Shown here: positions 1-64,000 of the stretch, piece after piece
Layout: the number at the start of each line of letters is the position of its first letter
How positions within the stretch are numbered: position 1 is the stretch's first letter
From: Gammaproteobacteria bacterium
Lineage (GTDB): Bacteria > Pseudomonadota > Gammaproteobacteria > Pseudomonadales > Azotimanducaceae
Assembly (NCBI GenBank): GCA_009837185.1
Contig: VXUA01000022.1
Location: forward strand, 1 to 64,000
Direction: 5' to 3'
DNA: 64,000 nt
Notes under the pieces: generated by a model
The model's input: only the letters and a program-made list of their open reading frames with translations
The model's database searches: none
What the model was told of the DNA's origin: nothing
Program-made: the position numbers and the translations under genes

Positions 1-1114
<1,114 letters not shown>

Positions 1115-1210
1115 ATTGTACTGTTTTGACATATCCCGTGGATACGGGGTACATCGGTGTTTTGTTTGTTCTTGGCTCCGCTTCATTATCGAGCGCCCAC
1201 ACGAATGGCT

Positions 1211-1229
1211 TGTTTATTTTTAAAGATCA
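1211..1229 (-). promoter_or_regulatory. boxA-like antitermination site in rRNA leader
   Basis: On the minus strand this reads TGATCTTTAAAAATAAACA, close to the rRNA boxA consensus TGCTCTTTAACA, and lies about 100 nt upstream of the 16S 5' end, the usual place. In known systems NusB/S10 bind it so that polymerase can transcribe untranslated rRNA past Rho. Assignment rests on similarity and position only. Confidence 0.55.
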
Positions 1230-1299
1230 CGTCGCAACTTCGCAAGGATGTACGCAATAGGCGCGCGCATCCCCGTCGATTTACGACAAAGGGAGCAGA

Positions 1300-1370
1300 A
1301 TTATAAGGGACGCGAGGACCGAAAATCGATTAAATTGCGAATTTTTTTGAAATATTCAAAATTCTCTTCG
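1300..1370 (-). promoter_or_regulatory. Candidate rRNA operon promoter with A/T-rich upstream element
   Basis: A perfect TATAAT (positions 1305-1300 on the minus strand) is followed by a pyrimidine-rich discriminator, and preceded by a 40-nt A/T-rich stretch (about 1323-1370) resembling the UP element that boosts rRNA promoters. No good -35 hexamer is seen at 16-18 nt, so the UP-like tract may compensate, or the promoter may lie elsewhere. The A/T tract abuts the tyrS stop codon. Confidence 0.45.
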
Positions 1371-1378
1371 TTCTGAAC

Positions 1379-2653
1379 TTAGGAGAGATGTCGTGCGATA
1401 CCCCAAGACTTGCGTCCCCGCCGTATTAAGTGGAATTCCCCGAACATCGCGTTGGTCCGCTGCAGTTCAAAGTTAACGTCAGTAACCGGAGTGCCATTTA
1501 TCGAAACACCACCAGATTCTAGTAGCCGTCTTGCTGCGCTACGAGATTGCGCGAGCTCCGTATCGCACAGTGCAACCGTCAACGGAACTCTGTCAGAGAG
1601 CTCAGCGCGCGCTAAGCCATCTTGCCACAATTGTCCCAGATCTGTCACCTTAAGGTCAGCAACACTGCCACCAAACAGAGCATCGGTTATGCGTTGTGCA
1701 GCCTGCAATCCCGTAGCTCCGTGTACCAGCTGGGTCAATTCCTGCGCGATAGATCTCTGCGCAAGGCGAGACTCTGGTCGCTCCAGTGATTGTGCGATTA
1801 GCTCGGTTCGTTCGGATGCGGGCTTGGCACTGAAGGTGTGTAGAGCATTGCCAATCTCCGAATCGGCGACATTGAACCAATACTGGTAAAAACTGTAAGG
1901 TGAGGTCAACGCGGCATCCAGCCACACGGTGCCGGCGGCGGTTTTGCCAAACTTGCTACCGTCAGTCTTCGTTAACAACTTCAACGTTAGTGCATAAGCC
2001 TGTCGCTGCAAAGCGCGTCGCACTAAATCGCTACCGCTCACAATGTTTCCCCACTGATCTGAGCCTCCGACCTGCACCGAACAATCGTATCGACGCGCGA
2101 GCTCGAGATAATCGTTGGCTTGTAACAACATGTAACTGAACTCGGTAAACGAAATTCCTGCGCCTTCTCGTTCCAAACGGGTTCGAACACTATCACGCTG
2201 CACCATGGCATTCACGGAAAAATATTTACCAATGTCGCGCAAAAAATCTAAGAGCTTGAATTCCGCCGACCACTCGAGATTGTCGACAACTTTGAGTGCA
2301 CTTGACCCAGAATCATCGAAATACTTAAAGACTTGTTCTTTGCATAAAGCTACCCATTCCGTTACACGTTCGCGGGTATTTAAAACTCGTTCGGCTTCTT
2401 TACCTGACGGATCCCCAATCAGACCTGTAGCACCGCCAATCAGAACAATGGGACGATGACCGTGTTCTTGAAATCTCTTCAAAGCTAGAAGAGGCACTAA
2501 ATTTCCAATGTGCAAACTTGGCGCAGTCGGATCAAATCCACAATAAACAACGCGCGGTGCGGAGCTTAGATGGTCGTCTAAAGTGCTCAAATCCGACACC
2601 TGCGCGATCTGTTCGCGCTCGTGCAATTCCGTAAGAATCGGAGTCGTTGTCAT
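1379..2653 (-). CDS. tyrS: Tyrosine--tRNA ligase (TyrS)
   Basis: Class I aminoacyl-tRNA synthetase that activates tyrosine with ATP and charges tRNA-Tyr in the cytoplasm. The 424-residue length equals that of the E. coli enzyme. The HIGH-type motif (PSLHIGNLVPL, near residue 45) opens the Rossmann fold, the KMSKS-equivalent is KFGKT (GSKFGKTAAGTVWLD, about residue 232), and a C-terminal S4-type RNA-binding domain ends the protein (ARRLLESGGVSINGT). It lies between the divergent M23 peptidase gene and the rRNA operon, as in Pseudomonas. No rho-independent terminator separates it from the rRNA promoter, so read-through into the rRNA leader is possible. Confidence 0.97.
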   Translation of the reverse strand: MTTTPILTELHEREQIAQVSDLSTLDDHLSSAPRVVYCGFDPTAPSLHIGNLVPLLALKRFQEHGHRPIVLIGGATGLIGDPSGKEAERVLNTRERVTEWVALCKEQVFKYFDDSGSSALKVVDNLEWSAEFKLLDFLRDIGKYFSVNAMVQRDSVRTRLEREGAGISFTEFSYMLLQANDYLELARRYDCSVQVGGSDQWGNIVSGSDLVRRALQRQAYALTLKLLTKTDGSKFGKTAAGTVWLDAALTSPYSFYQYWFNVADSEIGNALHTFSAKPASERTELIAQSLERPESRLAQRSIAQELTQLVHGATGLQAAQRITDALFGGSVADLKVTDLGQLWQDGLARAELSDRVPLTVALCDTELAQSRSAARRLLESGGVSINGTPVTDVNFELQRTNAMFGEFHLIRRGRKSWGIARHLS

Positions 2654-3108
2654 AGGATTAATGTCACTGGATGGTCTGGTAATCCACTCTTTCAGTCAAA
2701 TGTGCTAAACGAAGCGGAGTGAAGTGTTTTCATATGTTTAAATGCTGCGAGAATTATAGGTTTGGTCTACAAAGGCAAGACCATCGAAAATTTGAACTGT
2801 ATATGCACAAAAACCATGTTCTGGTCGTGTTTTCTTGAAATTTCCTGTTAAACATGTCCAAGTTTTTCGATCTTGGACATAATTGTCGTCATACTTCTTA
2901 TAATCGATTTCCTTTCGTTCCAACGGAGACGCACGTTCCTTGCGTTAGCGAGATGGGTGCCGTTTCATGATTGTGAATGACTTGAGTATTCGGCGGTTCA
3001 ACCGCTGGTTTGGTGATCTACCACTATAGGCTGTGGAGAATTACTCAAAGAATTACAGGAAGTAGTAAGCCGCAACTATTACGAGGTTGCGGTGTGAGGA
3101 ATCAGACT
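2654..3108. other. Divergent intergenic region, tyrS / M23 peptidase
   Basis: About 455 nt without a convincing gene. It holds a TATAAT on each strand, neither with a good -35 at normal spacing: minus strand 2753-2758, candidate for tyrS, and plus strand 2899-2904, candidate for the peptidase gene. It also holds the 9-bp inverted repeat listed separately. Short open frames here lack a ribosome site or recognisable sequence. The long annotatable extension of the peptidase reading frame back to 3010 is non-coding in appearance. Confidence 0.5.
2854..2880. repeat. 9-bp perfect inverted repeat upstream of the M23 peptidase
   Basis: ATGTCCAAG (2854-2862) and CTTGGACAT (2872-2880) are perfect inverted copies around a 9-nt spacer. 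The right arm ends 18 nt before a TATAAT at 2899, that is in the -35 region of the candidate promoter, so an operator is plausible. A hairpin in the transcript is the alternative. Confidence 0.5.
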
Positions 3109-4470
3109 ATGCGTAAATTTTCATTAAGAAGTTTAATGACTTGCTGCATCGGAATCGGGGCATTTGTGTTTGTCCTCGTAGTTTTCTCGAACAAGCCTAC
3201 TGTCCTGAACACCTTGAATTCTGGTAACTTGGCAGCATTGCCACTGAACGATTCAGATGAGTTGTTTCTTACGCTGGATGAGGGTGTCTCGTCGTTGCAA
3301 ACCACTGAATCTTTAACGGACGAAAACTCACCTACTGCAACAGATCCGTTTTTCAAAGTCAAAGTGAAAAGAGGAGATTCATTGAGCTCGATTTTTCAGC
3401 GGGTCAGAATCCCACAGGAAGACTTGCTCGCCATCCAAAGGGTTTGCCCAGAGGAATGGGGGGACCAATATCTCGATGTCGGACAAACACTGAAGTTTCA
3501 AAAAAACGTTGACGGTACCTTGGTTTTCTTCGAATTTGTCAAGGATCGACTGACGAGCTATGTCTTCACGCGTATTGACGATTCTTTCACCGCAGAAGTA
3601 AAAGAAAAGAAAGTCATTTCAAAGAAGACTTTCCATCGCGTCGAGATTGCGAAGGGACAATCTGTAATTTCCGCTGGAATGGCCAGCGGAATCAAACAAG
3701 AACTGACCCTTTGGCAACTACCTAAGCTATTGCAATGGGATATCGACTTTCATCACGATATTCATCCCGGCGATTCATATGAAATACTGTATTTTGAAAA
3801 CTATATTGAAGGTGAGTATATTGGTGATGGCGATATTGTGGCGATTACCTTTAATAGTGGCAAGACCACACATCAAATAGTCCGTTATCGACCCTCCGAA
3901 GACGCATTGATTAAATACTACACTCGTGATGGAACATCGACCGAAGGTCAATTCTTACGCGCACCGTTAGAGTACACACGAGTTTCATCAAACTTCAATC
4001 CGCGCCGATTGCATCCGATTCATAAACGTATCATGCCGCACAACGGTATTGACTATGCGGCACCCACCGGTACTCCCGTATATGCTACGGGCACAGGTGT
4101 GGTAACCGAGGCCGGAAAGAAAAGACTCAACGGCAACTATGTAGTGCTGAAACACGGCGCGACGTATCAAACAAAGTATTTACATCTGCACAAGATTGAT
4201 CCAAAGATCAAAGTCGGTGCAAAGGTTGTTCAAGGACAACGTCTGGGTAGTGTCGGTATGACCGGTGCTGCCACAGGACCACATCTGCACTACGAGTTTC
4301 TTGTAAACGGTGTGCACAAAAATCCAAAGACTGTCGACCTTCCGCGGAACGAGAAGCTCAAAGGTGAAGAATTGATTCCATTTCAGCGACATGCAGATGA
4401 GGTATTTGGATTGATGGCATCATTCGCTTCGAGTCAAAAGAGACTTCAAGCGTCAGAAACCGCGCCGTAA
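3109..4470 (+). CDS. M23 family murein endopeptidase, MepM/NlpD-like
   Basis: Predicted envelope peptidase that cuts peptide cross-links in peptidoglycan. The start at 3109 is chosen because GAGGA sits 8 nt upstream and the protein then opens with a positively charged end and one membrane segment (about residues 10-27), giving 453 residues. A LysM/OapA-like region follows (VKRGDSLSSIFQRV, about 85-130), then the C-terminal zinc peptidase domain with HNGIDYAAPTG (His311, Asp315) and GPHLHYEF (His392, His394), which supplies the metal ligands of the M23 fold. It is 23 nt upstream of anmK, a murein-recycling gene, so the two probably form a cell-wall turnover operon. This pairing is conserved next to tyrS in many gammaproteobacteria. 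Confidence 0.9.
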   Translation: MRKFSLRSLMTCCIGIGAFVFVLVVFSNKPTVLNTLNSGNLAALPLNDSDELFLTLDEGVSSLQTTESLTDENSPTATDPFFKVKVKRGDSLSSIFQRVRIPQEDLLAIQRVCPEEWGDQYLDVGQTLKFQKNVDGTLVFFEFVKDRLTSYVFTRIDDSFTAEVKEKKVISKKTFHRVEIAKGQSVISAGMASGIKQELTLWQLPKLLQWDIDFHHDIHPGDSYEILYFENYIEGEYIGDGDIVAITFNSGKTTHQIVRYRPSEDALIKYYTRDGTSTEGQFLRAPLEYTRVSSNFNPRRLHPIHKRIMPHNGIDYAAPTGTPVYATGTGVVTEAGKKRLNGNYVVLKHGATYQTKYLHLHKIDPKIKVGAKVVQGQRLGSVGMTGAATGPHLHYEFLVNGVHKNPKTVDLPRNEKLKGEELIPFQRHADEVFGLMASFASSQKRLQASETAP

Positions 4471-4493
4471 AGACTTCGCATCCATTCACGCGA

Positions 4494-5603
4494 GTGGACT
4501 ATTTCGTTGGGGTTATATCTGGTACGAGTGTCGATGGTCTTGATCTAGCGCTCGTCGAGATCAGCTCCAACACAGTAGAAATTAAACACGCGATTACTGT
4601 ACCTTTTTCAGACGCGCTGCGTACCCGTCTGCTAAGTCTAACCTCAAATCCGGACGAAAGTACTGTTCAACTAGGCCGTTCGCATGCAGAACTAGGGCAA
4701 TTTATCGGCGAACAGGTCGCCCAATTCATTTCAACATTCGGATACTCTAAGTCAGACATCGTTGCTGTCGGTTCACATGGTCAAACAGTGTGTCACCAGC
4801 CCGAAGATGAGTTCAGTTTTTCGTGCCAAATTGGTGATGCAAGTCGTATCGCAGCCATATCCGGTATTGACACCATCGCTGATTTTCGTGCTGCAGATAT
4901 TGCTTCGGGTGGTCAAGGAGCACCGCTAGTACCGATATTGCATGAACGCGTTTTCCGCTCCAAGCAAGTCGAGCGGGTCGTTGTTAACATTGGAGGAATT
5001 TCTAATGTCACGTATCTCCCCATTGCGAGGGCTGATCCAATTATCGGATTCGACACGGGTCCAGGAAATACGTTACTAGATGTTTGGACCCAACACCACT
5101 TTGAACGCAACTACGACCGCCAAGGAGAACTTGCAAGCTCAGGTTCAATACTAGAAAACTTACTTCCTCAGTTCTTAGCTGATCCTTGGTTTGATATTGA
5201 GCCCCCAAAGAGTACCGGTAAAGATCACTTTAATCTCAAATACATCCATGACCACAACCAGATTAGTGGCATGAAAACAAATCCTGTAGATGTACTTACT
5301 ACTCTCACTGAACTCACAGCGACGTCCCTGAGCGCAGCGATCCGTAAGTGGTGTTGTGATTCAGGTGAAGTCATCATTTGTGGTGGGGGTAGATTGAACA
5401 AGTTTCTGATGGATAGGATCGAACACCAACTACCAAACCACCTAGTTCTGACAAGCGATGCACTTGGAATCAATGGGGACGCAATTGAAGCCGCTACGTT
5501 CGCCTACTTAGCGCACCTATTCTTAAATGGCAAAGCAGGAAATATTCCCACTGTTACGGGCGCAAACTGTAATCGAGTACTTGGCTGCCTATACCCGGCT
5601 TAA
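4494..5603 (+). CDS. anmK: Anhydro-N-acetylmuramic acid kinase
   Basis: Phosphorylates and opens 1,6-anhydro-MurNAc from peptidoglycan turnover to give MurNAc-6-phosphate for recycling. The 369-residue protein shows the ASKHA-kinase marks of the family: GVISGTSVDGLDLALVEI at the N-terminus, SHGQTVCHQP near 100, NIGGISNVTYLP near 168, and GFDTGPGNTLLDVW near 183. It starts with GTG at 4494; no strong ribosome site is seen and no ATG is available nearby, but the family's conserved N-terminus fits this start. It follows the M23 peptidase by 23 nt, and its stop is 1 nt from the stop of the convergent erpA. Confidence 0.95.
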   Translation: MDYFVGVISGTSVDGLDLALVEISSNTVEIKHAITVPFSDALRTRLLSLTSNPDESTVQLGRSHAELGQFIGEQVAQFISTFGYSKSDIVAVGSHGQTVCHQPEDEFSFSCQIGDASRIAAISGIDTIADFRAADIASGGQGAPLVPILHERVFRSKQVERVVVNIGGISNVTYLPIARADPIIGFDTGPGNTLLDVWTQHHFERNYDRQGELASSGSILENLLPQFLADPWFDIEPPKSTGKDHFNLKYIHDHNQISGMKTNPVDVLTTLTELTATSLSAAIRKWCCDSGEVIICGGGRLNKFLMDRIEHQLPNHLVLTSDALGINGDAIEAATFAYLAHLFLNGKAGNIPTVTGANCNRVLGCLYPA

Positions 5604-5604
5604 G

Positions 5605-5940
5605 CTAAATAGTGAAGGAGTTTCCGCAACCGCATGTGTTCGTTGCGTTCGGGTTAGTCACGACAAACTGCGAACCCTGAAGATCTTCTTTGTAGTCGAT
5701 TTGCGAACCGACTAGATAGGGATAGCTCATTGAATCAACAATCATTTTGATTCCGTCTTGAACCACCACCGAGTCGTCCATCTCGACACTTTCATCGAAA
5801 GTAAAGCCATAAGAAAAACCGCTACATCCACCTCCAGTGACAAAGACACGAAGATGTAATTCTGGAATTCCTTCCTCTTGGATCAATTCGGCTACCTTTG
5901 CGGCAGCGCGAGAGGAAAATTGAATATCAGTAGTAGTCAT
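5605..5940 (-). CDS. erpA: Iron-sulfur cluster insertion protein ErpA
   Basis: A-type carrier that delivers Fe-S clusters to apo-targets such as isoprenoid enzymes. The three cluster cysteines are visible in [11 protein letters not shown] and [10 protein letters not shown], and the C-terminus is of the usual length. The frame is open back to 5991, but the family begins at about [13 protein letters not shown], so the ATG at 5940 is preferred (111 residues). No Shine-Dalgarno precedes that ATG; instead a TATAAT lies only 8-13 nt upstream, which would make a near-leaderless mRNA if used. Convergent with anmK. HemJ and HemL lie divergently beside it, placing Fe-S and heme synthesis together. Confidence 0.95.
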
Positions 5941-6184
5941 AAACAAAATTATATTTGGCGGTAGTTGCGCGAACGCGGCAGCATTCAACATGTGAAGCGA
6001 AGCCTAACAACAGAGGTTGCTATGTCTCATACACCTCGAATGTTCTGAACTTAATGGGTGTTCAACAGCACCGATTCACCATTTATGCAGCGAGACATCC
6101 TACACCTAATCTGTACGTACAACAGTTGCAAAGCTATTCGGTTCTTATTATGTACGCGTCAAATGTTCATCAATTGGTTCGACA

Positions 6185-6619
6185 TTGGGTAACTTATATC
6201 TTTGGTTAAAGGTGCTCCATCTCACGTTTGTAGTCACGTGGTTTGCAGCATTGTTTTACCTTCCAAGATTGTTTGTGTACCACGCTGAGAGTACTGACGC
6301 GACGAGCTTGTCTCGATTCGAAGTGATGGAACGCCGTTTGTACTTTGGAATTCTATTACCCTCTTCGATACTCACGCTAGTGTTGGGGATTCTGCTGTCG
6401 TCACTTGCTTGGGAGGGGTACGTAACCAAGGTTTGGTATTGGGTGAAAGTAACCCTAGTTTTAGTGCTGTTTGGATATCAAGGCTTGTGTTCGCGCTTTC
6501 GCAGACAGTTTGCTAAAAAACAAAACTCACGCCCCCCTACGTTTTATCGCTGGTTCAATGAAGTCCCTACTGTAGTTCTACTGGTGATCCTAATCTTGGT
6601 CGTCATTAAGCCAATTTGA
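6185..6619 (+). CDS. hemJ: Protoporphyrinogen oxidase HemJ family membrane protein
   Basis: Inner-membrane protein of the HemJ (UPF0093) family, which oxidises protoporphyrinogen IX to protoporphyrin IX in the last-but-one step of heme synthesis. The 144 residues contain four hydrophobic segments. Family-typical stretches are WLKVLHLTFVVTWFAALFYL with its conserved histidine, PRLFVYHAES, and the YWVKVTLVLVLFGYQGLC helix with the conserved lysine. The frame is defined by a TTG at 6185; there is no in-frame ATG nearby, so TTG is the best guess. It lies 36 nt upstream of hemL, another tetrapyrrole gene, supporting the assignment. Confidence 0.88.
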   Translation: MGNLYLWLKVLHLTFVVTWFAALFYLPRLFVYHAESTDATSLSRFEVMERRLYFGILLPSSILTLVLGILLSSLAWEGYVTKVWYWVKVTLVLVLFGYQGLCSRFRRQFAKKQNSRPPTFYRWFNEVPTVVLLVILILVVIKPI

Positions 6620-6655
6620 CCTCAGATCCTCTGATATTCTTGACGGGAAAGCCCA

Positions 6656-7936
6656 ATGCATAAAAGAAGTGCTGACGCGTATCAACGCGCCTTGCAACTG
6701 ATCCCTGGTGGAGTGAATTCGCCAGTAAGGGCGTTTAAAGGTGTTGGAGGTACACCAGTGTTCTTTGAATCAGGACAGGGTCCGTTCCTTTTTGATCTCG
6801 ACGGGAACAAGTACGTCGACTATGTTGCGTCCTGGGGACCTATGCTCCAAGGTTACAGCTTTCCTCCAGTAGTACACGCGGTGACGACACAAGCTCAACG
6901 AGCAACCAGTTTTGGTGCACCGTGCTTGCTTGAGTTAGAGTTGGCGAACCTATTGGTTTCTTGCGTTCCGTCGTTAGAAAAAGTCAGGATGGTAAACTCG
7001 GGCACTGAAGCGACGATGTCAGTAGTTCGATTAGCAAGAGGAATTACTAATCGCGATCGCATAGTGAAGTTTACTGGTTGCTTCCATGGCCACGCAGACT
7101 CCTTACTCGTCCAGGCAGGTTCCGGTGTCTTGACTTTAGGACTTCCCGATTCCCCAGGAGTACCCACAGCACTCGCACAACAAACGCTGTCTCTCCCCTA
7201 CAACAATGTCGAGGCAGTCCGTGACGCATTTACCCAATTCGGAACTGAGATTGCCGCGGTGATCGTGGAACCGATAGCTGGAAACATGGGATGCATCCCG
7301 CCCGTCTCGGGTTTTCTGGAAGAACTGAGAACACAAACAACGCGCCACGGAAGCTTACTAATTTTCGATGAAGTCATGACCGGCTTCCGAGTCGCTCGTG
7401 GTGGCGCGCAAGAAATGTTCAAAGTCACGCCAGACCTAACGACGTTGGGTAAAGTCGTTGGTGGTGGGTTACCAGTTGGTGCTTTTGGTGGCTCCGTAGA
7501 ACTCATGGACCAGCTCGCGCCCGTAGGACCAATCTATCAGTCCGGAACACTATCGGGCAATCCACTTGCGATGGCCGGCGGACTCGCTCTACTCGATTCG
7601 CTCGAGATAGACTTCCACGAAAAGCTCGAAGCACGGACGAGTTACTTCACGGAAGGAATTCGAGACTTAGCTATCAAACACAATGTCGATCTTTGTATCA
7701 ATTCAGTATGCGGGATGTTCAGTTTCTACTTTACAACGCAATCAAGTGTGTCAAACTACCACCACGTCGAGAGGTGCGATTCGGAGAGATACGCACAGTT
7801 TTTTCATGAAATGCTTCGTCGAGGCATCTACTTCGCACCCTCAGCGTATGAGTGCGCATTCGTCAGCGGGAGTCACACTACAACGGAAATAGATCAAACA
7901 TTGGTCGCTTTCGATGAAGTGTTTGGTCAGTTGTGA
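6656..7936 (+). CDS. hemL: Glutamate-1-semialdehyde 2,1-aminomutase
   Basis: PLP enzyme that converts glutamate-1-semialdehyde to 5-aminolevulinate, the C5 route to heme. 426 residues, normal for the family. Diagnostic segments are IPGGVNSPVRAFKGVGG at the N-terminus, VNSGTEATMSVVRLARG for cofactor phosphate binding, FDEVMTGFR for the PLP aspartate, and TTLGKVVGGGLPVGAFGG, where Lys266 forms the Schiff base. The ATG at 6656 has a GGGAAA ribosome site 7 nt upstream. Likely co-transcribed with hemJ; its stop overlaps the next start by 4 nt (GTGA), indicating translational coupling. Confidence 0.97.
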   Translation: MHKRSADAYQRALQLIPGGVNSPVRAFKGVGGTPVFFESGQGPFLFDLDGNKYVDYVASWGPMLQGYSFPPVVHAVTTQAQRATSFGAPCLLELELANLLVSCVPSLEKVRMVNSGTEATMSVVRLARGITNRDRIVKFTGCFHGHADSLLVQAGSGVLTLGLPDSPGVPTALAQQTLSLPYNNVEAVRDAFTQFGTEIAAVIVEPIAGNMGCIPPVSGFLEELRTQTTRHGSLLIFDEVMTGFRVARGGAQEMFKVTPDLTTLGKVVGGGLPVGAFGGSVELMDQLAPVGPIYQSGTLSGNPLAMAGGLALLDSLEIDFHEKLEARTSYFTEGIRDLAIKHNVDLCINSVCGMFSFYFTTQSSVSNYHHVERCDSERYAQFFHEMLRRGIYFAPSAYECAFVSGSHTTTEIDQTLVAFDEVFGQL

Positions 7937-8943
7937 CCAGAGACTACCACCTCTTTGGCATTGGTAACGCCTTACTTGATACCGAATTTCAAGTTCCAGA
8001 AGAATTTCTCACTCACAATAACGTGCCGAAGGGTCGCATGACGCTGATCAATTCCACTCGAAGAGGTGAATTGATCGACTCGGTGAGTGGTACACCGGAT
8101 GGTGTGAGTGCTGGAGGTTCCGTCGCGAATGCGATCTTCGCAGCTCAAGGATTCGGATGTCGAAACTTTTTCGCTGGAATTGTAGCGGAGGACGATGTTG
8201 GGATGGCGTTCATTCAAGAATTGAACCATGTGGGTATTGACGCATTACCTCCCCGACCGACTGTACACGGAGACTCTGGACAGTGTTTAATTTTTGTTAC
8301 ACCCGACGGCGAACGCAGTATGAATACCAGCATCGGTATCGCCGACTCGTTTGAATTGAGCGAACTCCCCTCTCCAAAGATCCAAAGCGCTGAGCTCGTT
8401 TATGTGGAGGGATATCTTGCGAGTTCGCGAACCGGCAGAGACGCAGCAAGAACCGTCATTAGCAGAGCTCGCGACGCCGGAGTTCGTACTTGCTTGACGC
8501 TCGCGGATGTGTCGATAGTACAAAATTTCAAGAGTGCCCTTGAGTATATCGTCGCGCCAGAGCTTGATCTGGTGTTCTGCAATGTTGAAGAAGCTCTTGC
8601 GTGGTGCAATGTCGACAGTGTTGAAGCGACCTACGAACCTATGCTGTCCATTGCGCGACTCTGCGTTATCACACTTTCAGATGCCGGATGTATCGTTATC
8701 GAGCGAGGACAATCTCCTCTGCGAGTCATGGGGTTCCCACAGTCTCCCCTGGACTCAAATGGTGCCGGGGACATGTTCGCTGGAGCGTATCTGACCGGAG
8801 TAGTCAACGGTTGGGAAAACGATCGCTGCGCCCGGTTCGCAAATTTCGCCGCATCAAAAATAGTGACTCAAATCGGTGCTCGACTGAGTTCCATCACCGA
8901 GTATCGTGAAGTGTGGCGCGCCTTTCACAACGCTTCAACGTAA
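7933..8943 (+). CDS. PfkB-family carbohydrate kinase, adenosine-kinase-like
   Basis: Ribokinase-fold kinase, 336 residues. It resembles bacterial adenosine kinases: FGIGNALLDTEFQVPEEF at the start, AGGSVANAIFAAQGFGC for the nucleoside site, and the catalytic anion-hole motif LDSNGAGDMFAGAYLTG near residue 276 (commonly DTNGAGD; Ser replaces Thr here), with Asp as general base. Substrate cannot be settled from sequence; adenosine or a related nucleoside is most likely. The GTG start overlaps the hemL stop (GTGA), so expression is probably coupled to heme synthesis genes. Its 3' end overlaps the convergent sfsA by 19 bp. Confidence 0.85.
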   Translation: MTRDYHLFGIGNALLDTEFQVPEEFLTHNNVPKGRMTLINSTRRGELIDSVSGTPDGVSAGGSVANAIFAAQGFGCRNFFAGIVAEDDVGMAFIQELNHVGIDALPPRPTVHGDSGQCLIFVTPDGERSMNTSIGIADSFELSELPSPKIQSAELVYVEGYLASSRTGRDAARTVISRARDAGVRTCLTLADVSIVQNFKSALEYIVAPELDLVFCNVEEALAWCNVDSVEATYEPMLSIARLCVITLSDAGCIVIERGQSPLRVMGFPQSPLDSNGAGDMFAGAYLTGVVNGWENDRCARFANFAASKIVTQIGARLSSITEYREVWRAFHNAST

Positions 8944-9623
8944 AACGGAATTTCTCGATCTAACTTCATCTCCACGGGGGATAGCATCCAACGGTACGCG
9001 AAAACTTTAACGTTTTCATTCAGTGCTTGCCTCATGGCGTTCGCGTAGTCGACGTCAACTTCTGAAGCAACGGTTACCGTTTCAACTCCAGTGTGCAACA
9101 CAGCAAAGAAGAGAATCGCGTTATAGCCCTGCTTTGCTAATAATCGGAGCGCTTGTACGTGTCGCGTGGCTCGCGAACTACGGGCATCCGGAAATCGACC
9201 GATGCCTCCGCTGCCCCAAGTCACACTCTTCACTTCGATCACGGTCGTCTCATTTCCAAAATCAAAACGACCCTTTTCTTCTGGAATGGTGACCTCGCGT
9301 CGAAATTGTTCACTCTTTGGAACCTGGTGAACAAGTTTATGATCCAAGACTTCTGACACTAATTGATTAGCCCGGGCCGTGTTTACGCATACCAGGTGTC
9401 TTTCGTCTGTCTCGACAAGTTCGATTGAATGCTTCAATTTTCGCTTTGGATTCGGGCTGGTTGAGTACCAAATTCGATTGCCTGGCGTACTACAACCAGT
9501 CATCGAGCCAGTATTCGCGCAGTGTACTGTCAGTTCCAATCCCTCTGGTGTAGCAATGTCAACGAAGAATCTCTTGTATCGCCGCAAAAAGATTCCTTCT
9601 TGAAGTGTGCAGTCAAATTTCAC
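8925..9623 (-). CDS. sfsA: SfsA family DNA-binding/nuclease protein
   Basis: Member of the SfsA family (sugar fermentation stimulation protein), 232 residues, close to the E. coli length. Seen are the N-terminal OB-like half with the ANTGSMTGCSTPGNRIW signature and the C-terminal nuclease-like core FDFGNETTVIEVKSVTW, where Asp, Glu and Lys match the PD-(D/E)xK pattern noted for the family. Role in the cell remains uncertain. sfsA next to dksA is the conserved gammaproteobacterial order, though here it is divergent from dksA. It overlaps the convergent PfkB kinase gene by 19 bp. Confidence 0.93.
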   Translation of the reverse strand: MKFDCTLQEGIFLRRYKRFFVDIATPEGLELTVHCANTGSMTGCSTPGNRIWYSTSPNPKRKLKHSIELVETDERHLVCVNTARANQLVSEVLDHKLVHQVPKSEQFRREVTIPEEKGRFDFGNETTVIEVKSVTWGSGGIGRFPDARSSRATRHVQALRLLAKQGYNAILFFAVLHTGVETVTVASEVDVDYANAMRQALNENVKVFAYRWMLSPVEMKLDREIPFYVEAL

Positions 9624-9699
9624 AAAAATGTTTTTGTAAAATTCCGTGCCTTATTTTTTGGTCAACCATCTAAACTACGCTCAGTTCTCAAGTCCAAGC

Positions 9700-10851
9700 A
9701 TGACAGATCGCAAATCTTCTAAAAAGGATGAACAAATTTTGGGTTCTCTAGATGTGTCGGGTGTCTCGAGAGACAAACAACAGCTGAAAAGTACCCTACC
9801 GAAAAATAGAAGTCCTAGACGCAGAACTCGAGTTGTACATCGGCGCACGCCAAACGTAGATGCTGCTACCGAAGTTGTTGCGCAGTCCGTAGTAGCCCGT
9901 ATTGGCGAACGAGAAAATTCGAAACCTCAAGCCAAAGTTGCCGACTCCAAAATTTTAGCTGGCAGAGTGAAAAAGGAAGCGCGTTCACGAACGACTCCGA
10001 AGCGCAAAAAAGAGACTACTGACACTAAAAATTTGCAAACACGTGGCGTTACGAAGAAGTCTAGCAAAAAACGTAGCACCAAAAGCATTCAAAGCTCGGC
10101 TCGTCAAGCTGAAGCACAGCCAACTAAGAAATCTACTGTTCGCAAGAACCGAAGACAATCACGAACAGCTAAGGCAATTTCTGATCCTACACTCGCAAAG
10201 CCTGAAAGTACCCAAGCAGACACCACACCCAAGAAAAGCTCAAGCAAGACAAGAAAGCGAACACCTCAGAAGAAGAGTGAGACCAAGCCGAAAGATCGTG
10301 TAGAGAAGGCAGCTGCACAGACGAAAACCTCACCTCGGGTGAAGAGAAAACCACGTAAGACGCGAGCGAAAACCGTAGCACCATCAGTCGTTCGTCATCC
10401 TGTGGATATGACCACAGATGATTATGTCATTGGTTTTCAAGGAATCTACTACAAGCCTTATCAATTAACTAATAGCGACTTGTTCATGTCCGGGGCACAA
10501 CAAGACCACTTTATGGACATACTCACCCGGGCGAAAGAAAAGTTGCTGGCGGAAGAAGCCGACCGAGCTAGTCAATTACAGGAGAATGACGCGAGCAATC
10601 TCCCGGATCCGTTAGATCAGGGGACTAACGAAGGAGTTTTTCATAATCAACTTCGGACTCGAGACCGAGAAAGCCAGTTGGTTAGAAAAATCAATCGCGC
10701 CATCGACTGTCTGAAAACTGGGTCCTACGGATACTGCGAAGCATGCGGTTGCGAGATTCCAATTCGTCGATTGGAGGCAAGACCAATAGTCACGAAGTGT
10801 ATCGACTGTAAAGAACGCGATGAATTACGCGAACGTCAGCTAGGTCAATAG
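9700..10851 (+). CDS. dksA: DksA-family RNA polymerase-binding protein with long basic N-terminal tail
   Basis: The C-terminal ~150 residues are DksA: coiled coil, tip motif DPLDQGTNEG, then RESQLVRKINRAIDCLK and a C4 zinc finger (YCEACG ... CIDCKERDEL). DksA enters the polymerase secondary channel and works with ppGpp. The tip keeps both acidic residues equal to E. coli Asp71 and Asp74, but the following Arg-Ala is Gln-Gly. The N-terminal ~230 residues are low-complexity, rich in Lys, Arg, Ser and Thr, and resemble histone H1-like tails. ATG at 9700 is chosen (MTDRKSSKKDEQ), giving 383 residues; the frame is open upstream to 9646. sfsA-dksA synteny supports orthology. Similar basic tails are known on some xanthomonad DksA proteins. 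Confidence 0.93.
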   Translation: MTDRKSSKKDEQILGSLDVSGVSRDKQQLKSTLPKNRSPRRRTRVVHRRTPNVDAATEVVAQSVVARIGERENSKPQAKVADSKILAGRVKKEARSRTTPKRKKETTDTKNLQTRGVTKKSSKKRSTKSIQSSARQAEAQPTKKSTVRKNRRQSRTAKAISDPTLAKPESTQADTTPKKSSSKTRKRTPQKKSETKPKDRVEKAAAQTKTSPRVKRKPRKTRAKTVAPSVVRHPVDMTTDDYVIGFQGIYYKPYQLTNSDLFMSGAQQDHFMDILTRAKEKLLAEEADRASQLQENDASNLPDPLDQGTNEGVFHNQLRTRDRESQLVRKINRAIDCLKTGSYGYCEACGCEIPIRRLEARPIVTKCIDCKERDELRERQLGQ

Positions 10852-11236
10852 CACTGCACAAACGATTGATAGACTGAGCTTCAATCTTTACTAGTTTTTG
10901 GTTGAACACCGAGAAATTTCTAGTTTGTCGCATGCTCTCTACTGACCAACTGTAGTTCACCACACGCAATTAAATAAGCTTTTTAGTTGTGATGGTGCTA
11001 TGAAGCAGGATCGCAAATTCAACAATTGCGTATTGACTGCGGTAGATAGGTTATTGAGCTCCAGAAACGAGTTCAAGACTTTAACACAATCAATAAAATA
11101 ACTTTCCCTGTTGGAGGTTGGAACGGGACTGGCAAGTCTTTCCATAAAAGATCGAAATGCTCGATTCGTCCTATCTCCATCCTCGCCTGAACAAGCGAGC
11201 TACCCAGATCACTAATTCTTAAGAGGAAATTGATCC
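10852..11236. other. Intergenic region dksA / first thioredoxin-domain paralogue
   Basis: About 385 nt with no credible gene and no clear dksA terminator; an imperfect inverted repeat near 10960-11005 is too poor to call. The last 40 nt hold the leader shared with the second paralogue. No promoter with good -35/-10 spacing was found by eye. Confidence 0.4.
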
Positions 11237-11241
11237 ATGAA
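11197..11241 (+). repeat. Duplicated leader, copy 1 (5' region of first paralogue)
   Basis: GAGCTACCCAGATCACTAA (11197-11215) and GAGGAAATTGATCCATGAA (11223-11241) recur exactly before the second paralogue, at 13684-13702 and 13713-13731. The second block contains the GAGGAAA ribosome site and the ATG. Only the 7-nt (here) or 10-nt (copy 2) spacer between blocks differs, so the leader either is under selection or records a recent duplication. Confidence 0.85.
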
Positions 11242-13084
11242 CAATTTTTTGAAAGTTCTCGGTCTATCATGCATTTTCGCATTCGTGGCCGTATGTAGCC
11301 ATGCAAGCACATCTATGCCTTACAAAATTACCGGAGAACTTATTACGATAGAACCGGAAGCTAAAGAAGGAGAAACCGCTCAGTCTGAAGACGACGCCGA
11401 GGCTGAAATTGAAGTTACTCCTACAGAGGATCCAGCACTCGAACCGGTTGACCTGTCGGAAGCAACTCTGACCGTTTCATATGAAACAACCAACGCTGAG
11501 GGCGAGTCGGAAACAGTCATGCTGTACGACGGTCCTTACCAAGAAAACTTTGCGAATGTGGTTCAAGTGTCAGAACCTACCGATGTCAAAATTTCACTGC
11601 ATCTCACCGAAGATAGCGAACCTATGACAATAAACGCCGTGATCGGAACAGATTCTGACGTTCGCTTTGCGTATATAGACCGACCAGGTCCGCGGGACCA
11701 GTTTGTACTGGTAGGCGCTACAAATCAAGTGATGAATCCGGAGAATCAGTTTACCTTGTCGGGAGACTTGAGTTTTCTCGGTTCCGATATTTCGAGCGTA
11801 GCAACCGTGTCTGTGGACGTTATGTACTTCGATGACGAAGGTCAACGCCAATTTAAATCTTGGGGACCAGTGCTATTAAAGAACGACTCGTTCATGATTC
11901 AAGGAGATGTTGACGGTCCTATGATGGCACGAATGTGGATAAACGACAGTGCCAATTATTACGCTAATGCTGAAATTATTCTCGAACCGCAAACAAATCT
12001 AGTCGTATCACAGTTAGGAAACCAAATTCAAGAGCTCAGCGTAACCAGTGGAAGCGGATACCACCGCAAGCTTGTTGAGAGTTGGCAACAAGACAGTAAA
12101 TACATCTCTATGATCGAAGCTTATGCAACCGAATACGACCAATTCGTTGAACGTTGGGAGGCTGGGGAACCGGAACCCGAAGTAGTAGACGAAGAAGACT
12201 CCGATGTAGCAGAGAGCGAGACTGACTCCGAAGACTCCTCCGAGTCGGAAGATGTTGTCGAGACTCTCACACCCGCAGAGGGTTGTGAAGATGTAGTAGC
12301 GCAAGATAGCGATATCCCAGATTCGTCCTACACACCTCCGCAGTACTATCGATTACAGGAAAAAGCCGTCGCGTTCAAAAACGACAAGTTAAAAGAAGTT
12401 GCTGAAGGCGATGACGATCCTATGTCGCGCTATTTAGCTCTCGAATTTAGTCCGTATGGTTATTACGATCCCAAGTCGGAACTCGATGCCCTGCAATCGC
12501 TTGTTGATGAATTCGACGAGCAATTCGTCGAGTCCAATCTAAATCCGAAAATTGAACGACTCAACCAATATGTCACGGTCCTGAATAACGATGCAGTATT
12601 GATACCTGGTCAAAAAGTTCCGGAGTTTACATTAGCGGATTACGACGGCGAAGACCGTTCGCTATATAGTCTGTTGGGCGATAAGGACATCGTCTTAATC
12701 GACTTTTGGGCATCTTGGTGCGGACCCTGCATCGCAGACTTTCCCGAACTCAAGAAGCTCCATGCTGCTTACACAGACGAAGACTTCGAAATCGTTGGGG
12801 TGTCTATCGACAGTACAGACGAAGATTGGCTCGGTGGTGTTGACGAACATGAACTGCCTTGGATCAACCTTGGTGAAGTGAAGGGCTGGGAAGGTCCAGT
12901 GTCTACGATGTATGGCGTGAACGCTATTCCCAAGGGGTTTCTTGTCGATTCGCAGGGTTGTATTTACAAAAAGAACATCCGACCCGCGGCTCTGAAAGAA
13001 TTCCTCGTTGATCGCTATGGCATGGATGAGTCGTTAGAAGAGCCGGAAGTAGAGACCGAAGATACACAAGAGGTATCCAGCTAA
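11237..13084 (+). CDS. Secreted protein with C-terminal TlpA-like thioredoxin domain, paralogue 1
   Basis: Unrecognised as a named gene; 615 residues. In order: a signal peptide (about 1-24, likely cleaved after SHA by signal peptidase I), a beta-rich N-terminal half that by pattern resembles DUF4369 (NQFTLSGDLSF..., NDSFMIQGDVDGP..., ILEPQTNLVV), a very acidic Glu/Asp/Ser linker (about 300-345) ending in PAEGCEDVVAQ with Cys350, a helical stretch, then a TlpA/ResA-type domain: LIPGQKVPEFTLADYDGED, DFWASWCGPCIADFPELK (Cys495, Cys498), and QGCIYKKNIRP with Cys575. A periplasmic thiol-disulfide role is likely; the substrate is unknown. Start ATG has GAGGAAA 8 nt upstream. It and its two downstream copies sit where gluQ would lie between dksA and pcnB in other gammaproteobacteria. 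Confidence 0.85.
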   Translation: MNNFLKVLGLSCIFAFVAVCSHASTSMPYKITGELITIEPEAKEGETAQSEDDAEAEIEVTPTEDPALEPVDLSEATLTVSYETTNAEGESETVMLYDGPYQENFANVVQVSEPTDVKISLHLTEDSEPMTINAVIGTDSDVRFAYIDRPGPRDQFVLVGATNQVMNPENQFTLSGDLSFLGSDISSVATVSVDVMYFDDEGQRQFKSWGPVLLKNDSFMIQGDVDGPMMARMWINDSANYYANAEIILEPQTNLVVSQLGNQIQELSVTSGSGYHRKLVESWQQDSKYISMIEAYATEYDQFVERWEAGEPEPEVVDEEDSDVAESETDSEDSSESEDVVETLTPAEGCEDVVAQDSDIPDSSYTPPQYYRLQEKAVAFKNDKLKEVAEGDDDPMSRYLALEFSPYGYYDPKSELDALQSLVDEFDEQFVESNLNPKIERLNQYVTVLNNDAVLIPGQKVPEFTLADYDGEDRSLYSLLGDKDIVLIDFWASWCGPCIADFPELKKLHAAYTDEDFEIVGVSIDSTDEDWLGGVDEHELPWINLGEVKGWEGPVSTMYGVNAIPKGFLVDSQGCIYKKNIRPAALKEFLVDRYGMDESLEEPEVETEDTQEVSS

Positions 13085-13094
13085 TATATTGAAT

Positions 13095-13117
13095 GTACCG
13101 CTCTGCGGTACGTTTTT
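13095..13117 (+). terminator. Rho-independent terminator after paralogue 1
   Basis: GTACCGC (13095-13101) pairs with GCGGTAC (13105-13111) around a 3-nt loop, followed by a G and five Ts. It begins 11 nt after the stop codon. Confidence 0.85.
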
Positions 13118-13129
13118 GTTGATTTAGGT

Positions 13130-13179
13130 GAGTGCGTAGCGCGCGTGGGTGGTTGAACACTCGCGCGAACTACGCACTC
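13130..13179. repeat. Second long hairpin after paralogue 1
   Basis: GAGTGCGTAGCGCGCG (13130-13145) pairs with CGCGCG plus CTACGCACTC (13162-13179), interrupted by a 2-nt AA bulge. The arm segment CTCGCGCGAA (13160-13169) recurs in the equivalent hairpin after paralogue 2, which has the same design including a 2-nt bulge. Confidence 0.75.
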
Positions 13180-13683
13180 TCTTTGCTTCCTCAAACATCT
13201 ACTAGCGACTTGCTACTACTGGTACAACGGGAAAGACGTTTGCGACTTTTCGTCCGCGGCATAGCTGACAAGTGTGGAGGACTCCACCTTAGTGCCGATC
13301 GCGATGCAACAGTTCGTCCAGTCAGCAGCAACTTAATTTTGCTTGAACATCAATTTGAGTCTTAGGCTGATGATAGAGTTTGGGAGATAGTTTGCGCAGA
13401 CGTTGTCGGAGCATCTGAACGAATTCTTACCAGACTCGCATGGTCTGACGACTCGGACGAGAGCTTTGATTGAATGGTGACCCGCCGGAGCAGTGCTACC
13501 TTGCACGGTATTAACTACCTAGAGTGCTATAGGTACCTTGAGTGCACTTCAGAATAGAATCCACAGATAACGTAATCAATTAAAATAGTGTTACGCTACG
13601 GAGGTAGACAGCGTACACCGCAGTCACTCGAAACAGGTGACATGCTATAGCGACTCTTCCTTCGTCCGAGCTCTTGAACCGTT

Positions 13684-13731
13684 GAGCTACCCAGATCACT
13701 AAACATTTTCGCGAGGAAATTGATCCATGAA
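13684..13731 (+). repeat. Duplicated leader, copy 2 (5' region of second paralogue)
   Basis: Second copy of the two exact 19-nt blocks described at 11197-11241, with a 10-nt spacer here. It supplies the ribosome site and start codon of paralogue 2. The third paralogue lacks this leader and uses an unrelated AGGAG-bearing sequence. Confidence 0.85.
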
Positions 13732-15592
13732 TAATTTTCAAAAAATCCTTAGCCTGTTTTGTGCCTTCGCACTAATTGCCGTGAGCAATGCAGGTAACCC
13801 GGATGCTTTTAGCATTGTTTCGAGCGAATTCATTTCAATTGAACCAGAAAGCAAGACCGAATCTGCTACTGCAGAAGCACCGTCAATTGAACCTGTAGAT
13901 TTTTCTGAAGCAGTTTTGACTATTTCGTACGAAACAACCAACTCCGATGGAGAGGCTGAAACCCAAATGCTCTATGAGGGATCGTACGAAGAACACTTCA
14001 TACATCTCCTTCAAGTCGGCGATCAACCCTTCCTTTTCTCCGAACCAACCGAAGTTTCGATTTCGCTCAAGATCACCGAAGACAGCGATCCTATGACGAT
14101 AAACACGGTTATGGACTCCGGATCGGACGTTCGTCTCGTATATGTCGACCATCCTGGCCCAAGAGATGAATTTCTTGTTTTTGGATCGAGTAATCAAGTT
14201 CTTAATTCAGAGAACAAGTTTTCGGTATCTGGAGATCTCAGTTTTATAGAAAACGATTCCCTTCATACTACATCAGCATTCGTGTGGGCAAATTTTGTCA
14301 ACTCAGAAGGCCAACGACAAGGAAAACAATGGGGACCTGTTTTGGTCGAGGACAATTCGTTCGTGATTGAAGGCGACGTCGACCGACCGATATCAGCCAC
14401 ACTGTATTTGCGTAATCAAAGTAGTTTTTTAAACGCTACCGCTCGAATCATTTTGGAACCCCAAGGTGAACTCAAGGTCGCAAAGTTAGGAAACCAGACA
14501 CAAGAAATTTCGGCTGTGAGTGGTAAAGGGTACCATGCTCAATTGATCGAAAGTTGGCAACAAAACGACGAGTACATTGCAATGGTAGAAGCGTGGACTT
14601 CTGAGCAGGAGCGATCCCGCAACGCGCCAGACGAACCTGCAGAGAGTTCTGATGAAGCGGAAGATGAAGCCACAACCGACTCCGAGGAAGAAGTGGCTGA
14701 CAATGAAGAAGACACGGACGAAGTTGATGCGATTGAACTCGTTGATGTTGTCGAACCAGCTGAAGGCTGTGAGGATGCAGTTGCACAAGAAGAAGAAGAA
14801 GCTGAGACCGTCGCGCAAGCGCCAGAGTACACTTATCCGAAATGGTATACGTTGAGAATGGAAGCAGTAGCTTACCAGAACGAAAAGTTACAAGACATCG
14901 CAAAGAATCACAAAGATCCAAATGCACAGTTGATCGCTATGCAAATGGGTGTGTTCAGTCCTTACGAAAACGCCGAAGAAGCGATTGCGGTGTGGCGAGC
15001 TCTTGCCGAGAAGTTTGATGCAGACTTTGTGGCTACTTACATCTCACCAGAATTGGAGAGAATTGAACTTGTACATACTCGCACCTTAAACCACGAAGCA
15101 CTGGTGCCCGGTCAAAAAGTTCCCGCATTTACACTAGCAAGTCTTGATGGTGATGATGTCTCGCTTTACGACTTGGCTGGAAAGAAGGACATGGTCCTGA
15201 TTGACTTCTGGGCTTCTTGGTGCGGTCCTTGTATCGCGACTTTCCCCGAGTTGAAGAAACTTCATGCAGCATATGCTGACGAAGACTTCGAAATCGTCGG
15301 TGTGTCTGTCGATGACAATTTCGAGGATTGGTCCGGTGGTGTTGAAGATCATCAACTACCTTGGGTACAGCTCGGTGAACTCAAGGATGCCGATAACGGC
15401 AGCCCTGTTTCAAAGAGCTATGGCATAAACTTCATCCCTTCGACTTTCTTGATTGACTCCCAAGGGTGTATTTATCACAAAAACATTAAACCTGGTGATT
15501 TAAAAACTTTTCTGGTTGATCGTTATGGCTTAGATGAGTCGTTAGCGGAACCAGAAGAAGAACCCGAAGAAACACCAGAGATGTCAAGCTAA
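13727..15592 (+). CDS. Secreted protein with C-terminal TlpA-like thioredoxin domain, paralogue 2
   Basis: 621 residues, colinear with paralogue 1 throughout. Signal peptide about 1-22 (ALIAVSNAG, probable signal peptidase I site), beta-rich half (NKFSVSGDLSF, NSFVIEGDVDRP, ILEPQGELKV), acidic linker with PAEGCEDAVAQ, then LVPGQKVPAFTLASLDGDD, DFWASWCGPCIATFPELK (Cys499, Cys502) and QGCIYHKNIKP. The tail is acidic (EPEEEPEETPEMSS). All three cysteine positions outside the signal peptide of paralogue 1 are kept, so the linker Cys and C-terminal Cys are probably functional rather than incidental. Same ribosome site as paralogue 1. Probably a separate transcript, since a terminator precedes it. 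Confidence 0.85.
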   Translation: MNNFQKILSLFCAFALIAVSNAGNPDAFSIVSSEFISIEPESKTESATAEAPSIEPVDFSEAVLTISYETTNSDGEAETQMLYEGSYEEHFIHLLQVGDQPFLFSEPTEVSISLKITEDSDPMTINTVMDSGSDVRLVYVDHPGPRDEFLVFGSSNQVLNSENKFSVSGDLSFIENDSLHTTSAFVWANFVNSEGQRQGKQWGPVLVEDNSFVIEGDVDRPISATLYLRNQSSFLNATARIILEPQGELKVAKLGNQTQEISAVSGKGYHAQLIESWQQNDEYIAMVEAWTSEQERSRNAPDEPAESSDEAEDEATTDSEEEVADNEEDTDEVDAIELVDVVEPAEGCEDAVAQEEEEAETVAQAPEYTYPKWYTLRMEAVAYQNEKLQDIAKNHKDPNAQLIAMQMGVFSPYENAEEAIAVWRALAEKFDADFVATYISPELERIELVHTRTLNHEALVPGQKVPAFTLASLDGDDVSLYDLAGKKDMVLIDFWASWCGPCIATFPELKKLHAAYADEDFEIVGVSVDDNFEDWSGGVEDHQLPWVQLGELKDADNGSPVSKSYGINFIPSTFLIDSQGCIYHKNIKPGDLKTFLVDRYGLDESLAEPEEEPEETPEMSS

Positions 15593-15613
15593 ACTATCTA
15601 TTAAATATTTCCT

Positions 15614-15660
15614 GCATACCGATGACTGATTGAGGATCCTGTCGACTGTCATCGGTATGC
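15614..15660. repeat. 13-bp perfect hairpin after paralogue 2
   Basis: GCATACCGATGAC (15614-15626) and GTCATCGGTATGC (15648-15660) are perfect inverted copies around a 21-nt loop, 21 nt after the stop codon. There is no T tract, so termination is uncertain; 3'-end protection or a protein-binding site are alternatives. Confidence 0.75.
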
Positions 15661-15701
15661 CTTAACGCACTTGCTTCATCGCCGGTCGCGTAAACACGAT
15701 T

Positions 15702-15745
15702 GAATGATTCGCGCGAGACTTAGGTAGCTCGCGCGAATTTCATTC
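15702..15745. repeat. Second long hairpin after paralogue 2
   Basis: GAATGATTCGCGCGAG (15702-15717) pairs with CTCGCGCGAA (15728-15737) and TCATTC (15740-15745), with a 2-nt TT bulge and a 10-nt loop. The architecture and the CTCGCGCGAA segment match the second hairpin after paralogue 1. Confidence 0.75.
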
Positions 15746-16120
15746 TTATTCCAATAACTCAAACCTCTCTCATGACATTCCTTAGTTTAGACGTGAGGAA
15801 TTGCGAGACCGAATTCATCTACTGAGCCAACTATTTCGTCAGTTCCACATGCTAGCAAAGTGTCTGTGTTTTTGGCATGCGCACAACTAAATCTCTAACT
15901 GAAACGCAAGGATTCGGTTTTGAACTCATACCAATGAACGGCCTGATTACAATTATTTGTCTCAAAAATGTCCGTGAACGCAAGGATGTAGAGGGTGGCG
16001 CGTCCAAGCTGCAAGTCCCCATTACAGGTTGGAATCAGTAAAACACCGCTAAATCCCCTTCATTGAAGCATCGTTTCGTGACAGAAACATCTCAACTCTA
16101 AAAAACCAGGAGATCAAAAA

Positions 16121-17986
16121 ATGAAAACCGCACTCAAAACATTTGGTTTGCTGTGCATCGTAACACTATTTGTCGCTTGCGATCAGAGCGACGAATCAAC
16201 GTCATTCAAGATTACAGGTGAAATCATTTCGATGATTCCCGATGTGTCCGAAGAAACTGGCACAGTCGAAGATGATTCAACCGACCAAGAAATTGCTGAG
16301 CCCATTGATTTATCCGAATCAGTACTGAATATTTCCTACGAAACAGTCGACGCAGAGGGAAATTCAGAAACCGTAACTTTGTACGAAGAAACTTTTACGG
16401 GTAGCTTCGAATACGAACCCGAAACTCTGGAACCCACCGAAGTAAAGATCTCTTTGCAGGTTTCTGAGGATACCGATCCAATGGAGATTACTACCTTGAT
16501 CGGAACGGGACACGATGTCAGTGTTGCTTTGATTGACTATCCAAGTCCCCGTCCTGATCAATTCGTGCTTGCTGGTACGTCAAGTCAAGTTATGGACTCA
16601 GAGAATAAATTCGTATTTTCGGGAGATCTAGGTTTCCTCGAAGAGAATCTTGCAGACGACACGATCGTATTGATGTATACACAAGTCTTTGACGATAGTG
16701 GTAACAGTCAATGGCAAGACTGGGGGCCGGTGTTGGTACAAAACAACTCGTTTCTTATAGAAGGCGTTGTCGAAGAACCATCTGTAGCTACTGTTACCAT
16801 TAGGGGCGATAGTTACTATGGGAGCTTGAGTTTGGTTCTTGAACCCCAAGGAACGTTTGAGATTTCCAAATTGGGAAGTCAAACTGAAGAATTAGCAGCT
16901 ACTAGTGGTTCAGGGTATCACGCCATGCTGATCGAGAGTTGGCAACAAAGTGACGAGTACGTCGAACTAGTTGATGCCTGGGCTTCTGAGTTAGCACTAT
17001 CAAGAAATCCTCCCGAACCCCCGAACTTGGCAGAAGGTGATACGACGAAGCAGAGTGAACAGGAAGAAAGTGAAACCACCAATGAAGAAGCGGCCGATGT
17101 AGAAGGCGATGCTGAAGATACTACAGAATCTGATATTGACGCAACTCAACTTGTCGATTCAGTAGAGCCCGCAGAAGGTTGCGAAGACGCAATCGCAGAT
17201 GATCCACAACAACCAGTACCAATTTCACCAATTCAACACGATACACCTAAGTACCTAGCCTTGCAACAACAAGCTAGAGAAATTCGAACTAAGACATTGA
17301 GAACGATTGTGGAAGAGAGCGATGACTCACTAGCTCAATACCTCGCCATGTCACTTGGACCTTATGTTGTCGACGCAGAAAGACTCGCAGGATGGCAATC
17401 ACTTGTAGAGAAATTCGACAAGGAATTCGTCGCCAATAGAATCACACCGCAGATAGACTTTATAAATTGGGCGTCCATTGCCAGAGCTAACGGTGCAGCT
17501 CTTATTCCAGGTCAACGTGTACCTGAATTTACACTAGCGAACGCGACGGATGAGGATTTAACACTCTATGACCTACTCGGCGAAAAGGATTTGGTGCTGA
17601 TTGATTTTTGGGCTTCTTGGTGCGGACCCTGTATCGCTGATTTTCCTGAACTCAAAAAACTCTATGCAGCTTATGAGGATGAAGACTTTGAAATCGTGGG
17701 AGTCTCCATCGATAGCAAGAGGGAAGACTGGATTGAAGGTCTTGAAGACCACAAATTACCGTGGACTAATCTCGGCGAACTTAAAGACTGGGAAGGTCCG
17801 GTCGCAACTAGTTATGGTGTGATGGGGATCCCGATGGGTTATCTTGTCGATTCGGAAGGGTGTATCTATAAGAAGCACGTTCGGCCGGCCGCGTTAAAGG
17901 AGTTTCTTGTTAATCGTTATGGTATGGATGAATCCCTCGTAGAACCGGATCCAGAAACCGAAGACATACCGGGAGTCTCTGGTTAA
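16121..17986 (+). CDS. Putative lipoprotein with C-terminal TlpA-like thioredoxin domain, paralogue 3
   Basis: 621 residues, same domain order as paralogues 1 and 2: beta-rich half (NKFVFSGDLGF, NSFLIEGVVEEP, VLEPQGTFEI), acidic linker with PAEGCEDAIAD, LIPGQRVPEFTLANATDED, DFWASWCGPCIADFPELK (Cys501, Cys504) and EGCIYKKHVRP. The N-terminus differs: LLCIVTLFVACDQSDES reads as a lipobox with Cys20 as the lipidated residue and Asp at +2, which in E. coli is an inner-membrane retention signal. So this copy may be anchored to the inner membrane while the others are free in the periplasm. AGGAG lies about 9 nt before the ATG. Two hairpins follow the gene. Confidence 0.85.
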   Translation: MKTALKTFGLLCIVTLFVACDQSDESTSFKITGEIISMIPDVSEETGTVEDDSTDQEIAEPIDLSESVLNISYETVDAEGNSETVTLYEETFTGSFEYEPETLEPTEVKISLQVSEDTDPMEITTLIGTGHDVSVALIDYPSPRPDQFVLAGTSSQVMDSENKFVFSGDLGFLEENLADDTIVLMYTQVFDDSGNSQWQDWGPVLVQNNSFLIEGVVEEPSVATVTIRGDSYYGSLSLVLEPQGTFEISKLGSQTEELAATSGSGYHAMLIESWQQSDEYVELVDAWASELALSRNPPEPPNLAEGDTTKQSEQEESETTNEEAADVEGDAEDTTESDIDATQLVDSVEPAEGCEDAIADDPQQPVPISPIQHDTPKYLALQQQAREIRTKTLRTIVEESDDSLAQYLAMSLGPYVVDAERLAGWQSLVEKFDKEFVANRITPQIDFINWASIARANGAALIPGQRVPEFTLANATDEDLTLYDLLGEKDLVLIDFWASWCGPCIADFPELKKLYAAYEDEDFEIVGVSIDSKREDWIEGLEDHKLPWTNLGELKDWEGPVATSYGVMGIPMGYLVDSEGCIYKKHVRPAALKEFLVNRYGMDESLVEPDPETEDIPGVSG

Positions 17987-18005
17987 CCTCGCATCTTAGT
18001 AAAAA

Positions 18006-18055
18006 AACGCACCGATGAGTTCCTACGGCATCCCCAAGAGTCTTGTCGGTGCGTT
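18006..18055. repeat. Hairpin after paralogue 3
   Basis: AACGCACCGA (18006-18015) and TCGGTGCGTT (18046-18055) form a perfect 10-bp stem with a 30-nt loop, 19 nt after the stop codon. An A tract (18001-18007) precedes the stem, so the T tract of a terminator exists only on the minus strand, where no gene needs it. ACCGATGA is shared with the hairpin after paralogue 2. Confidence 0.7.
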
Positions 18056-18069
18056 CCAAAAGGTAGGAG

Positions 18070-18115
18070 AATTAAAAGTCCGCGATAGAAGTCAAATCTA
18101 CGCGGACTCTTAATT
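18070..18115. repeat. Second hairpin after paralogue 3
   Basis: The 15-nt arms at 18070-18084 and 18101-18115 are inverted copies with one mismatch (core AGTCCGCG / CGCGGACT), and TAGA/TCTA extends the stem inward past a single bulged A. It ends 59 nt before the pcnB start. Confidence 0.7.
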
Positions 18116-18174
18116 TCCCAGCACTCACCACAATTTGAAGAATACTCCTTTCCGCTTCTGGGAAGACTTACCCC

Positions 18175-19428
18175 TTGGCGAAACTAAAACGACACAAAGA
18201 CTTTATCGATACGGCACGAATACCGAAATCGGTTAGACGCATTGTGCAAAAGCTACGCAACAATGGGTTCGACGCAAAACTTGTTGGGGGTTGTGTGCGC
18301 GATCTCCTCCTTGACATTAAACCCAAAGACTTTGACGTGGTTACGAGTGCAACACCGTTCCAAGTCAAACGAATATTTAAGCAAGCTCGAATTATCGGTC
18401 GAAGGTTTCGCATTGTCCACGTCAAGAGTGAAATCGGCGTCGTTGAAATATCCACCTATCGAAAGTGGAATAAAGATCACATAGATCCTGCCGTCCCCAC
18501 ACGTTCAGTAGTACGTAGTCCAAAACAAGTTGGCACTATGAAACAAGACCATCGACTACGCGATTTCACTGTCAATGCGCTGTACTTAGATGTCGAAAAG
18601 AATGTAATCTTTGATTTCGTCGGTGGTCTGCGAGACTTGAAGAATGGACAGCTAAGGTGCATCGGTGATCCTGAGACAAGATTCTCGGAGGATTGTCACC
18701 GCATACTTAGGGCAGTACGATTTGTGTCGAAACTCGATTTGAAACTCACGGAAGACCTTGCACGATCGCTACACTCGCAAAGAGATTTGCTTGAACATTT
18801 AGAGCCGCACCGCTTGAGCTATGATCTAGAAAAAATGCTTCTGCACGGGTATGCTCGTGCGCTCTGTCATAACTTCATAAAGTACAATTTTTTGTCATAC
18901 ATCTTTCCGGAAATTGACACCCGAGAGGCGTTAAGCCAAGCTGCTTTAAAAAACACGGATCACCGAGTAAAGCAAGGCAAGCCGGTACGCTTCGCGTTTC
19001 TGCTCGCCGCTTTCTATTGGCACCACTACCGTGATCTAAACATTCGCAACGACCGTGAAGCCGAAATCTTGGCGGCAAAGCGAGTTTTAGAGGTTCCATC
19101 CCAAAGAATCGCGCTACGTGCTGATGTAAGAGACTTTGTGATAGAGACTTGGCGTTTGCAAGCGAAACTTGAGCAGCGCCCTCTACGAAACGGCAAACAA
19201 GTCCTTTCTCGTAAGCGCTTTCGAGCGGGTTTTGACTTACTTTGTATGCGCGTCGGCCTTGGCGAAGCTAGTCCAGAAATCGCGAGTTGGTGGACTAAAA
19301 TTCAAGAAGTAGCAGAGGCAGAACAAGAGCAGATGCTCAAAGAAGTAGCCCCTGTGCGAAAACGTCGATCAAAACGGCGTCGAAGACCACGTGAGGTCAG
19401 TAAACAAATCGTAGCCGTCACACAGTAA
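18175..19428 (+). CDS. pcnB: Poly(A) polymerase I
   Basis: Adds poly(A) tails to RNA 3' ends, marking them for decay. The nucleotidyltransferase head is clear: LVGGCVRDLLLDIKPKDFDV near residue 38 (catalytic Asp pair in DFD), GRRFRIVHV, EISTYR with the third carboxylate, RDFTVNALYLDV, and GDPETRFSEDCHRILRAVRF. The tail is strongly basic (KRRSKRRRRPREVSKQ), usual for PcnB as opposed to CCA-adding enzymes. 417 residues. The frame begins with TTG at 18175, behind a weak GGGAAG; no ATG is available. It is followed directly by panB; folK, which usually intervenes, is absent. Confidence 0.93.
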   Translation: MAKLKRHKDFIDTARIPKSVRRIVQKLRNNGFDAKLVGGCVRDLLLDIKPKDFDVVTSATPFQVKRIFKQARIIGRRFRIVHVKSEIGVVEISTYRKWNKDHIDPAVPTRSVVRSPKQVGTMKQDHRLRDFTVNALYLDVEKNVIFDFVGGLRDLKNGQLRCIGDPETRFSEDCHRILRAVRFVSKLDLKLTEDLARSLHSQRDLLEHLEPHRLSYDLEKMLLHGYARALCHNFIKYNFLSYIFPEIDTREALSQAALKNTDHRVKQGKPVRFAFLLAAFYWHHYRDLNIRNDREAEILAAKRVLEVPSQRIALRADVRDFVIETWRLQAKLEQRPLRNGKQVLSRKRFRAGFDLLCMRVGLGEASPEIASWWTKIQEVAEAEQEQMLKEVAPVRKRRSKRRRRPREVSKQIVAVTQ

Positions 19429-19458
19429 ACAAGCCCCAAAACACCCGGAATTTTTACA

Positions 19459-20280
19459 ATGAGTAACCAATCTGCCCACACTCCTGTGTCCATCACAACA
19501 CTCGCTAAACGCAAAGAAAAAGGCCAAAAATTTGCTTGTTTAACCGCTTACGACGCGCTGTTTGCAGAACTGATCAGCTCTAGCGGAGTTGAAGTTCTTC
19601 TTGTGGGTGATTCTCTGGGAATGGTCCTTCAGGGACACGATAGTACGCTACCAGTGACTATAGAAGAGATGGTTTATCACATGCAGTGTGTACGACGTGG
19701 TAACCGAGGGAGTCTTATCATGGCAGACCTGCCGTTCATGAGTTACGCCTCAGCCAATCAGAGCTTAGAGAGTGCCGCTGCATTAATGCGAGCAGGGGCA
19801 CATATCGTCAAACTGGAAGGTGGTGCATGGCTCGCCGAAAGTACTCGTTTGCTCGCTGAACGTGGCATACCGGTTTGTACGCACATGGGTCTCACCCCCC
19901 AATCGATCAACAGACTCGGTGGGTTTCGAGTACAGGGTAGAAATCCCGATCAAGCCTCGACCATGCTCGAAGAAGCGCAACTCCTAGAGGATTCCGGTGC
20001 GTCTGTATTACTATTAGAATGCGTCCCAGTTTCTTTGGCAAAAGCTATAACAGAAAAGCTACAAATTCCTGTCATTGGGATCGGAGCGGGACCCAATACA
20101 GATGGTCAAATAATGGTGATGCATGATATGTTGGGAATTACTCCTACGACCATTCGCTCGCCAAAGTTTGTAAAAAATTTCCTTCCTGAAAGTACCGATG
20201 GAATTCGTGGAGCGTTTAGGGCGTATGCCGAAGCTGTACGTTCTGGCTCGTTTCCCACTGCCGAGCACAGTTTTAGTTGA
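19459..20280 (+). CDS. panB: 3-methyl-2-oxobutanoate hydroxymethyltransferase
   Basis: First committed step of pantothenate synthesis: transfers a hydroxymethyl group from methylene-tetrahydrofolate to 2-oxoisovalerate. 273 residues. Family segments: [40 protein letters not shown] with the metal-binding Asp, [25 protein letters not shown], and [19 protein letters not shown]. It has its own ATG and is followed by panC after 6 nt, so the two are co-transcribed. Confidence 0.97.
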
Positions 20281-20286
20281 GACTAA

Positions 20287-21135
20287 GTGAAAGTCGTTGA
20301 GTCTCCCCACGAACTTCGGGAGACACTAAAGAGATATGGACCAAACGCTAAGATCGGTATGGTTCCAACCATGGGTAATCTTCACCAAGGTCACTTAGAA
20401 CTCGTTCGCCGCGCTAAGAATGATTGTGATGTTGTAGTTACCACCATCTTTGTTAATCCACTACAGTTCGGTACGAACGAAGATCTCGACAGCTACCCGC
20501 AAACGTTTGACGCTGATCATAACGTCCTAGAAACACTTGAAGTAGAGATTCTTTTCTGTCCCGCCGCAGAAACCATGTATCCACAGGGTCAAAATCTTCA
20601 AACTAAAACAATTGTTCCCGACATTGGAAACACTCTATGTGGTGAGAGTCGTCCCGGTCACTTCGATGGTGTAACTACAGTCGTGACAAAACTATTCAAT
20701 TTAGTACAACCCGATAAAGCTTACTTCGGTGAAAAAGATTGGCAACAACTAGCAATCATTCGAAAACTAGTGCTCGACCTCAATTTTCCAATCGATACAG
20801 TTGGAGTACCAACAGTTCGCGCACATGACAACCTTGCGCTATCCAGTCGGAATCAATATCTCAGCGAGACCGAACGTCGATTAGCACCACAACTCTATCA
20901 ACAGCTATGTTCCGTCCGCGACAGTGTTCAAACAGGGAACACCGACTATTCCTCGGAGGAAACGAAGACTATGAACACACTGAGCACTCTTGGCTTTCGA
21001 CCGGATTACGTTGCAGTAAGAGATGCTGACACGCTCAACCATCCCAACGACAAGAGCAACACTCTTCGAGTCTTCGGTGCTGCTTACCTCGGTCGCGCAA
21101 GACTGATAGACAACATACCCATTGGATGCGCGTGA
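20287..21135 (+). CDS. panC: Pantothenate synthetase
   Basis: Condenses pantoate with beta-alanine using ATP. 282 residues. Shows MVPTMGNLHQGHLELVRRA (HIGH-type nucleotide motif), FVNPLQFGTNEDLDSYP, YFGEKDWQQLAIIRKLVLDL and the KMSKS-like LSSRNQYLSETER. Starts with GTG 6 nt after panB. panD, which makes the beta-alanine and is next in the Pseudomonas order, is missing here; the following gene, pgi, overlaps by up to 10 bp. Confidence 0.97.
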   Translation: MKVVESPHELRETLKRYGPNAKIGMVPTMGNLHQGHLELVRRAKNDCDVVVTTIFVNPLQFGTNEDLDSYPQTFDADHNVLETLEVEILFCPAAETMYPQGQNLQTKTIVPDIGNTLCGESRPGHFDGVTTVVTKLFNLVQPDKAYFGEKDWQQLAIIRKLVLDLNFPIDTVGVPTVRAHDNLALSSRNQYLSETERRLAPQLYQQLCSVRDSVQTGNTDYSSEETKTMNTLSTLGFRPDYVAVRDADTLNHPNDKSNTLRVFGAAYLGRARLIDNIPIGCA

Positions 21136-22667
21136 CCAATCGTAGCGACAATAATCAAATCTGGCAAGATCTCGAAACGCATGCGTGTCGATTTTCAGAT
21201 TTAGATCTGAATCGACTGCTGGCCGATACGAAGCGGTTTACCAATTCCCATTTACAGGTTGAGCACTTACTCGTCGACTGGTCACGCCAACTCGTTGATC
21301 AATCCATACAGGATTCACTCGATCAATTAGCAACAAATAGTAGGGTCCATCAATTCCTGCTGAGCATGTGCCGTGGTGACCTAGTTAACAAGACGGAATC
21401 GAGGGCGGCGACTCATGTCGAGCAACGATCGTTGCACGCATCTGATCAATCACTTCAACCAATGTTCAAATTTGCAGAACAAATTCGCAACGGTACCTTG
21501 CGCGGGCATTCGGGAAAATCGTTCACGGACGTTGTCAATGTCGGTATCGGTGGATCACACCTCGGACCAGAGTTGGTTTACCGAGCACTAGTACAAAGAC
21601 AAGGACCACGCCTTCACTTCTTAACGAATACACATCCTGCAGCTCGAAGTGAAATTCTTGATGGGCTCGATCCCGATTCCACGCTGTTCATCATCGCATC
21701 CAAGTCATACGGCACGTTCGAGACTCTCGATAACGCTGGTTATATCCGGCAGTGGATGATCGAACGCGTTCCCCCGAACGCAGACCTTGGGAATCACTTC
21801 ATCCACGTGACCAGCAATCCAGAGCATATAACAAATAACGAAACTGTCCTACGAGTTCCTAGTTCAATCGGTGGTCGTTTTTCAATATGGTCAGCTATGG
21901 GGCTCGCAATCGCGATCGCTTTTGGCATTGACGTGTATCAAGACTTGTTGGCTGGCGCGCGTTCCATGGATATCCACGTACTGGAAGCATCAGATATAGC
22001 ACACAATCTTGCTATCAAGTTAGCTTTACTCGCGGTGTGGAATACCAATGTAATTAAAACCGAATCGCACTTGATCCTACCATACGATCCACGCCTTCAA
22101 CTTTTACCCGCTTACCTACAACAACTTGAAATGGAGAGTAATGGGAAGAGTATTTCCAGAGATGGTGAACCAATAAACCAACATACTAGTCCGATCGTTT
22201 GGGGTGGTGTAGAGACCGACGGACAACATGCATACCATCAACTACTTCACCAGGGAACCCGGAAGTATAGTGCCGATATCATTGTCACTCACTCTGCGAG
22301 TTCGCAGAACGACTATTCGAACACTGAGGATTGGATTCTGGCAAACGCCGTTGCACAGAGTACAGTGATGTTTACCGGTAATCATGTGTCTAGCGAACAA
22401 CGATTCAAGAATATTAAAGGTAGGCACGGCTCAACAATTTTCGTTTTAAATGAGCTCAATGCTTTTAATCTCGGTGCTCTGATCTCGCTCTATGAACACA
22501 AGGTCGCTTGTCTAGGTCATCTCTGGAATGTAAATTCATTTGACCAATGGGGCGTCGAAGCAGGAAAACGATTAGCAGACGATGTCTATGGGTTTTTACA
22601 CCACGGCGAGGCACAAAATGTACCCCCGGCTACTGCTGCCTTGCTTAATAAAATAAAAAAAGCCTAG
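21126..22667 (+). CDS. pgi: Glucose-6-phosphate isomerase
   Basis: Interconverts glucose-6-phosphate and fructose-6-phosphate. 513 residues, a little shorter than the E. coli enzyme (549). Visible are VVNVGIGGSHLGPELVYRAL, the SIS-type phosphate loop IIASKSYGTFETLDNAG, SIGGRFSIWSAMGL, QLEMESNGKS, VWGGVETDGQHAYHQLLHQG with the catalytic Glu and His, and the C-terminal NSFDQWGVEAGKRLA lysine motif. The ATG at 21126 overlaps panC by 10 bp; the GTG at 21132 two codons later would give the common 4-bp GTGA overlap and is an equally good start. Confidence 0.96.
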   Translation: MRVTNRSDNNQIWQDLETHACRFSDLDLNRLLADTKRFTNSHLQVEHLLVDWSRQLVDQSIQDSLDQLATNSRVHQFLLSMCRGDLVNKTESRAATHVEQRSLHASDQSLQPMFKFAEQIRNGTLRGHSGKSFTDVVNVGIGGSHLGPELVYRALVQRQGPRLHFLTNTHPAARSEILDGLDPDSTLFIIASKSYGTFETLDNAGYIRQWMIERVPPNADLGNHFIHVTSNPEHITNNETVLRVPSSIGGRFSIWSAMGLAIAIAFGIDVYQDLLAGARSMDIHVLEASDIAHNLAIKLALLAVWNTNVIKTESHLILPYDPRLQLLPAYLQQLEMESNGKSISRDGEPINQHTSPIVWGGVETDGQHAYHQLLHQGTRKYSADIIVTHSASSQNDYSNTEDWILANAVAQSTVMFTGNHVSSEQRFKNIKGRHGSTIFVLNELNAFNLGALISLYEHKVACLGHLWNVNSFDQWGVEAGKRLADDVYGFLHHGEAQNVPPATAALLNKIKKA

Positions 22668-22704
22668 ATCCGTCGAAATACAACGTTTTTTGGAGAGCTC
22701 ATAA

Positions 22705-24639
22705 GTGTCAGAAACATACCCGGTTCCAGAGGATTTGGTCGAATCCGCCCATATCAATAAAGACAAATACGATTCACTCTATCGTCGCTCGATCGAACAG
22801 CCTGAGGAATTTTGGGCTGAACAAGCAGAAGCGAACATCGATTGGTTCCAGAGTTTTAACCAAGTCTGCGAAGCATCTTTCACCGAAGGACGATTTCACT
22901 GGTTTCGAGACGGCATCCTCAATGTTTCTTACAACTGTATTGACCGACATCTCGACACGCGCACCGACCAGATCGCGATTATTTGGGAAGGCGACGATAA
23001 CCAAAACAGTAAACACATAACTTATCGAGAACTGTATCACGAAGTCTGCCGACTTTCGAACGCCCTTCGAGAACGCGGCGTATCAAAGGGTGATCGAGTC
23101 TGTATTTATCTCCCAATGATTCCGGAGGCGGCATATGCGATGTTAGCCTGTGCGCGAATTGGTGCGCTCCATAGCGTCGTATTCGGCGGTTTTTCATCAA
23201 ATTCTCTCCGCGATCGAATTTTGGACTCTGACTGTCAGACTTTGATTACTGCTGACGAGGGCATACGAGGTGGAAAAACCATCCCGTTGAAAGCTAACGC
23301 TGACGCTGCTTTACAAGACTGTCCCAATGTCCACACCGTACTAACCGTGCAACGTACTGGTGGTAATGTCGAATGGAATGAACCTCGCGACGTATGGTAT
23401 CACGAACTAGTTGACCGCCAAGACGCAGACTGCCAACCCGAACGAGTCGAATCTGAAGATCCTCTTTTCATCTTGTATACATCGGGTAGTACGGGAAAAC
23501 CCAAAGGTGTTCAACATGGTTCCGCAGGTTATCTATTACATGCAACGTTGACCTTCAGATACATTTTCGACTATCACGAACAAGACATTTACTGGTGCAC
23601 CGCTGATGTCGGTTGGATTACCGGCCACTCCTACATCGTATATGGTCCTCTTGCTAACGGAGCTACGACCCTGATGTTCGAAGGTGTACCTACCTTTCCG
23701 GACGCATCGCGATTCTGGCAAATTGTAGATAAGTACAACGTCAACATCTTTTACACTGCCCCGACAGCAATCCGACAACTCATGGCGCTAGGGGATGAAT
23801 ATGTAACCAAGACTTCACGCAAGTCGTTACGTCTATTGGGGACAGTTGGCGAACCCATAAATCCTGAAGCATGGGAGTGGTATCATCGAATAGTAGGAGA
23901 TCGGAGATGTCCTATTGCTGACACGTGGTGGCAGACAGAAACAGGAGGCATCATGATTTCTCCGCTCCCGGGGGCTACAGCACTCAAACCTGGTTCCGTT
24001 ACTCGACCATTCTTCGGTGTCAGACCCGCGCTCGTAGACGACGCCGGAAACATTCTTGAGGAAAACGAAGCCTACGGCAATCTAGTAATGCTGCAACCTT
24101 GGCCCGGCCAGATTCGAACCGTTTACGGTGATCATCAACGTGTGGTCGACACCTATTACAGACGATTTCCTGGTAAGTACTTTACGGGTGATGGAGCTCG
24201 ACGTGATCGCGATGGATATTACTGGATTACAGGACGGGTTGATGATGTAATCAATGTGTCCGGTCATCGACTCGGTACGGCAGAGATTGAAAGTGCTTTG
24301 GTATTGCACGATCAAATCGCGGAAGCTGCCGTCGTTGGTGCCCCGCATTCGATCAAAGGCGAGTCGATCTACGCTTTCGTCACACCGATGGCTGGCGTGG
24401 AACCAGCACCTGCTCTGAAAGAAGAACTGAGCCAATTGGTGCGATCCGAAATTGGACCAATTGCCCGGCCGGATGCGATTCAGTGGGCTCCAGGTCTTCC
24501 GAAAACAAGATCCGGAAAAATCATGCGGCGAATTCTTCGAAAAATTGCCGCAAATGACACAGAAAACTTAGGTGATACGACCACCCTAGCCGATCCTAGC
24601 GTGGTTGACAACCTCGTTCGAGATCGACTAGTCTCTTAA
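22705..24639 (+). CDS. acs: Acetyl-CoA synthetase
   Basis: AMP-forming ligase that activates acetate to acetyl-CoA. 644 residues, matching the family. Motifs: [14 protein letters not shown] (P-loop, about residue 258), [66 protein letters not shown], and the C-terminal [15 protein letters not shown], whose lysine is the regulatory acetylation site in the family. GTG start with GGAGA 8 nt upstream. The 37-nt gap from pgi suggests one transcript. Its stop lies 4 nt from the stop of the convergent pnp, with no terminator between. Confidence 0.97.
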
Positions 24640-24643
24640 ATCC

Positions 24644-26749
24644 CTAAACGTTCGGTGGTTTGTCTCGATAACGTTCGACATCAACCATCGACAACTGCAC
24701 TCTTCCACGGTCATCAATCTCGGTGATCACCACTTCAACGATTTGTCCGACCGAAAGTTCGTCATTCACCTTCTCAACACGACCGCGCTTAATACGAGAA
24801 ATGTGTAGTAAACCGTCCTGTTTTGGGAGTATGGTTATGAACGCACCAAACTTCATAATGGACGCAACTTCGCCCGAATAGATCTTGCCCACAACCGGGG
24901 TTTCGGTGAGATCCAGAATTCGCTGTCGGATAGCCGCCTCTTTCGTGTGATTCTCAGAGTAGATCCTAATTTCACCGTCGTCTTCGACATCGAACTCGGC
25001 GTTAAATTCGTCGCGTAGACCTCGAATTGTCGCTCCGCCTTTACCAATTACCAAGCGAATCATTTCAGGATCAATTCGTATCGAGAACACTGCTGGGGCA
25101 TATTCTGAGAGTGCTTCTCTGGGTTTCTCGATCACAGCATCCATCTGCGTCAGAATGTGTTTTCTGGCATCGTGTGCTTGTGCTAGAGCTTGACTCAGTA
25201 TCTCCTCCGTGATTCCCTCAATTTTGATATCCATTTGCAATGCCGTGACCCCGTTCGAGGTGCCGGCAACTTTAAAGTCCATGTCGCCTAAGTGATCCTC
25301 GTCGCCAAGTATGTCCGTTAGCACGACAAACTTATCGTCTTCCTTAATCAATCCCATTGCAATACCTGCAACAGAAGATGGAATCTTTACCCCTGCATCC
25401 ATTAACGCGAGGGAAGCACCACAAACAGACGCCATCGAACTTGACCCGTTACTCTCCGTGATTTCCGATACGACTCTAATCGTGTAAGGAAACTTGTCGT
25501 TGTCGGGTATGAGATACTCCAGCGATCGTCGCGCTAAACGACCATGACCGACTTCTCTGCGACGAGGTCCCATTAATCTGCCAACTTCACCTACGCAGTA
25601 TGGGGGAAAGTTGTAATGCAACATGAACTGATCTGTTGACTCTCCACTAAGAGATTCGATCAATGCTGCATCTCGAGTTGTACCCAAAGTAACGGTAACA
25701 ATTGCTTGCGTCTCACCCCGTTGGAACAAAGCCGAACCATGAGTTCTTTTCAAAATTCCTACATCAATATCGAGATCTCGAACTTCATCGTGTCGTCGGC
25801 CATCAATCCTCGGTTGTCCGTCAAGAATACGTTGCCGAACCAGTTTCTTACCCATTGATTGAATGATCGAACTCACTTCTGAAGGATCAATGGTCTCGTC
25901 TTCTTCGGTCAAAGTTTCCACGGCACTTTGCTCTAAAGACTTTAGTTGATCTCGACGTTCCGCCTTCGTCGTGATTTGGTAGGCTTCGTGCAACCCGTTC
26001 CCGATCTGCTTTGTGACCGCATCCACGAGTTCTTTATTTTCAACCGGTGGGGCATAGACCCATTTTTCGTTTCCTACTGCATCAACTAACTGATTGATTG
26101 CTTGAATTTGTATCTGCATCTCTTGGTGAGCAAACAACACAGCTCCTAGCATCTGGTCTTCGGAGAGTTCGTGTGCTTCGCTCTCGACCATGAGTACCGC
26201 ATTCTCTGTCCCAGCGACGATCATGTTGAGTCTAGACTCCGCTTGTGCGGAAATACGAGGATTCAACACGTAGAGATTGTCGATAAATCCCACTCGATTT
26301 GCGCCGATCGGACCACTAAATGGAACCCCGGATAGTGTCAATGCCGCGGAGGTACCGATCATCGCAACCACATCAGGATCGACATCTCGGTCTACTGACA
26401 TCACCGTAGCGATCACATGTACTTCGTGTTGGAAGCCATCATGAAATAGCGGTCGTATTGGTCTGTCAATGAGCCTACTCGTGAGAGTCTCTTTTTCTGT
26501 AGGACGACCCTCGCGCCGAAAAAAGCCTCCGGGAATTTTCCCAGCCGCGTACGTGCGTTCTTGGTAATCTACCGTTAGTGGAAAAAAACTAACTCCTTCA
26601 CGCGGTTCTGGTGCAGCCACAACAGTGCAGAGCACCGAATTGTCGTCCATGTGTGCCATAACAGCAGCGGTCGCTTGGCGTGCGATCCGACCAGTCTCAA
26701 GAGTAACTTTATGATCGCCGAGTTCAAACTCGACTTTTGAAGGTTTCAA
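24644..26749 (-). CDS. pnp: Polyribonucleotide nucleotidyltransferase
   Basis: Phosphorolytic 3'-5' exoribonuclease of the RNA degradosome. 701 residues in the standard order: first RNase PH domain, helical linker, second RNase PH domain ([41 protein letters not shown] with active-site residues), KH domain ([14 protein letters not shown]) and S1 domain ([17 protein letters not shown]). The reading frame starts with TTG behind AAGGA. It follows rpsO by 21 nt, as in nearly all gammaproteobacteria, and is the last gene of the rimP-nusA-infB-rbfA-truB-rpsO-pnp series. The short leader leaves little room for the RNase III stem known upstream of E. coli pnp. Confidence 0.97.
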
Positions 26750-26770
26750 ATTGTGTTCCTTGTATTGTGA

Positions 26771-27040
26771 TTAACGGCGAATGCCAAGCTTAGCAATGAG
26801 TTTTGCGTATCTGTCAAGATCTTTTGATCGCAGATAATCCAGCAGTTTACGCCGCTGCGCTACCATGTTTTGTAGACCCCGTCGGGAATGGTTATCGCCT
26901 TTATGAACTTCCAGGTGTTCCTGAACGCTCTGTATGTTCTTCGTCAAGAGTGCTACTTGAACCTCCGGCGACCCCGTGTCGTTTTCGCCGCGGCCGAATT
27001 CCTGCAGTGTTTCTTGTTTTGTCTCGGTTGTTAACGCCAT
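26771..27040 (-). CDS. rpsO: 30S ribosomal protein S15
   Basis: Small-subunit protein that binds 16S rRNA helices 20-22 early in assembly. 89 residues including initiator Met, the E. coli length, with the family pattern [40 protein letters not shown] and [16 protein letters not shown] strong AAGGAG ribosome site lies upstream (CTAAGGAGAAAATATG, minus strand). It sits between truB (42 nt) and pnp (21 nt) in the expected order. Confidence 0.98.
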
Positions 27041-27082
27041 ATTTTCTCCTTAGTCTATGTTGTCGTTTGCTTCCAAAAGTAG

Positions 27083-28000
27083 CTAATTCATGATCCGTCG
27101 CGGTGCGACGCGACCGTCTTCTAATATCTCTCCGACACCCAAAAATTTGGTGGGTGCATTGTCAACAATCTCACACACTTTGACCCACCCTTCTGTCGGT
27201 GCGTTGTTCACGCGCACCGCCTGGCCATGTCGTACGTTGTATGCCATGCCTCCACGGACAAAAATCGTTGGCCAACCCTCAACCGTACTAGCTGTGGGTA
27301 AAAGCAATTCGTCGATTCTTTGTTCCTCGCGCGCTTTCTCAAGTTGTTCCATCGTTATCGCGCCGCTATCGTCGTATGGTCCGGCTTGTGTTCGGCGCAA
27401 AGCGACAACGTGCGCACCGCTACCTAACTGCTCACCAATATCCGCAACCAAAGTGCGAATGTACGTACCTTTACTACAGTGAATGTTTAACCTAAAACGA
27501 TCCCCTGCAAAACTCTCTAATTTGTTCTCATAAATAGTTACCGGACGAGGTTCTCGGGGTACCTCTTTTCCTTGGTGGGCTAGCTTGTACAGTGGTTGTC
27601 CGTTCTGTTTCACCGCCGAAAACATGGAAGGAATTTGTTGAATGTTCCCTTGGTAGTCTGCGAGGACGGTTTCGATTTTCTCAGCGGTTACATGGGAATA
27701 AGAGCTCTCGCCAATAACGGTTCCGTCGGCATCCCCACTGTCCGTAGCGATACCCAACACCGCATCAACTACATAGTGCTTGTCGGCTTGAAACAAAAAC
27801 TGAGAAAATTTCGTAGCAGCTCCGAAGCACAATGGTAAAACACCAGTTGCGAGGGGGTCCAAACTGCCCGTATGACCAACCTTTTTAGCACCAAAGAGTT
27901 TCTTAGCTTGCTGCGTCGCACGACTCGAAGTCAACCCCGGTGGTTTGTCGAGCACTAGTACGCCGTCGACATCTCGACCGCGGGAACGTCGTTTACTCAC
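27083..28000 (-). CDS. truB: tRNA pseudouridine(55) synthase
   Basis: Makes pseudouridine 55 in the T loop of tRNAs. 305 residues. The catalytic region is GHTGSLDPLATGVLPLCFG (Asp is the nucleophile), preceded by VLVLDKPPGLTSSRATQQ and followed by RPVTIYENKLESF, CSKGTYIRTLVADIGEQLG and RRTQAGPY. A C-terminal PUA-like domain is present. Start overlaps the rbfA stop by 8 bp, indicating tight operon coupling. Confidence 0.97.
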   Translation of the reverse strand: MSKRRSRGRDVDGVLVLDKPPGLTSSRATQQAKKLFGAKKVGHTGSLDPLATGVLPLCFGAATKFSQFLFQADKHYVVDAVLGIATDSGDADGTVIGESSYSHVTAEKIETVLADYQGNIQQIPSMFSAVKQNGQPLYKLAHQGKEVPREPRPVTIYENKLESFAGDRFRLNIHCSKGTYIRTLVADIGEQLGSGAHVVALRRTQAGPYDDSGAITMEQLEKAREEQRIDELLLPTASTVEGWPTIFVRGGMAYNVRHGQAVRVNNAPTEGWVKVCEIVDNAPTKFLGVGEILEDGRVAPRRIMN

Positions 28001-28412
28001 AGTGCGTTTCTACGCTCGACGTCTCGCGCGCCATTGCTTGATCGATCAGAGCGTCGATATGCGATCCCTCATCCTCGACGTCGTCATAATGGAACTGTAG
28101 TGCTGGCGTTGTTCGCATCGAATGGCGCTTCGCCAACTCAGACCGTAAAAATCCTGCAGCTCGCTGCAATACTTGCACCAACTCTTCCCTATCAATGGTC
28201 TGGTCTAAATCAACCGCTCGAATGTACACATTGGCAGAAGATAAATCACCAGTAACTCGCACATCATTTACGATGACGTTTTGTGCCTCAATTCGTGGAT
28301 CTCGCATTTTTAACCGAATGAGTGTCGACAGTTCCTTACGAATGAGTTCTGCGACCCGCTCTTCTCGACCGAACGATCGGTCTCGATTGATAATTCGAAC
28401 TCGTCGCATCAC
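27993..28412 (-). CDS. rbfA: 30S ribosome-binding factor A
   Basis: Cold-adaptation and 16S maturation factor that binds the free 30S subunit. 139 residues with the KH-like fold pattern [46 protein letters not shown] and [12 protein letters not shown]. It overlaps infB by 4 bp upstream and truB by 8 bp downstream, the canonical position. Confidence 0.95.
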
Positions 28413-31195
28413 AACGCCCGTGCTACTTCTCGGGAATCAAACACTTCAATGCGATCACCTTCTCGTACGTCGTTATAGTTTCGGACGCCGATACCGCATT
28501 CAAGTCCATTTCTTACTTCGCTCACGTCGTCTTTGAATCGTCGAAGAGACTCCAGTTCTCCTTCATATATCACCGTACTGTCGCGTAAGACTCGAATTTT
28601 CTTGTGTCGGAAAACGATGCCTTCAACGACCCGGCAACCTGCAATTTGCCCAAATCGGGGAGAGTGAAATACATCTCGAACTTCAGCAGTTCCGACGATT
28701 TCCTCACGTACTTCAGGGATCATCATATCTTCTAAGATCTTCTTGATGTCGTCAAGCAACTCGTAAATCACGCTGTAGTAGCGTACTTCAAGAGCATTCT
28801 GCTCCGCAACGACTTTGGCTGACTTTTCTAAGCGGACATTGAAACCAAAGACCATCGCGTCGTAGGTGAGAGCCATATTGACATCCGATTCAGTAATGCC
28901 ACCAACTCCGGAGCCTAATACTTGTACTCCGACTTCCTCGTTACCGATGTTCAAACAAGACTCGGAAATAGCTTCAAGAGAGCCCCGAACATCCGTCTTC
29001 AAGATTAACTTCAAAATGCGTTTTTCGCCTTTACCCAAGTTTGCAAACATGTTCTCTAGGCGAGACGATTGGCGCATCGAAGTGATCTTGTTTTGGTATT
29101 TAGCCGCGCGAGCACTCGCCAACTGTCTTGCTTGTCGTTCATCCACAGTGACGTTGAACAAATCACCGGCGACCGGTGCGCCGTTGAGCCCTAACACTTC
29201 AACTGGAATAGAAGGACCGGCCTCGGAGACGGTCGAACCTTGATCGGTGACTAATGAGCGCACGCGCCCGAAATACTCGCCAGCTAAAACAATGTCCCCC
29301 CGTGCCAAGGTACCCTGTTGAACGAGTACAGTCGCGACCGGACCACGACCACGGTCCAACTTACTTTCGATGACTACACCCTGAGCGGTCCCCTGTCGCA
29401 CTGACGCAAACTCTTCAACTTCCGCAAGCAAGGCAACTGCTGACAGAAGGTCATCGATACCTTCTCCCGTCGTTGCTGATACGTTGACAAACTGCGTGTC
29501 TCCACCCCAGTCTTCTGGAGTGACTCCTAGACTGTTGAGTTCGGTTCGTACGCGATCGGGATCAGCTCCTTCTAAGTCGATCTTGTTTACCGCCACGATC
29601 ATTGGGACTTTAGCTGCATGAGCATGTTGAACAGCTTCTTGGGTTTGCGGCATCACTCCGTCGTCCGCCGCACACACGAGAATGACGATATCGGTCGCGT
29701 TCGCACCACGCGCTCGCATAGCAGAAAACGCCGCGTGCCCCGGAGTATCTAAGAAAGTGATCGCACCATGTTTCGTCTCTACGTGATAAGCGCCAATGTG
29801 TTGCGTAATACCACCTTGTTCTTCACTAACGACGTGCGCGTTGCGAATATAGTCTAAAAGGGAGGTTTTTCCATGATCGACATGCCCCATAACAGTAACC
29901 ACGGGTGGCCTCGGCTCTGGGTCGCCTTCTGCTTTTTGGGACAGCACTAGTTTTTCTTCCATGCGATCACTTGCGACAAGCTTCACCTTGTGACCCATCT
30001 CTTCAATTACTAGTACTGCTGTGTCCTGATCAATGGTTTGGTTGATGGTCACCATTTCGCCCATGCTCATCAGAGCTTTGATGACTTCACCGGCTTTTAC
30101 AGACATCCGGCGTGCAAGCTCACCGACTGTAGTAGCATCGGACACTTCCACTTCGTGTACGATTTTTTGTACCGGACGGGAAAATTCGCCGCCTTGCTTT
30201 TCTACTTCAAGAGCTGCTTTTCTGCGTCTCCGTAATCCCAATGAACCTTGGCTCTTCTCTTGGGAGCGTCGCCGACCAAGTGCTTTCCCCTCCAGAGTGC
30301 GACCGCGTTGCTTAGCTCCTTTCTCGTCTCTGGAACGCTTAGCACCGCTTTTCTCAGTCGCAATCGCCTCGGCTTCCGCGCGAGCTCGGACTTCTTCGGC
30401 TTCGCGTTTAATTCGTTCTTGTTCTTCCTGCTCAGCTTTGCGAGCTGCTTCCTCAGCAAGACGAGCTTGTTTCTGTTTTTCTTCGCGTTGTTTTTCTTCT
30501 TCTTTCTTGAGTCGAGTTTCTTCTTGTCGCTGAGCCTTTTTCCGCCGAATTTCTCCCTCTGCTTTCCGTCGAGTTTCTTCCTCAGCTCGGATCTTTTCTT
30601 TTTCAAGAGTTAGTTGGGACGGTACCGCTTCTTCCGTCGTGCGATCATCTTTTGCAGGTTCAGTTTTTTGGTCCGATACCTTTGCTTTCGCCGCTTTTCG
30701 ACTCTTTTCGGGTTCGACGGCTGTACTCGGTTGCTTCGCATCCTCTTCCGTCTTCGCTCTAACAGCTGCAGAGTCTGAAACTTCTTGGTCCTGGGGCTGT
30801 TTGACCGCTGAGGGCTTAACAATCCTACGTCGCTTTACAGTGGCGACTTTAACCTCCGGCGCAGATTTTCGCTGAACGCTGAGCGTACCAGTTCTACGAG
30901 TCAGAGGGGTCCCTAATCCCGTGGCCGGAGACGCAGAACTTGCACTTTCGGTGCCTCGATCGCCAGTTGCCGTCCGACCCAGGTTTCGAGATATTACACT
31001 CTCGGACGTTTTCGTATCAGCTTCCTTGAGACCCTTCAAATATACCTGAAGTACTTGCATGTCCGAATTGGAAAATGCCTCGGACTCGAGAGTCTGTGGG
31101 AGACCGGCGGCATGAATATTCTGTAGTAGCAGTGCTACATCGATGTTCAATCGTCCTGCAACATCAGCGACTGTATACATGCTCTGCGTTTCCAT
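28409..31195 (-). CDS. infB: Translation initiation factor IF-2
   Basis: GTPase that places fMet-tRNA on the 30S subunit and promotes subunit joining. 928 residues. N-terminal IF2 fold ([13 protein letters not shown]), a long charged low-complexity region rich in Lys, Glu, Arg and Ala (about 110-330), then the G domain near residue 435: [52 protein letters not shown]. The C-terminal domains that bind fMet-tRNA are complete. Met1 or Met6 could be the start. Follows nusA by 24 nt. Confidence 0.97.
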
Positions 31196-31219
31196 TAGAT
31201 ATGCTTTCTTTCGGTTGGT

Positions 31220-32794
31220 TTATTTACTCTTTGAGTCGGCAAACATCGGTTCTCGAGCCGTCATAATCAGTTGTCCAGCCAATTCCTCGTCAATTCCGAG
31301 CTCCAAATCCAATACATCTGGGATCGCTAGGTCAGCGAGATCCTCAATCGTATGAATACCTTCCAACGCGAGTCGCCAAGCCAATGTGTCGGTCATCCCT
31401 TCCATGCTTAGAAGTTCGGGACTAGGAGCATTCGTAGGTGAGCCGTCTGACACACCTGCTTCCTTGTCCTCTTCAAGTGCAGCTTCGGCTCGAGAGCGCA
31501 ATATTGATACGATGTCCTCTGAAAAACCCTCAATCGCAAGCATTTCGTTAATGTCGCAATAGGCGATTTCTTCAAGCGAATTGAAGTTCTCCTCGATTAA
31601 AACCGAAGCTAAATCCTCGTCTACGAGCAATCTTTCCATATACAACTCGACTAACTGTTGTTCCCGGGCTTCTTGTTCTTGGATGACTTCGTCATAACTG
31701 CGAATGTTCAATTTCCAACCACTTAGTTCGCTCGCTAAACGAACGTTCTCGCCATTTGTCCCAATCGCCGCAGCGTGATGTTCAGGTTGTACGAGGATAT
31801 CCATGGAGTGAAGGTCTTCATCTTTAATGATTTGTTCGATAGTTGCGGGACTCAGTGCACTGATAACAAGTTGAACTGGATCGTTATGCCACAGCAGTAC
31901 ATCCACGCGTTCGTGACCTAGTTCTGTTGATACCGCCTGAACTCTTGAACCGCGCATACCGACGCAAGCCCCAACGGCATCAATGCGACCGTCGTTTGTA
32001 GTGACTGCTATTTTTGCTCTCTGCCCTGGAATTCTGGCTGCTGCTCTGATTTCAATCACGTCCTCGGCGATCTCGGGTACTTCTAGTTTGAAGAGCTCAA
32101 TCAACATTTCCGTACACGTTCGAGACAAAATTAACTGAGGTCCCTTATTTTCGGAATCAATCTTCATCAGATACGCCCGAATGCGATCATCGACACGGTA
32201 GTGTTGACGCGGAATCATGTGTTCTTTAAAGAGAATGGCTTCAACGTTACCCGCAAGTTCCACAATGAGAAAGTCCCGGCCCATGCGTTTAACCGTACCG
32301 TGAACGAGTTTGCCTACCTGCGCGTGGAACTCATCGGCAACTCGATTCCGTTCTGCCTCGCGTACTTTTTGAAAGATCACTTGACGCACGATTTGGGCCA
32401 TGATGCGACCGTGATCTACAGTTTGCCATGGCTCTTCCCACTTATCACCCAGTCCTAACTTGGGATCTTTTTCTTGAGCTTGATCTAAAGTGATATGTGC
32501 ATCGGGGTTGAACACTTGCGTAGTCCAATCGTCAACGTCGTGTTGCTCCCAGCGACCGGGGCGATCCACGTTCTCTTCGCACATCTGTTCCGGATCGACG
32601 ACAGTCCAAACTCGAAATGTATCGCAAGTAGATTCCTTCCAATCAATGGAAACGCGAAAATCCGCATCTTCTCGTGTGCGACGCTTCGTCGCTGTCGCGA
32701 GGGCGGACTCGATTGCGGCAAAAACGATTTCTTTCGCGATTCCTTTTTCGTTTGACACGGACTCAACCGCATTACTAATTTCTTTGAAATTCAT
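31220..32794 (-). CDS. nusA: Transcription termination/antitermination protein NusA
   Basis: RNA polymerase elongation factor that modulates pausing, termination and rRNA antitermination. The frame is open to 32851, but family alignment places the start at MNFKEISNAVESVSNEKG (32794), giving 524 residues and leaving a 13-nt gap after rimP. N-terminal polymerase-binding domain, S1 (LVHGTVKRMGRDFLIVEL), two KH domains (GACVGMRGSRVQAVSTEL; AIGTNGENVRLASELSGW) and two C-terminal acidic repeats follow. Compared with E. coli as remembered, about 20-25 extra residues lie in the N-terminal domain around 75-100. Confidence 0.95.
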   Translation of the reverse strand: MNFKEISNAVESVSNEKGIAKEIVFAAIESALATATKRRTREDADFRVSIDWKESTCDTFRVWTVVDPEQMCEENVDRPGRWEQHDVDDWTTQVFNPDAHITLDQAQEKDPKLGLGDKWEEPWQTVDHGRIMAQIVRQVIFQKVREAERNRVADEFHAQVGKLVHGTVKRMGRDFLIVELAGNVEAILFKEHMIPRQHYRVDDRIRAYLMKIDSENKGPQLILSRTCTEMLIELFKLEVPEIAEDVIEIRAAARIPGQRAKIAVTTNDGRIDAVGACVGMRGSRVQAVSTELGHERVDVLLWHNDPVQLVISALSPATIEQIIKDEDLHSMDILVQPEHHAAAIGTNGENVRLASELSGWKLNIRSYDEVIQEQEAREQQLVELYMERLLVDEDLASVLIEENFNSLEEIAYCDINEMLAIEGFSEDIVSILRSRAEAALEEDKEAGVSDGSPTNAPSPELLSMEGMTDTLAWRLALEGIHTIEDLADLAIPDVLDLELGIDEELAGQLIMTAREPMFADSKSK

Positions 32795-32807
32795 TTTGAC
32801 TGATTCA

Positions 32808-33266
32808 CTAGCTAAATTCTGGTACCACCCGTGCTCGGCGCACCTGATCAAATCGTATCTCCAACTCTTGTTCGTCCATTGTTACGAGAAACGATTGCGC
32901 GTTGCAACTATTTAACCGACCGCGTACGTGAACTCGGCCTTCTACCGGCCAAGACAAACGTACGTCAATAAGGGCACCTACTCGGCTTTCAAAGTGTTGA
33001 GGTTTGAACAATATTCGATCTAACCCTGGTGAAGACACCTGAAGCGTCATGTTTTGTGGAAATTGCGACTCAACGTCTAACACGCCCTCGATCTGATGAC
33101 TCACTTCAGCACAATCGTCGACCGTGATACCGTTTTTCGAATCGATATACACACACAGGTTCGCGCGGCTTTTGTATATGGTGTAATCCACACCCCAAAT
33201 CTCGTAGCCCATTGCTTCTACGGTAGCAGATAACAACTGTTCAATGTTGGTATTTCTAGTACTCAT
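32808..33266 (-). CDS. rimP: Ribosome maturation factor RimP
   Basis: Assists 30S assembly. 152 residues with the family marks AMGYEIWGVDYTIYKSRANL, DSKNGITVDDCAEVSHQIEG, LQVSSPGLDRILF and a C-terminal SH3-like domain. First protein gene of the long minus-strand operon running to pnp, immediately after the initiator tRNA gene, the usual metY-rimP-nusA-infB order. Confidence 0.94.
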   Translation of the reverse strand: MSTRNTNIEQLLSATVEAMGYEIWGVDYTIYKSRANLCVYIDSKNGITVDDCAEVSHQIEGVLDVESQFPQNMTLQVSSPGLDRILFKPQHFESRVGALIDVRLSWPVEGRVHVRGRLNSCNAQSFLVTMDEQELEIRFDQVRRARVVPEFS

Positions 33267-33501
33267 CGAGTGTAAACTTTTTTACAAAAATACTCTCTAC
33301 TTGGCCTCAAACCGTACGACACCATAAAGGTGCCGCAAAAACACATTAAAGGGTAGAACAGGCGACTGTAAGTTAATTCACTTACAAGGTATGAACGTTT
33401 TTGAAGTGCGCGCTCTTCCCATCGTCCGATGCGAGTCGCAAACGCTAGATGATCTAGTAGTTAAATTGAATCTCCACTACCGATATTTCTGTTGACCACC
33501 G
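33267..33501. other. Leader region between tRNA-fMet and rimP
   Basis: 235 nt with no gene. It contains a 7-bp perfect inverted repeat TGTAAGT / ACTTACA (33367-33373, 33380-33386) with a 6-nt loop, which could be an operator or a weak RNA hairpin. No clear terminator separates the tRNA gene from rimP, so the tRNA may be cut from the rimP-nusA transcript as in E. coli metY. Confidence 0.4.
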
Positions 33502-33577
33502 TGGTAGCGGGGGAAGGATTCGAACCTCCGACCTATGGGTTATGAGCCCATCGAGCTACCAACTGCTCCACCCCGCA
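33502..33577 (-). tRNA. Initiator tRNA-fMet (CAU)
   Basis: 76-nt cloverleaf with encoded CCA. Anticodon loop CTCATAA sits on a stem with three consecutive G-C pairs (ATGGG / CCCAT), the initiator signature. The acceptor end has U1 opposite U72 (G2-C71 is the first pair), so position 1-72 is unpaired as required for formylation and exclusion from elongation, although E. coli uses C1-A72. T stem has a single G-U pair. Lies upstream of rimP in the conserved place of metY. Confidence 0.96.
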
Positions 33578-33685
33578 TCAGAAACCTGCTTATTATAAGA
33601 ATGAGTGCTGTACTGGACAGAACGCGATAAGTACTGGTATTAATCCATGTCTCTGACCGTTTTCAAACACCACAAGGTCTAGGTC

Positions 33686-33772
33686 TGGTGCCGAAGAGAG
33701 GACTCGAACCTCCACGAGCATGCGCTCACCACCCCCTCAAGGTGGCGTGTCTACCAATTTCACCACTTCGGC
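33686..33772 (-). tRNA. tRNA-Leu (GAG)
   Basis: 87-nt class II tRNA with long variable arm and encoded CCA. The anticodon loop is TTGAGGG on a CCACC/GGTGG stem, giving anticodon GAG, which reads CUC and CUU. Acceptor stem GCCGAAG pairs with CTTCGGC. Conserved neighbour of secG in gammaproteobacteria. Confidence 0.97.
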
Positions 33773-33847
33773 AGGGGACTGTTACATAAAAGCGAGAACT
33801 ATTTGACTAGCGTAAATATGGTGACGACACGGTTCGAATCGGAGACG

Positions 33848-34354
33848 TTATAGGTCTGGAAGTCTATCGCCTTCTTCGGCGTCATCTTCAGACGGCGTGG
33901 GCGTGTCGTTATCAGAGTCTTCTTCGAGTAGCTGTTCAAGTATATCGCCTGAATTATCCGAGTCGTCGTCGGTGGGCAATAGGTCTCCTTCAGGTGAGGA
34001 AGGCGTGTCAGTTTCATCGGTGGGAAGCAGATCTTCGTCGGATGGAATTAATAAATCATCCAAAGATTCTTCATTGGCTTGCGGAACGTCTCCAAATGGG
34101 TAAGTATCTTCTGACTTTTTCTTCGCGGTATAGGCTAAAGAAAAGGTTACTGCAAAGAATCCTATCGCTAGCATCGCGGTAAACTTCACCAAAAACGGAG
34201 TTGCTCCACCAGAACCGAAGACGGTGTTAGCCGCCCCGCTACCGAATGCAGCACCGATGTCAGAACCACGCCCCTGCTGTATCAAAACCAAAGCACCGAG
34301 TGCAAGACACACGACCACCAATAGTATTAACAGTACGATTTCAATTATCTCCAT
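33848..34354 (-). CDS. secG: Protein-export membrane protein SecG, acidic C-terminal tail
   Basis: Accessory subunit of the SecYEG translocon. Start chosen at MEIIEIVLLILL (34354), which has GGAG 7 nt upstream; the frame is open to 34381. 168 residues: two membrane segments (about 3-25 and 55-75) flanking the family loop LIQQGRGSDIGAAFGSGAAN, then about 85 residues of Asp/Glu/Ser/Pro-rich tail that E. coli SecG (110 residues) does not have. The tail would be on the periplasmic side if topology is standard. Two nt downstream of tpiA, as usual. Confidence 0.92.
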   Translation of the reverse strand: MEIIEIVLLILLVVVCLALGALVLIQQGRGSDIGAAFGSGAANTVFGSGGATPFLVKFTAMLAIGFFAVTFSLAYTAKKKSEDTYPFGDVPQANEESLDDLLIPSDEDLLPTDETDTPSSPEGDLLPTDDDSDNSGDILEQLLEEDSDNDTPTPSEDDAEEGDRLPDL

Positions 34355-34356
34355 AT

Positions 34357-35100
34357 TTAATCTCCACCCACTAGCTGACAAATTTCGTTGAATGCACTCA
34401 CATCGAGCGCAGCACCACCAACTAAAAAACCGTCAATGTTTGATTGGTTAATTAGTTTTTCAGCATTGTTCGGACTTACACTTCCTCCATACAAGATACG
34501 TAGTTCAGCAACCTCATCGCCTAAGTAAGAACGAATTTTACCGTGCATTTCATCGGCATCGCCTGGACTGGCCGAAATTCCGGTTCCAATAGCCCAAATA
34601 GGCTCGTAAGCGACGACTAACCTTTCCGCCGGTAGGGTCTCAAGTAGACCTTTTAGGGACCTAAGTTGACGTTGCACTACAGCCTCCGCACTACCGTTCT
34701 GCCGTTCTTCGATCGACTCTCCTACACAAAACAATGGAATTAAATTCGCATCCACGCAGGATTTCAATTTCCGGTCAACAATTGTATCGTTTTCTAAATA
34801 AATGTTACGTCGTTCCGAATGGCCGATTATCGCAAATTTTGCTCCCATTTCCGCGACCATAGCCGCAGATACCTCTCCAGTGAAAGCACCTTGGACTTCC
34901 TCGTGAACGTTTTGTACTCCTATCTGAGTGAATCCTTGGAGTCGTTCCGCTTCAGTTAACGCAGGTATATATATAAACGGAGGCGCGAGCCAAATGTCAA
35001 TATCTGGCACGTCTCTAAGTTGCTCCGAAAAGGTCTCGCACAAATTCTGCGAACCGTTCATTTTCCAATTGGCGACGACTAGGGGAGTGCGCAAGATCAC
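34357..35100 (-). CDS. tpiA: Triosephosphate isomerase
   Basis: Interconverts glyceraldehyde-3-phosphate and dihydroxyacetone phosphate. 247 residues; catalytic residues seen in VVANWKMNG (Asn, Lys), FAIIGHSERR (His) and VVAYEPIWAIGTG (Glu), and the phosphate-binding LYGGSVSPNNAE and GFLVGGAAL. About 200 nt separate it from glmM; a TATAAT at 35128-35133 (minus strand) may serve as its promoter though no matching -35 is obvious. Confidence 0.97.
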   Translation of the reverse strand: MILRTPLVVANWKMNGSQNLCETFSEQLRDVPDIDIWLAPPFIYIPALTEAERLQGFTQIGVQNVHEEVQGAFTGEVSAAMVAEMGAKFAIIGHSERRNIYLENDTIVDRKLKSCVDANLIPLFCVGESIEERQNGSAEAVVQRQLRSLKGLLETLPAERLVVAYEPIWAIGTGISASPGDADEMHGKIRSYLGDEVAELRILYGGSVSPNNAEKLINQSNIDGFLVGGAALDVSAFNEICQLVGGD

Positions 35101-35306
35101 AGTCGCGATTTCCTAGGGAACCAAAAAATTATAGACAACGCTAAGTGAGTCGTATGTAGCACTCGAGGTACGGTGGCACTCATTGTTTTGACGACTATCA
35201 AATGAATATCGCATTGCAAAAAATACGGGTTTATCAATGCGATCCCGGCAGCATTCGCTTGTCGCTGAACTCACTACTGAGAGCGAGTCGTTCGCAATCA
35301 GACTGT

Positions 35307-36653
35307 TCATACACTTTGAATAAACGATGCTAAAGCCTCGGCCTCGCGTGCGACCAGGGTGGCATCTGGTCCTTCCACCATAATTCGCACTACCGGTTCT
35401 GTTCCCGATGGTCGCACCAACACACGATAGCATTCATCATGAGCTCGATCAACTTCTTTGACGCGTTTCGCAACTTTAGGATTCGCTACGATTATTTCCG
35501 GATTATTAGCCGGGACATTTAGAAGTACTTGAGGGAACTGTTCCATCTCCAAAACTAGTTCAGAAAACGGTTGCTGGCATTCCCAAGCGGCTTGGACCAC
35601 CTGCAACGCGGAAACAATACCATCCCCCGTTGTCGTACTTCGATGACACAGTATGTGCCCAGAAGTCTCGCCGCCTAAATCCCAACCATGTTCAGTGAGT
35701 TTCATACTAACATGGCGGTCGCCCACAGCTGCCCGAGAAAACGGGATTCCAAGAGAGTGCAATGATCTTTCGAGTCCTAAATTGGACATATCAGTGCCGA
35801 CCACACCTCCTCGCAAAGTACCGTTCTGCTGTTGAACTCTTGCTAGTCCAAACAGTATGTGATCACCATCAAGTACTTTTCCATCGGGAGCTATCGCAAT
35901 AACCCTATCGCCATCGCCGTCGAATGCGAATCCAATATCCGCTTTGCGTTTTAGTACCTCTGCCTGTATTGCTTTTAAGGCGGTAGAACCACACTGATCG
36001 TTGATGTTAAATCCATTCGGGCGAGTGCCAATCGAATAAACTTCAGCTCCAAATTCTCGAAAAATTGTTGGCGCGAGACTGTAACAAGCTCCGTTAGCAC
36101 AGTCCAACACGATCTTGATATTCGTTAAATCCAAGTCAGAACTCACGGTTGATTTACAAAAATCTATGTATTGTTCCCGTGTGTTTGCTGGTCTCTTAGC
36201 GCGCCCAAGTTCTTCCGCGGCTACTGTGGCGATGGGGAGATTCATCGATTCTGCAATCTGCATCTCATGAGAATTTGAGAGTTTACGACCATTCTGATCA
36301 AAGAACTTGAAGCCATTGTCTTCGTAGGAATTGTGAGAAGCACTGATCACAACTCCCAGATCCGCGTTTGAGTTCCGCGTAAGAATCGCTACTGCTGGTG
36401 TTGGAAAGGGTCCGAGTAATCCTACATCCACTCCAGCCGCAATGAGACCGGCTTCAAATAGTGACTCGAGAAGATACCCTGAAATCCTCGTGTCTTTCCC
36501 CACCAAGACGTACTGACCGTTCCGCTGTTTAACCTCGCGACCAATTACCCATCCCAACTTTAAACATAAGTCGGGCGTAATAGGGGGCTCTCCAACACGG
36601 CCGCGAATTCCGTCGGTACCAAATAGTTGGAAGTCTACAGGAAGGTCGCCCAT
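35307..36653 (-). CDS. glmM: Phosphoglucosamine mutase
   Basis: Converts glucosamine-6-phosphate to glucosamine-1-phosphate for UDP-GlcNAc, feeding peptidoglycan and LPS. 448 residues: QLFGTDGIRGRVGE, active-site serine in VVISASHNSYEDNGFKFF, metal loop GFAFDGDGDRVIAI, sugar loop GGETSGHIL and phosphate loop VRPSGTEPVVRIMVEG. It follows ftsH by 23 nt; the folP gene that commonly lies between them is missing. Confidence 0.96.
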   Translation of the reverse strand: MGDLPVDFQLFGTDGIRGRVGEPPITPDLCLKLGWVIGREVKQRNGQYVLVGKDTRISGYLLESLFEAGLIAAGVDVGLLGPFPTPAVAILTRNSNADLGVVISASHNSYEDNGFKFFDQNGRKLSNSHEMQIAESMNLPIATVAAEELGRAKRPANTREQYIDFCKSTVSSDLDLTNIKIVLDCANGACYSLAPTIFREFGAEVYSIGTRPNGFNINDQCGSTALKAIQAEVLKRKADIGFAFDGDGDRVIAIAPDGKVLDGDHILFGLARVQQQNGTLRGGVVGTDMSNLGLERSLHSLGIPFSRAAVGDRHVSMKLTEHGWDLGGETSGHILCHRSTTTGDGIVSALQVVQAAWECQQPFSELVLEMEQFPQVLLNVPANNPEIIVANPKVAKRVKEVDRAHDECYRVLVRPSGTEPVVRIMVEGPDATLVAREAEALASFIQSV

Positions 36654-36676
36654 CAGGGTCGCTGACCTATAAAAAA

Positions 36677-38623
36677 TTAGGTATCTTCAGCTGGTTTGGT
36701 AAATGGAGGAGATTTGGACTTGGAGCTATCGTCTTCAGTGGTGTCCTGAAGCTCTTTTGGCGGATGTGGCGTATCCGATGGCTCTACTGGCGCGCGGGGT
36801 TTACCTCCGGCCATGATGTCTCCTACTTGTTCCGGACTGAGCGTTTCGTACTCCATTAAAGCTTCTGCCATAACGTGGAGTTTATCCATATTTGCTTCAA
36901 GTATTTCCTTTGCGTGCTGGTACAAGCGAGTTACTATCGATTGCACCTCGGCGTCGATTTTTTCTGCTGTCGCTTCCGATACGGACAAAGGTTTATTTCC
37001 AGCCGACATACCGAGAAACACCTCGCCGTCATTTTCATCATAGGTTAGGACCCCTAAGGATTCCGAGAACCCCCATTTGGTGACCATGTTCCGAGCGAGC
37101 TGCGTGATGCGCTCAATGTCATTAGAAGCACCTGTCGTTACCTTTTCGGAACCGTTGATCAGCTCTTCAGCAATGCGACCCCCGTACAGCGAACAGATTT
37201 GAGACTCGACAGCTGTCTTGCTCATACTGTATTTGTCTTCTTCCGGTAAAAACATAGTTACCCCAAGTGCTCGACCTCGAGGTACCACGGTTACCTTGTA
37301 GACTAAATCGTGTTCGGGAACTAAATATCCAACAATCGCGTGTCCAGCTTCGTGATAGGCAGTGACTAGTTTTTCTTTATCGGACATAACCATGGACTTG
37401 CGCTCAGAGCCCATCATGATCTTGTCTTTCGCCTTCTCGAATTCTTCCATGCCCACCAGCCGTCGAGCAGCACGCGCACCGAACAGAGCTGCTTCGTTTA
37501 CGACGTTTTCTAGGTCCGCTCCCGAAAATCCAGGCGTCCCACGAGCAATTGTGAGTGGATTCACATCGTCGGCTAGTGGCACCCGTCGCATGTGCACTTT
37601 CAAAATCTGTTCGCGACCACGAATGTCTGGAAGCGGGACGACGACCTGTCGGTCAAAACGCCCTGGTCGTGTTAATGCTGGGTCGAGTACATCGGGTCTA
37701 TTCGTAGCCGCGATCACGAGGACGCCGTCATTCGCTTCAAACCCGTCCATCTCTACCAAGAGTTGATTCAGAGTTTGTTCGCGCTCATCATGACCATTTC
37801 CTAAGCCTGCTCCGCGGTGTCGCCCGACTGCATCGATTTCGTCAATGAATACGATGCAAGGTGCTTGCTTTTTCGCCTGCTCAAACATATCGCGCACTCG
37901 AGACGCGCCGACTCCAACAAACATCTCCACGAAGTCAGATCCTGATATGGAAAAGAATGGAACTTTAGCTTCACCCGCTATGGCTTTAGCGAGAAGTGTC
38001 TTCCCGGTTCCTGGTGCTCCGACCATAAGCGTCCCACGTGGGATACGTCCGCCAAGCACTTGAAAACGAGAAGGATCTTTCAAAAACTCGACTAGTTCTT
38101 GAACATCTTCTTTTGCTTCATCAACGCCAGCTACATCGTCAAATGTTGTTTTGATTTTTTCATCAGAAAGTAGCTTCGCTTTGCTCTTACCGAAGGCTAA
38201 CGGGCCGCTTCGTCCTCCAACTCCCTGTAGTTGTCGCATCATGAGCATGAACAGACCAACTATGAGCAAGATCGGGAGAATGGTGAGAAACACCTGCATC
38301 CAAAAACCATTGCGGTTGTCTTTCAAAGTCGTGACTTCAACCCCTTGACTTACTAGCTCATCGTACATCTCACCGTGGTCAGCCCCTGGGGGTAAGTTCA
38401 CCAAAAAGGTCGAACCGTCTTTTCTTTCTCCGAGCACCGCTATCGAACTGCCAGAAGACGCTTGGAGTTTCGCCTTCGCAATCTTTTCCTCTTGAAGGAG
38501 TGTCTTAAACACTGTGTAATTGACTTCATCGGGTCCAGGGCGTTTCACGAAGCTGTTGAATAGTACTAGAAGTACCAACACTACGATGACCCAAAGAATG
38601 ATGTTTTTTGCGGTGGAACTCAA
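36677..38623 (-). CDS. ftsH: ATP-dependent zinc metalloprotease FtsH
   Basis: Membrane-bound AAA+ protease that degrades misfolded membrane proteins and regulators such as sigma-32. 648 residues: two membrane segments (about 7-25 and 105-125) around a periplasmic domain, Walker [16 protein letters not shown] near 200, [15 protein letters not shown], arginine finger region [12 protein letters not shown], and the zinc site [14 protein letters not shown] near 423. Starts with TTG. A sigma-70-type promoter lies 31-59 nt upstream. rlmE and yhbY, normal upstream neighbours, are absent. Confidence 0.97.
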
Positions 38624-38653
38624 AAAATCCGGCCTCTTGCCTTAAATATAGTC

Positions 38654-38682
38654 GTTATAAGTAGGTCTTATGACCCTTTCAA
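38654..38682 (-). promoter_or_regulatory. Sigma-70-type promoter for ftsH
   Basis: TTGAAA (minus strand, 38682-38677), 17-nt spacer, TATAAC (38659-38654). Transcription would start about 24 nt before the ftsH TTG codon. Confidence 0.65.
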
Positions 38683-38692
38683 ATTGCTTTAG

Positions 38693-38704
38693 TAACCTAG
38701 GTTA
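38693..38704. repeat. 12-bp perfect palindrome upstream of ftsH promoter
   Basis: TAACCTAGGTTA lies 10 nt upstream of the -35 element of the ftsH promoter, a position suited to an activator or repressor site. No factor can be named. Confidence 0.45.
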
Positions 38705-38895
38705 TACCCCATATATTGTATAGGTAGTACCAATTTGCACAGTTTCAAGCGAGCATTGCGGTACGTTGCCTCAGTATTAGATTCTTTATTGCTTGAATCC
38801 GTTACGTACTGAACGCACTAATCAATTGTACTGTGCTTTCGTACCAATCTAAGCTACCGTAGCTATCGTGATCCGCGTCCTTTTACCGCAACACA

Positions 38896-39366
38896 TTATT
38901 TGTGCTCGACAGCTTGAATCAACCATTCTTTCTCGCGCACACCTTCCCCAACGAAAAAAGATTGTTGTACTCTCTTACCCATCATCGCACGTGCTAGGGG
39001 GGAGATATTGGAAATAAGACCAGCCCGCACATCAGATTCGTCTTCACCAACGATGCGATATTGAACTTGATTACCGGTTTCAAGATCCTCAAGCGTAACG
39101 GTCGCGCCGAAGATCACGGTTCCAGTGTTTTTAATCTTCGAAACATCAATTACTTGCGCGGCTGCGAGTTTCGCTTCGATAAAACGGATCCGCGCCTCCA
39201 TTAAACCCTGTTTCTCCTTGGCAGCATGATAATCGGCATTTTCGCTCAAATCACCCAACTTTCGAGCTTCGCCAATCGCCCGAGACACCGTTCCGCGCTC
39301 ATTTTTTAACGCCGTGAGCTCCGCGCGTAACTTTTCGGCACCGGCCACTGTCAGTGGGGCTGGCAT
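38896..39366 (-). CDS. greA: Transcription elongation factor GreA
   Basis: Rescues backtracked RNA polymerase by stimulating transcript cleavage. 156 residues: N-terminal coiled coil ([32 protein letters not shown], whose tip Asp and Glu reach the active site) and C-terminal FKBP-like domain ([14 protein letters not shown]). The 5' end overlaps the 3' end of carB by 16 bp, so its translation is probably coupled to carB. Confidence 0.96.
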
Positions 39367-42300
39367 AACTGTTCTCCATCATAAAGTTCTTGTAATCGTC
39401 GTACATGATGCGGCCTTCCAAACGCGATCGATTTACAAATGGCTGCTCCGCCTGCTAAAGTCGTGGTATATGGAACCCTTTTCTGCAACGCGAGCCGCCG
39501 AATCACAGCCGAATCCGCGATGGATTGTTTCCCTTCCGTCGAGTTCACGATCAATGCGACATCGCGTTCGTTCAACAGGTTGGTAACGTCGGGCGGACCT
39601 TCTGTGACTTTGTTTACGACCTCTGCTTCGATTCCGTTTTCTTTAAGCACTCGAGCAGTCCCGCGGGTAGCGATCAGTGAAAAGCCTAATTCACATAAGT
39701 TTCTTGCGACCGCGGCGACATACGGTCGATCCGATGTCTTGACACTGACTAGAGCTAGTCCATTGGAAGGTGGTACTGCTCCCGCGGCGAGAGAAGCCTT
39801 CGTAAACGCTTCTGCAAACGAATCACCGATCCCCATCACTTCACCTGTAGATTTCATTTCCGGACCAAGAATCGGATCAACACCGGGAAACTTAATGAAT
39901 GGAAACACTGGCTCTTTTACAAAAGTGTGGACCGGTACAACCTCTTCGGTGTATCCCTGTTCCGCTAGACTCTTACCAACCATACACCGTGCAGCAACCT
40001 TCGCTAGCGAATACCCAATACACTTCGACACAAAGGGTACCGTTCTTGATGCTCTTGGGTTCACTTCCAATACGAATACATTCTCGTTTTGCACGGCTAA
40101 TTGAACATTCATCAGTCCAACGACGTTCAACTCGTACGCAAGGTCTTTTACTTGTTGACGGATTGCTCTTTGAATTGCGGGGCTCAGATCATGCGGTGGA
40201 AGGGAACAAGAAGAATCACCTGAATGCACTCCTGCTTGCTCAATGTGTTGCATGATCGCCCCGATCAGCACAACCTTGCCGTCGGATACAACGTCCACAT
40301 CGACTTCGACCGCTTGATCCAAAAAGCGATCAAGTAGGACCGGCGCAGCATTGGACACCGGAATAGCACTAGCCAAGTACACTTCTAATTCTTCTTCGTT
40401 GAACACCACTTCCATGGCCCGACCACCCAAAACGTAGGAAGGTCGCACAATAATCGGGTAGCCTATTTCTCGGGCTGCGCGAATACCGTTGTCGACGGTC
40501 GTTGCAGTTCGATTGGATGGTTGTCGCAAACCAGTTTGTTCGATAACCTCTTGAAATCGCTTTCTGTCTTCTGCTCGGTCAATAGCATCCGAACTCGTCC
40601 CGATGGTGGGTACGCCCATATCAGTCAATCGATCCACCAATTTCAATGGAGTCTGACCACCAAATTGAACGATAACACCATCCGGTTGTTCAACGTCAAC
40701 GATCGCTAACACGTCCTCTAGTGTTATCGGTTCAAAGTACAGTCGATCTGACGTGTCATAGTCAGTCGATACGGTCTCGGGATTGCAGTTTACCATGATG
40801 GTTTCGTACCCGTCTTCGCGCATCGCCAAAGCCGCATGGACACAACAATAGTCAAACTCTATTCCTTGGCCAATGCGATTAGGTCCACCTCCAAGCACCA
40901 CAATCTTCTTTCGATCAGTGGGAAGTGCTTCGCATTCCTCTTCGTAAGTGGAGTACAAATAAGCGGTGGTGGCTGGAAATTCCGCAGCACAAGTGTCCAC
41001 ACGCTTAAATACCGGTCTAATTCCTCGTTCTATCCGCCACTCTCGTACTCTACGTTGGGTGCTTTCTAATAAGTCTGCGATACGCAAGTCTGAAAAACCA
41101 TCTCGTTTCCACGAGTACATTTCTTCTGCGCTCAATTCCTCTAACGAAGACTCTGAAATTATTCGTTCAACTTCGACCAACTCAGCGATTTGTGCAAGAA
41201 ACCAAGGATCAATATTGGTCGCGTTGTGTACTTGGTCTAAGGAAAAGTTTTGGCGAAATGCATCGGCTACGTACAGGATGCGATTAGCGCTGGGCTGCTG
41301 TAATTCTTCAAATAGTCGACGATAGTCCTGCGGAAAGACATACTCAATCCCTACAGGTTCCATCCCAGCGATACCTATTTCGAGACTACGTAGTGCTTTT
41401 TGAAACGATTCTTTGAAAGTTCGCCCGATGGACATGACCTCTCCAACCGATTTCATTTGGGTCGTGAGGAGATTTTTGGCTTGATCAAATTTCTCAAATG
41501 TAAAGCGCGGAATCTTTGTCACAACATAGTCAATTGAAGGTTCAAAACTTGCCGGAGTAACCCCGGTAATGTCGTTTTGCAGTTCGTCCAAGGTATAGCC
41601 AATTGCGAGTTTTGCGGCAACCTTGGCAATAGGAAAACCGGTAGCTTTGGAGGCCAGAGCTGAAGATCTCGACACTCGAGGATTCATTTCAATCACAATC
41701 ATTCGTTCGGAATGTGGATCCAAAGCAAACTGCACGTTCGAGCCCCCAGTCTCAACACCGATCTCCCTCAGTACAGAGATCGCCGCGTTCCGCATCCTTT
41801 GATACTCTTTGTCGGTGAGGGTTTGGGCTGGAGCTACGGTAATAGAGTCGCCCGTGTGAATACCCATGGGATCGACGTTTTCAATGGAACAGACGATGAT
41901 GCAGTTGTCTTTGCAATCTCGCACGACTTCCATTTCGTACTCTTTCCAACCAAGCAACGATTCGTCGATCAGAAGTTCATGCGTTGGCGAGAGCTCTAAA
42001 CCATGCGTGCAAATATCAATAAATTGTCCCATGTCGTAGGCAATGCCGCCTCCCGATCCTCCTAAGGTGAACGAAGGTCGAATAATGCAAGGGAAACCAA
42101 GTCGTTCCTGCACTTTACGAGCGTCGTCTAAGTTGTGTGCAATCCCTGAACGGGCAGTCTCCAAACCGATGTTTTTCATGCACCGGTCGAATAATTCTCG
42201 ATCCTCAGCTTTGTCGATTGACTCCCTGCTAGCACCGATGAGTTCAACCTTAAATTGCTCTAGAATCCCTTCTCGCGCCAAATCAAGAGCACAGTTCAAT

Positions 42301-42584
42301 GCGGTTTGTCCGCCCATTGTGGGGAGGAGTGCATCTGGTTTCTCTTTTTCGATGATCTGCCCGACGGTCCGCCATTCCACGGGTTCTACGTATGTCGCAG
42401 CAGCCGTCGCTGGATCAGTCATGATGGTCGCAGGATTGGAATTCACCAGTATGACGCGGAGCCCCTCCGACATTAAAGCCTTACAAGCCTGTGTACCAGA
42501 GTAATCAAACTCACAGGCTTGACCGATAACAATCGGTCCAGCACCTAGTACGAGTACAGAACTGAGGTCGTTTCGTTTAGGCAC
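39351..42584 (-). CDS. carB: Carbamoyl-phosphate synthase large subunit
   Basis: Makes carbamoyl phosphate for arginine and pyrimidine synthesis. 1077 residues, standard. Two homologous ATP-grasp halves are clear: [20 protein letters not shown] and [20 protein letters not shown], followed by oligomerisation and C-terminal MGS allosteric domains ([22 protein letters not shown]). Overlaps carA by 8 bp and greA by 16 bp, one operon dapB-carA-carB-greA. Confidence 0.98.
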
Positions 42585-43731
42585 TTTTCTGCTGACAACG
42601 ATGCATCAGATCCACAAACTGATCGAAGAGATACTGACAGTCTTGAGGACCGGGACTTGCTTCCGGATGTCCTTGAAAACCAAACGCCGGAACTTCTTTG
42701 TGGCGAAGTCCTTGTAGCGAATTATCGAACAATGAAATATGCGTGACCTGCAAATTCTTAGGCAAGTCCTCAGCATCGACGCAAAAACCGTGATTTTGAC
42801 TCGTAATGACGACTCTATCCAACTGAATGTCCTGAACTGGGTGATTCGCGCCATGGTGTCCGTGGTTCATCTTGACGGTCTTCGCACCAGCAGCTAAAGC
42901 AAGTAACTGTAGTCCCAAACAAATCCCAAAAACAGGAATGCCGAGTTTAAAAAATCCTTGAATTGCTTCGATCGCATAAGAGCATGGCTCCGGATCACCA
43001 GGGCCGTTCGACAAGAATATTCCATCTGGTTCGTAGCGCAATGCTTCTTTTACAGTAGTATCTGCAGGAACGACGATTACATCAATGTGTCGATCCACCA
43101 TTAAACGCAAAATGTTGCGCTTGACGCCAAAGTCGTAGGCAACGACGCGATACTGCACATGGTTTCCGCGTTCATAGCCCAAGACTGGATCCCAGGAACG
43201 TTCACGCCAGGTGTAAGGAGCGCTGCACGTAACTTCTTTTGCGAGATCCATTGCCTTCAATCCTGGGAATGAATGTGCATGGTCAAGAGCTTTAGCAGCA
43301 TCGCATTGATCTCCGGCAATGATGCATCCAGCGAGTGCTCCTTTGGTACGGAGTATGCGCGTCAACATACGAGTATCAATCGAAGTAATCGCAACAACAT
43401 TTTCTTTCAGCAAAAAGTCCCGTAGTGAATATTCTGAGCGTCGGTTGCTCAATGTATTTGGTACATCTCGAACAACAAGACCCTCGGACCACACAGACCC
43501 AGATTCCATATCGTCATCATTGGCACCGGTATTTCCGATGTGCGGGTATGTGAGAGTTACGATTTGCTTGGCATAGGATGGGTCGGTGAGGATTTCCTGA
43601 TATCCGGTCATCGCCGTATTGAAGACGACCTCGCCTACCGCAATTCCCGCGACACCAACGGAGTATCCGCGAAAAATAGTGCCATCCTCTAACACTAAGA
43701 TTGCGGGAACTTGACTAGACACTAGACTCAC
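42577..43731 (-). CDS. carA: Carbamoyl-phosphate synthase small subunit
   Basis: Glutaminase subunit that supplies ammonia to CarB. 384 residues. N-terminal domain with [13 protein letters not shown] and [18 protein letters not shown]-terminal class I amidotransferase with [10 protein letters not shown], catalytic Cys in [13 protein letters not shown], and His/Glu in [13 protein letters not shown]. 40 nt downstream of dapB on the same strand. Confidence 0.98.
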
Positions 43732-43771
43732 CGGTCTCTACGAATTATTCAACCAATGGTAGACCGTCAAG

Positions 43772-44581
43772 CTACGAGAGACCCAAGACTTCATTCATGC
43801 TATACATTCCGATCGCACTTTGATTGAGTTTTTGTGCAATAAACAATGCAGCCTGTATGGCACCAGCTGCAAAGTTGGTTCGGCTTGCCGCGCGATGAGT
43901 TATTTCTAGCCTTTCTCCCTTGCCAAAGAACGTAACGGTATGTTCACCAACAACATCTCCACCGCGTGCAGAGTGAAATTCAATGGGTTTCCGCTCGCAA
44001 AGAGTTTCTGATTGTGCTGATGTTGCTTCGTCAGAAAAATTTTGCTCACGAACCGACGTCACAATCTCACCCATGCGTTTCGCAGTCCCTGAGGGGGCAT
44101 CGAGTTTATTTCGATGATGTGCCTCATAGACCTCGATGTCGACTCCTGAACCTAGCATTGTAGTAGCTTGTTCAATCAGACGAAACGACACATTCACACC
44201 AATGCTCATATTTGGAGCGATCAATATCGGAATTTCATTCGCAGCGCGCTCAATCTTGTTCAGTTGCTGCTCACTAAACCCTGTAGTTCCAGATACGAGG
44301 CCAAGATTTTGTGTAACGCAAGTATCTAACAAAGCCTCAGTACCACTCGGTACGCTGAAATCAATGATGACGTCTACTTCTTCGAGTGAATCGGGCGACA
44401 ACGTAGTCACGGGAACACCTAGTTTCGATGAACCAGATAACATGCCAATGTCCTGACCCAGATGCTCTGATTGTTGGTGCGTGAGTGCACACTTCAGTTG
44501 AAATCGAGGATCTTCGAGTAGCAGTAAAGCTGTCGTTCGCCCCATTCGGCCGGTCGCGCCATTGATCGCAATGGCCGTCAT
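43772..44581 (-). CDS. dapB: 4-hydroxy-tetrahydrodipicolinate reductase
   Basis: NAD(P)H-dependent step to lysine and diaminopimelate. 269 residues: dinucleotide motif INGATGRMGR, FSVPSGTEALL, GTTGFSEQQL, APNMSIGVNV, catalytic YEAHHRNKLDAPSGTA (His-His and Lys) and THRAASRTNFAAGAI. Sits between dnaJ (14 nt) and carA as in Pseudomonas. Confidence 0.97.
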   Translation of the reverse strand: MTAIAINGATGRMGRTTALLLLEDPRFQLKCALTHQQSEHLGQDIGMLSGSSKLGVPVTTLSPDSLEEVDVIIDFSVPSGTEALLDTCVTQNLGLVSGTTGFSEQQLNKIERAANEIPILIAPNMSIGVNVSFRLIEQATTMLGSGVDIEVYEAHHRNKLDAPSGTAKRMGEIVTSVREQNFSDEATSAQSETLCERKPIEFHSARGGDVVGEHTVTFFGKGERLEITHRAASRTNFAAGAIQAALFIAQKLNQSAIGMYSMNEVLGLS

Positions 44582-44594
44582 GAAATCGAAAACA

Positions 44595-45749
44595 CTAACT
44601 CGGTGTTATGCGGTCGATAAATTCTTTAACCGACTTAAAGAAAGAACTCCCTTTTGGGGTATGTTTTTTTGAACTTTTTACGGTCGATTCCAATTCTTCT
44701 AGAAGTTCGCGTTGGTGAGAAGATAACTTAACAGGGGTTTCCACCACCACTCGACAGAGCAAATCTCCTCTTCCCCCACCACGAAGCGATGGGACGCCGC
44801 GGCCACGCAAACGGAACAACTTACCGGTTTGAGTTTCCGACGGTATCCGTAATTTTACGTGTCCTTGTAAGGTGGGTATCTCGACTTCGGAACCTAATGC
44901 GGCCTGCGTGAAGGTGATTGGTACTTCACAAAGAAGATTGTTGTTTTGGCGTTCAAAAACTTTATGAGGTTTTACACTAAATTCAACATACAAGTCACCG
45001 GACGGACCACCACGGAGGCCACTCTGGCCTTCTCCCGACAGGCGTAATCGAGTTCCTTGGTCGACACCAGGAGGAATAGTGATCGAAAGTTCTCGTTCTG
45101 TGTGTATACGACCTTGCCCACGGCATTTTTCGCAGGGGCTCTCCAACACTTCACCAGCCCCGCGACAACGTCCGCATGTACGTTGTACAAAGAAGAAATC
45201 TTGTCTCGATTGAAGCATTCCTGTACCGTTGCAATCGGTACAAGTGGTTCTCGAACTACCGTGCGCCGCACCAGAACCATGACAATCGCCACAGGTACGA
45301 TAGGTAGGGATCTTAATTTGGATCTTATCACCTTTAACGGCCTGCTCTAGTGTAATTGAGAGTGAGTATTGAAGATCCGATCCTCTTTCTTCCAGTCCTC
45401 GACGGCGGGAGTGCCGTACGTCATGGAACATGTCGCCAAATACGCTATCAAGGTTGTTCAGAATGTCATGTAATCCAGCTCCGTTCGCAAAAGGATTGAA
45501 TCCGGAAGCCATGCCTTCCACCCCTCGATGCCCAAACTGGTCGTATCTATGCCGTTTGTCATCGTTTGACAGCACGTCGAACGCTTCGGACGCTTCCTTG
45601 AATTTCTCTTCGGCGTTCGGGTCATCGGGGTTGCGGTCTGGATGGTATTCCATCGCAAGACGCCGGTAAGCGCGTTTAACTTCGCTTATGTCGGCATTTC
45701 TTTCAACGCCCAATACCTCATAGTAATCCCGCTTCGCCACTGTACTCAC
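44595..45749 (-). CDS. dnaJ: Chaperone protein DnaJ
   Basis: Hsp40 co-chaperone that stimulates DnaK ATPase. 384 residues: J domain DYYEVLGVERNADISEVKRA with the HPD loop (YHPDRNPDD), Gly/Phe region, four CxxCxGxG zinc repeats (CGDCHGSG, CTDCNGTG, CGRCRGAG, CEKCRGQG) and C-terminal substrate domains. 81 nt downstream of dnaK; a terminator-like hairpin lies in that gap, so DnaJ is probably made at a lower level than DnaK. Confidence 0.98.
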   Translation of the reverse strand: MSTVAKRDYYEVLGVERNADISEVKRAYRRLAMEYHPDRNPDDPNAEEKFKEASEAFDVLSNDDKRHRYDQFGHRGVEGMASGFNPFANGAGLHDILNNLDSVFGDMFHDVRHSRRRGLEERGSDLQYSLSITLEQAVKGDKIQIKIPTYRTCGDCHGSGAAHGSSRTTCTDCNGTGMLQSRQDFFFVQRTCGRCRGAGEVLESPCEKCRGQGRIHTERELSITIPPGVDQGTRLRLSGEGQSGLRGGPSGDLYVEFSVKPHKVFERQNNNLLCEVPITFTQAALGSEVEIPTLQGHVKLRIPSETQTGKLFRLRGRGVPSLRGGGRGDLLCRVVVETPVKLSSHQRELLEELESTVKSSKKHTPKGSSFFKSVKEFIDRITPS

Positions 45750-45769
45750 TACTCTGTTCCCTGCACGCG

Positions 45770-45812
45770 AAAAATCCGATAGGTTTCCGTAGCTAAAGAG
45801 AACCGTATCGGA
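45770..45812 (-). terminator. Terminator-like hairpin between dnaK and dnaJ
   Basis: On the minus strand TCCGATAcGGTT and AACCTATCGGA pair (11 bp with one bulged C), followed at once by TTTTT. Placed after dnaK and before dnaJ in the direction of transcription, it would be an attenuator that lets only part of the transcripts reach dnaJ. Confidence 0.65.
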
Positions 45813-45830
45813 CTTTTATGTGTGTGGTCG

Positions 45831-47777
45831 TTACTTGTCGTTCTTCACCTCTTCAAATTCTGCATCAACGACATCATCGTCCCCTGCAGAGGGATTTTCA
45901 GTTTCCGGAGGTGGCTCGTCGCTCGGTGCGTCAGTTGGCTCCGGATTTGGTTGCGCTTGCGCTTCTTGATACATTCGCTGTACGACGGGCTCTGTGGCAC
46001 TGTTCAGCTCCTGCAATTTCGCTTCAATTTCCTCTTTGTTGTCCGTTTGCACGGCTTGTTCCAAAGCTTCAATGGCGGTCGTTATGGCTGTCTTTTCAGA
46101 CTCACTGACCTTGTCACCACTATCTTCAAGCATTTTACGTGCTGAATGAATTATGGAGTCTGCTTGATTCCGGAGCGTCACCAACTCAGCGAACTTTGCA
46201 TCCTCTGCAGAGTGCGACTCCGCGTCGCGGATCATCTGTTTGACCTCGTCGTCAGACAAGCCGCTTGAGGCTTTAATCACGATTGATTGCTCTTTGTTGG
46301 TCGCTTTATCGACCGCTTTGACGTTCAAGATGCCGTTTGCATCAATATCAAAGCTAACTTCAATTTGTGGGACACCGCGCGGCGCGGGAGGAATTCCAGT
46401 AAGATCAAACTGACCTAATGACTTGTTCTGCGCGGCTTGCTTACGCTCACCTTGAAGAACGTGAATTGTTACTGCTGGTTGATTGTTTTCTGCCGTTGAG
46501 AAGGTTTGATTTTTCCTTGTTGGGATAGTAGTGTTCTTCTCGATTAACGGAGTCATAACGCCACCCAGTGTTTCAATACCTAATGACAATGGGGTAACGT
46601 CAAGAAGTAGGACGTCTTTGATATCGCTCGATAGTACGCCACCCTGAATACTGGCTCCGATCGCCACGGCTTCGTCAGGATTGACGTCTTTGCGTGGTTC
46701 ACGATCAAAAAATTGTTTCACGCGCTGTTGGACTAAAGGCATTCGGGTTTGCCCACCTACAAGAATAACTTCATCAATTTCACTGACTCGAACTCCTGCG
46801 TCATCAATGGCTGTTTTACACGGTCCGATGGTACGTTCCACTAATTCTTCGACCAGCGACTCGAGCTTGGCTCGAGTGACCTTCACGACTAAGTGCTTGG
46901 GTCCTGTTTGATCGGCCGTTATAAACGGTAGATTGACGTCAGTTTCTTGGCTTGAAGAGAGCTCAATCTTAGCCTTTTCCGCGGCTTCTTTCAGTCGTTG
47001 TAAAGCCAAGGGATCATTGCGAAGATCGATACCGTGGTCGTCTTTGAATTCATTCGCTAAATATTCAATGACTCGAAGATCAAAGTCTTCACCACCGAGA
47101 AAAGTGTCGCCATTCGTAGAAAGAACTTCAAATTGTTGCGAGCCGTCGACATCTGCGATTTCAATGATGGAAATGTCAAACGTACCGCCACCGAGATCAT
47201 AAACCGCGATCTTGGAATCTCCGCGTTTTTTGTCCATGCCATAGGCTAACGCGGCCGCTGTCGGTTCGTTAATAATCCGTTTTACGTCTAAGCCAGCAAT
47301 CTTGCCAGAGTCTTTGGTTGCCTGCCGTTGCGAATCATTGAAGTATGCGGGAACGGTTATTACTGCCCCGTCGACACTCTCACCGAGGTAATCTTCGGCT
47401 GTCTTTTTCATTTTCTTCAAGACTTCAGCCGACACTTGTGGCGGAGCTTTGGTCTCGCCGCGTACTTCAACCCACGCATCACCGTTGGAGGCGGCGACGA
47501 TTTTGTAGGGTACCATCTCTTCGTCCTTTTGAACGACTTCGTCGTCATAGCGACGACCGATCAGTCGTTTCACTGCAAAAACGGTGTTCTCTGGGTTGGT
47601 CACTGCTTGTCGCTTCGCGCTTTGCCCAACCAAAACTTCGCCCTTATCGGTGTACGCAACTACTGACGGGGTGGTACGATCACCTTCAGAATTTTCGATT
47701 ACGCGTGGCTCTGTACCTTCCAACACCGCAACGCACGAGTTAGTAGTTCCTAAGTCTATACCTATTGTTTTTGCCAT
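45831..47777 (-). CDS. dnaK: Chaperone protein DnaK (Hsp70)
   Basis: ATP-dependent foldase. 648 residues: [17 protein letters not shown] (phosphate 1), [15 protein letters not shown] (phosphate 2), [16 protein letters not shown], substrate domain with [19 protein letters not shown], and an acidic C-terminus ending in a variant of the EEVKDK-type tail (FEEVKNDK). AAGGA ribosome site before the ATG. A sigma-32-like promoter lies 74-101 nt upstream. Confidence 0.99.
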
Positions 47778-47850
47778 TATTTAGTTCCTTTTTGAATCTT
47801 GATCACCGATAGAGAATTGAGTCTATTGCGCGATGATCTGTAGTTGAATA

Positions 47851-47878
47851 GTTAGGGACGAATTTACGAAATTTCAAG
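47851..47878 (-). promoter_or_regulatory. Sigma-32-like heat-shock promoter for dnaK
   Basis: Minus strand: CTTGAAA (47878-47872), 14-nt spacer, CCCTAAC (47857-47851), against consensus CTTGAAA and CCCCATNT. The -35 is perfect and the -10 partial. No CIRCE repeat is present. Confidence 0.6.
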
Positions 47879-47906
47879 ATACGCAAGTAAAGATCTAACG
47901 TGAGAT

Positions 47907-48548
47907 CTAAGTGTCTTCTTCATTGGGTGGATCTGGCTCTTTCGCGACTACGACTTCGGCTCCTCGGATAAGCCGATCATGCAGTAGATAACCTTTACGA
48001 AACACATCGATGACACTCCCTGGTTCTGCATCTGGATGTGGAACATACGTCATTGCTTTGTGTTTTTCAGGGTCGAACACCTCACCCTGAGGGTCGAAAC
48101 TGACGATCCCAAATTTTTCCAAAGCGTCTGCCAAGGACTTCACCGAGAGTTCAAACCCTTGTATTACTTGGTCAGACACACCGGAGTCTCTGGCGGATTG
48201 CAATGCAATATCAAACGTGTCCAGTGGCGATAACAACGCTTGCGCGAAATCACTCAACGCGTATTTATGCGCTTTTTCCAGCTCTCGATCCATGCGACGA
48301 CGCACGTTTTCAGTCTCAGCATGAGCTCTTAAAGCATATGCTCGCGCTTCTTCCAGCGCGGGTTCTAGTTCGTCGATCCGTGTTTGTAGCTGTTCAAAGT
48401 TGTCTTCTTCCTGTTCTTCGTCGTTCTCGACAACAATCTCGACCTTTACTTCTTCCTCAGACTCGTCATCGGTTGAGTCTTCAGGTAACGGTTCTTCTTT
48501 GCTTTCCGGTACGTCCGCGTCAGGTGGTGTTTTGGTTTTTCGTGCCAC
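47907..48548 (-). CDS. grpE: Nucleotide exchange factor GrpE
   Basis: Releases ADP from DnaK. 213 residues: a Glu/Asp-rich N-terminal ~55 residues, a long coiled coil (LQTRIDELEPALEEARAYAL, RAHAETENVRRRMDRELEKA) and the C-terminal beta domain (LRVE-type segment here VFRKGYLLHDRLIRGAEVVV). Lies between hrcA and dnaK. A sigma-32-like promoter is found at the 3' end of hrcA. Confidence 0.96.
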   Translation of the reverse strand: MARKTKTPPDADVPESKEEPLPEDSTDDESEEEVKVEIVVENDEEQEEDNFEQLQTRIDELEPALEEARAYALRAHAETENVRRRMDRELEKAHKYALSDFAQALLSPLDTFDIALQSARDSGVSDQVIQGFELSVKSLADALEKFGIVSFDPQGEVFDPEKHKAMTYVPHPDAEPGSVIDVFRKGYLLHDRLIRGAEVVVAKEPDPPNEEDT

Positions 48549-48589
48549 GAAAGTTCAATCCTTGCAATGAGTGCCCACAATTCATCCAT

Positions 48590-48615
48590 ATATGGGCGAG
48601 AGTTAGATTTTCAAG
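48590..48615 (-). promoter_or_regulatory. Sigma-32-like heat-shock promoter for grpE
   Basis: Minus strand: CTTGAAA (48615-48609), 11-12 nt, GCCCATAT (48597-48590), matching 7 of 8 positions of CCCCATNT. The -35 overlaps the hrcA stop codon. Confidence 0.65.
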
Positions 48616-49705
48616 AATGCGATTGGTCTAACGCGTTTCCGAGTAGCCGAGCTGCAGTATCAACCAACGGAATGACCTTTTGATAAGGCATTCGAGTCGG
48701 TCCAATCACTCCCATAGCTCCTGCAATTGAGCCTTCAACCTCGTACTTCGCGCTGATGAGACTGTACCCACCTAACGGTTCGTAGCCAGATTCCGATCCG
48801 ATGAACAGTTGCACACCTTCAGATGCCATACAACGATCTAGCAGGTCGACCATAGAACTCTTACTTCGGAACGCATCCAACAATACCTGCACTTCTTCCG
48901 AAGAAGATAGCAGACCTAGTAAATTTCTTTCTCCGTGAAATACGTAGTCGTGATCGTGTTCGCTCTCCTGCGCAAACGACTTCGCAGCAACATCAAGTGC
49001 GATTTGCATCAGTCGGTTCATTTCCTGTTGATCTTTTCTCATGCTATCCAATAGTTGCTGACGGATCGCGAGTAAAGAGTGTCCAGAAAACTCTTGGTTC
49101 AAGTAGTTGGCTACCTCATTGAGTTCAATATTTGTGTAGTTTCGTTCCGTTTCCACGACGCGATTCTGGACTTCGCGTTCGTTCACGACAATAATGGCTA
49201 GCACTTTGTGCTGAGTCAGTGGCAGGAACTGAATCTGCCTCAGTTCGATCTGTTCCGGACGCGGTGTGGTTACTAAGCCGACGAAACATGTCAGGTCTGC
49301 GAGAATTTTGGAGGCCTTTTCCACCAGTTCCTTAGGTGATAGGTCCTCACGTAAAGATTCACTCAAGTTGGCAACAATGCGCAGGTCCAACGGTTCCACC
49401 GAAATCAAGCTGTCTACGAAGAATCTCAATCCTTGCTCGGTTGGTACTTTTCCAGCCGAAGGATGTGGGGACGCTACTAATCCCTTGTCCTCAAGACTAG
49501 CCATAATGTTGCGCACCGTTGCTGAGCTGATGCGGAAGAAAGATCGATCTGCAATGTGTTTGGAACCGATGGGTGTTCCGTGCGTGAGGTAGTCTTCGAC
49601 CAAAATCTTGAAAAGACTCTGCGTACGCGCGTCGATTGGCGGGCTAGTTTTGTCCCAACTTATATCTTTTTTTGTAGGGGTATCCATAATGTTTGGGTTA
49701 TCCAC
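48611..49705 (-). CDS. hrcA: Heat-inducible transcription repressor HrcA
   Basis: Repressor of class I heat-shock genes; binds the CIRCE repeat and is kept active by GroEL. 364 residues: winged-helix N-terminus (PIGSKHIADRSFFRISSATV, RNIMASLEDKGLVASPHPSA), GKVPTEQGLRFFVDSL, GAF-like middle and C-terminal FIGSESGYEPLGGYSLISAKY, GAMGVIGPTRMPYQKVIPLV. The frame starts with GTG at 49705; the ATG six codons later (49687) has GGGTG upstream and is an alternative. No CIRCE sequence occurs at hrcA, grpE or dnaK, so its targets lie outside the window. Confidence 0.95.
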   Translation of the reverse strand: MDNPNIMDTPTKKDISWDKTSPPIDARTQSLFKILVEDYLTHGTPIGSKHIADRSFFRISSATVRNIMASLEDKGLVASPHPSAGKVPTEQGLRFFVDSLISVEPLDLRIVANLSESLREDLSPKELVEKASKILADLTCFVGLVTTPRPEQIELRQIQFLPLTQHKVLAIIVVNEREVQNRVVETERNYTNIELNEVANYLNQEFSGHSLLAIRQQLLDSMRKDQQEMNRLMQIALDVAAKSFAQESEHDHDYVFHGERNLLGLLSSSEEVQVLLDAFRSKSSMVDLLDRCMASEGVQLFIGSESGYEPLGGYSLISAKYEVEGSIAGAMGVIGPTRMPYQKVIPLVDTAARLLGNALDQSHS

Positions 49706-49756
49706 CCACTGTGTATATTGTGACCCTTAAACGTCTCTAGTTCCGAATATTCCTAC

Positions 49757-51406
49757 ATGCTAGCCACACTGACGGTCCGAAACTTTACGCTAGTGCGGTC
49801 TTTAGATATTGATTTTAGCCCAGGTCTTACCGTTATCACGGGGGAGTCTGGTGCCGGAAAATCAATCTTACTTGATGCGCTTGCTCTTGTGCTAGGAGCA
49901 AGAGTGCGCCAAGACCAAATCGCTGCAGGATCGAACGATTGTGAGGTAATTGCCGAGTTTGATCTATCGCAATCGCCAGCTACTCGAAAAAAACTCGAAC
50001 AACAGGGACTTGCGGATTCACTCGATCCAAGTCTTTGCGTCGTAAGACGTACCGCGACACCCGGTGGTCGGTCTCGCGCATGGCTGAACAGCACGCCAAC
50101 GAATCTAGACTCCGTTCGGGACCTATGTGCTTCTTTAATCGGAGTGCACGGTCAATTTGAACAACATGAACTATTAAATCGCGAAGCTCAACTTGAGTGG
50201 TTCGACGACTTTGCGATTAAGCAGAAACAATTGTCTGAGGTAGAGCGACTGTACCAAGCATGGCAAGACAGCAAAACGGCACTGAGAACGAGTTCAGAAG
50301 AGCTAGGTCTTGATCTGAGCCAAAAGGAATTACTCGAGTACCAGTACGCAGAGTTAGAGAGTCTCGAATTGGAAGAGAATGAGTTTCCCACACTCATGCG
50401 AGAATTTAAAAGACACTCCCAAGCTCGTCAGATTCTTGCAGTGCTAGCGGAAGCCGAACAAACTCTGAACGACTCTGTACAACCCTTAGTTACAAGAATT
50501 TCGCGCGAGATACAAGGAGTTGATGACCAAGAAAAAAGCCTTAATGAAGCACGAGAACTCATTTCAAGTACTGAAATTCAACTAGAAGAAATTAGGAACT
50601 CATTAGTTCGATATCGAGATTCGGTCGACATTGACGAGAGTCAGATGGAAGCTCTTGATCAACGAATCAACCTAATCCACGATGTCGCGCGCAAGCACAA
50701 AGTTAGCCCATCGGCCTTGTTTGAACATGTAACAACCGTTAAAGCTCGATTAGAGCGTTTAAAACAATCTGAATCAGAATTAACTCGTCTCCAGCAAGAA
50801 CTCGAAGAACGGGAGAAAAAATTCTTCAAATATTCGGAAGAGCTCTCGCAATCGCGGCAAAAGCAAGCTGAAGCATTCTGTGCAGAAGTACTCAAGACGT
50901 TAGGGGCGATTGCCTTACCCGAAGTGTCGTTCGACGTCAGTTTCGCGCGGGCTCAGAACAGTCGAGGTGTTGATGCATTGGAATACCTCGTCTCAACCAA
51001 TAAAGGGTACGATGTTATGCCTTTGAGTCGAGTTGCCTCTGGCGGTGAACTGTCGCGAATTGCACTCGCGATCCTGCTCGTGGTCGCACGCAAATCAAAG
51101 TTACCAACATTAATACTGGACGAAGCAGACATCGGCGTTGGCGGCACAACAGCAGATGTGATTGGTAGAATGCTACGCTCACTTGCACAAAATAACCAAG
51201 TGATCTGCGTGACTCACGCACCTCAGGTTGCAGCATTAGGAGACGCTCATCTCTTTGTAACCAAATGCAATACCCAAGGTATCAATGTAGAATCACTCAC
51301 AGGAGAACAACGCGTAGCAGAAATCGCCCGCATGGTAGGAGGACGCACAGTCGATGATCGTAGTCGTACTTATGCCCGCGCGCTTTTACAAGACGCGTTG
51401 TCATAG
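49757..51406 (+). CDS. recN: DNA repair protein RecN
   Basis: SMC-like ATPase that acts in double-strand break repair. 549 residues: Walker A TGESGAGKSILLDAL (residues 29-36), GVHGQFEQHELLN, two coiled-coil arms (about 150-370), ABC signature VASGGELSRIALAI, Walker B LILDEADIGVGGTTA, and CVTHAPQVAALGD. Divergent from hrcA with only 51 nt between starts. No convincing LexA box is seen, unlike E. coli recN. fur, its usual Pseudomonas neighbour, is absent. Confidence 0.97.
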   Translation: MLATLTVRNFTLVRSLDIDFSPGLTVITGESGAGKSILLDALALVLGARVRQDQIAAGSNDCEVIAEFDLSQSPATRKKLEQQGLADSLDPSLCVVRRTATPGGRSRAWLNSTPTNLDSVRDLCASLIGVHGQFEQHELLNREAQLEWFDDFAIKQKQLSEVERLYQAWQDSKTALRTSSEELGLDLSQKELLEYQYAELESLELEENEFPTLMREFKRHSQARQILAVLAEAEQTLNDSVQPLVTRISREIQGVDDQEKSLNEARELISSTEIQLEEIRNSLVRYRDSVDIDESQMEALDQRINLIHDVARKHKVSPSALFEHVTTVKARLERLKQSESELTRLQQELEEREKKFFKYSEELSQSRQKQAEAFCAEVLKTLGAIALPEVSFDVSFARAQNSRGVDALEYLVSTNKGYDVMPLSRVASGGELSRIALAILLVVARKSKLPTLILDEADIGVGGTTADVIGRMLRSLAQNNQVICVTHAPQVAALGDAHLFVTKCNTQGINVESLTGEQRVAEIARMVGGRTVDDRSRTYARALLQDALS

Positions 51407-51433
51407 TAAGAAGTAACATACCGAAAAACTCAA

Positions 51434-51937
51434 TTGATCAATTTGTCAAATCACAAGCCCAATAAAAAGTCTGTGAAGCTGTTTTGGATCGCTGCGGCTT
51501 CAGTGTTCGCGATATTCTGGTTACACGGATGTAAAGTACCTGGAATGCATCAACCGGAAATCGAACAAGGCAACATCATCACGCAGAAAATGGTTGATCA
51601 ACTACGACCACAAATGACGAAACCACAAGTCGAATTTGTGCTAGGCAAACCGGTGTATCAAAATTCTTTCAATGTAAATCGGTGGGACTATGTATTCACG
51701 AAAGAATCCCGGACGGGAGAACGTGAACGCAAAGTGCTAACGCTCAGGTTCGAAGAAGGTGAACTAGTTGGAATTAGTGGAGACTATCGCCCTCAAGGCG
51801 ATGCTGCTGAAGAATTAGAGTCCTTGCTAGAGCCAGCTGAGGACGATGATTCTGACGGCGACGAAACCGAAGCAGACCAGATTGAGTCTATTGACTCCGA
51901 AGAAGAAATTGACAGCGACGTAGAGGCCTCAAACTAA
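51434..51937 (+). CDS. bamE: Outer membrane assembly lipoprotein BamE (OmlA/SmpA)
   Basis: Component of the BAM complex that inserts outer-membrane beta-barrel proteins. Signal peptide with lipobox WLHGC, then the BamE core QGNIITQKMVDQLRPQMTKP, QVEFVLGKPVYQNSFNVNRW and DYVFTKESRTGERERKVLTL. The last ~40 residues are an Asp/Glu-rich extension absent from E. coli BamE. The frame starts with TTG at 51434, but a GTG at 51473 would give a more compact signal peptide; no ribosome site decides between them. 27 nt after recN, the conserved order. Confidence 0.93.
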   Translation: MINLSNHKPNKKSVKLFWIAAASVFAIFWLHGCKVPGMHQPEIEQGNIITQKMVDQLRPQMTKPQVEFVLGKPVYQNSFNVNRWDYVFTKESRTGERERKVLTLRFEEGELVGISGDYRPQGDAAEELESLLEPAEDDDSDGDETEADQIESIDSEEEIDSDVEASN

Positions 51938-51966
51938 AACGAACGGTTTGGAAACAAGCCCCTAAA

Positions 51967-52935
51967 TCAATCGCTCGTCGCCGCGATTAATTGGCGAATA
52001 TCGATTTTCTTCATTTGCATCATTGCCGCATGCGCCCGCTCTCGCTTATCGGTATCAGCAGATCCGAGTAATGAGAGTAAAACTTTTGGTATGATCTGCC
52101 AGGTGAGACCATATTGATCGGTTAGCCAACCACACGGCATTTCCTTACCGCCGCTCTGAGTTAGCGCTTCCCACAATCGATCTGTTTCTTCTTGGTTTTG
52201 GGTAATTACCGAGATCGAGGTAGCTGGGGATAGTTGGAAGTGGGGATCTCCTTCAAAAACTTGATACGGTACGCCCCTCAAGGTGAAGTTTACGATCAAC
52301 ACCTTGCCCGCTGGATCAGGATGATAAACTCGCTCGATATAACTGTTGGGTACCAACGTCACGTAAAAATTCACTGCTTCTTCGCCTCGCTTGTCGAACC
52401 AGAGACAAGTTCGCACACGTTGTGTGTCTAGTGATCCAAGACCAAAGCTTGTACGTTCTCGTTCTTGTTCAGCGAATACTCTGCGTGCTAGATCGTCAAG
52501 TTGGTCAACGGCGGTGTTCCAACCCTCTTCAAATCCCATTTCTAAATGTCGTTTGACGTCTTCGTTTGATCGGTGTCGCGCGCCCCATGTCATCTTCGTT
52601 TTTTCGGTGCTTTCGTCCACAAATTCCGCACACCAAGTCAAAAATGGTTCGGCTGTTGGTACGAAACCTTCGGTAAACGCATCAGTGAATACTAACCGGG
52701 AGTACGGAACTACTTCTAGCCATACTCCTTTGGAGTCAACTCTTGCATTGTCGGGACCTTCCATTAATGTGTTCATTCGTCCCCCAGGGCGAAGCTCAAA
52801 TTCCGCTTGCGTAACCTGCAAAGGTTGGGGACAAAACCACTGCTTGAACAACGCAAGGTCTGTCCAACACTGCCATACTATTGAACGCGGCGCATTTATT
52901 ACCCGTTCAACTTTTAGAATAAGCTCACTTGACAT
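51967..52935 (-). CDS. AHSA1/SRPBCC domain fused to PhnB-like VOC domain
   Basis: 322 residues, two domains. Residues 1-155 are an AHSA1-type START/SRPBCC hydrophobic-pocket domain (VERVINAPRSIVWQCWTDLA, KQWFCPQP, FELRPGGRMNT, GFEEGWNTAVDQLD). Residues about 170-310 are a PhnB-like vicinal-oxygen-chelate domain (VRTCLWFDKRGEEAVNFYVT, NFTLRGVPYQVFEGDPHF, CGWLTDQYGLTWQIIP). Each half also occurs alone in many bacteria; ligand and reaction cannot be predicted. It is inserted between bamE and rnfH, probably with its own promoter. Confidence 0.85.
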   Translation of the reverse strand: MSSELILKVERVINAPRSIVWQCWTDLALFKQWFCPQPLQVTQAEFELRPGGRMNTLMEGPDNARVDSKGVWLEVVPYSRLVFTDAFTEGFVPTAEPFLTWCAEFVDESTEKTKMTWGARHRSNEDVKRHLEMGFEEGWNTAVDQLDDLARRVFAEQERERTSFGLGSLDTQRVRTCLWFDKRGEEAVNFYVTLVPNSYIERVYHPDPAGKVLIVNFTLRGVPYQVFEGDPHFQLSPATSISVITQNQEETDRLWEALTQSGGKEMPCGWLTDQYGLTWQIIPKVLLSLLGSADTDKRERAHAAMMQMKKIDIRQLIAATSD

Positions 52936-52956
52936 ATCTATTGCGATCCTGAAGTC

Positions 52957-53238
52957 TCATTCGGACGTGTTCAATTTGGCGTACAACCGGCGTCGTTGCA
53001 TAGGACTGATGACGAGTTCCCGCAAAATCTCTACTCGATCCCCATCCTGCAGAACGTGATCTTGTTCCACTACTTTATTCCAAACCGCGAAGGTCTCGTC
53101 GCCGCTTAGATCAACGCCCACAAATTCCTCGTGCGCTACGGCTAGCTCAACAGCTTCTCTCACCCGCGTACCTGTCGGGCAATCTAAATCAACTTCCCAC
53201 GTTTGACCAACGGTCGCGTAAACGACGTTTACTCGCAT
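52957..53238 (-). CDS. rnfH: RnfH family ubiquitin-fold protein
   Basis: Small beta-grasp protein (93 residues) of the RnfH/UPF0125 family; function unsettled. Seen: NVVYATVGQTWEVDLDCPTG and VLQDGDRVEILRELVISPMQ RRR-type end. Overlaps ratA by 10 bp and follows it in the conserved ratA-rnfH pair. Confidence 0.9.
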   Translation of the reverse strand: MRVNVVYATVGQTWEVDLDCPTGTRVREAVELAVAHEEFVGVDLSGDETFAVWNKVVEQDHVLQDGDRVEILRELVISPMQRRRLYAKLNTSE

Positions 53239-53672
53239 TCGACGAGTTGTGATTGTGCTCTTCTCACAAAAGAATGAAGAATTTTCTCAACTGATTTCTC
53301 AATGAATCGAGAGGCCAAGGACATCAGGACATGTTTATGTACGTCAAAAGAAAGATCTAACGTTGCTTTGCTACCGATTCCTAAATCCAAAAATCTCCAT
53401 TCCCCAGTGAACTGTGCGAACGGTCCTTGTAACAGGTTCATCTCGATCTTTTCGAAAGGCTCCAAAATATTTTTAGTAACGATTCTCTCGGTCAATCCTG
53501 CGTATTGGACCTGTAGAGTCCCAACCACATACTCGTCGGTACTCTCAATAACCTCAGACTTTTGGCACCATGGGACGAACTCTTGATATGAATCAACATC
53601 GGACACCAACTCAAACATGTCAGAGACCGCATACGGTAACAATACACTGCGTTCGATGTGATGAATCTTCAT
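53229..53672 (-). CDS. ratA: RatA / coenzyme Q-binding START-domain protein
   Basis: 147-residue polyketide-cyclase/START-like protein, the RatA (PasT) family, related to Coq10 that binds ubiquinone. Conserved stretches: RSVLLPYAVSDMFELVSDVD, YQEFVPWCQKSEVI, GPFAQFTGEWRFLDLG and LDLSFDVHKHVLMSLASRFI. In E. coli the protein has been reported as a ribosome association toxin; the quinone-related role is the alternative. Neighbour of rnfH and smpB across gammaproteobacteria. Confidence 0.92.
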   Translation of the reverse strand: MKIHHIERSVLLPYAVSDMFELVSDVDSYQEFVPWCQKSEVIESTDEYVVGTLQVQYAGLTERIVTKNILEPFEKIEMNLLQGPFAQFTGEWRFLDLGIGSKATLDLSFDVHKHVLMSLASRFIEKSVEKILHSFVRRAQSQLVECE

Positions 53673-53684
53673 GGAATCGAAATA

Positions 53685-55097
53685 CTAGCCACCCAGGAAC
53701 GGAGCAATGAACTTTTCGTGGAACGAGAAAGCGAAGACAACCAATATTGAAATGGGAGCTACGAACCGGATTGCAATAATCCAAATATTCCACGCCAAAT
53801 CGGATTGAATTTCTAATCCTTTTCGCACTCGGTCCCACGGCAAAAACCAACCAACGAATACAGCAATAATTAGACCGACTACCGGTAGTAAGAAGTAAGT
53901 CGTTGCTTTGTCAAAAATCTCGAAAAAATTCCAGTTTTCACTGTTGAATGGAAACTCTTTCAGCAGATTGAATGACAGCACAGACAACAATCCAAGCACC
54001 CAGGTGATCACTCCAATCGCAACAGCAATTTTTACTCTGCTTGTCTTGAATTTTTCCACAAAATATGCGATAGCCGGCTCTGTCAAAGATATACCAGAAG
54101 TAAAAGCTGCGAAACCAACAAACAAGAAAAAGAGGCCGCCGAATATCGCCCCGAGAGGCAGATTTCCGAACGCTGTAGGTGCCGTGACGAACAGCAAGCC
54201 CACCTTCTGTGTTGTCTCCATGTTCATTGCAAACACAATAGAGAAGATCGCGAGTCCAGCAACAATGGCTACCAGAGTATCGATGACGATGATGATTCCT
54301 ACAGCCGACTTTACAGATCCCTCGCGTGGCATGTAAGCACCGTACGCCATGATAGCTCCCATTCCAATCGACAATGTAAAGAACGCGTGACCCATCGCAG
54401 CCACTGGGGTTTCCCATGTCATTTTTGAGAAATCAAAATCGAACATGTACCGCACTGAATCCATAAATCCGCCCTGCGCGACACCATAAATGAGCATCAC
54501 AATGAGGAGCAAAAATAGCAGTGGCATACATATCCTAATGGCTAACTCAAGACCCTTGTTGACTCCTCGTGCCACGAAAAAGACTACTATTGCTATGAAA
54601 ATTGAAAACCAGAGCAATATTTGCCAAGGATTTGCTAAAAAGGCATCAAGTTTTTCACCGGATGCAGCTGCTTCGATGCCGGTGAACTCCCCGCTAAACA
54701 TCCGCCAGATGTAGAACATAATCCAACCAGCGATGACGGCGTAGAACGATAGAATCACAACGCCACCAACGACACCAGCCCAACCCATAAGCGACCAACT
54801 TTTCGATCTGTTGTGTTCCCGCGCGAGCTTGAGGATCGAGTTGACCGGACTCATTCGGCCCTCGCGTCCTACCATTATTTCTGCTGCCATCACGGGAAAA
54901 CCTATCAATGCAATACAGATCAGGTAGATCAGGAAAAAAGCACCCCCACCTTGCTCAGCCATCATGTAAGGAAACTTCCAGATGTTTCCAAGCCCCACTG
55001 CCGAGCCAACAGCAGCAAGCACAAAGAGCATCTTGCTCGACCACATACCATGCTGTGATCGATCGTTTACATTCGTAGTCACATTATTCTCGCTCAA
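53685..55097 (-). CDS. Neurotransmitter:sodium symporter family transporter
   Basis: Sodium-coupled amino-acid-type transporter of the NSS (LeuT-fold) family, 470 residues, about 11-12 membrane segments. The first helix AAVGSAVGLGNIWKFPYMMA carries the unwound sodium/substrate site; GGGAFFLIYLICIALIGFPV follows, and SFFTLSIGMGAIMAYGAYM-type segments (here HAFFTLSIGMGAIMAYGAYM) mark helix 6-7. Substrate cannot be told. TTG start with GGAGAG 7 nt upstream. 12 nt before ratA, so likely co-transcribed. Confidence 0.92.
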   Translation of the reverse strand: MSENNVTTNVNDRSQHGMWSSKMLFVLAAVGSAVGLGNIWKFPYMMAEQGGGAFFLIYLICIALIGFPVMAAEIMVGREGRMSPVNSILKLAREHNRSKSWSLMGWAGVVGGVVILSFYAVIAGWIMFYIWRMFSGEFTGIEAAASGEKLDAFLANPWQILLWFSIFIAIVVFFVARGVNKGLELAIRICMPLLFLLLIVMLIYGVAQGGFMDSVRYMFDFDFSKMTWETPVAAMGHAFFTLSIGMGAIMAYGAYMPREGSVKSAVGIIIVIDTLVAIVAGLAIFSIVFAMNMETTQKVGLLFVTAPTAFGNLPLGAIFGGLFFLFVGFAAFTSGISLTEPAIAYFVEKFKTSRVKIAVAIGVITWVLGLLSVLSFNLLKEFPFNSENWNFFEIFDKATTYFLLPVVGLIIAVFVGWFLPWDRVRKGLEIQSDLAWNIWIIAIRFVAPISILVVFAFSFHEKFIAPFLGG

Positions 55098-55230
55098 TTT
55101 CTACTCTCCACGGGCAAAATATCGCCCAAATCACTTCTTGTACAAGAACATAAGAATAATCAAAACGATCTACGGTTGCTATAACATAAGAATAGAACCG
55201 CTGGTTTTAGTCTCTTGATTAATCCTTCCT

Positions 55231-55695
55231 ATGACCAAGCCTAACAAACAACAGATCATTGCACGCAACCGAAAAGCGCGATTTGATTATGCGTTCGACC
55301 GTTTCTTTGAGGCGGGGATCGCGCTGGAAGGTTGGGAGGTGAAAAGTCTCAGGGCGGGTAAGGCTAATCTCACCGATTCCTACGTCATCATGGAAAATGG
55401 CGAAGCATTTCTAAAGGGGCTAAGGATTGACCCACTAGCCAGTGCTTCAACCCATGTCGAACCTGACGCCAATCGAACTAGAAAGTTGCTCCTACACAAT
55501 CACGAACTAGGACAAATCTATTCCGCTACTCAGACTAAAGGACGTACGTGTATCGCGCTGTCGATTTATTGGCGCGCACACCTTGTGAAATGTGAAATTG
55601 GACTTGCGGTCGGTCGTAAAAAGGTTGATAAACGTAATTTACTTCGCGAGCGAGAAACCAAACGAGAACAAGAGCGAACGTTACGCTCCCGGTAG
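55231..55695 (+). CDS. smpB: SsrA-binding protein SmpB
   Basis: Partner of tmRNA in rescuing stalled ribosomes. 154 residues: NKQQIIARNRKARFDYAFDR, ALEGWEVKSLRAGKANLTDS, LRIDPLASASTHVEPDANRT, RKLLLHNHELGQIYSATQTK and a basic tail (KKVDKRNLLRERETKREQER). The ssrA gene, often nearby, is not in this window. Confidence 0.97.
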   Translation: MTKPNKQQIIARNRKARFDYAFDRFFEAGIALEGWEVKSLRAGKANLTDSYVIMENGEAFLKGLRIDPLASASTHVEPDANRTRKLLLHNHELGQIYSATQTKGRTCIALSIYWRAHLVKCEIGLAVGRKKVDKRNLLRERETKREQERTLRSR

Positions 55696-55701
55696 TTGAG
55701 G

Positions 55702-56454
55702 TTACCCTCTTCCCATGAACGGCATCTCGGATGCTAGAATGGTTAAGAATTGAACATTCGCGTCGAGCGGCAGACTATCCATATACACGATTGCCTCGGC
55801 AACGTGTTCTACATCGAAAGTGGGCTCTGGTTTGCGAGTGCCGTCTGGTTGCAACACACCTTCTTCCATCAAGGACGTCATCTCTGTTGCAGCATTGCCA
55901 ATGTCAATTTGACAACACACAACGTTGTGGTCTCGGCCATCAAGCGTGGTGGATTTCGTTAATCCCGTGAGAGCGTGTTTCGTGGCAGTGTAAGGAGCAG
56001 ATAAAGGTCGGGGAGAGTGCTGTGCCGCGATGGATCCGTTGTTGATAATCCGACCACCTCGTGGAGTTTGGAATTTCATAATTTTCATGGCCGCGCGAGT
56101 ACACAAAAATGCTCCAGTAAGATTCGTTTGAACCACTCGTTCCCATTGTGAGAGCGTCAATTCTTCGATCGGAACCGCTGGTGCCCCGACGCCGGCGTTG
56201 TTAAACAGAAGATCCAAGCGGCCGAATCGGGAGATAGTAACATCAAACAGACGGATCACTTCACTTTCTTTACCAATATCTGTAGGGACAGTAAACAATC
56301 GGTCGTCAGCACCTGCTACCTCTTCTAGCTCATCGAGCTTACTCTTCCTTCTACCGACGGCGACAACATAATACTCTCTTTTTAACAGCGCTAAAGTCGT
56401 GTGTTTACCCACGCCCGTGCCCGCGCCCGTAATGATTGCTACTTTACTCATCAA
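55702..56454 (-). CDS. Short-chain dehydrogenase/reductase
   Basis: Classical SDR oxidoreductase, 250 residues. Cofactor motif [23 protein letters not shown], and catalytic Ser...Tyr-x-x-x-Lys in NNGSIAA and [10 protein letters not shown]. The Arg-Arg-Lys after beta-2 (AVGRRKSK) suggests NADP(H). Substrate unknown. Convergent with smpB (6 nt apart). Either of two adjacent Met codons may start it. Confidence 0.88.
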
Positions 56455-56596
56455 TAAACTCCTTAATCCACGACCGTTTTGATCGGATCTTTCTTACCGT
56501 TTTCTGCCTACTTGAAACACTAACGCTAATTGATAGTAAGCAAGTTATGATAAAAAACATTCTTGAATTTTTTTCCATCAACCAATCTAGCAGAAT

Positions 56597-57310
56597 ATGA
56601 CTCTGACTTCAAACTCCGTTCGCGCCGTATTCTTCGATCTTGGGGAAACCTTATTCCAACCTTTAGACAATTGGGTTACGTCAGGAAATATCGCCAAGTT
56701 CGCGGGAACGATACAAGTCCCAGTAGGCAGTGAAGAGTTAATCACACTATACCGTCAGCTAAGGGAAGAAGTCACACTAGATTTTGCAAAGCGTTCATTC
56801 TATTTGCATAAAGATTTTGTCAACGAAGCAATGCGTCGATTGCTTGCACACTTTGGACTCAAAGATGTAGGTGAAGCAATTAAAAATTTTTCTTACTCGC
56901 AACGAGATGCTGTAATCGAATATTTGAAACCGCAGACAGATTGTTTTGAAGTACTGGAAGCTCTTCGAGAGCGAGAGTTTAAGCTTGCAATAGTGTCGAA
57001 CATTGATGACGACTGGCTAGATCCCTTAATCGAAGCATGGAAACTCGATAGTTACGTTGACTTCATTCTCAGTTCAGAAACCGCACGATCGTGCAAACCC
57101 GACACTTCGATATTCATGCAGGCTAGCCATGCTGTTGGTATTCCACCGCATCAAATCGTGTTTGTCGGTGACTCTTTTGTGAACGATGTAGAAGGAGCGT
57201 ATAGTGTTGGCATGCACCCAGTGTGGCTTAACCAGCACGATGCGCTGCCGACTACCGAACTTTCAGTACCGCAGATCAAGACTCTGAGTGCTTTGCTAGA
57301 GTTGCTCTGA
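56597..57310 (+). CDS. HAD-superfamily hydrolase
   Basis: 237-residue HAD (IA-type) protein with a helical cap. Motif I is FFDLGETLFQP: the nucleophile Asp is present but the usual second Asp, the general acid, is Gly. Motif II is LAIVSNIDDD, motif III the Lys in SCKPDTSIF, motif IV VFVGDSFVNDVEGAYSVGM. DLG variants exist in functional HAD subfamilies, so activity is not excluded. Its end overlaps the convergent epimerase gene by 15 bp. Confidence 0.85.
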   Translation: MTLTSNSVRAVFFDLGETLFQPLDNWVTSGNIAKFAGTIQVPVGSEELITLYRQLREEVTLDFAKRSFYLHKDFVNEAMRRLLAHFGLKDVGEAIKNFSYSQRDAVIEYLKPQTDCFEVLEALREREFKLAIVSNIDDDWLDPLIEAWKLDSYVDFILSSETARSCKPDTSIFMQASHAVGIPPHQIVFVGDSFVNDVEGAYSVGMHPVWLNQHDALPTTELSVPQIKTLSALLELL

Positions 57311-58222
57311 AACCTGCTGAATCTCATGCAGGGTTTGACGGAGTTTTTTAACACCCCCTCCTCGCCAACCGAGTTTTGTGAGTCCAGCTGTCCCCATGTT
57401 GTTGATTGGGGGTTGTAGTTGGTCAATGCTTGACTTGTCGGATGTATTGTTCAAAAGACGAAGACATCGTTGTACTAGATACCGTTCACTGACCAAGATG
57501 TCCGAACAATTAAAGCTTCTTCGGTGGACATCGTTGTGTCGCTGTTGTAGCAGTAAGAGAAGTGCCTCAGCGACGTCTGCACCGTGTACCTCAGTGTAGA
57601 CTTCATTGGATAAGGATGACAGATCTCTGTCCTGTAGATGAGGATCTGTTACTAAGTTCCACCATTTCGTGCGATCTCGTGGCCATGAAAGACCGTAGAT
57701 TCCCGTAGGTCGAAGGGAACAAAACGTCATTTCGTCGTAGAGATTTGCTAGTAATTCACTTGACCACTTTAGTAGACCGTAGTGGTTTACAGGGACTGGG
57801 TCATCTGTGTCATCGACGAATCTATCGCTGATCTGACAACCGTCGAAAACGGCTCGCGACGAAAGAAAAATGAATTTGGCTACGTTTTTGCCGCGGCATG
57901 CACGCACCAGTCGTAACGTACCACCAAAATTCTGATCCCAAAACCATGCTGGGTCATCTCCTTCGCCACCACGATAACTACCGGTAGCTGACATGAACGC
58001 CATATGAACTACGGCATCGCATCGATGGACTAGTTTTTCAAGCGATGCAGCATCCTCCATGTTGCCACAGATGAGTTCAAGTCTGCCATCGTAATCTGTT
58101 AAAGGGTCTGACGCGTTTAGTGTCCGCCGTACTTGTGCGGCTACGGTGTACCCAGCGTCCAGAAGGTCCTTGACTACAAACCGGCCAAGGTAACCCGTAG
58201 TCCCTGTGATCGCAATTCTCAC
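57296..58222 (-). CDS. NAD-dependent epimerase/reductase, last gene of sulfoquinovose-type operon
   Basis: Extended SDR (about 308 residues). Starts with GTG at 58222, overlapping the GT8 stop by 4 nt (GTGA), so that RIAITGTTGYLGRFVVKDLL forms the NAD-binding N-terminus; the upstream open frame only shadows the GT8 gene. Further: VVHMAFMSATGSY, FIFLSSRAVFDG and the YGLLKWSSE region with Tyr and Lys of the catalytic triad, and LRPTGIYG. Because it is coupled to GT8 and sqdB-like genes, it may reduce or epimerise an intermediate of the same pathway, by analogy with Rhodobacter SqdC whose mutant accumulates sulfoquinovosyl-dihydroxyacetone. That link is inference; homology to SqdC was not tested. 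Confidence 0.8.
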   Translation of the reverse strand: MRIAITGTTGYLGRFVVKDLLDAGYTVAAQVRRTLNASDPLTDYDGRLELICGNMEDAASLEKLVHRCDAVVHMAFMSATGSYRGGEGDDPAWFWDQNFGGTLRLVRACRGKNVAKFIFLSSRAVFDGCQISDRFVDDTDDPVPVNHYGLLKWSSELLANLYDEMTFCSLRPTGIYGLSWPRDRTKWWNLVTDPHLQDRDLSSLSNEVYTEVHGADVAEALLLLLQQRHNDVHRRSFNCSDILVSERYLVQRCLRLLNNTSDKSSIDQLQPPINNMGTAGLTKLGWRGGGVKKLRQTLHEIQQVSEQL

Positions 58223-59022
58223 GGTGGTGGTGTATAGCGTGGAACGTCTTCGGGTATTTTTCGATCCTCCAAGATAGAGTACCACAAATCAATGAGCGGC
58301 TTGAGTTGCTCGCTTCGATCGTGATCGCGCTCCCAAGGCTTTTCGTATTGATAGTGCACTACCCTGATCGATTCCCATTCCCACAACTGTGGTAGATTGA
58401 AGTAAATGTACTGTAGGACGTTGTAGACATACGGTAAACCGTGCCAGTCTGGAAAGTATGCTTCCAAGAAGGTTTGGTCGGTGCGTTTCCAAAAAGTTTC
58501 AGGTGCTACTAACTTCTCGAGCATGTGGTCATAAGTTGCCTTTGCCGGTTCCGCGACAAACACTCCCGAATTTAATCGATGCATGTCTTGAAGCGTTTCA
58601 TACAGGTTCGGTGCGGCCGAAAACTCCGGATAACCGAATAGTCTGTCAATGTTTCTGACCACAATAGTGTCCGCGTCCAGAAATACCACGCGCTGATATT
58701 CCTCAAACTCCCACACGCGCAACTTGCAGAAATTGTCCAATGGATCATGAAATTTCGGCTTTGTTCCTTTGGTAAAAGGCGCGACAGAGTGTTGTCTTTC
58801 TCTCGAATGTCTTGAAACGAAGTCGTCGGAAAACTCTGGACGTGGAACAATTCGAACATCACATCCTTCACGTTCAAGTTGATCTAATGGTAGGTCCGGC
58901 CGCGTTGCCATGACTACGATGTGTTGGCCTGGGTTGGACAACTTCAACGATCGCACTAATGCAAGTGCACCGAGTGTGTAGTCATCGTTTGTGACGAGAG
59001 TCACAAACGCAGAATCTGTCAA
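58219..59022 (-). CDS. GT8 glycogenin-like glycosyltransferase (SqdD-like)
   Basis: 267-residue family 8 glycosyltransferase. Features: FVTLVTNDDYTLGALALVRS at the start, FCKLRVWEFEEYQRVVFLDA leading into the metal-binding DAD, LFGYPEFSAAPNLYE, HRLNSGVFVAEP, and FLEAYFPDWHGLPYVYN with WEWESIRVVHYQYEKPW at the end, the glycogenin-type HY.GxxKPW region. TTG start, 1 nt after the sqdB-like stop. Rhodobacter sphaeroides SqdD, which transfers sulfoquinovose in sulfolipid synthesis, is also glycogenin-like, so the same job is likely here. A different UDP-sugar donor remains possible. Confidence 0.85.
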   Translation of the reverse strand: MTDSAFVTLVTNDDYTLGALALVRSLKLSNPGQHIVVMATRPDLPLDQLEREGCDVRIVPRPEFSDDFVSRHSRERQHSVAPFTKGTKPKFHDPLDNFCKLRVWEFEEYQRVVFLDADTIVVRNIDRLFGYPEFSAAPNLYETLQDMHRLNSGVFVAEPAKATYDHMLEKLVAPETFWKRTDQTFLEAYFPDWHGLPYVYNVLQYIYFNLPQLWEWESIRVVHYQYEKPWERDHDRSEQLKPLIDLWYSILEDRKIPEDVPRYTPPP

Positions 59023-59023
59023 A

Positions 59024-60244
59024 CTACCGCTTTCTTTTCGCCGTCGCTATGTCTACAACGGACGAAATTTTTGATTGAATCTCATGAGTCCACGCTGACT
59101 GTGCAGGAATCTTCGATTGATCGATACGGTGTGCGTATTTCTCTGCAACGTGAACCAGCTCTTCAAGCATTCCCACGCGTAGCGTCACTGGTTCGAGTCC
59201 AAGTTCCAGCAATTGTTTGTTACTCACTTTGAGATCGTTTTCATCTGCTTCTTTCCGCGGATTTGGTAGGTTGACAATCTCCACACCACTCATGTCTGAC
59301 ACCAACTTAGCCAGATCGCGAATTCTGAAAGTCTCGGTCATTTGATTAAAGATTTTCGGACGATCACCACGAGCAGGTGGGTTATTCACTGCAAGTTCAA
59401 TGCATCTAACGGAGTCTTGGATGTGAATGAACGCTCTGGTCTGACCGCCCGTGCCATGCACGGTCAAAGGGTGTTTCACAGCCGCTTGAATCAGGAATCG
59501 ATTAAGAACGGTGCCGTAGTCTCCGTCGTAATCAAACCGGTTTACGAGCTGTTCGTGTCGTCGTGTCTGATCAGTATGCGTTCCCCATACTACTCCTTGA
59601 TGTAGGTCTGTGATGCGCACCAAATCGTTACTCGCATAGAACGCAAACATCAATTGGTCCAGACACTTAGTTAAGTGATAAACGCTGTTAGGATTGGTGG
59701 GATAGAGAATTTGTCGTTGAAAGTCCTTTCCATCGTCAGCGGGAATTTTGACATCAAGATATCCTTCTGGAATGGTTGCGCCGACATCGCTATAACCATA
59801 AACACCCATTGTTCCTAAATGGACGAAGTGCGTATCAAGCTCTAGTTCAACCAATGCACTCAGCAGGTTGTGCGTGGCAGCCACATTGTTATTCACCGTA
59901 TAGGTCTTCGACCTATCGTTCTTCATGGAATACGGAGCGGCTCGTTGTTGTGCTAAATGAATGAGAGCATCCGGTCGATATTGATCGAGCCAGAGTTTGA
60001 CACGGGTGTACTCTTCCGCGATGTCGAGTAATTCAAAGCGCATGGTTCGCCCAGAAACGTTTTTCCAGATTCTTAGACGTTCCTGAATGGAGTCCATCGG
60101 AGTTAGAGATTGAACCCCCAACTCGGTATCTATCCGGCGGCGACTAAGATTGTCGACAATCGTGATTTCGTGGCCAGCGTTCGAAAGATGTAAGCATGTC
60201 GGCCATCCAACGAACCCGTCACCGCCAAAAACTGCAATACGCAT
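59024..60244 (-). CDS. sqdB: UDP-sulfoquinovose synthase (SqdB/SQD1 family)
   Basis: Extended SDR, 406 residues, that in this family converts UDP-glucose and sulfite to UDP-sulfoquinovose. It follows plant SQD1 closely: FGGDGFVGWPTCLHLSNAGH, VDNLSRRRIDTELGVQSLTP, LAQQRAAPYSMKNDR, HLGTMGVYGY (catalytic Thr), YHLTKCLD (catalytic Tyr and Lys), TDLHQGVVWGTHTDQTRRHE, and GGQTRAFIHIQDSVRCIELA. ATG start with GGAGAAG upstream. First gene of a three-gene minus-strand operon with GT8 and an epimerase. Expected product use: sulfoquinovosyl-diacylglycerol in membranes; a sulfoquinovosylated glycan is the alternative. Confidence 0.88.
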   Translation of the reverse strand: MRIAVFGGDGFVGWPTCLHLSNAGHEITIVDNLSRRRIDTELGVQSLTPMDSIQERLRIWKNVSGRTMRFELLDIAEEYTRVKLWLDQYRPDALIHLAQQRAAPYSMKNDRSKTYTVNNNVAATHNLLSALVELELDTHFVHLGTMGVYGYSDVGATIPEGYLDVKIPADDGKDFQRQILYPTNPNSVYHLTKCLDQLMFAFYASNDLVRITDLHQGVVWGTHTDQTRRHEQLVNRFDYDGDYGTVLNRFLIQAAVKHPLTVHGTGGQTRAFIHIQDSVRCIELAVNNPPARGDRPKIFNQMTETFRIRDLAKLVSDMSGVEIVNLPNPRKEADENDLKVSNKQLLELGLEPVTLRVGMLEELVHVAEKYAHRIDQSKIPAQSAWTHEIQSKISSVVDIATAKRKR

Positions 60245-60463
60245 GAATCAATCTTCTCCGTTGGTAAGTGTCATTTTCAATTTTTCGACATGCGCTAACG
60301 CTAATCAAAGTTTGAGGACCTAGTAAAATTTTAGACGTAAAATCAAAATCCACCGATAGTTGTATTTCTACCACTAGTAATTAGCACAGGTAGGTTGGGG
60401 TCGAGACCGTTCGACTTAAAATCGCACACAACTCAATAAATAGCCCAATATTAAGATCTTTTT
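60245..60463. other. Divergent intergenic region sqdB / PLD-helicase remnant
   Basis: 219 nt, A/T-rich, with no gene. A promoter for sqdB must lie here, but no pair of hexamers with good spacing was found by eye. Confidence 0.4.
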
Positions 60464-61348
60464 TTGTCAGACTCATTGCTCAAAGTACGAGACAGCCTAA
60501 CCTCACATTACCGAAGTGGCCACCACACTTTAGCTAAGGACTTTTTTGAACCCTGCTTGTTGGAAGCTGTCCAGTATAGACGGTCTGCGGGGTACTTTTC
60601 AAGTTCTGCACTGACGACCTGGGCCGCAGCGTTACCAAGGTTTGTATTGTCGAATGAACTATCGATAAATCTGATCACGTCACCAAAATTATTTAAGAAG
60701 GACATCTCTGTATTACGAAAACTTACTAGCGACAAAGAACGAGAAAAATATCGACAGCAGTGTACTGATCGAGTTCTAGCGGAGATATTAGAGTTCATCG
60801 CAACTCCATCGAATAATCAACAATGCGCCGAGATTTTTGCGTGGCTTGTAGCAAACTCGAAACTTCGGCTTCGATTTGCCTTTCCTAACAATGCGAGTCG
60901 AATTGGAGTGTTTCACGAAAAAATTGGTATCTTCGATTTTCCGGACGGTACACAAGTCGCGTTCACGGGATCCGCTAATGAGACGTTCAGCGGTCTCCAT
61001 GCAAACTACGAATCCATAGATGTTTACCGTAGCTGGATTGATAGTGACCTCGAGAGGGTAGTTACAAAAGCTGACCAATTTGACGAGGCTTGGGAAGGGG
61101 AAGCTGCAGGTCTCAACGTACATTTACCTTCTAAAAGTGTAATCGAGCGGTTGGTCGAATGTGCTCCTGAAACACTAGACGCTTCAATCTTTACTCAAAG
61201 GCGAACTTCCACTAAGACTCAAAACAACAATAGTCGATGGAGACATCAGGACGATGCCGTTGAAACGTTTTTGTCTAAGAACAGCCAACAGGAGACATGG
61301 TTTATGGGGTTTATATCGAAGGCCCACGCGTTTTGGTTGTACGCCTAG
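60464..61348 (+). pseudogene. Truncated PLD-nuclease/DEAD-helicase protein (helicase part lost)
   Basis: The 294-codon frame opens with TTG. Residues 1-200 match the phospholipase-D-like nuclease module found at the N-terminus of some restriction/defence helicases: SAGYFSSSALTTWAAALPRF, LINLITSPKLF-type strand, and the HKD motif FHEKIGIFD (His151, Lys153, Asp158) followed by VAFTGSANET. Near residue 262 comes RWRHQDDAVETFLSKN, which looks like the Q-motif entry of a superfamily 2 helicase, where a Walker A (TGTGKT) should follow within about 20 residues. Instead the frame runs out in unrelated codons and stops at 61348. So the helicase half, probably 500 residues or more, is deleted. An intact short nuclease is possible but less likely. 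Confidence 0.7.
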
Positions 61349-61390
61349 TACAAATTCGACAGCCCGATCAATATCGCGTGGAAGAGACAA
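61277..61390 (-). pseudogene. Possible N-terminal fragment of an HNH-nuclease gene
   Basis: On the minus strand a TTG-started frame reads SLPRDIDRAVEFVLGV...YKPHKPCLLLAVL. The PHKPxLLLAxL stretch is the hallmark near the N-terminus of HNH-type restriction endonucleases, at about the right distance from the start. Homology ends at 61277, exactly where the plus-strand helicase homology (ending FLSKN) also ends. This points to an inversion/deletion junction joining two broken genes. The match is short and made by eye; chance is not excluded. Confidence 0.35.
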
Positions 61391-61679
61391 ATCGACTTAC
61401 TCTAGATTGCTGAAGTACTAATTACCATAAGAATCAACTGACTGGGTGAATGCACTACTATCTTCGATAAGCACTTACTCGATCTAGCACTTACAAACAC
61501 ATCTCGTAGTTGAAGTTTCTCTAACAGTATAGCACAGCGTAGTTGTAAAATCTGATAGCGCGCCCTTCGAACCGGAACTGTATGTATTTGCTTGTGATTG
61601 TAGGGACTTTGTTTACACTATCACTTTGTGGTAAAAAAGCGTTTTCCACATGCTGAGAAACACTTCTCCTTAAAGACGT
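61391..61679. other. Intergenic region before the TSCCQ paralogues, with candidate promoter
   Basis: No gene seen. TTGTGA (61592-61597), 16-nt spacer, TACACT (61614-61619) is a fair promoter for the first TSCCQ gene, starting transcription about 55 nt upstream of its ATG. Confidence 0.35.
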
Positions 61680-62195
61680 ATGACAGAAACCTTGTCACAA
61701 ACCAACGTAGATCGAGCTCTACTCACGCCGAAGGAATCAAGATGGTTTTTCGGCACGCGATGTTTGATATTTTTACTTAGCTTAATGAGCGTAGGATGCT
61801 CGTTTTTCGGTGGTTTTTACGTTGTCTTCGGTGGCGCATTTGCGCTAGTTTTCCCGATAATTGCGAATGTGATTTGGCAACTGAAATTGTCAACACAGTT
61901 TCCACCAAAATCAAATTCCATTCATCCGAACTCTAGCAAACCTTGGTTAGTTTTGCCGCTCTTTTTCTTGCCCATCTGCGATCACATCGCTTACATCATT
62001 AAACGACAATTCAAAAAACAATCGGATGACAACGTATCATCTCCGTTGTTTCGTAGTGAGTCATCAGATTTGATGCTTCCACCTGGCAAGATTCAAACCC
62101 TGGTTGGGAATATACAAAATCATGTTGCAGTAGCATTTATTACAAGCTGTTGTCAGGCTTTCAGCGTCACAATGTACTACTTATCTTTCCTCTAA
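61680..62195 (+). CDS. TSCCQ membrane protein, paralogue 1
   Basis: Not recognised. 171 residues, four hydrophobic stretches (about 24-45, 47-68, 88-107, 147-170) separated by a short basic loop (KRQFKK) and a hydrophilic segment. Aligns without a single gap to the next two genes; hand count gives 79 identical residues of 171 with paralogue 2. Invariant pieces: TR(C/F)(L/M)I at 26-30, AN..WQ at 62-67, LPI..HI at 97-103, QNH at 146-148 and TSCCQ at 155-159. No signal peptide, known motif or enzyme signature. The vicinal cysteines in the last helix could bind metal or a thiol, but this is speculation. Confidence 0.7.
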   Translation: MTETLSQTNVDRALLTPKESRWFFGTRCLIFLLSLMSVGCSFFGGFYVVFGGAFALVFPIIANVIWQLKLSTQFPPKSNSIHPNSSKPWLVLPLFFLPICDHIAYIIKRQFKKQSDDNVSSPLFRSESSDLMLPPGKIQTLVGNIQNHVAVAFITSCCQAFSVTMYYLSFL

Positions 62196-62293
62196 GCGCG
62201 TGAGTTAGTTTGATTTGCATTCGGCATAACAGTTCTACTAAAAGGAGTTGTTCGAAACCGAAATGAATTTTCCACTCACCTTGATTAACGCGA
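62196..62293 (+). other. Spacer with conserved leader before TSCCQ paralogue 2
   Basis: 98 nt containing GTTGTTCGAAACCGA at 62247-62261, nearly identical to GTTGTTCTAAACCGA at 62859-62873 before paralogue 3. An AAAGGAG (62241-62247) is too far from the ATG at 62294 to serve it directly. No terminator, so the three genes may share a transcript. Confidence 0.5.
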
Positions 62294-62818
62294 ATGTCCC
62301 AATCCTTGCCAATCACTAAAGTTGATCATTCAGTACTCCCGCCGAATGAAACTGCTAAATTTCAGTTCACGCGATGCCTGATATTCGTACTTTGCCTAGT
62401 GAGCACAGCTTGGCCGTTTTTTGGCGATCTTTACGGAATCTTTTGTTGGGTGTTTGCATTCATGTGCCCCTTGTTCGCGAATATAGCATGGCAATCTCGA
62501 TTCGCACCGCAATATCCACCGAAGTCTGGTTCGGTTCGAGAGATTCGTAGCAAACCTTGGGTAACAAAACCACAATTTTGGTTACCGATTGTCGAACACA
62601 TTTTCTGCTGGTATAAACGCCAATCCAAGAAACATTCAGGGGACCTTGTACAACCTCCCATGGTTTGTATTGAGTCATCGAGTTTCATACACGTCAGTGG
62701 GAAGTTTCAGACTAGGCTTTTGAAGCTGCAAAACCATGTGGTGGTCGCTTTCATAACGAGTTGTTGTCAAGTCTTCGGTGTAATTGGATACTTCGTGACA
62801 CTGTCTACGTTAGCTTGA
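62294..62818 (+). CDS. TSCCQ membrane protein, paralogue 2
   Basis: 174 residues; same layout and motif positions as paralogue 1 (TRCLI 26-30, FANIAWQ 61-67, KPQFWLPIVEHI 92-103, LQNHVVVAFITSCCQ 145-159). Start at ATG 62294 is supported by the gapless N-terminal alignment of all three copies (MSQSLP, MSPSLP) rather than by a ribosome site. The hydrophobic pattern predicts a small integral membrane protein. Function unknown. Confidence 0.7.
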   Translation: MSQSLPITKVDHSVLPPNETAKFQFTRCLIFVLCLVSTAWPFFGDLYGIFCWVFAFMCPLFANIAWQSRFAPQYPPKSGSVREIRSKPWVTKPQFWLPIVEHIFCWYKRQSKKHSGDLVQPPMVCIESSSFIHVSGKFQTRLLKLQNHVVVAFITSCCQVFGVIGYFVTLSTLA

Positions 62819-62904
62819 AGACTTGATGTACTATCGTCCTACAACCTCTGCTAAGAAAGTTGTTCTAAACCGAGATTAATGTCCTCTTGCCTCGATAAGT
62901 AACC

Positions 62905-63432
62905 ATGTCTCCATCCCTACCATCCACTAATTCTTACCAGCCGTTACTCACACCTAATGTATCCGCTTGGTTTTACGCGACGCGATTCATGATACTGTTC
63001 CTAAGCGTTGTGGGGGGAGTGTGTACACTATTTAATAGCTATGGCGTTTTGGTTGGTTATGGGTTCGGATTTGTTTGTCCTATGATCGCTAATGCGGTTT
63101 GGCAATCACGATTATCGAAACAGAATACACCGAGGTCAGATTCGTCGCCATTGAAGTATCGCAACTATCTGATTCTAAAACCACAATTCTTTTTGCCTAT
63201 TCTCCACCACATTGCGCTCGGAATTGAAAGGATATACAAGATACCACCGGAAGAAAACGAAGAATCCGCATTGATTCTTGGTGAAGCATCAAGTTTTGAA
63301 GGCTCAACTAACAAGACTCATGCGTGGTGTGGGAGGCTACAAAATCATATAGTAGTCGCATTAGTAACTAGCTGTTGCCAAGTCTACGGTATCGTAGTCT
63401 ACTTCATGCATCTGATTAAGCCACTAGGATAA
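62905..63432 (+). CDS. TSCCQ membrane protein, paralogue 3
   Basis: 175 residues, same frame of motifs: TRFMI 26-30, IANAVWQ 61-67, KPQFFLPILHHI 92-103, LQNHIVVALVTSCCQ 145-159. The basic loop after the third hydrophobic segment is reduced (ERIYK) and an acidic run (PPEENEE) follows, so it is the most diverged copy. ATG at 62905 agrees with the other two starts. The three genes run head to tail with 98- and 86-nt gaps. Confidence 0.7.
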   Translation: MSPSLPSTNSYQPLLTPNVSAWFYATRFMILFLSVVGGVCTLFNSYGVLVGYGFGFVCPMIANAVWQSRLSKQNTPRSDSSPLKYRNYLILKPQFFLPILHHIALGIERIYKIPPEENEESALILGEASSFEGSTNKTHAWCGRLQNHIVVALVTSCCQVYGIVVYFMHLIKPLG

Positions 63433-63569
63433 TTTTCTGTGCAGGCGGCAAGCTAATATGGTTCCCTAGTTGAAATGCACCCAAAAAAATGTCGCGCGCT
63501 GCGTACTTAACATCGTCTAGCCTGCCGTAAACGTCATAAAACCAAGGTGCATAATTGCTGTGTTACACA

Positions 63570-63646
63570 GCCCCGGTGGCACAGTTGGATAGCGCGGCCG
63601 CCTCCTAAGCGGCAGGTCGAAGGTTCGAGTCCTTCTCGGGGCGCCA
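63570..63646 (+). tRNA. tRNA-Arg (CCU)
   Basis: 77-nt cloverleaf with encoded CCA. Acceptor GCCCCGG pairs with TCGGGGC (one G-U), anticodon loop CTCCTAA on a GCCGC/GCGGC stem gives anticodon CCU, reading AGG. T loop TTCGAGT is standard. It borders the accessory block on its right; tRNA-Arg genes are common integration sites, but no duplicated 3' end was found by eye. Confidence 0.97.
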
Positions 63647-63662
63647 CTTCCAGTTTAGAACT

Positions 63663-64000
63663 CTAGACTTGGAATACTTTATCCGATGGGATTCCCTGCT
63701 TCCAACGTTGATAATCCGCACTTGTATCAACGTCCCATAGCGTGGGAAGAAGGAAGACTTGCAAATCAAGATCGGCGGCTCGTGTCAGGGTTTGTTCCAA
63801 TACAAGATCGCTTCCCCAAGAAATGTTCTCAAACAATTTCTCGCACGGTTCATTCATTCCTATCAAACAATAACCACCATCTTCAGTCGGACCCACTACT
63901 ACGTCCTGCTGTGTCGTTAAGTGGTTAAGAGCCTTGTCTATGTAGTCCTCGCTCATGAGAGGAACATCTGCACCGATCACCAATTTTGCCCCTTCAACCA
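63663..64000 (-). CDS. TIGR04282-family glycosyltransferase (DUF2064), 5' end outside window
   Basis: The C-terminal ~112 codons are present; the frame stays open to the window edge (VEGAKLVIGADVPLM), so the N-terminus is cut off. Family pattern: VIGADVPLM (metal-binding Asp), VVVGPTEDGGYCLIGMNEP, LFENISWGSDLVLEQTLTRA and LLPTLWDVDTSADYQRWKQG. A GT-A fold transferase related to GT2/MobA-like proteins; donor and acceptor unknown. Stop lies 16 nt from the tRNA-Arg 3' end. Confidence 0.88.
   Translation of the reverse strand, partial: VEGAKLVIGADVPLMSEDYIDKALNHLTTQQDVVVGPTEDGGYCLIGMNEPCEKLFENISWGSDLVLEQTLTRAADLDLQVFLLPTLWDVDTSADYQRWKQGIPSDKVFQV

What the first reader, a model, noticed from the sequence alone, without database searches (positions are those of the whole stretch)
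57296..60244. Sulfoquinovose (sulfolipid-type) operon in a gammaproteobacterium
An SqdB/SQD1-like UDP-sulfoquinovose synthase, a glycogenin-like GT8 transferase and an SDR epimerase/reductase are packed with 1-nt and 4-nt junctions. In Rhodobacter sphaeroides, sqdB works with the GT8-type sqdD and with sqdC. Sulfolipid is mostly known from phototrophs and alphaproteobacteria, so its presence here suggests phosphate-sparing membranes or a sulfonated surface glycan.
Basis: partly seen in the sequence, partly recalled or inferred. Interest (0 to 1): 0.75.

Follow-up and report, generated by a model that had tools for sequence, protein, structure and literature searches.

The report
Sulfolipid operon in a gammaproteobacterium
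Three linked genes in this probably non-photosynthetic marine gammaproteobacterium match the known bacterial set for making a sulfur-containing, phosphorus-free membrane lipid; the pathway is not new, but its host group is little known for it and seems to lack the usual way of making the sulfite that the pathway needs.

Summary
The three genes are real: sqdB (59024-60244, -), sqdD (58219-59022, -) and sqdC (57296-58222, -), with a 1-nt gap and a 4-nt overlap. They match the sqdBDC operon of rhizobia and rhodobacters in order and sequence: SqdB about 70% identical, SqdD 54-58%, SqdC 30-33%. Of 80 named SqdB loci, 78 carry D and C; two end at once after sqdB. SqdB trees make the gammaproteobacterial BDC rows a sister, not a branch, of the alphaproteobacterial ones. 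All 17 congeners searched have sqdB; BDC stands in the 16 testable. Selection is purifying (dN/dS about 0.02 for sqdB). No Pho box was found. A separate solo SqdB lineage fits the surface-glycan idea better, though glycosyltransferase-like genes also stand upstream here. Oddity: this genome shows no match to PF01507, PF01077, PF02668 or PF05995 and no Xsc over cut-off, so the sulfite source is unexplained. Best reading: a working SQDG operon, a new member of a known kind.

The parts
59024..60244 (-). sqdB, UDP-sulfoquinovose synthase, 406 aa
   Evidence: NF041015 322.7 bits; Arabidopsis SQD1 E 4.5e-96; about 70% identical to rhizobial and roseobacter SqdB; in the BDC clade
58219..59022 (-). 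sqdD, GT8 sulfoquinovosyltransferase, 267 aa, TTG start; DAD at residues 116-118
   Evidence: PF01501; 54-58% identical to the GT8 of the operon in roseobacters and Sinorhizobium; only PF01501 match in its genome; motif positions
57296..58222 (-). sqdC, SDR oxidoreductase, 308 aa, GTG start overlapping the sqdD stop by 4 nt; GxxGxxG at 7-13 and YGLLK at 148-152
   Evidence: PF01370; 30-33% identical to the SDR of the alphaproteobacterial operon; junction; motifs
56597..57310 (+). HAD-family phosphatase gene, convergent with sqdC (ends overlap by 15 nt); neighbour conserved in many gammaproteobacterial sqdBDC loci; link in function is a guess
   Evidence: PF13419; tblastn homologue in 13 of 23 non-redundant gammaproteobacterial BDC loci and in 0 of 74 alphaproteobacterial loci held
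60245..60463 (.). upstream intergenic stretch with the presumed promoter; no Pho box and no sigma-70 consensus found

Best explanation
This is a working sqdBDC operon that makes the sulfolipid SQDG in a probably non-phototrophic, probably sponge-associated gammaproteobacterium. SqdB adds sulfite to UDP-glucose to give UDP-sulfoquinovose. The GT8 enzyme SqdD moves the sulfonated sugar to a glycerol-type acceptor. SqdC reduces or trims that intermediate (recalled: an sqdC mutant of Rhodobacter sphaeroides piles up sulfoquinovosyl-dihydroxyacetone), and an acyltransferase outside the operon (SqdA-like or general) completes the lipid. Gene identity, order, conserved motif positions and purifying selection are shown here. 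The reactions, the lipid product and the source of sulfite are inferred.
For: The same three genes in the same order in 78 of 78 testable named loci (80 held), including Sinorhizobium meliloti. The SqdB tree puts the window in a gammaproteobacterial BDC clade (support 96/94) sister to the alphaproteobacterial BDC clade (97/83) and apart from solo SqdB. The D and C trees also hold the alphaproteobacterial copies together (100). SqdB keeps the GGDG, QRxAPYS, GTMG and YHxxK stretches shared with SQD1; SqdD keeps DAD; SqdC keeps GxxGxxG and YxxxK. dN/dS is 0.018-0.023 for B, 0.038-0.130 for D and 0.111-0.192 for C against the 5 nearest congeners. sqdB is in 17 of 17 congeners searched and BDC in the 16 testable. 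PMC11346425 (passages read) states that SqdA, B, C and D are needed in R. sphaeroides and shows loss of SQDG on deleting sqdB.
Against: No match to the families of sulfate assimilation (PF01507) or sulfite reductase (PF01077) in this genome, and none of the tested sulfite-yielding enzymes, so substrate supply is unexplained. SqdC is only 30-33% identical to the alphaproteobacterial copy. Glycosyltransferase-like genes stand upstream in the window and in two congeners. SqdA was not searched for. There are no lipid data.
Confidence: 0.8

Rival explanations
1. The operon makes a sulfoquinovose-bearing surface glycan or another glycolipid, not SQDG.
For: Solo SqdB homologues of other gammaproteobacteria (54-62% identical) lie beside Wzy, glycosyltransferase and UDP-glucose dehydrogenase genes, and a Rhodobacteraceae plasmid copy lies beside a sulfotransferase and PAPS reductase. 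In congeners L168 and L035 a TIGR04283 glycosyltransferase and a TIGR04282-type gene stand upstream of sqdB on its strand (in L035 the second is known by 55% identity to the window copy), and the window has a TIGR04282-type gene, cut by the window end, at 63663-63998.
Against: The window SqdB is in the BDC clade, not the solo clade, and its partners are SqdD and SqdC as in the SQDG operon. The upstream glycosyltransferase-like genes are not kept in the other congener stretches looked at.
Confidence: 0.12
2. The product is SQDG and the operon is a phosphate-starvation (Pho regulon) response that spares phosphorus. (A version of the best explanation, not exclusive of it.)
For: A PhoB-like regulator at the NCBIfam cut-off is in the genome. 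In S. meliloti sqdB is counted in the Pho regulon (PMC10315480, passages read). One congener, L168, has a 2-mismatch site on the other strand, matched by 0 of 100 shuffles.
Against: The best Pho-box match upstream in the window has 5 mismatches, and 88 of 100 shuffles did as well; no site is shared by the congeners.
Confidence: 0.25
3. The operon is a relic, kept by chance after loss of the sulfite supply.
For: No match to sulfate assimilation or sulfite reductase families in the same genome.
Against: Intact reading frames, conserved junctions and purifying selection on all three genes; sqdB in every congener searched.
Confidence: 0.04

Closest known systems
sqdBDC operon of Rhodobacter sphaeroides and Sinorhizobium meliloti (SQDG synthesis)
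   Same: Same three families, same order, tight spacing; SqdB about 70% and SqdD 54-58% identical to rhizobial and roseobacter copies. The R. sphaeroides genes themselves were not in hand.
   Different: Gammaproteobacterial host; a separate sister clade; SqdC diverged to 30-33%; convergent HAD phosphatase neighbour; no Pho box found.
Arabidopsis SQD1 (UDP-sulfoquinovose synthase of plants)
   Same: Full-length match, E 4.5e-96; GGDG, QRxAPYS, GTMG and YHxxK stretches kept.
   Different: The residue after GTMG is Val, not Glu; the ten BDC-type rows aligned share this, Sinorhizobium included. The plant transferase is of another family (recalled).
Solo SqdB homologues of other gammaproteobacteria
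   Same: 54-62% identical SqdB.
   Different: No SqdD match beside them where the stretch reaches far enough; polysaccharide gene neighbours in several.
E. coli WaaO and WaaJ (LPS-core GT8)
   Same: Same broad GT8 class (recalled).
   Different: No significant match to the window GT8 (best E 0.16) and very long branches in the tree.

Membership tests
sqdBDC (SQDG) operon | UDP-sulfoquinovose synthase of the SqdB family, with the shared motif stretches kept | tested here: met
   NF041015 322.7 bits, as for S. meliloti SqdB (335.4); both under the 575 cut-off. SQD1 alignment and motifs.
sqdBDC (SQDG) operon | SqdB groups with SqdB of sqdBDC operons, not with other epimerases or solo SqdB | tested here: met
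   BDC clade 97; gamma 96/94 and alpha 97/83, solo rows apart.
sqdBDC (SQDG) operon | GT8 transferase orthologous to SqdD, with DxD | tested here: met
   54-58% identity; tree; not WaaJ or WaaO; DAD motif.
sqdBDC (SQDG) operon | SDR gene related to SqdC, third in the operon | tested here: met
   30-33% identity to the alphaproteobacterial SDR, same place in 78 of 78 testable named loci.
sqdBDC (SQDG) operon | Acyltransferase SqdA in the genome | not tested
sqdBDC (SQDG) operon | Sulfite available to SqdB | tested here: inconclusive
   No PF01507, PF01077, PF02668 or PF05995 match in G000, and no Xsc over its cut-off; other sources were not tested.
sqdBDC (SQDG) operon | SQDG present in the membrane | not testable with these tools
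   Needs lipid analysis.
Pho-regulon sqd operon | Pho box upstream of sqdB | tested here: not met
   Best site in the window has 5 mismatches, 88 of 100 shuffles as good.
Surface-glycan SqdB locus | SqdB of the solo lineage, beside polysaccharide genes | tested here: inconclusive
   Not of the solo lineage. Next neighbours are a HAD gene and a PLD-like fragment, but a TIGR04282-type gene lies 3.4 kb upstream in the window and TIGR04283 plus TIGR04282-type genes upstream in two congeners.

The most novel reading that the evidence does not exclude
A marine animal symbiont lineage makes SQDG although it can neither reduce sulfate to sulfite nor reduce sulfite further. It would draw sulfite from the host or from thiosulfate or persulfide turnover and lock it into a lipid, so that the sulfolipid serves both as membrane charge and as a sulfite sink in the symbiosis.
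Probability: 0.25. Interest if true: 0.6.

Novelty: new member of a known kind. Interest (0 to 1): 0.42.

Why it matters
SQDG in natural samples is usually credited to phototrophs (recalled); sqdB in heterotrophs has been reported but was called rare in pelagic marine settings (PMC4796936, passages read). A heterotrophic gammaproteobacterial genus with sqdB in every member searched would be another source, relevant to lipid biomarkers and to the sulfoquinovose supply for its degraders. The missing sulfite pathway makes a sharp question: where does the sulfonate sulfur come from in these cells?

Tried and rejected
Phototrophy as the reason for SQDG: not supported. PF00124 had no match in the 18 genomes of the genus; 1 of the 58 genomes searched had it (G026, another genus).

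LPS transferase identity of the GT8: rejected. Non-SqdB epimerase identity of the synthase: rejected.

The low NCBIfam score as a sign of a new enzyme: rejected after the S. meliloti, Rhodobacter and Loktanella controls also scored under the cut-off.

Taurine as sulfite source: no PF02668 match at 1e-10 in G000; Xsc-model matches in 16 of 18 genomes were all under the cut-off, as were those of the 14 controls. Cysteine dioxygenase: 0 of 18. PMC8163846 (passages) also argues that taurine breakdown is not a key process in the sponge genomes it studied. Persulfide dioxygenase, thiosulfate sulfurtransferase, alkanesulfonate monooxygenase and host supply remain untested.

Pho box: not found in the window (33 upstream stretches tried, one of them, L038, with 117 N). 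Rfam at gathering score in 55000-64000: only a tRNA. Promoter consensus: 1 site against a mean of 4.2 in shuffles, none before sqdB.

Paper searches on this operon and on sponge links: no title or abstract start that was listed deals with sqdBDC in gammaproteobacteria (searches listed 25 of 29 and 10 of 33 papers). No whole text was read, and most subscription journals are absent from the library. The one sqdB passage in a glacier-stream paper concerns cyanobacteria (PMC10410210).

Full report
Observation. The window holds three minus-strand genes at the stated place: 59024-60244, 58219-59022 and 57296-58222. The third gene most likely begins at GTG 58222, inside the listed ORF, giving a 4-nt overlap with the second gene; the first two are 1 nt apart. 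The five nearest congeners have the same junctions. Most of the rest of the window looks like ordinary gammaproteobacterial housekeeping (recN, dnaK, dnaJ, carA, carB, ftsH, infB, smpB and others), names recognised by me from the translations, not from a family search.

What the genes are. The first protein matches UDP-sulfoquinovose synthase NF041015 at 3.1e-96 and Arabidopsis SQD1 at 4.5e-96. Its 322.7 bits lie under the curated cut-off of 575, but SqdB of S. meliloti, a Rhodobacter and Loktanella score 335.4, 323.5 and 328.0. The second is a GT8 protein close to glycogenin, the only PF01501 match in the genome. The third is an extended SDR. Motif stretches are intact in all three; which residues are catalytic in SQD1 is recalled.

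Link to the known operon. A plasmid search gave SqdB at 70.6, 70.4 and 69.2% identity in Sinorhizobium sp. M103, Marinovum and Loktanella. The next two genes there are homologues of the window GT8 (58, 57 and 54%) and SDR (32, 33 and 30%) (annotation for Loktanella and Marinovum; one search showed none for Sinorhizobium). D and C follow B in 78; the other two loci end within 300 bases of sqdB. Rhodobacter sphaeroides sqdBDC serves SQDG synthesis and deletion of sqdB removes the lipid (PMC11346425, passages read). PMC10315480 names SqdB, SqdC and SqdD for S. meliloti (passages read).

Trees. On 81 SqdB rows (a choice: all 28 alphaproteobacterial named loci used were picked from 71) the BDC-type rows form one clade (97) with the solo type outside. 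On 45 rows, searched more carefully, the 17 gammaproteobacterial BDC rows form a clade (96/94) beside 20 alphaproteobacterial rows (97/83). So the operon is not a recent import from a sampled alphaproteobacterium; an older transfer in either direction is open. The D and C trees hold the 31 alphaproteobacterial rows together (100), although in the D tree, rooted on the distant Waa proteins, the genus is not one clade. E. coli WaaJ and WaaO have no significant similarity to the window GT8 (best E 0.16).

Distribution. sqdB is in all 17 other genomes of the genus that were searched. BDC was seen in 16; in the seventeenth (G001) the contig ends inside sqdB. Of 19 genomes from other genera of the family 5 have a strong SqdB match: 2 with D and C, 2 without, and 1 (G031) whose contig ends where D would be. 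Of 21 genomes from the rest of the order in that one search had a match at 5.8e-70 (37%) and the others only weak epimerase-type ones or none. In an order sample 11 of 293 genomes matched at 1e-40 or better, own genome included; in a class sample 16 of 321 at 1e-100 or better, own genome included. Of the 17 other matched places of the class sample none showed a SqdD match; two (G331, and G459 contig 53) end too soon to tell. Record titles of close relatives (OMG group isolate Plut_88873 at 99%, COS3, COS4 and RHO3 bins), taken with a paper on Coscinoderma and Rhopaloeides sponges (PMC8163846, passages read), suggest sponge association; that is an inference from bin labels.

Function and selection. 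Against the five nearest congeners dN/dS is 0.018-0.023 for sqdB, 0.038-0.130 for sqdD and 0.111-0.192 for sqdC; for one of them (L030) dS of D and C is 1.6-1.7, near saturation, and for four more distant congeners dS was saturated and gave no usable ratio. No reaction-centre match was found in the genus. A PhoB-like protein passes its cut-off only with its frame neighbours counted (296.3 against 296.2). No Pho box stands before sqdB in the window: 5 mismatches, matched by 88 of 100 shuffles. S. meliloti, as a control, had a 3-mismatch site matched by 1 of 100; congener L168 had a 2-mismatch site on the other strand matched by 0 of 100; other alphaproteobacterial rows had no clear site.

The sulfite question. 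SqdB uses sulfite (PMC11346425). PF01507 (the family of CysH and CysD) gave no match in G000; of 18 genomes of the genus 8 had a match over 150 bits, 4 (G002, G008, G010, G011) only ones under 35 bits, and 6 none. PF01077 (sulfite reductase) was in 7 of 18, not in G000. Xsc matches were all under the cut-off. PF02668 had no match at 1e-10 in G000 and 7 congeners and 6 to 13 matches in each of the other 10. PF05995 had none in 18. G000 is 95% complete, and the same absence in near relatives argues against an assembly gap. All 11 genomes without a PF01077 match keep sqdB. A sponge symbiont that makes sulfite from taurine is known (PMC10356861, passages read), but the markers of that route were not found here. 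I have no tested source of sulfite; host supply, thiosulfate or persulfide turnover are candidates from general knowledge.

Neighbours. A HAD phosphatase gene convergent with sqdC has a homologue in 13 of 23 non-redundant gammaproteobacterial BDC loci held and in 0 of 74 alphaproteobacterial ones. On the other side the flank varies even between congeners with 98-99% identical SqdB. In L168 a TIGR04283 glycosyltransferase and a TIGR04282-type gene stand before sqdB on its strand, both over their cut-offs; L035 has the TIGR04283 gene and a homologue (55%) of the window's TIGR04282-type gene; the window copy of the latter lies at 63663-63998, cut by the window end. They could be a remnant of a longer glycolipid cluster or mere neighbours.

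A second SqdB lineage. Other gammaproteobacteria, and one Rhodobacteraceae plasmid, carry SqdB at 54-62% identity without a SqdD match nearby. Ten neighbour proteins from six such loci included a Wzy polymerase, an epimerase, three group-1 glycosyltransferases, a GT2, a UDP-glucose dehydrogenase and two metallophosphatases; one had no family.

Verdict. A new member of a known kind, in an under-recognised host lineage, with one real open question about its sulfite supply.

Noticed in passing
56597-57310 (+): A HAD phosphatase gene convergent with sqdC has a homologue in 13 of 23 non-redundant gammaproteobacterial BDC loci and in 0 of 74 alphaproteobacterial loci; it may act in the pathway.
   Followed up: partly
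63663-63998 (-); L168:1520-2820; L035:2703-3993: A TIGR04282-type gene, and in two congeners also a TIGR04283 'arsenosugar biosynthesis' glycosyltransferase, stand upstream of sqdB on the same strand.
   Followed up: partly
60464-61348 (+): A 294-aa protein matches only the first part of an 895-aa PLD-like anti-phage family, far under its cut-off (NF042964), so it looks like a remnant. The stretch upstream of sqdB differs between near congeners; in L171 an AIPR gene stands there. It may be a variable, defence-type insertion site.
   Followed up: partly
11237-17986 (+): Three tandem paralogous proteins of 615, 621 and 621 aa with acidic linkers and a C-terminal thioredoxin-like WCGPC motif.
   Followed up: no
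61680-63432 (+): Three tandem small membrane-type paralogues (171-175 aa); the one scanned has no Pfam match; homologues lie near the operon in two congeners.
   Followed up: no
L019:4501-8264: A Rhodobacteraceae plasmid carries a solo SqdB homologue next to a sulfotransferase and a phosphoadenylyl-sulfate reductase, perhaps its own sulfite supply for a sulfonated glycan.
   Followed up: partly
genus of the window (G000-G017): The 8 genomes without a PF02668 match are small (2.5-2.8 Mb for the 7 that are over 90% complete, against up to 3.8 Mb in others) and none has a PF01077 match, a pattern of genome reduction.
   Followed up: partly
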